A stretch of DNA of 19,595 nucleotides. Origin: Bacteroidales bacterium (GTDB taxonomy: Bacteria; Bacteroidota; Bacteroidia; Bacteroidales; P3). This document shows, piece after piece, positions 1 through 19,595 of the stretch. The notes under the pieces are model-generated. The model was not told the DNA's origin. It saw only the letters and a list, made by a program, of their open reading frames with translations, and searched no databases. Numbering within the stretch: position 1 is the first letter of the stretch; each line of letters opens with the position of its first letter. The DNA lies in contig JAFWOP010000060.1 in NCBI GenBank assembly GCA_017545365.1, forward strand, positions 1 through 19,595, in the 5' to 3' direction. Both the position numbers and the translations under genes were made by a program.

Positions 1-132
1 CGTTCAGTGGACTCATGATTCATTTTTCATTCTTCATTTTTTATAATCCTGCCGCACGGTCGTTAAACGTTAAACATTAAACGTTAAACGAAATTCTAAC
101 CTCTAACCCCTAACCCAATTTAACCGTATGTC
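1..132. repeat. A/T-rich spacer of short repeats
   Basis: No gene is visible here. The spacer is built from three low-complexity blocks that recur at other gene junctions in this window: a TTTTTCATTCTTCATTTTT block near 22-41, a GTTAAACGTTAAACATTAAAC block near 62-89, and a CTAACCTCTAACCCCTAACCC block near 97-117. I see no TTTG/TAnnTTTG promoter and no sigma-54 promoter, so the promoter of the following regulator is unidentified and may lie upstream of the window. Confidence 0.6.
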
Positions 133-1524
133 ATGAAGAAAGGGAAGATTCTTGTGGTTGACGACAACGCTAACATCCGCAGCGCGCTCGAGCTCCTGCT
201 GCCCGCCTACTTTGCCGAGGTGGAGCTGTTGCCATCGCCTGCCGGTCTGCTGACGGCCGTCCAGAAGTTCCGCCCTGACGCTGTACTTCTCGATATGAAT
301 TTTCATACCGACACCAACACGGGCGGCGAAGGACTCTACTGGACAGGCGAGTTGAAGAAAGCCTATCCCCATGTGCAGATTGTTCTCTTTACGGCATACG
401 CCGACATCGCTCTGGCCGTCGAGGGCATGAAGCGCGGCGCGTTCGACTTCATCGTCAAGCCGTGGGAGAACGACAAGCTCATTCAGACCCTGCGCGACGC
501 CTGCGAAGCCTATTCCCAGCCCCTCCCAAAAGGGGAGGGAACCATGAACGGAAGTAATCAGCCCTCCCTCCTTCAAGAGGGGACGGGCGAGGCTTCGGGC
601 GAAGCGCCGATGTTCTGGGGCAGCAGCGCGGCAATGGCCGAGATACGCCGTACCGTGGCAAAAGTGGCACCGACGGATGCTACCATTCTCATTACGGGCG
701 AGAACGGTACCGGTAAGGATGTGCTGGCCCGTGAAATCCATGCCCAAAGCCTGCGGTCGGCCGGGCCGATGGTGAGCGTCGATGCCGGTGCCATCCCCGA
801 GACGCTGTTCGAGGGCGAGCTGTTTGGCCACGTCAAGGGCGCTTTCACCGATGCACGCAGCGACCATGCAGGCAAGTTCGAGCAGGCATCCGGCGGCACG
901 TTGTTCCTCGACGAGATAGCCAACATCCCCCTCACGCTGCAGGCCAAGCTGCTGCGCGTGCTGCAGAGCCGCACGGTGACACGCGTGGGAGCCGAGGCAC
1001 CTGTCCCCGTCGATATCCGCCTCATTTGTGCTACCAATGGAAACATAGAGCAGATGGTGGGCGAGGGACGTTTCCGTGAGGACCTCTACTTCCGCATCAA
1101 CACCGTCCGTCTCCATCTTCCACCGCTGCGCGAACGGCCCGACGACATCCTGCCTCTTGCCCGTCGATTCCTGAGGGTATATGCCCAGCGATACCATCGT
1201 GCCGTCACCGCCATCTCCGATGAGGCTGCCACCGCCTTGCGCCATCATCCGTGGAACGGCAATATCCGCGAGCTGCAGAACACCATCGAAAAGGCCGTCA
1301 TCCTTTCCGAAGGCAGCACGTTGCAGGTGGGCGACTTCCGCCTGCAGCGTCCCGCCACGAACGACAAAAATCCAGCGGCTGACTCGCTGACCATCAAGGA
1401 GTCTGAGGAACAGCTCATTCGCGATGCCATCGTCCGCTTGAACGGCAATCTCTCCTTGGTAGCCAGGGAGCTGGGCATCAGCCGTCCCACTCTCTACAGC
1501 AAATTGAAAAAATACGATATATAA
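133..1524 (+). CDS. Sigma-54-dependent response regulator (NtrC family)
   Basis: This 463-residue protein has the three-part NtrC layout. A receiver domain (about 4-125) carries acidic D10/D11, the likely phospho-acceptor D54 in LLDMNF, T87 and K109. An AAA+ sigma-54 activator domain (about 160-400) has Walker A GENGTGKD (189-196), the sigma-54-contact loop as GAFTDA (236-241), Walker B TLFLDE (256-261) and arginines around GRFREDLYFR. A Fis-type helix-turn-helix (about 425-460) ends the protein. By family knowledge it forms phosphorylation-driven hexamers that remodel sigma-54 RNA polymerase. The kinase gene starts one base after its stop codon, and a sigma-54 promoter with dyad sites lies upstream of the exporter genes, so it probably activates them. 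The linker (about 129-158) is encoded by repeat-like DNA. The ATG at 133 gives a complete receiver domain. Confidence 0.95.
   Translation: MKKGKILVVDDNANIRSALELLLPAYFAEVELLPSPAGLLTAVQKFRPDAVLLDMNFHTDTNTGGEGLYWTGELKKAYPHVQIVLFTAYADIALAVEGMKRGAFDFIVKPWENDKLIQTLRDACEAYSQPLPKGEGTMNGSNQPSLLQEGTGEASGEAPMFWGSSAAMAEIRRTVAKVAPTDATILITGENGTGKDVLAREIHAQSLRSAGPMVSVDAGAIPETLFEGELFGHVKGAFTDARSDHAGKFEQASGGTLFLDEIANIPLTLQAKLLRVLQSRTVTRVGAEAPVPVDIRLICATNGNIEQMVGEGRFREDLYFRINTVRLHLPPLRERPDDILPLARRFLRVYAQRYHRAVTAISDEAATALRHHPWNGNIRELQNTIEKAVILSEGSTLQVGDFRLQRPATNDKNPAADSLTIKESEEQLIRDAIVRLNGNLSLVARELGISRPTLYSKLKKYDI
520..605 (+). repeat. Hairpin-rich repeat-like insert within the regulator linker
   Basis: Inside the regulator gene, CCCTCCC (521-527) pairs with GGGAGGG (533-539). 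A second C-rich/G-rich stretch (CCCTCCCTCC, then GAGGGGACGGG) follows at about 563-588. The stretch encodes a proline, glycine and glutamate-rich linker between the receiver and AAA+ domains with none of the usual helical linker character. It resembles dispersed C/G-rich palindromic repeats found in Bacteroidetes genomes (recalled knowledge, not searched). The frame stays open, so it appears tolerated as a flexible linker. Confidence 0.5.
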
Positions 1525-2403
1525 GTGTCTCTCTGGCAAATCATACTTCTCGCCCTTGGCGTCGTCGTCATAGTGGCTGTGGTGACCGGGCTGATTGTGC
1601 ACGAACGCGACCGTCGCAAGGTGGCCTATATGCTCGACTCGCTCGAGGACGGAGAGCTGAACTTCAAGTTCGTCGGGAAAACCCGCTTCAACCGTACCCT
1701 TAACCGAATTCGTGATATCGTGGACATCTATCACCGTCATGCCGAGCAGGACTCGTGGATAAAGCTCATCCGGGTGTTGACGCACGAAATCATGAACACC
1801 GTCAGCCCCATATCGTCGCTGAGCGAGGCGTTGAGCCGTCAGCTCGATCAGCCCGAAGCCGAGCGCGAGGTGGATGTAGAGGCCGGACTGCGCACCATCT
1901 CCTCGTCGTGCCGCGATTTGTTGCAGTTCACCGAGACCTATCGTGAGTTGGCTGGCATGGTGCAGCCGAAGCGCAAAGCCCTTCTTGTTCGCGAGCTGCT
2001 GAACGAGGTCGTTGGCTTGACAGCCCCCCGCTGTGCCGAGTCAGGTGTTGAGTGCCACTGCTCGGTGACCGATGACGACATACTCATCTATGCCGACCGT
2101 GCCCAGTTGACGCGTGTGCTTGTCAACCTCATCACCAATGCCCTTCAGGCCGGGGCTACGCTCATCACCCTCCATGCCGAGAACGACCAAAGTGATCAGA
2201 CGCTCATCCGCGTGTCGAACAACGGCGAGCCCATCAGCACCGCCAGTCAGGAGCAAATCTTCATCCCCTTCTTCACGACCAAGAATGGTGGTTCGGGCAT
2301 CGGCCTGAGCCTCTCCCGTCAGATTATTCATGCGCACAACGGCACTCTCGACCTTGTCCGTAGCGACCCCACCGCCACAGAATTCCTCCTCACCTTCAAA
2401 TAG
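1525..2403 (+). CDS. Membrane-anchored sensor histidine kinase
   Basis: This 292-residue kinase is the probable partner of the upstream regulator. It starts with GTG directly after the regulator stop, which implies translational coupling. One N-terminal membrane helix (about 5-24) is followed by a short HAMP-like or linker region, then the phospho-acceptor box LTHEIMNTVSPI with H87. The ATPase domain has an N box LVNLITNALQAG (199-210), a G1-like SNNGEP, an F box FIPFFTTK and a G2 box GSGIGLSLS (256-264). In the G1 box the usual aspartate is replaced by asparagine (SNNGEP). There is no periplasmic sensor domain, so the signal is probably intramembrane, cytoplasmic or supplied by a partner protein. 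It is shorter than typical NtrB kinases and has no visible PAS domain. Kinase identity is secure; the stimulus is unknown. Confidence 0.92.
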   Translation: MSLWQIILLALGVVVIVAVVTGLIVHERDRRKVAYMLDSLEDGELNFKFVGKTRFNRTLNRIRDIVDIYHRHAEQDSWIKLIRVLTHEIMNTVSPISSLSEALSRQLDQPEAEREVDVEAGLRTISSSCRDLLQFTETYRELAGMVQPKRKALLVRELLNEVVGLTAPRCAESGVECHCSVTDDDILIYADRAQLTRVLVNLITNALQAGATLITLHAENDQSDQTLIRVSNNGEPISTASQEQIFIPFFTTKNGGSGIGLSLSRQIIHAHNGTLDLVRSDPTATEFLLTFK

Positions 2404-2469
2404 TTCATAATTCACAAATCACAATTCATAATACATAGTTGGCTGCGTCTCGCTGCTCCATCGGTTCTT

Positions 2470-2493
2470 AATTGCGCCGAAGGCGCCTAACCC
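2470..2493 (+). repeat. Intergenic hairpin repeat, copy A
   Basis: This 24-bp sequence contains the hairpin GCGCCGAAGGCGC and continues into a CTAACCC-type tail. Its exact reverse complement occurs inside the TolC-family gene at 3590-3613, which shows that this is a dispersed element and not a random palindrome. Confidence 0.75.
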
Positions 2494-2544
2494 TAACTCA
2501 ATTTCCTGTTTGTAGGCATCGTTTTTGTGTTGTTTGAGTATTTT

Positions 2545-2588
2545 TATAAACACGGGCGGCGTTTATATAAACAGGGCCCCTGTTTATA
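2545..2588. promoter_or_regulatory. Two phased dyads with TATAAAC/GTTTATA half-sites
   Basis: TATAAAC occurs at 2545-2551 and 2566-2572, and its complement GTTTATA at 2561-2567 and 2582-2588. This gives two 23-bp dyads offset by exactly 21 bp, or two helical turns. The second is nearly perfect, with 11-bp arms TATAAACAGGG (2566-2576) and CCCTGTTTATA (2578-2588). They centre about 241 and 220 bp upstream of the predicted sigma-54 start. They may be a second enhancer pair or the operator of another regulator. The dyads are seen; binding is inferred. Confidence 0.55.
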
Positions 2589-2677
2589 AATGATGTCCTA
2601 CTTCTGCAAAATCAGGAAGTCTTTACCGCTTTTCCCTCCCGCTTTTGCTCCATCCAGGCACTATGCCCGGATGGAAT

Positions 2678-2716
2678 TGTAAAGTTTCTTTACATCGACT
2701 GTAAAGTTTCTTTACA
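2678..2716. promoter_or_regulatory. Tandem identical 17-bp dyads, likely sigma-54 enhancer (UAS)
   Basis: The perfect dyad TGTAAAGTTTCTTTACA occurs at 2678-2694 and again, identically, at 2700-2716, so the copies are 22 bp apart and on the same DNA face. They centre at about -111 and -89 from the transcription start predicted from the sigma-54 promoter. Dimers of NtrC-type activators typically bind paired dyads in this zone, and a gene for such an activator lies just upstream. The assignment to that activator is an inference from position and symmetry. Confidence 0.75.
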
Positions 2717-2770
2717 CTTTTTGCTATGGCTGTTTTTCTTATGCGATAGATAACCAGTCGTTTGCGTTTG

Positions 2771-2785
2771 TGGCACGGACTTTGC
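2771..2785 (+). promoter_or_regulatory. Sigma-54 (-24/-12) promoter
   Basis: TGGCACG (2771-2777), four bases, then TTGC (2782-2785) matches the sigma-54 consensus TGGCACG-N4-TTGC at every position. Ten bases separate the GG and GC elements, as required. The start of transcription should fall near 2797. That excludes the ATG at 2789 as the translation start of the next gene and favours 2813 or 2822. Confidence 0.88.
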
Positions 2786-2812
2786 TTTATGACAGGCAGA
2801 ACAGTCAAAACA

Positions 2813-4306
2813 ATGTCACATATGATAAACGTCAACTTCTCCTATTTTAAAAAGGTGCCCATTGTAGTGCTTATCGGGTTGTTCGGCTATGTAGGAACAG
2901 CGACTGCGGTTTCTCAAACGGCCGCAGCCGACACTTTATCCGAGGCACCCATGTCGCTCCACGACTGCATGTCGTATGCCGTCCGTCACAGCACGAAGAT
3001 GCGCACGTCTGCTGCCGACCGCAACGACGAGCGAGCACAGCGCCGTCAGGCCATCATGCAGGCCTTCACCCCCAGCGTCAGCGCCAGCACCTATGCCTAT
3101 AACAACTATGGACGTAACATCGACCCTGAGACCAACACCTATAACACCGTCACCTCGTTTCACAACGGCTACTCGGTGAGCGCCAGCCTGACGCTGTTCG
3201 ACGGTTTTCAGACGCTGGACAATCTGCGCATCGCCACCACCACTATGAAGATGGGCATCAGCCGCGACGAGCAGACGCGCGACGCCATCTGCCTGGCTAC
3301 GATGGAGGCCTATTACAACGTGCTCTACTATACCTCCCTCGCCCAAGTCCTCACCCGTCAGGTTGAGACCGCCGAGGCTATGCTGCGCAAGGCCGTGCGT
3401 GAGGAGGAGTTGGGGCAGAAAAGCCATGCCGACGTGGTGCAGATGGAGGCTGAGCTGGCTAAGAAACAATTCGACTTGACGAGCGCCACCAATCAGCATG
3501 TCGATGCCATGCTGACGCTGAAGGACGTGATGTATTGGCCCACAGGGAAAGAATTGGAAATCAGGAATGAAAAATCGGTTTGTGGTGAGGGGTTAGGCGC
3601 CTTCGGCGCAATTGATAATTATCAATTGTCAATTATCAACCGACGCCAAGCCGAGAGCCATCAAGCTTGCTTGAATGGCCAAGGTGCGAAGGAGGAAGAC
3701 AAAGTCAATTATCAATTGCTTTCATCCCTTCCTGCAGCGGTGGTTGCGCGAGGTACGCTGGAGAATGCCCGCGCGGCCCTGCACACCGCCCGTTGGGCAT
3801 ACGCTCCTTCGGTGGGACTCTACGGCGGATGGTCCACCAACTATTTCACCTATCCCGGTATGGCCGGCTACATGCCCACACCCTTCCGCGAGCAGTTCCG
3901 GAACAACAGCGGCGAGTACATCCAGCTCTCCATGAGCATCCCCATCTTCGACCGCTTTTCGCGCCGCACGACTCTCCGCCTACGCCGCAATGCCGTCGAG
4001 CGGGCCGAAGCGCAGTACGAGCAGACCATGCGCGACATCGAGAACGAAGTCTCCCGTGCTGTCAACGACTGCGACGGCGCCGCTTCTGCCTACCGCCAGG
4101 CTGTTCGCCGCGCCGAGGTGGAAGAGGAGGCCTACACCCTTTCACGCCGCCAGTACGAGCAGGGACTTATTTCTCCTCTCGATTATCAGACTGCTTCGCA
4201 GGCCTACCTCAATGCCCAGGCTGAGCGGCTTGGTGCCCAGTTCAGGTATCGGCTTAAACAAAGCGTTGTTCGCTATTACAACGGCACACCTTATCTGGAA
4301 CAATGA
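2813..4306 (+). CDS. TolC-family outer membrane efflux protein
   Basis: This protein of about 497 residues begins with a signal peptide (basic YFKK, then hydrophobic VPIVVLIGLFGYVGTATA, cleavage likely near TATA-VSQ). The body has TolC/OEP features: the N-terminal LHDCMSYAVRHS helix, YNNYGRNIDP, LFDGFQTLDNLR, and in the second repeat LSMSIPIFDRFSRRTTLRLRR and YEQGLISPLDYQTASQAYLNAQ. It should form a trimeric channel spanning the outer membrane and periplasm, the exit duct for the adaptor and ABC components that follow. I chose ATG 2813 because the sigma-54 start is near 2797; 2822 is an equally possible ATG. Roughly residues 245-309 are encoded by repeat-like DNA and do not look like TolC sequence. 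Without them the length (about 432) is normal for the family. Confidence 0.93.
   Translation: MSHMINVNFSYFKKVPIVVLIGLFGYVGTATAVSQTAAADTLSEAPMSLHDCMSYAVRHSTKMRTSAADRNDERAQRRQAIMQAFTPSVSASTYAYNNYGRNIDPETNTYNTVTSFHNGYSVSASLTLFDGFQTLDNLRIATTTMKMGISRDEQTRDAICLATMEAYYNVLYYTSLAQVLTRQVETAEAMLRKAVREEELGQKSHADVVQMEAELAKKQFDLTSATNQHVDAMLTLKDVMYWPTGKELEIRNEKSVCGEGLGAFGAIDNYQLSIINRRQAESHQACLNGQGAKEEDKVNYQLLSSLPAAVVARGTLENARAALHTARWAYAPSVGLYGGWSTNYFTYPGMAGYMPTPFREQFRNNSGEYIQLSMSIPIFDRFSRRTTLRLRRNAVERAEAQYEQTMRDIENEVSRAVNDCDGAASAYRQAVRRAEVEEEAYTLSRRQYEQGLISPLDYQTASQAYLNAQAERLGAQFRYRLKQSVVRYYNGTPYLEQ
3548..3740 (+). repeat. Repeat-derived in-frame insert within the TolC-family gene
   Basis: The segment contains a 24-bp sequence (3590-3613) that is the exact reverse complement of intergenic 2470-2493. 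It is followed by A/T-rich dyads such as ATTGATAATTATCAAT (3611-3626) and another TCAATTATCAATTG at 3706-3719. These are typical of the spacers in this window and unlike the GC-rich coding DNA on either side. The reading frame is kept throughout. The limits are approximate, set by where TolC-like sequence stops and resumes. Confidence 0.7.
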
Positions 4307-4315
4307 ACAGAGTGC

Positions 4316-4396
4316 GGGTTTCAGCGTCCGCCGTGGACGCATCGGTTTTTGCCTTGGTTACGATGGGGCGGCGTGGCTGCTGAAACCCTCTTTTTT
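4316..4396 (+). terminator. Terminator-like hairpin (possible attenuator) between channel and adaptor genes
   Basis: GGGTTTCAGC (4316-4325) pairs perfectly with GCTGAAACCC (4379-4388), which is followed at once by TCTTTTTT (4389-4396). An overlapping alternative hairpin, GCGTCC/GGACGC (4324-4329 and 4335-4340), lies in the loop. The 53-nt loop is long for an intrinsic terminator, but the stem plus T-run is convincing. Because the adaptor gene starts 25 bp later in the same direction, partial termination would give more channel than adaptor. Confidence 0.55.
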
Positions 4397-4420
4397 CACA
4401 AAACTGCAACTTTTTAGGTA

Positions 4421-5707
4421 ATGAAAAACGTCTATAATAATTATACAATGGATAGAGTAATAGAAAAGAAGAAAGGCCTGAGGGCGGCCTTCACGCGCAG
4501 AGCCCTCCCTTGGTGGGGACTGAGCCTGCTGGCCGTGCTGGTCGTGTGGGCTGTGGCCCGTCCCAGCCGAAGCACCCTCAGAGTGAAGAGCGACAGCATC
4601 ATCGTCGGCGACGTCAGGAGCGGCGTGTTTAACGACTACATCCGTCTGGGCGGCACCGTGCAGCCTATGACGTCCGTGCAAATCAGCCCCACCGAGGGCG
4701 GCATCGTGGAGCGTATCGTGGCCGAGGAGGGTTCGATGGTGAAGGCAGGCGACGTCATCCTCGAACTCAGCAACGAGGGGCTCGACCTGCAGATTCTCAA
4801 CTCAGAGGCCGAGCTGGCCGAGAAGGAGAATATCCTGCGCAACACGCTCATCTCCATGGAGCAGCAGCGGCTCACCGTCCGTCAGGAGCGCCTTCAACTT
4901 CAGATTGACGTGCGCCGAACGCGCCGTGCCTACGAGTCTAAGAAGCAGCTCTACGACGAGCAGCTCATCGCCCGCGAAGACTATCTGAAAGCCGAGGAGG
5001 ACTACCTGCTGGCCCGCGACCGTCTGGAGCTCGTCACCGAGCGCGAGGCGCAGGACAGCCTCTACCGCAGCGTCGAGGTGGCCCGTATGCGCGAGAGCCT
5101 CGACAACATGCGCACCAACATGCTGATGATACGCCGCCGCAAGGAGAACCTCAACGTCAAGGCGCCCATCAGCGGCGAGATGGGCCTGCTCAGCGCCGTC
5201 CTCGGCCAGAGCATTGCCGCCGGTACGAAGGTGGGACAAATCAACGACCTGAAGAACTACAAGATTGAAGCCCAGATAGACGAGCACTACATCGACCGCG
5301 TTACCCCCGGTCTGGAGGCCACCTTCGAGCGTCAGGGCGACCACTTCTCCGCCCTCCTCGTCAAGGTCTATCCCGAGGTGCGCGAGGGCAAGTTCAAGGC
5401 CGATTTCCGCTTCAGCGGCCCGCAGCCCGACAACATCCGCACCGGCCAGACCTACTACCTCAACGTCCAGCTTGGGGCCAGCACCGAGGCCGTCATCATC
5501 CCCAAGGGCAGCTTTTTCCAGCAGACGGGCGGCAAGTGGATCTACGTCCTCACTCCCGACGGCAGCCGCGCCGTCCGCCGCGACATACGCATCGGACGTC
5601 AGAACCCGCAGAGCTACGAGGTGCTCGATGGCCTCGCCCCCGGCGAACGCATCATCCTCTCCGGATACGACAGTTTCGGTGACAACGAAGTGCTGATAAT
5701 TAAATAG
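4421..5707 (+). CDS. HlyD/AcrA-type periplasmic adaptor (membrane fusion protein)
   Basis: This 428-residue adaptor links an inner-membrane transporter to the TolC-type channel. It has one N-terminal membrane anchor (about 31-46, WWGLSLLAVLVVWAVA). The first lipoyl half-motif is GGIVERIVAEEGSMVKAGDVILEL (about 93-116). A long helical hairpin follows (about 120-240), with the second lipoyl half NVKAPISGEMG (245-255), a beta-barrel region (about 278-360) and a membrane-proximal end. The ATG at 4421 is preceded by AGGTA, a weak ribosome site. ATG 4448 (MDRVIEKKKG) is an alternative that resembles how I remember related proteins starting. It follows the channel gene after a terminator-like hairpin and precedes the permeases, consistent with one export machine. 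The anchor suits ABC/MacA-type adaptors. Confidence 0.93.
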   Translation: MKNVYNNYTMDRVIEKKKGLRAAFTRRALPWWGLSLLAVLVVWAVARPSRSTLRVKSDSIIVGDVRSGVFNDYIRLGGTVQPMTSVQISPTEGGIVERIVAEEGSMVKAGDVILELSNEGLDLQILNSEAELAEKENILRNTLISMEQQRLTVRQERLQLQIDVRRTRRAYESKKQLYDEQLIAREDYLKAEEDYLLARDRLELVTEREAQDSLYRSVEVARMRESLDNMRTNMLMIRRRKENLNVKAPISGEMGLLSAVLGQSIAAGTKVGQINDLKNYKIEAQIDEHYIDRVTPGLEATFERQGDHFSALLVKVYPEVREGKFKADFRFSGPQPDNIRTGQTYYLNVQLGASTEAVIIPKGSFFQQTGGKWIYVLTPDGSRAVRRDIRIGRQNPQSYEVLDGLAPGERIILSGYDSFGDNEVLIIK

Positions 5708-5829
5708 TTCATAATTCATAATTAATAATTAATGTTTAACGTTTAATGTTTAAAGTTACTCTGAACACTAACCCCTAACCTCTAACCCCAAACCCCTAAC
5801 CCAATTTCTAATTCCTAATTCCTAATTCT
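5708..5829. repeat. Low-complexity spacer before the first permease gene
   Basis: The 122-bp gap is made of ATTCATAATTAATAATTAA, GTTTAACGTTTAATGTTTAA, CTAACCCCTAACCTC and TAATTCCTAATTCC blocks, the same classes as at 1-132 and 13787-13930. No promoter or terminator is evident, so transcription from the adaptor gene may continue through it. Confidence 0.6.
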
Positions 5830-8175
5830 TTGAAATCCTATCTTACCTTCCTCCGCCGTAATTGGCTTTATACGCTCATCGAGATGTTCGGACTCTCCGT
5901 AGCGTTGGGGTTCGTTGTGCTGCTGGCGTCGTATGCCCGAACCGAGTTTAGCGTCGGCCGCAGGCAGCCCCTGTCCCGTCAGCTCTATGTTCCTGGCTCG
6001 GGCACGTTCGTCGGTATGACGCTCGGCACGGCCGAAGAGCTCTATGGCGCCATCCCCGAGATAACGGGCTGGACGCGCATCGCCGAGTACAACGGCACCG
6101 ACTACGACATCACTGTCAGCGGCGACTACTACGCGGCGCAGGCCGTCACCGTCGATACCAATTTCTTCCAGTATTTCGACTACGCCCTCGAGGGCTGCGA
6201 CCGCCGCCGCGTGCTGGCAAGCCCCGACGAGGTCATCCTCTCCCGTTCGTTCGCCCGCAAAGTCTTTGGGACGGACGACCCCGTCGGCAAGGTCATCGAG
6301 AGCGCCGGGGACGGGCGACTGGTGGTGACCGGCGTGGTCGAGGACTTCGGCCCCACCGACATCTTCCGTCCGGCAGACGTCTTCCTCGGCATGGACAAGG
6401 CACAGTTTCAGAAGATGGATAACTTTGGCATGGTGCAGACCTTCGTCACGCTGGCTGACGGCACCGATCCCGAGGCCCTGAACAGCAAGCTCCTCACCAC
6501 CTACATGGACTACTGGAAAGACTGGTACAAGGCCGACGGCTCGGACGGCGCGTTCCTCTGGGGCTCGTCGCTGACGCGGATGGACAAACTCTACTTCTCG
6601 GCCCTTAAGGACGGAGGTAACGGGGTGCTCCGCCGTGGCGACAAGCGCACCGTCCGTGTCCTTCTGCTCGTGGCGATGGTGCTGCTGGTCTCGGCTGTGT
6701 TCAACTACATCAACCTCACCGTGGCGCAGACGGGCAAGCGGGCCAAGGAGATGGCCACGCGCCGTCTGCTGGGGCAGCAGAAGAGCGGCATCCTGATGCG
6801 CTATCTGGGCGAGTCGCTCTTCTTCACCACACTCTGCTTCGTCCTCGGCATCGTGCTGGCGGTGGCGGCGAAGCCGCTGTTCAAGCAGTGGTTGTCGTTG
6901 GAGATAATCCTGAAGCCCGATGGCCTGATGACCGCCGCCGCTGTTGTGCTGCTCTTGGTGGTGGCGCTCGTCTCGGGTCTGCTGCCTGCCGCCTTCGTCG
7001 CGCGTTTCCAGCCCATCCACGTGGTGAAGGGCGAGTTTCGTTTCCGTTCGAAGCTGGTGTTCAGCCGTGTGTTCATCGTCCTGCAGAACGTCATCAGCAC
7101 CGTCCTTGTCGCCGTCAGCCTGACGATGGCGCTTCAGATGCACCACCTCGCCACGCTGCCCACGGGCTACCGCACGGACGGCATCCTCTCCGTGTCGGCC
7201 GCTTCCATCGGCTATACCTATGACAAGCAGTCCGTCCTTCGCGAGCGGCTGCTGGCCCTGCCGCAAGTGGAGAGCGTCGGTTTAGCGGCGCAAGTTCCTT
7301 TCCGTACCGGTTTCGACGGCGTACACGTGGAGGGTGAGAAGCAATCGTGGGTCAGGCCGTCGCATCTTGACAGCATCGCCTTCCGTATGCTCGGTTTCGA
7401 AGTGGTGGAACAATATTGCGAGCCGCTGCAGGGCCTGTTCTGGGTGACTGAGGAGGCGCGCGACCGCTATGGCATCACGCCCGACCGTCCCTGGTTTGGC
7501 ACGGTGGACGGCAAGCCGGAGCGCGAGGTCTGCGGCGTCATCCGCGACTTCCGCAGCGGCACACCTATGCAAAGTCCCATGGACGACAGCCACAGCGTGG
7601 TGAAGGTGCTGGAAGAGAAACTGTGGGTCTATAACCAACTTGTGAAGGTGCATGGCGACCGTCGCGAGGCCATCGAGGCCGTGCGCCGCGTCTGCCGCGA
7701 GGTGAACGAGGAACTGACGGGCTTGCCGAAGGAGATGGAGGTCACCTACGTCGATGACTACCTCCGCGACAGCCTGACGGGCAGCCGCCGCGCCATGTCG
7801 CTCGTGCTCCTCTTCACGGGTATTGCCCTCGTCATCTCAGCCCTTGGCCTGCTGGCCATGTCCATCTACTACACCGGTCAGCAGGCGCGGCAGATAGCGC
7901 TGCGCAAGGTGTTCGGTGCCGAGGTGGGCGCGGCGGCGTGGCAGCTGGCGCGGGGCTTTGTCGTGATGGCTGCCGTGGCCGTCGTCATCGCCATGCCGCT
8001 GGCCGTGTGGGCCATGAGGTTCTACCTTGAGGGCTTCTACAATCGTATTGCTCTGCCGTGGTGGGTCGTTCTCATAGCAGCGCTCTTCACGTTCGTCCTC
8101 AGCGCCGCCTCCGTCATCGGCCAGACCCTGCATACGGCGCTGAAAAATCCTGTTGAAACTTTAAAAACCGAATAA
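5830..8175 (+). CDS. MacB/FtsX-type ABC transporter permease, 8 TM (permease 1)
   Basis: This 781-residue inner-membrane permease has the duplicated Bacteroidetes layout. TM1 (about 14-36) precedes a large periplasmic MacB_PCD-like domain, TM2-4 (about 274-300, 327-350, 366-392), TM5 (about 414-432), a second periplasmic domain and TM6-8 (about 655-678, 706-728, 742-768). Coupling-type motifs follow TM2 (EMATRRLLG) and TM6 (QIALRKVFG), and the C-terminus is NPVETLKTE. The start is TTG: MKSYLTFLRRNWLYT places the first helix as in its paralog at 13938, and no ATG gives a sensible start. It lies 3 bp before the next permease gene and shares many motifs with permease 4. Such permeases do not usually carry substrate through the membrane themselves; they move periplasmic domains. 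Substrate unknown. Confidence 0.92.
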   Translation: MKSYLTFLRRNWLYTLIEMFGLSVALGFVVLLASYARTEFSVGRRQPLSRQLYVPGSGTFVGMTLGTAEELYGAIPEITGWTRIAEYNGTDYDITVSGDYYAAQAVTVDTNFFQYFDYALEGCDRRRVLASPDEVILSRSFARKVFGTDDPVGKVIESAGDGRLVVTGVVEDFGPTDIFRPADVFLGMDKAQFQKMDNFGMVQTFVTLADGTDPEALNSKLLTTYMDYWKDWYKADGSDGAFLWGSSLTRMDKLYFSALKDGGNGVLRRGDKRTVRVLLLVAMVLLVSAVFNYINLTVAQTGKRAKEMATRRLLGQQKSGILMRYLGESLFFTTLCFVLGIVLAVAAKPLFKQWLSLEIILKPDGLMTAAAVVLLLVVALVSGLLPAAFVARFQPIHVVKGEFRFRSKLVFSRVFIVLQNVISTVLVAVSLTMALQMHHLATLPTGYRTDGILSVSAASIGYTYDKQSVLRERLLALPQVESVGLAAQVPFRTGFDGVHVEGEKQSWVRPSHLDSIAFRMLGFEVVEQYCEPLQGLFWVTEEARDRYGITPDRPWFGTVDGKPEREVCGVIRDFRSGTPMQSPMDDSHSVVKVLEEKLWVYNQLVKVHGDRREAIEAVRRVCREVNEELTGLPKEMEVTYVDDYLRDSLTGSRRAMSLVLLFTGIALVISALGLLAMSIYYTGQQARQIALRKVFGAEVGAAAWQLARGFVVMAAVAVVIAMPLAVWAMRFYLEGFYNRIALPWWVVLIAALFTFVLSAASVIGQTLHTALKNPVETLKTE

Positions 8176-8178
8176 GCA

Positions 8179-10614
8179 ATGACATTTTTCTCTTATCTCA
8201 CCTCTGCCGTTCGCACCCTGCCGGCAAAGGGGCGGCGGAACGGCTTGAAGGTGCTGACGCTGGGCATCGGGCTCTCCGTGGGCCTCGTACTGGCCGGCGT
8301 GGTCTCATTCCGGCAGACGTTCGACAACTTCTACACCGATGCCGACCGCATCTATTATCTTTCCGAAGCCTTTACGCAAAACGGCGAGGCGCGTGTCTTC
8401 CCTCAGACGAGCGGCGGCATCGCGCCCACCATGGCCGCGCACTTCCCGCAGATTGAGGGGGCGACGCGCTTCCGCTGGTGGGGCGACGGCGACGCCATCC
8501 TCGTCGAGACGAAGGAGCGTGTCCATGCCAACCTCATCTTCCTGGCCGACACGGCTTTCTTCCACATCCTCGACCGTCCCGTCGTGGCGGGCGACATTAC
8601 GGAGTCACTTGCCGTGCCGGAAAATATGGTTGTCTCCATGAGCCTCGCGCGTCGTCTCTACCGTGGCACTGGCCGGGGCGACTACACCGTTGCCGAGGCT
8701 GTCGTCGGTACGAGGCTTTCCTTCGCCGGACAGGCGGGCGGTACTGTGTTCACCGTCGCGGGCGTATATGCCGACTATCCCTATAACGCCAGCTGGCGCC
8801 CCGAGGCAGTGGTGTCGCTGGGCGCAACCAAGGCCTTTACGGGTTGGGACGGCACGATGAACATGGTGGGCAACGACTCATACAGGAGCTTCATCAAACT
8901 CCATCGAGGAGCCGATGTCTGTGATATCAATGACCACATGGAGAGCTACGTTAACGCCTACCTGCCTGTGGAGGAGGCGGAAAGACATGGCTTCACAATA
9001 AATTTCATGGCCAAGCCCTTCAAGGATTTTCATTCTGAGGATGCCTCGGCACGCAATCTGACCCTGCTGCTGGCCTTCGTGGCTTTCGCCCTGCTGCTGA
9101 CGTCGGTGCTGAACTATATGCTCATTGTGGTTTCGACGTCGGTGACGCGAAGCCGCGAGATGGCGCTGCGCAAGTGCCTGGGCAGTGGTGTGGGTGACAC
9201 CTTCCGTATGATGTTTGCCGAAGCCGTCATTCACATGTTGTTGGCGCTGGCGCTGGCAGCCATCCTTGTCTATGCGGCGCGGGGGCTGGTAGAGCAGCTG
9301 GCGGGCGTGAGCCCCATCGCACTCTTCACGGGCGAGCCGCTGAGATGGGCCGTCGGCATTGTCGTGACGGTGGTGCTGCTCAACGGTCTCGTGCCTGGCA
9401 TATTGTTCAATCGCATCCCTGTGGCCGTGGCTTTCCGGGGCTATGCGCGCAGCCGCCGCACGTGGAAGCGCGGCCTGCTGGCCACCGAGTTCGCCGCCGC
9501 TGCCTTTCTTGCCGTCGTCATCACCATCGTGGCGCTCCAGTACCGTCTGATGACGCGCGCCGATGTGGGTTTCGAGTACGGCGATGTCGCCTCCATCATG
9601 ATGCCGGAGGCTACGAAAGACCAGAAACTCGAACTCATTGAGGCTGTGCGAGCCCTGCCCTGCGTGGATGACGCCGCGTTTGCCTACCAGAATCCCTTCG
9701 ACGGCTGCAGCGGCGACAACGTCTCCCTGCCCGACGACCCGAAGGAACTCTTCAACATCCGCGACTTCTATTATGTAGATGAACACTACTGGAACGTCAT
9801 GGGCATCGCCCTTGCCGAGGGCCGTAACTTCAACCCTGAACTCGGCATCGACCAGGAGATTATCGTCTCGCGCTCATTTGCCGACGCCTTGCGCACGATG
9901 GTAGGGTGGGACAATGTCGTCGGTCAGCAGGTGCGCGTCACCGACCACGAGAAGACTGTCTCGACCATTGTGGGTGTCTTCGACGATATCCACACGGGGA
10001 CGTTCGACAAGGAGGGCGCCGACCACCGCGACCGTCCGATGGGTGTATTCTTCTGCAACCCTGAGAAATATACGGGCATGTATCCCTACGTCTTCGTGAA
10101 GTACCATCACTTAGACACGGAGGCGCTGGAGCAGACGCAGGCTGTCGTCGGCCGTGTGCTGACCGGCCAGTCGGCGCCGCTGGTGCCCTTTCGCCTGCAG
10201 GTGCTTGACAATTTTGCAGGCACGCTTCGTTTGCGCAATGCCATCCTCATCGGCGGCATCGTTACGCTGCTCATCGCCCTGCTGGGGCTGACGGGCTACA
10301 CCATCGACGAGACGAAGCGCCGTGCCAAGGAAATCGCCATCCGCCGCGTCTGCGGCTATCAGCTTAGCATCATCCGCCGCATGTTCCTGCGCGACATCAT
10401 GCTCATCGCCCTGCCGTCGGTGGCAGTGGGCTGCCTGCTCGCCGCCGTGGTGGCCGGACGATGGGAGCAGCAGTTCACGCTCAAGGCCGGGCTGCCCGTG
10501 TGGGTGTTCGCCAGCGTCGTGGTGGCCATCCTCGTCCTCGTCGCCCTTGTCTCCGACGGCTATGTCCGCCACATCGCTTCCGTCAACCCCGCCAAAACGC
10601 TGAAAATGGAATAG
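8179..10614 (+). CDS. MacB/FtsX-type ABC transporter permease, 8 TM (permease 2)
   Basis: This 811-residue permease starts at ATG 8179, three bases after the previous stop, so the two are almost certainly co-translated. TM1 (about 22-44) is followed by a periplasmic domain, TM2-4 (about 292-314, 344-366, 387-410), TM5 (about 432-454), a second periplasmic domain and TM6-8 (about 689-709, 740-762, 771-793). Both coupling motifs are present (EMALRKCLG and EIAIRRVCG) and the C-terminus is NPAKTLKME. Its N-terminus (SAVRTLPAKGRRNGLKVL) and periplasmic regions differ clearly from permeases 1 and 4, so it is an older or differently specialised member. It is probably energised by the ATPase encoded 51 bp downstream. 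Confidence 0.92.
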   Translation: MTFFSYLTSAVRTLPAKGRRNGLKVLTLGIGLSVGLVLAGVVSFRQTFDNFYTDADRIYYLSEAFTQNGEARVFPQTSGGIAPTMAAHFPQIEGATRFRWWGDGDAILVETKERVHANLIFLADTAFFHILDRPVVAGDITESLAVPENMVVSMSLARRLYRGTGRGDYTVAEAVVGTRLSFAGQAGGTVFTVAGVYADYPYNASWRPEAVVSLGATKAFTGWDGTMNMVGNDSYRSFIKLHRGADVCDINDHMESYVNAYLPVEEAERHGFTINFMAKPFKDFHSEDASARNLTLLLAFVAFALLLTSVLNYMLIVVSTSVTRSREMALRKCLGSGVGDTFRMMFAEAVIHMLLALALAAILVYAARGLVEQLAGVSPIALFTGEPLRWAVGIVVTVVLLNGLVPGILFNRIPVAVAFRGYARSRRTWKRGLLATEFAAAAFLAVVITIVALQYRLMTRADVGFEYGDVASIMMPEATKDQKLELIEAVRALPCVDDAAFAYQNPFDGCSGDNVSLPDDPKELFNIRDFYYVDEHYWNVMGIALAEGRNFNPELGIDQEIIVSRSFADALRTMVGWDNVVGQQVRVTDHEKTVSTIVGVFDDIHTGTFDKEGADHRDRPMGVFFCNPEKYTGMYPYVFVKYHHLDTEALEQTQAVVGRVLTGQSAPLVPFRLQVLDNFAGTLRLRNAILIGGIVTLLIALLGLTGYTIDETKRRAKEIAIRRVCGYQLSIIRRMFLRDIMLIALPSVAVGCLLAAVVAGRWEQQFTLKAGLPVWVFASVVVAILVLVALVSDGYVRHIASVNPAKTLKME

Positions 10615-10665
10615 TCATTCAGAAAATAATAAAAAACAGTATAACCTATTTAAAAACAAACAGCA

Positions 10666-11346
10666 ATGCTTAAAGTAAACAACCTTACCAAAGTCTTCCG
10701 CACGGAAGAAATCGAAACCACGGCGCTCGACGGCGTGACGTTTGAAATCAGGGACGGCGAGTTCGTCGCCATCATGGGTCCCTCGGGCTGCGGCAAATCG
10801 ACGCTGCTCAACATCCTCGGTCTGCTGGACAACCCCAGCAGCGGCACCTATGAGCTGCTCGGCACCGAGGTCGCTACGCTCCGTGAGCGCGAGCGCACCC
10901 GCTTCCGCAAAGGCAACATCGGCTTCGTGTTCCAGAGCTTCAACCTCATCGACGAGCTCAACGTCTATGAGAACATCGAACTGCCGCTCAAGTTTGTCAA
11001 CATGCCCGCCGCCGAGCGCAAGGAGCGTGTGCGCGACATCATGCACCGCATGGCCATCACCCACCGCGCCAAGCACTTCCCCAACCAGCTCTCAGGCGGT
11101 CAGCAGCAGCGTGTGGCCATTGCCCGTGCCTGCGTCAGCAACCCAAAGCTCATCCTTGCCGACGAGCCTACCGGCAACCTCGACACCAAGAACGGCCGCG
11201 AGGTGATGAAGCTCCTGCAGGAGCTCAATGCCGAGGGCACCACCATCGTCATGGTCACTCACAGCCAGCGCGACGCTGCCTGCGCCCAGCGTACCATCGA
11301 CCTTCTCGACGGCCGCATCGTAGGCGACGTGAGGAATAACCTGTGA
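10666..11346 (+). CDS. ABC transporter ATP-binding protein (LolD/MacB type)
   Basis: This 226-residue nucleotide-binding subunit has every expected motif: Walker A GPSGCGKST (38-46), Q-loop Q90 in FVFQSFNLI, signature LSGGQQQR (142-149), Walker B LILADE with E167, D-loop NLD and H-loop H199 in VTHS. The motif set and length match the LolD/MacB/FtsE group that drives FtsX-fold permeases. It is the only ATPase in the locus and sits between permeases 2 and 3, 19 bp before permease 3. It probably serves some or all of the four permeases as a cytoplasmic dimer. Confidence 0.96.
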   Translation: MLKVNNLTKVFRTEEIETTALDGVTFEIRDGEFVAIMGPSGCGKSTLLNILGLLDNPSSGTYELLGTEVATLRERERTRFRKGNIGFVFQSFNLIDELNVYENIELPLKFVNMPAAERKERVRDIMHRMAITHRAKHFPNQLSGGQQQRVAIARACVSNPKLILADEPTGNLDTKNGREVMKLLQELNAEGTTIVMVTHSQRDAACAQRTIDLLDGRIVGDVRNNL

Positions 11347-11365
11347 TGCTAATAGGAAAACCATC

Positions 11366-13768
11366 ATGTTCAAATACATTCTTTCAAATTTCTTCCACAC
11401 GCTGCGGCGGTACAAGGCGTCGAGCCTGCTGAACATCGTCGGTATGGCGGTGGCGTTCGCGGCGTTCTACGTCATCGTCACGCAGGTGAGCTACGGCTTC
11501 GGCTATAACCACCGCATCCCCGGGGCCGACCGCATCTATCAGCTCAGCTACCCCAGTCCGTACAACAATGGGAAGTACAACACTTTCTTTAGCCGTCCCT
11601 TCGGCGAACGGCTCATCGCGTGCAGCCCCACCGTAGAGGCGGGCGGTATGGCCAAGTTCGGCGGCCCCACGGAGTTCTGCTACATCAAGGAGGGCGACGA
11701 CGTCCGCAAATTCCCCATGAACGTCTGTGAATTTACTTCGGGCGGCGTGCAGGCGTTCGGCTTCGAGCCCGTGCAGGGCTCGCTGGACGAGCTTGCACGT
11801 CCCGGCACCGTGGCCGTCTCGGCAGCGTTCGCCGCGAAGATGAACCTCCATCTTGGCGACCGCATCTCGCAGAACTCCGACGGCGTCAGCGATGCCTTTG
11901 AGATTGTCGCCATCTGGCGCGACTTCCCCCGGAACTCCGACCTCGGCACGCTGGAAGCGCTCTACGACATCCGCGACGAGTCGCTGGAAAACACCAGCCA
12001 ATGGAACTACAACTATTGGGTGCGCCTCCGCTCGGCCGACGACCGTGCTGTCTTCGAGGAGAGCATGCGCACGGTGATGCGCGAGATGCTGATGGACGAC
12101 GGCACGGAGGACGAGGACATCAACGGTCAGCTGGACAGGTTCCGCATCCATCTTGTTCCCCTGCGTGACCATTACTACGCCTCTGACTTGGAGTGGGCGG
12201 GGGTGAAGTTGGGCAACCGCACGACGGACGTCACGCTGCTGGCTGTGGCCATCCTCATTCTGCTCATAGCCTTCATCAACTTCGTCAATTTCTTCTTTGC
12301 GCTGGTGCCGGTGCGGATGCGGGCGGTGAACACCTACAAGGTCTATGGCGCGTCGCGCGGCTTTCTGGTGGCGAACTTCGTCTTCGAGGCCGTCGGCACG
12401 GTGGTGGTGGCGCTGGGCGTGGCGGCGCTCGTGGTGCTGGCCATCACGAAGTCGTCGTTAACTGGAATGCTGTCGGCGCCCGTAGCCTTCGGGCAGAATG
12501 TTCCCGTGGTGCTGACGACCGTCGCCGTGACTGTGGCGGCTGCCGTAGCGGGCAGTCTCTATCCGTCGTTCTACATCACGAAGTTCCAGGTGGCGATGGC
12601 GGTGAAGGGCTCGTTCGGCGGCTCGGCGGCAGGACGACGGCTCAGGAGCATACTCATGGGCGTGCAGTTCGTCATCTCCATCGGCCTCATCATCTGTGCC
12701 ACGTTCATCCGTATGCAGCATGCCTACATGATGAACTACGACATGGGCTTCGACAAGGAACACCTGCTCACGGGCTTCATGAGCGACGACCTCGGATGGT
12801 ACGGACAATCGAACCACGCCTTCGAGGACAGGCTGCGCAGCAACCCCGACATCAAGGATATTGCCTGGGCCGCAGGGCCCATCGTGGGTGAGATTCGCAT
12901 GGGCTGGGGACGCGCTTACAAGGGGCGCCAGATTAACATGCAGACCTATCCCGTCTCGCCCAACTTCCTCTCGTTCATGGGCATCCCCGTGGTGGAGGGC
13001 AGGGACTTCCTGCCGTCGGACGACCAGGGGAATGGTGTCTTCATCTTCAACGAGCAGGGGCGGAAGGAGTATGACATCGAGTTGGACGACGTCATCAACG
13101 GCCATCATGGCGACGCCCGCGTGGTAGGCATCTGTCGCGATTTCCACTACAAGCCCCTCCAGTATCGGAGCGAGCCGTTCGTCTTCTACGTCTTCGGCGA
13201 GAAGACCCGTTGGCAGAATCTGTCTCAGATCTTCATCCGTACCCGTGCGGGCGCCAACCCTGCCGAGGTGATGAAGTTCGTCCTCGACACGGCGCACGAC
13301 GTCAGCCCCGCGACCGACATGGAGACGGTGAGCCTCCGTTTCTTCGACGAGGAACTGGGCCGTCAGTATCAGAAAGAGCGCGAGTTGGCGCGGCTGGTCA
13401 CGCTGTTCACCCTCATTGCCATTGTGCTGTCGCTAATGGGCGTATTCGGGCTGGTGCTCTTCGAGACGCAGCGCCGCAGCAAGGAGATAGCCATCCGCCG
13501 CGTGTTGGGCTCGGAGGTGAAGGACATCCTCGCGCTGCTGAACGGGAAGTTCGTGCGCATCGTGCTGGCGAGCTTCGCCCTGGCAGCACCCGTCAGCTGG
13601 CTGCTGATGAGCCGCTATTTCAGCACCTTTGCCTACCACACGCCCGTCCGCCTGTGGGTGTTTGCAGTCGCACTGGTGGCCGTGCTCGTTGTCACCGTGG
13701 CCATTGTCACTCTGCGCAGCCTCCACGCCGCCACCAGCAACCCTGTGGAAATGATAAAGACAGAATGA
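11366..13768 (+). CDS. MacB/FtsX-type ABC transporter permease, 8 TM (permease 3)
   Basis: This 800-residue permease starts at ATG 11366, 19 bp after the ATPase gene. TM1 (about 19-42, LLNIVGMAVAFAAFYVIV) precedes a periplasmic domain, TM2-4 (about 289-313, 334-358, 379-402), TM5 (about 428-448), a second periplasmic domain and TM6-8 (about 678-700, 728-750, 762-785). The second coupling motif is intact (EIAIRRVLG). The first is degenerate: where the others read E-M-A-x-R-x-x-LG it has RMRAVNTYKVYG. The C-terminus NPVEMIKTE is typical. The asymmetry suggests that only the second half couples normally to an ATPase subunit, or that it pairs with a different partner. Confidence 0.92.
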   Translation: MFKYILSNFFHTLRRYKASSLLNIVGMAVAFAAFYVIVTQVSYGFGYNHRIPGADRIYQLSYPSPYNNGKYNTFFSRPFGERLIACSPTVEAGGMAKFGGPTEFCYIKEGDDVRKFPMNVCEFTSGGVQAFGFEPVQGSLDELARPGTVAVSAAFAAKMNLHLGDRISQNSDGVSDAFEIVAIWRDFPRNSDLGTLEALYDIRDESLENTSQWNYNYWVRLRSADDRAVFEESMRTVMREMLMDDGTEDEDINGQLDRFRIHLVPLRDHYYASDLEWAGVKLGNRTTDVTLLAVAILILLIAFINFVNFFFALVPVRMRAVNTYKVYGASRGFLVANFVFEAVGTVVVALGVAALVVLAITKSSLTGMLSAPVAFGQNVPVVLTTVAVTVAAAVAGSLYPSFYITKFQVAMAVKGSFGGSAAGRRLRSILMGVQFVISIGLIICATFIRMQHAYMMNYDMGFDKEHLLTGFMSDDLGWYGQSNHAFEDRLRSNPDIKDIAWAAGPIVGEIRMGWGRAYKGRQINMQTYPVSPNFLSFMGIPVVEGRDFLPSDDQGNGVFIFNEQGRKEYDIELDDVINGHHGDARVVGICRDFHYKPLQYRSEPFVFYVFGEKTRWQNLSQIFIRTRAGANPAEVMKFVLDTAHDVSPATDMETVSLRFFDEELGRQYQKERELARLVTLFTLIAIVLSLMGVFGLVLFETQRRSKEIAIRRVLGSEVKDILALLNGKFVRIVLASFALAAPVSWLLMSRYFSTFAYHTPVRLWVFAVALVAVLVVTVAIVTLRSLHAATSNPVEMIKTE

Positions 13769-13786
13769 ATAAACTGGTTTAACGGA

Positions 13787-13937
13787 GATGGTTTAAGGTT
13801 TAACGTTTAAGGTTTAACGTTTAACGAGGCTGGCGCTGGTGAAATCGAAGGACGTGTTCGTTAAACATTAAACGCTAAACATTAAACAAGAATCCGAAGG
13901 ACGTGTTCGTTAAACATTAAACATTAAACATAAGAAA
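13787..13937. repeat. Spacer with a 28-bp direct repeat before permease 4
   Basis: The gap starts with GTTTAAGGTTTAACGTTTAAGG-type units and then carries two exact copies of a 28-bp sequence beginning CGAAGGACGTGTTCGTTAAA, at 13846-13873 and 13895-13922, a 49-bp period. It ends in ATTAAACATTAAACAT just before the ATG at 13938. There is no recognisable promoter or terminator. It is the only long gap between transporter genes downstream of the adaptor apart from 5708-5829. Confidence 0.65.
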
Positions 13938-16337
13938 ATGAACTCCTTTTTCCGATTCTTGAAGCGGAACCCGCTTTATACCTTCATCAATGTCGTGGGC
14001 CTGGCGGTGTCGCTGATGTTCGTCATCCTGATTGGCGACTATACGTGGCGGCAATTCAGCATCGACGGCTGGCACAAGAAGCGCGACCGCATCGTACTGC
14101 TTGGTCACGGCGGCACGTTCTTCTCGTGGCCCGGCGCCACCCGCCAGCTGGGCGAACGCTACCCCGAGATTGAAAAGACCTGCTGCGTGATGACGAACAG
14201 CGGCTCCATCCGCAGCGAGAACGGCTCGGTGAGCTACGACGAAGGCGACCCCATCCTGCTGGCCGACGCGACGTTTTTCGACCTCTTCGACTTCCGCCTT
14301 GTGCAGGGCGACCGTGCTACGGCGCTTGATGCGCCGGACAAATGTGTCATCACCGAATCGCTGGCGCAGACGCTCTTTTCCGACAGGAATCCCATCGGCG
14401 AGGCGCTGCGCATCGTCGGCAATCAAGCCATTCACATCGGCAACGAGAACCCCTACGACTCCACCCTCGTTTATACCGTTTCGGCTGTGGCACGCGACTT
14501 CGACAAGACCGTGCTGCCCAACGACGTGAAGGTCATTGCTTCAATGGAGCGCCATCCGCAGGTAATGGGCTACACCGTCGGCAACAACGTCTATGTCATG
14601 AGCGGGCACGGCGCCACCAAGTCGTTCCTGCTGCTGCGCGAGGGCGCCGACCTGACGCCGCAGCTGCCGTCCATCAGCGAATGGATGCGCCAGAACGTGC
14701 CAGCGTTGCGATGGTTCGGTGAGGAGGAAGCCGAGGCAACCCTGACGCCGCTGACGAAGCTGATGTTCGCCCCGCAGAACGATGGGCGCGGCATGCTCAG
14801 CGGCGACCGCGGGCGGCTCACAATCCTGCTCTCGGCCATCCTCGCCATCCTGCTCTTCGCCATCATCAACTACGTGAACCTCACCGTTGCCAACACGGGG
14901 CTTCGCTCGCATGAGATGGCCACGCGCCGCCTCCTCGGCAATACTGCCGGCGACATCGCCCTGAAGCTGATGGGCGAATCGACGCTGATGGTGCTCGTCT
15001 CGTTCCTGCTCGGCTTAGGGCTGGCCTTCCTTGTGCAGGACGACATGGCCACGCTGTTCCGTGGGAAGATAGCCCTGCAGAACGACGTCTCGGCGGGAAC
15101 CATAAGTGTTTGTGCCGCATTTATTCTCGTGACGGGACTACTCTCCGGCATCATTCCCGCCATGCAGCTGGCGAAGTACAAGCCCATCGACGTGGTGAAG
15201 GGCACATTCCGCTACCGCTCGAAGATGGTGCTGAGCCGCGTCTTCATCATCGTGCAGAATGTGGTGACGGTGGTCATGCTTGTCGCCATGCTCACCATTC
15301 GTCTTCAGCTCAGCCACCTTGTGAACGCACCGTTGGGCTTCAACACCAAGGACATCTATTTTGTAGCACCGGACAACCCCGACGTCCTCCGCAGCGAATT
15401 AGAGGCTCTGCCCTTCGTAGAGCGTATCGGAACGTTCAGCGGTTCCGGACTTGTGGGGCAGCCCAGCAGCATGACCTCGCGGAGACTGAACGATGGCGAG
15501 CCGCAGATGTTCTATCTGACGAAGATGGACCGTGCGGCAATGGATATCTACGGTCTGAAGGTGCTGGCCGACTATGGGAATGTCGAAGGCGCCTACTATG
15601 TGAACCAGGAGGCCATGCGCCGCCTCGGCCTGACGGATGCCGACCGTGAAATCGTGTGGGGCGACGAGAGCGACCTTATAGCAGGCGTGGTGGCCGACTT
15701 CCACTCGGTCAACATCCTTGCTGACGTCCGCCCCTATCTCATCAGTCTGGTCGAGACTGACGAAGCCGGTACTCCGATGCTCAACAAAGGGTTCTACAAG
15801 CCCTATTTCATCGTCAAGACGGACGGCTCGTCCGGCGTCATGGAGCGGCTGCGGAATGTCGTCGAAGAGGTCGATGGCTCGACGGCCAAGCTGGACTGGA
15901 AGGTGCAGAGCCTCGAGGCCTTTGTGGCTGAGACCTTCGACGAGCAGCAGAACACGCTGCGCATCGTGTCGCTGTTCACGCTGGTGGCAGTTGTCATTGC
16001 CGTGCTGGGCTTCACGGGGCTGTCGTTCTTCTTCATCCGCCAGCGGCGGAAGGAGATAGGCGTGCGCCGCGTCATGGGCAGCACCGAGGGTGAGGTGGCC
16101 GTGCTGATGCTGCGCCGCTTTTGTGCTCCGTTGGTGGCTTCGTTCGTCGTGGCCGTGCCCGTAGCGTGGCACGTCATGCGCAGCTGGCTCGACGGCTTCG
16201 CCTACCGCACCGCGCTCTCGTGGTGGATTTTCGCTGCCGCCTGCGGCATGGCGCTTCTCTTCGCCGTGCTCTCCATCATCGTACAGATTCTCCGCGCCAC
16301 CCGCATCAACCCCGCCGTGACGCTCCGCCAGGAATGA
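13938..16337 (+). CDS. MacB/FtsX-type ABC transporter permease, 8 TM (permease 4, paralog of permease 1)
   Basis: This 799-residue permease starts at ATG 13938 with MNSFFRFLKRNPLYTF, parallel to permease 1. TM1 (about 13-36) precedes a periplasmic domain, TM2-4 (about 293-313, 345-368, 388-408), TM5 (about 435-455), a second periplasmic domain and TM6-8 (about 676-698, 731-752, 762-784). Stretches near TM2-TM5 nearly match permease 1: YVNLTVANTG, HEMATRRLLGNT, KPIDVVKGTFRYRSKMVLSRVFI. The second coupling motif is EIGVRRVMG and the C-terminus NPAVTLRQE. A repeat-filled 169-bp gap separates it from permease 3, and a probable terminator follows. It looks like a duplicate of permease 1 with diverged periplasmic domains. 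Confidence 0.92.
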   Translation: MNSFFRFLKRNPLYTFINVVGLAVSLMFVILIGDYTWRQFSIDGWHKKRDRIVLLGHGGTFFSWPGATRQLGERYPEIEKTCCVMTNSGSIRSENGSVSYDEGDPILLADATFFDLFDFRLVQGDRATALDAPDKCVITESLAQTLFSDRNPIGEALRIVGNQAIHIGNENPYDSTLVYTVSAVARDFDKTVLPNDVKVIASMERHPQVMGYTVGNNVYVMSGHGATKSFLLLREGADLTPQLPSISEWMRQNVPALRWFGEEEAEATLTPLTKLMFAPQNDGRGMLSGDRGRLTILLSAILAILLFAIINYVNLTVANTGLRSHEMATRRLLGNTAGDIALKLMGESTLMVLVSFLLGLGLAFLVQDDMATLFRGKIALQNDVSAGTISVCAAFILVTGLLSGIIPAMQLAKYKPIDVVKGTFRYRSKMVLSRVFIIVQNVVTVVMLVAMLTIRLQLSHLVNAPLGFNTKDIYFVAPDNPDVLRSELEALPFVERIGTFSGSGLVGQPSSMTSRRLNDGEPQMFYLTKMDRAAMDIYGLKVLADYGNVEGAYYVNQEAMRRLGLTDADREIVWGDESDLIAGVVADFHSVNILADVRPYLISLVETDEAGTPMLNKGFYKPYFIVKTDGSSGVMERLRNVVEEVDGSTAKLDWKVQSLEAFVAETFDEQQNTLRIVSLFTLVAVVIAVLGFTGLSFFFIRQRRKEIGVRRVMGSTEGEVAVLMLRRFCAPLVASFVVAVPVAWHVMRSWLDGFAYRTALSWWIFAAACGMALLFAVLSIIVQILRATRINPAVTLRQE

Positions 16338-16412
16338 TGAAGATAGAAAAGTAGTGCATCTGCTATACAGCGAAATCATACTATCCTTTTTAATTGTGTG
16401 TGATGCACCTGA

Positions 16413-16468
16413 GATTCCCGCCGCCTGCGAAGGTCGCGGGAATCGTGCTTCCGAAGCTTCAGTTTTTT
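16413..16468 (+). terminator. Probable intrinsic terminator of the export operon
   Basis: GATTCCCGC (16413-16421) pairs perfectly with GCGGGAATC (16436-16444), leaving a 14-nt loop. A small GCTT/AAGC hairpin and a run of six T (16463-16468) follow. The T-run is 18 nt from the main stem, which weakens the call, but the position 76 bp after the last permease stop is right. Confidence 0.55.
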
Positions 16469-16643
16469 GTGCAATAAATACACCGTATTGCATAAAAAAG
16501 CATGTTTTTGTGCAATAGACATTGAAAATTGAAGAAAAAGCGGGGAACGTGCGACAAGTTGTTCATCGTAACGAACAACGATGAGCGTGTGATAGAGAAA
16601 GACGGTTATACGATAAACGTTGTTCCGTTTATGAAGTTCTGAC
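16469..16643. other. Gene-free stretch with small dyads
   Basis: I see no gene here. The stretch holds two near copies of TTTTTGTGCAATA (about 16464-16476 and 16505-16517), a TGCAATA/TATTGCA dyad (16470-16476 and 16486-16492) and a GTTGTTC/GAACAAC hairpin (16558-16564 and 16573-16579). None matches a known RNA or regulatory element that I recognise. The low-complexity arms and the left palindrome complete the roughly 600-bp gap between the permease and HU genes. Confidence 0.5.
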
Positions 16644-16728
16644 CGTTTTGTGACGGGTTGCGAAGGGGCGTTTCCTATAGGAAAGTGGCGTTTGCTGCGC
16701 GGTTTGGTTTTCAACCCGTCACAAAACG
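16644..16728. repeat. Left long palindromic element flanking the HU/VapE module
   Basis: The outer arms are a perfect 17-bp inverted repeat, CGTTTTGTGACGGGTTG (16644-16660) and its complement (16712-16728). The centre contains the perfect palindrome TTTCCTATAGGAAA (16671-16684). The half at 16683-16722 matches, in inverted orientation, 19193-19232 of the right element at 38 of 40 positions. It lies about 208 bp beyond the stop of the HU-like gene. Confidence 0.85.
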
Positions 16729-16750
16729 CGGGGGGAGGGATTCGTTTTTT

Positions 16751-16880
16751 AATGAAAAATGAAGAATGAAAAATGAAGAATAAATAGCTTTGCCAGCGGA
16801 GGAACCGGCAGAGGAAAGGGAACTTTTCATACAGGACATTTTATTTTTCATTCTTCATTTTTCATTCTTCATTTTTCATT
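16751..16880. repeat. 31-bp perfect inverted repeat made of TGAAAAATGAAGAA units
   Basis: The arm at 16751-16781 is the exact reverse complement of 16850-16880, with 68 bp between. Each arm is itself a tandem of short AATGAAAAATGAAGA-type units, and the right side continues with more TTCATTCTTCATTTT units and then TTCAATTTTCAATC to about 16925. It lies just beyond the stop of the minus-strand HU gene and could fold into a large A/T hairpin in that transcript. Confidence 0.8.
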
Positions 16881-16935
16881 CTTCATTAAAAAAACCTTCA
16901 TTCTTTAATCTTCAATTTTCAATCTTTTTGAGTGT

Positions 16936-17613
16936 TCACCTGCCGAAGTGGCCCGGGACGGGGGTGTAGAAGCGGGTGCTGCGGGCACCACGCGAGCGGA
17001 GGGCACCTTCGGCTACTAGCGTTTGCAGCCAGGCGAGGGCTTGGTTGCGCGAGATGTCGAAGTGGGTCTCGAACTCGCGGCGTATCAGCCAGTCTTGCCT
17101 GCCGAAGTGCTCTGTCAGGAATTCATCGACTTCCTCCCGCTCTAACGGCCTGTCGGCCCGCACGCCGCTGCTGACAAAGGTGGCGTTGTTCAGCTTCTTG
17201 CGCAGCTTGCTGTCGGGGGTGAAGATGATGCGCCCTATGCGGATGTCCGTCGAGGCTATCCGCTCGTCGAGCACCTTCGGGTGGCGTTTGCGCCCGTCGT
17301 CGTACGTCTTTTTCAGGGCGAGCGACAGGTTGAACGTGCCGATGCCATCTACCTTGAGCCTGTCCCCGCTGAGCAACGTCTCGCCGAGCACTTGCGACAG
17401 AGCCGTGAGCACGCCCTTGATGTCGGGCTCCTTCACGGTACAGCGCTCGGCTATGGTCTTTGCCAACTCGTCGGTGGTGACGGTTGCCTGGTTGTAGGGC
17501 ATGATGCGGACGGGCATGCGCCCCTCGGGAATGTCCTCGTTGTTGAGCGGAGCACGCAGGACGGTCTGGTAGAGGATTTTGCCCTTTGTCTTGGTCTGTG
17601 ATGAGGCTTTCAT
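16936..17613 (-). CDS. HU-family DNA-binding protein fused to a winged helix (HU-HIG type)
   Basis: This 225-residue protein starts at the ATG complementary to 17611-17613. Residues about 34-142 form an HU-like fold: VTTDELAKTIAERCTVKEPDIKGVLTAL, then the strand motif GDRLKVDGIGTFNLSL. HU proteins bend and bind DNA as dimers, and the Bacteroidales HU-HIG group fuses HU to a winged helix, Ig or glycine-rich tail. Here the tail (about 155-217: REEVDEFLTEHFGRQDWLIRR, then DISRNQALAWLQTLVAEGALRSRG) looks like a winged helix, so the protein probably binds specific sites as well. It is divergent from the VapE-like gene with three dyads between them, which makes it a good candidate for their regulator. 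The promoter is seen at 17781-17812. Confidence 0.85.
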   Translation of the reverse strand: MKASSQTKTKGKILYQTVLRAPLNNEDIPEGRMPVRIMPYNQATVTTDELAKTIAERCTVKEPDIKGVLTALSQVLGETLLSGDRLKVDGIGTFNLSLALKKTYDDGRKRHPKVLDERIASTDIRIGRIIFTPDSKLRKKLNNATFVSSGVRADRPLEREEVDEFLTEHFGRQDWLIRREFETHFDISRNQALAWLQTLVAEGALRSRGARSTRFYTPVPGHFGR

Positions 17614-17682
17614 GTGGTTTAAGGGTTTTTATGGGTTGAGAATAGGATTCCGTGTGGCCTGTTTCGTCTTTTCTCATTGTCT

Positions 17683-17758
17683 AAAGCCGTTGGGAAACGT
17701 TTCCTAACCCGTTGGGACAAGTTACCCAACCGCTTGGGATGGCTTTCCCAACGGCTTT
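17683..17758. promoter_or_regulatory. Three 20-bp dyads at exact 22-bp spacing between HU and VapE genes
   Basis: GTTGGGAAACGTTTCCTAAC (17689-17708), GTTGGGACAAGTTACCCAAC (17711-17730) and CTTGGGATGGCTTTCCCAAC (17733-17752) are imperfect palindromes whose starts are each 22 bp apart. The array is closed by a perfect 15-bp inverted repeat, AAAGCCGTTGGGAAA (17683-17697) and its complement (17744-17758). It falls in the untranslated leader of the HU transcript and upstream of the VapE promoter. It could be an operator array, an RNA hairpin set controlling HU expression, or a replication-type iteron array. Confidence 0.75.
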
Positions 17759-17780
17759 GGAAGAATGGATTTTGACGGCG

Positions 17781-17812
17781 CAAAGGTAACGATTCCTTTT
17801 GAAAGGTGCAAA
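17781..17812 (-). promoter_or_regulatory. Bacteroidales promoter for the HU-like gene
   Basis: Read on the minus strand, TTTG (17812-17809), 20 bases, then TACCTTTG (17788-17781) matches the Bacteroides sigma-ABfr consensus TTTG-N19-21-TAnnTTTG with ideal spacing. Transcription would begin near 17775, giving a leader of about 160 nt that contains the three dyads. Confidence 0.75.
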
Positions 17813-17829
17813 CATTACGGTCAAATACT

Positions 17830-17866
17830 TTTGTTAATTTTTCGGCATTTCGATGTATTATCTTTG
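17830..17866 (+). promoter_or_regulatory. Likely promoter for the VapE-like gene
   Basis: TATCTTTG (17859-17866) fits the -7 element TAnnTTTG and lies about 20 bp before the chosen ATG at 17888. The nearest TTTG (17830-17833) is 25 bp upstream, wider than the usual 19-21, so the -33 element is weak or not this one. The -7 match decides the start choice for the gene. Confidence 0.55.
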
Positions 17867-17887
17867 CAGCGAAATTCTGTTTTCGAT

Positions 17888-19186
17888 ATGGTTTCATGTA
17901 ATTGTTTTCTCGGAAAGCTGGGCCGGTGGCTTGGTGCTCCGAAGCGTCAGGAGGCGACGCCGAACAGCCTCAGCGTGAAGAACAATAATGGTAAGGACAA
18001 CGCCCCGGGCGTCTCGCCGCTGGTGCAGGCAGAGTGGTACATCTACAGCCGCTACAAGGTGCGGCTGAACGTGCTGACGGGGCTGCCCGAGATATGCCGC
18101 CGCCGCATGGTGGGGCGCGAGGGTATGGAGGTGGCCGAGGACGACTGGAAGCCCGTCACTCGCCAGGACCGCAACCAGCTGCTGATGGAGCTGGCGGAGC
18201 AGGGCATCGGCGTCATGACGCTGGCGGCCCTTGATGCCGTCATCAACAACCGCTCCGTCGAGGCGTTCCACCCCGTGCGCAGCTGGATGGAGGCGTTGCC
18301 CGAATGGGACGGCACGCCCCGCGTGGAGCCGCTGATGGGGCGCGTGACGGAGGACGACTATGAACGCCGTTTGCTCGTCAGGGCTTTCGTGGCGATGGCT
18401 GTGCAGATGGCTGGCTGCCGTCAGAATGGCTATGGCAACAGCCTCTGTCCCATCCTCATCAGCCAGCGGCATGGCTGGGGCAAGTCGCAGTTTGTGAAGC
18501 GCCTGCTGCCCGAGGAGCTTCGTCCTTACTTTACCGACTCGTTCAACCCCGCCGAGGAAGACCAATGCCTGCGCCGCATGGCTACGCGGGCGCTCATCTG
18601 TCTGGACGAGTTCGACCGCTTCGTGGGCAAGCGGCTGACGACGTTGAAAAACTTCATCCAGATGTCGTCCGTTGATCTGAAGCAGCTCTATCAGGGACGC
18701 TACGAGGTGAAAGAGCGTCTGGCGAGCTTCTGGGGCACGAGCAACCAGCGCTATGTGCTGATGGACGAGACGGGCAGCCGGCGCTACCTGCCCGTCGTGG
18801 TGTCGCGTCCCATCGGGAACGGGGAACTTGACTACGGGCAGCTCTATGCCGAGGCGCTGGCTGCGTACCGCTCCAATCCCGACATGGTGTGGCTGACGGA
18901 CGAGGAGAATGCGCAGCTGGAGGCGCACAACCGTCCCTTCTGTGCTCCGCTGGCGCTCAGGGATTTGTTCAACGCCCGTTTCGAGGTGCTGCCCGACGCG
19001 AAGGCAAGTGACGAGGGGCTGCTGACGGCTGCGGATGTCTATAACCACCTGGTGGGCGTCAATCCTGATTTGCTGAGCCGCTTCTCGGAAGGCCGTTTCG
19101 GCGAAGTCCTGCGCAGCCTCGGGGCCGTGCAGCTGCGCAGTCATAAGGTGCGGCTGTACAACATCCGCTCCCGCGAAGTAGAATAA
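17888..19186 (+). CDS. VapE/VirE-like P-loop ATPase domain protein
   Basis: This 432-residue protein resembles the virulence-associated E (VapE) ATPase family of Bacteroidales and phage satellites. It has a Walker A-like ISQRHGWGKSQF (191-202, K199), FTDSFNPAEEDQCLR, Walker B ALICLDEFDRF (235-245), a sensor-like FWGTSNQ (281-287) and RRYLPV. The C-terminal 60 residues look like a separate small DNA-binding-type domain (DUF3874-like, from memory). No primase or VirE N-terminal domain precedes it; known longer relatives often have one. An ATG at 17765 is in frame, but it overlaps the minus-strand promoter and lies upstream of the TATCTTTG element, so 17888 is preferred. It is probably a DNA-stimulated helicase or loader, but activity is unproven. 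The stop is 4 bp before the right palindrome. Confidence 0.8.
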   Translation: MVSCNCFLGKLGRWLGAPKRQEATPNSLSVKNNNGKDNAPGVSPLVQAEWYIYSRYKVRLNVLTGLPEICRRRMVGREGMEVAEDDWKPVTRQDRNQLLMELAEQGIGVMTLAALDAVINNRSVEAFHPVRSWMEALPEWDGTPRVEPLMGRVTEDDYERRLLVRAFVAMAVQMAGCRQNGYGNSLCPILISQRHGWGKSQFVKRLLPEELRPYFTDSFNPAEEDQCLRRMATRALICLDEFDRFVGKRLTTLKNFIQMSSVDLKQLYQGRYEVKERLASFWGTSNQRYVLMDETGSRRYLPVVVSRPIGNGELDYGQLYAEALAAYRSNPDMVWLTDEENAQLEAHNRPFCAPLALRDLFNARFEVLPDAKASDEGLLTAADVYNHLVGVNPDLLSRFSEGRFGEVLRSLGAVQLRSHKVRLYNIRSREVE

Positions 19187-19190
19187 AAAG

Positions 19191-19267
19191 TAGTGACGGG
19201 TTGAAAAGGAAACCGCGCAGCAAACGCCACTTCTAACGTTAAATGGGCACTTTTCAACCCGTCACTA
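19191..19267. repeat. Right long palindromic element flanking the HU/VapE module
   Basis: The outer arms form a perfect 18-bp inverted repeat, TAGTGACGGGTTGAAAAG (19191-19208) and its complement (19250-19267), with TAACGTTA at the centre (19234-19241). Positions 19193-19232 match the left element in inverted orientation (38/40). It begins 4 bp after the VapE stop, so its hairpin could also stabilise or end that transcript. Confidence 0.85.
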
Positions 19268-19321
19268 TCAGCTTTTGAGGGATAGGACAAGAAGAAATGA
19301 TGTTCACCCAAATGGAATATA

Positions 19322-19465
19322 TTATATGGGAATGTCGTATTCAAAGAAGAAGTCTAGCCAACCTGTGTTTTCTGCATAAAGATGTTGTTTGCCCTTGCAC
19401 ACAAATCCAAGCCGTTCATACAACCTATGCACAGGCGTATTGGTAGCAGTCCGATAAATTGGAAT
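19322..19465 (-). pseudogene. Orphan C-terminus of a GNAT acetyltransferase
   Basis: Translated on the minus strand, the segment reads IPIYRTATNTPVHRLYERLG, then FVCKGKQHLYAENTGWLDFF and FEYDIPI before a TAA at 19324-19322. The RLYERLGF and LYAENTGWLDF motifs are typical of the last acetyl-CoA-binding part of GNAT enzymes. There is no start codon; the segment begins right after the stop of the next GNAT and in the same frame. It therefore looks like the remnant of a second GNAT gene left by deletion or recombination. Confidence 0.6.
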
Positions 19466-19595
19466 TTACTTCAATAAACCATAAATGAGTATATCGTAAA
19501 AGATACCTTCTTTAATCACAGCCTTGCGCATGACACCTTCTTGTTTAAAACCATTCTTTTGTAAAATACGCTGAGATGCTATATTGGGATGAAAG
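19466..19595 (-). CDS. GNAT N-acetyltransferase, C-terminal part (cut by window edge)
   Basis: The minus strand encodes the last 42 residues of a RimJ/RimL-type acetyltransferase, FHPNIASQRILQKNGFKQEG followed by VMRKAVIKEGIFYDILIYGL and LK, then TAA at 19468-19466. The N-x-A-S-Q-R-x-L-x-K-x-GF motif is the acetyl-CoA-binding end of the fold, and FYDxxIYGLL is the usual final strand. The rest, including the start, lies beyond the window. The substrate (protein N-terminus, drug or other) cannot be told from this piece. Confidence 0.8.
   Translation of the reverse strand, partial: FHPNIASQRILQKNGFKQEGVMRKAVIKEGIFYDILIYGLLK

Follow-up and report, generated by a model that had tools for sequence, protein, structure and literature searches.

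SaPI Rep and SCCmec Cch2 each bind repeats that lie immediately 3' of their own gene (PMC7581432), and REP sequences have on one side an unpaired GTAG or CGTC tag (PMC3733652). The genes considered here, encoding VapE and HU-wHTH proteins, recur in gut Bacteroidota, where their role is unsettled; annotations in this phylum call them "HU family DNA-binding protein" and "VapE domain-containing protein". A 2017 paper reportedly predicted that HU-HIG proteins play a part in conflict. Among the papers that our literature searches listed, none describes an HU-HIG/VapE unit with ends, array or mini-elements. Here we examine positions 16644–19267 of the window (the whole stretch of 19,595 nucleotides analysed) and find it quite plausible, with the balance of our judgement about even, that this segment is one of a group of related small mobile elements in Bacteroidaceae, VapE working on the ends and HU-wHTH on a central array.

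Two divergent genes between inverted palindromes

The left end of the segment is palindrome A (16644–16728, forward strand; 17-bp perfect arms) and the right end palindrome B (19191–19267, forward strand; 18-bp perfect arms), which begins 4 bp downstream of the VapE stop codon. Each contains a 73-bp core, GTGACGGGTTG...CAACCCGTCAC (16650–16722 and 19193–19265), of a family also found at other places. An earlier note had placed the two palindromes and two genes exactly so, and its observation of a common 40-bp core in opposite orientation is borne out, the copies at 16683–16722 (forward strand) and 19193–19232 being 95% complementary. Folded as single-stranded DNA, both palindromes outperformed every one of 200 dinucleotide shuffles (z –5.5 for A and –7.6 for B, with 0 shuffles equal). 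No Rfam family reached its gathering score in the window, and an attC-like reading of the palindromes was dropped because the conserved triplets lie in the wrong orientation for an attC site. Outside the left end, and no part of the unit, lies the 3' remnant of an AAA_14/DUF4143 ATPase gene (16547–16643, forward strand), whose counterpart at the G002 site is an open copy of 414 aa.

The HU-wHTH gene (16936–17613, reverse strand) encodes 225 aa and matches PF18291 (E 4.6e-18; 65.9 bits against a cut-off of 26.2). Its predicted structure (pLDDT 82.8, pTM 0.53) combines an HU fold with a C-terminal winged helix, and the PDB matches of this model are HU/IHF and BVU_2165; the protein falls within the HU-HIG family, in which an HU domain is fused to a wHTH, Ig or Gly-rich part. 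The VapE gene (forward strand) matches PF05272 (E 2e-31; 109.6 bits against a cut-off of 25) and encodes an AAA+ core with a C-terminal winged helix. The earlier start at 17765 (open frame, 473 aa) should be revised: the gene probably begins at ATG 17888 and runs to 19186 (432 aa), because the two nearest relatives in the database have 432 aa, covering 90% of the query, and a putative promoter –7 box, TATCTTTG, lies upstream at 17859–17866 on the forward strand. This box is of the Bacteroidota –7 type. The predicted VapE structure (pLDDT 77.6) likewise includes the C-terminal winged helix, and the best PDB match of the model is PriRep1 (7pds; E 1.9e-14, TM 0.54).

Between the genes, and overlooked when the earlier note correctly described two divergent genes enclosed by the ends, lies an array of four palindromic sites (17677–17764, no strand assigned) with a 22-bp period and TTGGGA/TCCCAA half-sites, whose periodicity was equalled by 0 of 200 shuffles. 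Scans of both proteins with Pfam, NCBIfam and PHROGs returned HU/DNA-binding and VapE/helicase/primase families only and no transposase; NCBIfam gave no match for VapE, and PADLOC gave 0 matches of either protein to known defence systems. The earlier remark that integrase and primase are missing from inside the element stands, only two genes lying between the ends.

A unit design recurring across the genus

VapE matches are present in all 19 genomes of the genus from which our comparison loci were drawn. Of 30 units, 27 had enough flanking sequence to be evaluated, and 20 of these 27 have inverted-repeat ends at E≤1e-6; the corresponding figures are 12 of 696 for cross-type controls and 0 of 600 for random segments. 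The seven units without ends at this threshold are L082, L083, L100, L154, L156, L158 and L169, and only 17 of 42 ends form strong hairpins. When periods from 15 to 30 were scored, the best array period was 22 in 29 of 30 units, as against 26 of 1500 real-sequence control windows, the array sequence being specific to each locus; 22 of the 30 arrays were matched by 0 of 200 shuffles. Weaker arrays occur in L156 (16/200), L069 (6/200) and L162 and L172 (4/200 each), and L155 has ends and no array. Beyond the genus, both HU/VapE pairs tested in Bacteroides finegoldii carry a period-22 array (0/200 shuffles each), and inverted ends were detected in 0 of these 2 units.

The idea of a unit with defined ends is thus supported, and of the earlier interpretation overall the part that holds is the defined inverted ends, the signs of movement and the lack of an integrase or primase inside. 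Orthologous HU/VapE pairs keep the palindromes, with both ends present in G001, G017, G018 and G004; the G002 pair has the left end, its contig stopping inside VapE, and the pair at L100 has the right end only. Nor were the palindromes found at hundreds of unrelated gene ends: outside the units, 29 places were examined in five genomes, with at least 7 further ones listed, and 14 of the 29 are inverted, convergent pairs of window-type ends, the other 15 being single. As far as sequence comparison goes, these data show that a two-gene unit with inverted ends and a central array is a general design across the genus.

Signs of movement, gene-less relatives and natural swaps

There are signs that such units move on an evolutionary time scale, and they are clearer with types other than the window's. 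The window unit occupies one syntenic region in G001, G017, G018 and G002, with differing cargo alongside, and is found elsewhere only in G004, so movement of this type would be rare; an apparent jump between G001 and G018 proved wrong, since the region is one and only the neighbouring cargo differs. For some units of other types, homology between copies at unrelated sites stops at the ends: L164 3711–6329 matches L166 3278–6248 and the rest of both loci is without match, the inverted ends lying at 3710–3813/6225–6328 and 3278–3382/6142–6246, respectively. Conversely, L081 and L163/L168, which carry different unit types, have both 2-kb flanks in common at 86–96% identity. Four relatives, G001, G002, G004 and G018, have an empty site where L072 carries its unit; the insertion includes a neighbouring gene, so its edges differ from the unit ends. 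Searches for an exact empty site of the window-type mini-element L106 and for a clean one at L164 found none, and no target-site duplication was recognised by eye at the outer edges inspected. Flanking genes include those for DNA methylase, DarT, HipA, PIN and AAA_14/DUF4143, and no integrase or transposase Pfam family recurred in at least two of the 135 flanking ORFs scanned (10 of 145 ORFs were left out, and families matched once are only partly listed).

Gene-less copies with inverted ends occur for the L164 type and for the window type. L164-kind mini-elements occur at 8 loci, are 415–489 bp long with both ends and a longest ATG frame of 75 aa, and retain the array in 6 of 8. The 14 window-type inverted end pairs span 225–535 bp; their arrays differ, with a period of 21, and 8 of the 14 have no array above shuffles.

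A few natural swaps suggest that the ends travel with VapE and that the array stays with HU-wHTH. Among pairs with similar VapE and dissimilar HU (VapE ≥0.62, HU <0.3; n=6) end scores were 19–35, among pairs with similar HU (HU ≥0.7, VapE ≤0.30; n=6) 7–12, and among unlike pairs (n=127) the median was 10, the 95th percentile 15 and the maximum 21. The six high-scoring pairs trace to few independent swaps (L160/L162 and the L080/L081 cluster), and the link between ends and VapE fades in the 8 pairs with VapE at 0.55–0.61 and HU <0.3, which score just 8–17. Partial correlation of ends with VapE given HU was 0.33 (1/2000 permutations); that with HU given VapE was weaker, not nil (0.19; 35/2000). 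The VapE C-terminal domain as sole end-binder is unsupported by co-variation (0.14 vs 0.22 for the core). Three of the five scored HU-similar pairs have the array region in common (178–181 vs a median of 21), and the other two are unremarkable (70 and 40; 90th percentile 70). Partial correlations were 0.28 for array with wHTH given VapE and 0.22 for array with VapE given wHTH, in a run in which L069 was out of register and distorted the array values of its pairs; wHTH and HU domain are not separable in their relation to the array (partial –0.05).

A proposed mechanism, rival explanations and known systems

A model consistent with these data would read the unit as an inverted end, a leftward HU-wHTH gene, the four 22-bp palindromic sites, a rightward VapE gene and a second inverted end. 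HU-wHTH would bind the array through its winged helix, bend it and control both divergent promoters. VapE, as an initiator helicase like SaPI Rep or PriRep1, would assemble at the end adjoining its gene as well as at the inverted copy across the unit and open both; the unit itself could then be copied and inserted elsewhere, as could a mini-element acted on in trans. Cutting and joining would fall to host or helper enzymes, possibly acting on extruded palindromes, and mini-elements would be relatives with internal deletions that are served in trans. Integrase, primase and transposase are absent from the unit, and its movement may require a helper. More tentatively, and on balance doubtfully, the element could mobilise itself without a recombinase of known kind, VapE treating the inverted ends as twin origins, HU-wHTH operating the array as a switch specific to each locus, and replication from the ends spreading unit and mini-elements, with coexisting units diverging in array and ends like incompatibility groups. 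Should the two genes prove to operate a mobile element family, a number of orphan genes and palindromes between genes would have a single explanation, and movement of DNA with a borrowed recombinase, or with none, would become testable using two proteins and two short sites.

The ends might instead be recognised by an integrase or transposase supplied by a co-resident conjugative element, phage or IS, HU and VapE only regulating and replicating the excised unit. The lack of a recombinase in the unit and the resemblance of the VapE model to PriRep1, a satellite-type primase-helicase, favour such a helper-dependent satellite, and relatives do occur in 459 phage records, every one of them below 60% identity. 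Among the viral-contig loci (80 retained out of 365) identity peaks at 32% and profiles find VapE and HU together in none; a phage module was rejected on these identities. Ends that vary by unit type and accompany the resident VapE in swaps are moreover unexpected for a shared foreign integrase, and no integrase or transposase family recurs in the flanks, so that we hold the satellite reading to be unlikely. A chromosomal module that does not transpose, with a conserved HU/VapE pair (for instance a defence against invading DNA, of the sort predicted for HU-HIG proteins) lying between repeats and shuffled among strains and sites by homologous recombination at these repeats, would account for the synteny in four species with variable cargo alongside, for the kind of genes in the flanks and for the occupation of one site by different unit types. 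Segments have indeed been exchanged between L067 and L068, whose HU frames are virtually identical (dN 0.002, dS 0.077) whereas VapE has a dS of 0.371. Exchange alone would nonetheless not lead one to expect dispersed copies that lack genes yet have both ends and the array, or units at unrelated sites with homology ending at the ends, and we judge it rather improbable.

That the palindromes are ordinary REP or terminator repeats of other origin, dispersed between genes and by chance 3' of HU and VapE, is to us very improbable. The 73-bp palindrome does occur elsewhere, 15 times singly, and REPs prefer positions between convergent or unidirectional genes, as stated in PMC3733652; yet unit types have end pairs of their own, present in 20 of 27 units and in 0 of 600 control segments, and the ends track VapE through swaps. 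Spread by a RAYT, an idea in the earlier note, is likewise unsupported for four of the carrier genomes: G001, G002, G017 and G018, MAGs that are 84–89% complete, have 0 matches to the Y1 transposase family Y1_Tnp (PF01797), and the fifth carrier, G004, has one match, away from the unit.

The preferred reading, a small mobile element worked by VapE and HU-wHTH, can be set beside several known systems. Other Bacteroidota HU-HIG and VapE/DUF3874 genes belong to the same families and, in B. finegoldii, have the same divergent arrangement and a 22-bp array; the difference is that no inverted ends were detected in that species. As in REPtrons and TIRtrons, whose enzyme is a RAYT tyrosine transposase, an enzyme gene lies between inverted palindromes and each enzyme type has its own repeat, and the dispersed short doublets recall REPINs. 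Unlike REPtrons, the units have as their enzyme VapE, a relative of AAA+ helicases, accompanied by HU-wHTH and a 22-bp array, contain no Y1/HUH transposase and occur as several distinct units in many genomes; the window's two palindromes have no unpaired GTAG/CGTC tag, their outermost bases, CGTC included, being paired. SaPI/PICI and SCC modules (Rep, PriRep1, Cch2) resemble the unit in that PriRep1 is the best match of the VapE model, in the C-terminal winged helix of that model and in a palindromic site directly 3' of the helicase gene; here, with two genes only between the ends, there are no primase, integrase, packaging, interference or excision genes, and the downstream site is one of an inverted pair, one at each end. 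MITEs and their autonomous DNA transposons share the terminal inverted repeats and the coexistence of a coding member with gene-less ones of 225–535 bp, and differ in that our units lack a transposase, that no target duplication was recognised and that many of their gene-less members retain an internal palindromic array.

The unit in the window and its central array

Our analysis confirms the earlier note's description of two palindromes, A (16644-16728) and B (19191-19267), which are far beyond chance expectation and have 40 bp in common in opposite orientation. Pfam places between them, as the note had it, an HU-wHTH gene (PF18291, minus strand, 16936-17613) and a VapE gene (PF05272, plus strand, ending at 19186). 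In each palindrome, GTGACGGGTTG/CAACCCGTCAC arms belong to a core of 73 bp; the right end begins 4 bp past the VapE stop, and the left end is an inverted relative of the right. The probable VapE start is 17888, given that the two nearest relatives in the database have 432 aa. A long imperfect inverted repeat, made of heptamer-type repeats (AATGAAAAATGAAGA and its complement), occupies 16745-16926 between palindrome A and HU, and heptamer-like repeats of other sequence (GTTTAACGTTTAA, AATTGACAATTGAC, AGTTAGGAATTAGG) are present in several extracted loci.

The HU-wHTH model has an HU fold and a C-terminal winged helix, and matches HU, IHF and BVU_2165 in the PDB. By our own reading of the secondary structure, the VapE model starts with 80 disordered residues, followed by an AAA+ core and a C-terminal winged helix. 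The PDB structure that it matches best is PriRep1 with DNA (7pds; E 1.9e-14, TM 0.54, rmsd 7.9); NrS-1, ASFV PrimPol and mpox E5 proteins come next. Another match is 7ola, an entry for a SaPI5 primase-helicase, and PriRep1 is that SaPI protein. Substitution is largely conservative, dN/dS being below 0.5 in 22 of 24 comparisons.

Overlooked in the earlier note, four palindromic sites at 22-bp spacing lie between the two genes (17677-17764). VapE relatives were examined at 54 loci, of which 53 come from 19 genomes of the genus and one, L100, from a named MAG contig; in 30 of them HU and VapE are divergent and at most 1.5 kb apart. When periods 15-30 were scanned, 22 was best in 29 of these 30 units, and in 22 units none of 200 dinucleotide shuffles matched the array score. 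L155 has no array, and arrays are weak against shuffles in L156 (16/200), L069 (6/200), and L162 and L172 (4/200 each). As a control, 1500 windows were taken from real sequence outside units: 26 had 22 as their best period, 265 scored at least 0.7 (5 of these at period 22), and only 4, all from one place in L160 and at period 21, reached 0.775. Since seven unit arrays score just 0.70-0.725, it is the shared period, not the score, that carries them. The array core varies with unit type, being CCAAC..TTGG in the window and CATCGCGATG, CACCGCGGTG, CTTCGCGAAG, GTTGCGCAAC, GATGGCCATC and more elsewhere; as read, with no formal test, several cores are found again in other species and units of one genome differ from each other. 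Arrays also lie upstream of four of seven same-clade VapE genes with no detected divergent HU (L076, L078, L157, L159), and none of 17 more distant VapE loci has a period-22 array scoring above 0.70. In Bacteroides finegoldii, a 22-bp array accompanies two HU/VapE pairs (0/200 shuffles each).

Inverted ends, sites and gene-less copies

To look for inverted repeat ends, we aligned the 700 bp past the HU stop to the reverse-complemented 700 bp past the VapE stop; at E<=1e-6, 20 of 27 evaluable units have such ends, several of these units being orthologues of one another, and three of the 30 units were left out for too short a flank. The comparison was positive in 12/696 cross-type controls and in 0/600 random segments drawn at similar spacing from the loci themselves. 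The aligned repeats span 35-236 bp; in L163 the scored repeat is an outer, nested one, and the inner ends are visible in locus-to-locus comparison. Strong hairpins (z<=-3) form at 17 of 42 ends, the window's right end clearly among them, versus 0 of 37 controls; other ends are inverted pairs with little internal symmetry. Paired inverted ends are thus the rule among the units examined and palindromic ends a common variant. L332, from Bacteroides finegoldii, has no inverted repeat above threshold; short GGTGAAAG.GGTGAAA motifs, which flank VapE on the right and HU on the left in inverted orientation, are possibly short ends.

Where units of the same type occupy different sites, homology breaks off at the ends. 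The match between L164 (G003) and L166 (G015) is confined to L164 3711-6329, its inverted ends lying at 3710-3813 and 6225-6328; L073/L074 and L163/L167 show a similar, less sharp stop. The same 2-kb flanks, 86-96% identical, hold one type in L081 and another in L163/L168. The L072 site of G017 is empty in G001, G002, G004 and G018, its flanks being 89 bp apart in G001 and 3.7 kb apart in G017; the extra DNA also takes in a neighbouring gene, so that its edges do not coincide with the unit's ends.

The unit in the window itself is less mobile. It lies downstream of one same gene, by eye diaminopimelate dehydrogenase (ddh), in G001, G017, G018 and G002, with variable adjoining cargo: an ABC operon, a fused EcoO109I-like restriction-modification gene, or an AAA_14/DUF4143 gene. 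The fused gene (L067 4416-6341, G018) joins a C-5 cytosine methylase and an EcoO109I-type restriction endonuclease in a single frame. Only in G004 is the unit at another place, near apparent rRNA sequence, and there both ends are altered jointly, to TGACAACC/GGTTGTCA arms. L100 (VapE 97%) keeps the right palindrome and has no left one. The window's counterpart in the nearest genome, G001, is at about C3:14469-34063, as placed from the VapE match. Among named records, near-identical loci come mostly from Bacteroidaceae or Bacteroidales MAGs. Left of the unit, an operon region of about 16 kb takes up most of the window. Its genes (133-16337) encode a sigma-54-type response regulator, an HATPase protein, an outer-membrane efflux protein, an HlyD protein and MacB/FtsX-type ABC transporter parts, with an ATPase whose nearest model is the darobactin exporter DarD, at a score below cut-off. 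Among 19 genomes, only G001 and G017 match the region of the last permease gene in full, and there it lies between ddh and the unit. To the right, GATAAATTGGAATTTA (19453-19468) is the point where the G001, G017 and L100 sequences part; it also occurs at L066 8321, L107 2613, L099 372, and L100 3185, 5118 and 5376, the last three around a duplicated segment, an arrangement like that of a recombination or cassette junction.

Both ends and the array also occur without genes. An L164-based search found eight such mini-elements of 415-489 bp, with ATG frames all of at most 75 aa. Six have end, array and inverted end (L204, L205, L208, L210, L211, L223), L220 contains just a fragment of the array and L222 lacks it; common flanks place L204 and L208, and probably L211, at one site across several species. 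A profile search of the extracted loci, which is no census, located window-type ends at 29 positions outside units, spread over five genomes. Fourteen are convergent pairs of 225-535 bp, some of them one element in two species (e.g. L116/L122); the other 15 are solitary copies, and a contig end lies within 900 bp of four of these. Six of the pairs contain a site array (at most 2/200 shuffles, period 21) and eight do not; these arrays are unlike the window unit's own. The inner parts of L110, L111, L112, L113, L116, L119 and L122 have common sites with the motif ACGTAGTGCGT, which in several window-type mini-elements recur at 21-bp spacing, some also with AGAATCAGCTTCTG. A separate near-palindromic repeat of about 200 bp (L106 2174-2392) has dozens of copies listed in G017.

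Swapped proteins and their probable sites

Units have undergone natural shuffling, and we compared 19 of them pairwise. End scores are 19-35 in the six pairs with similar VapE (at least 0.62) and dissimilar HU (below 0.3), reaching 35 in L160-L162 (VapE 0.89, HU 0.15), and 7-12 in the six with HU at least 0.7 and VapE at most 0.30, with 7 in L154-L160 (HU 0.96); for unlike pairs (n=127) the median score is 10, with 15 at the 95th percentile and 21 at most. The good VapE-similar pairs derive from few independent swaps, and eight pairs with VapE 0.55-0.61 and HU below 0.3 score only 8-17. L160 and L162 are alike at both ends (21-35 in 4/4 comparisons). Array-region scores, which took in 60 bp of each gene (all-pair median 21, 90th percentile 70), are 178-181 in three of five HU-similar pairs, 70 and 40 in the other two, and 22-51 in VapE-similar pairs. 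Partial rank correlations are 0.33 for ends with VapE given HU (1/2000 permutations as high), 0.19 for ends with HU given VapE (35/2000), and, for the array, 0.28 with wHTH given VapE versus 0.22 with VapE given wHTH. The proposed pairing of proteins with sites is carried by the swaps more than by these global statistics. Co-variation does not single out the VapE C-terminal domain as the part that goes with the ends (0.14, against 0.22 for the core). The HU frames of L067 and L068, which belong to two species, hardly differ (dN 0.002, dS 0.077), in contrast to a VapE dS of 0.371, pointing to a recent exchange of the HU segment.

Candidate mechanism and known systems

There is good support for an element family with paired ends, an array and mini-elements; HU and VapE are inferred to be its driving parts. 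The alternatives of chance, terminators and RAYT repeats all fit poorly. SaPI Rep and SCCmec Cch2 are described as initiator helicases whose C-terminal domain recognises repeated sites directly 3' of their own gene (PMC7581432). By analogy, VapE would act on both ends as twin origins, with binding predicted; this is the most economical step, since an end adjoins the VapE stop, the left end is its inverted relative and natural swaps exist. HU-wHTH would bend the array and control both promoters, again through predicted binding. As for cutting and joining, the host might resolve extruded palindromes, insertion might be coupled to replication, or a helper might take part.

No integrase or transposase family matches two or more of the 135 flanking ORFs scanned (145 in total; single-match families are not all listed). 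The families that do are AAA_14 (7), DUF4143 (6), DNA methylase (3), and DarT, HipA_C and PIN_3 (2 each), and their recurrence places the units often among conflict-type genes. The literature searched, in which subscription journals are mostly missing, yielded no description of the HU-wHTH/VapE unit. The analogy with SaPI/PICI-type satellites fails, as these have an integrase and packaging genes and the unit has neither. Membership of the RAYT-REPIN systems, a possibility raised by the earlier note, fails because four of the five carrier genomes have no Y1 transposase match. RAYT genes have flanking REPs or TIRs, some families of which are dispersed, according to two studies (PMC3733652; PMC3116915). 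As a working analogy, RAYT with its REPs and REPINs is nearest to the HU-wHTH/VapE unit.
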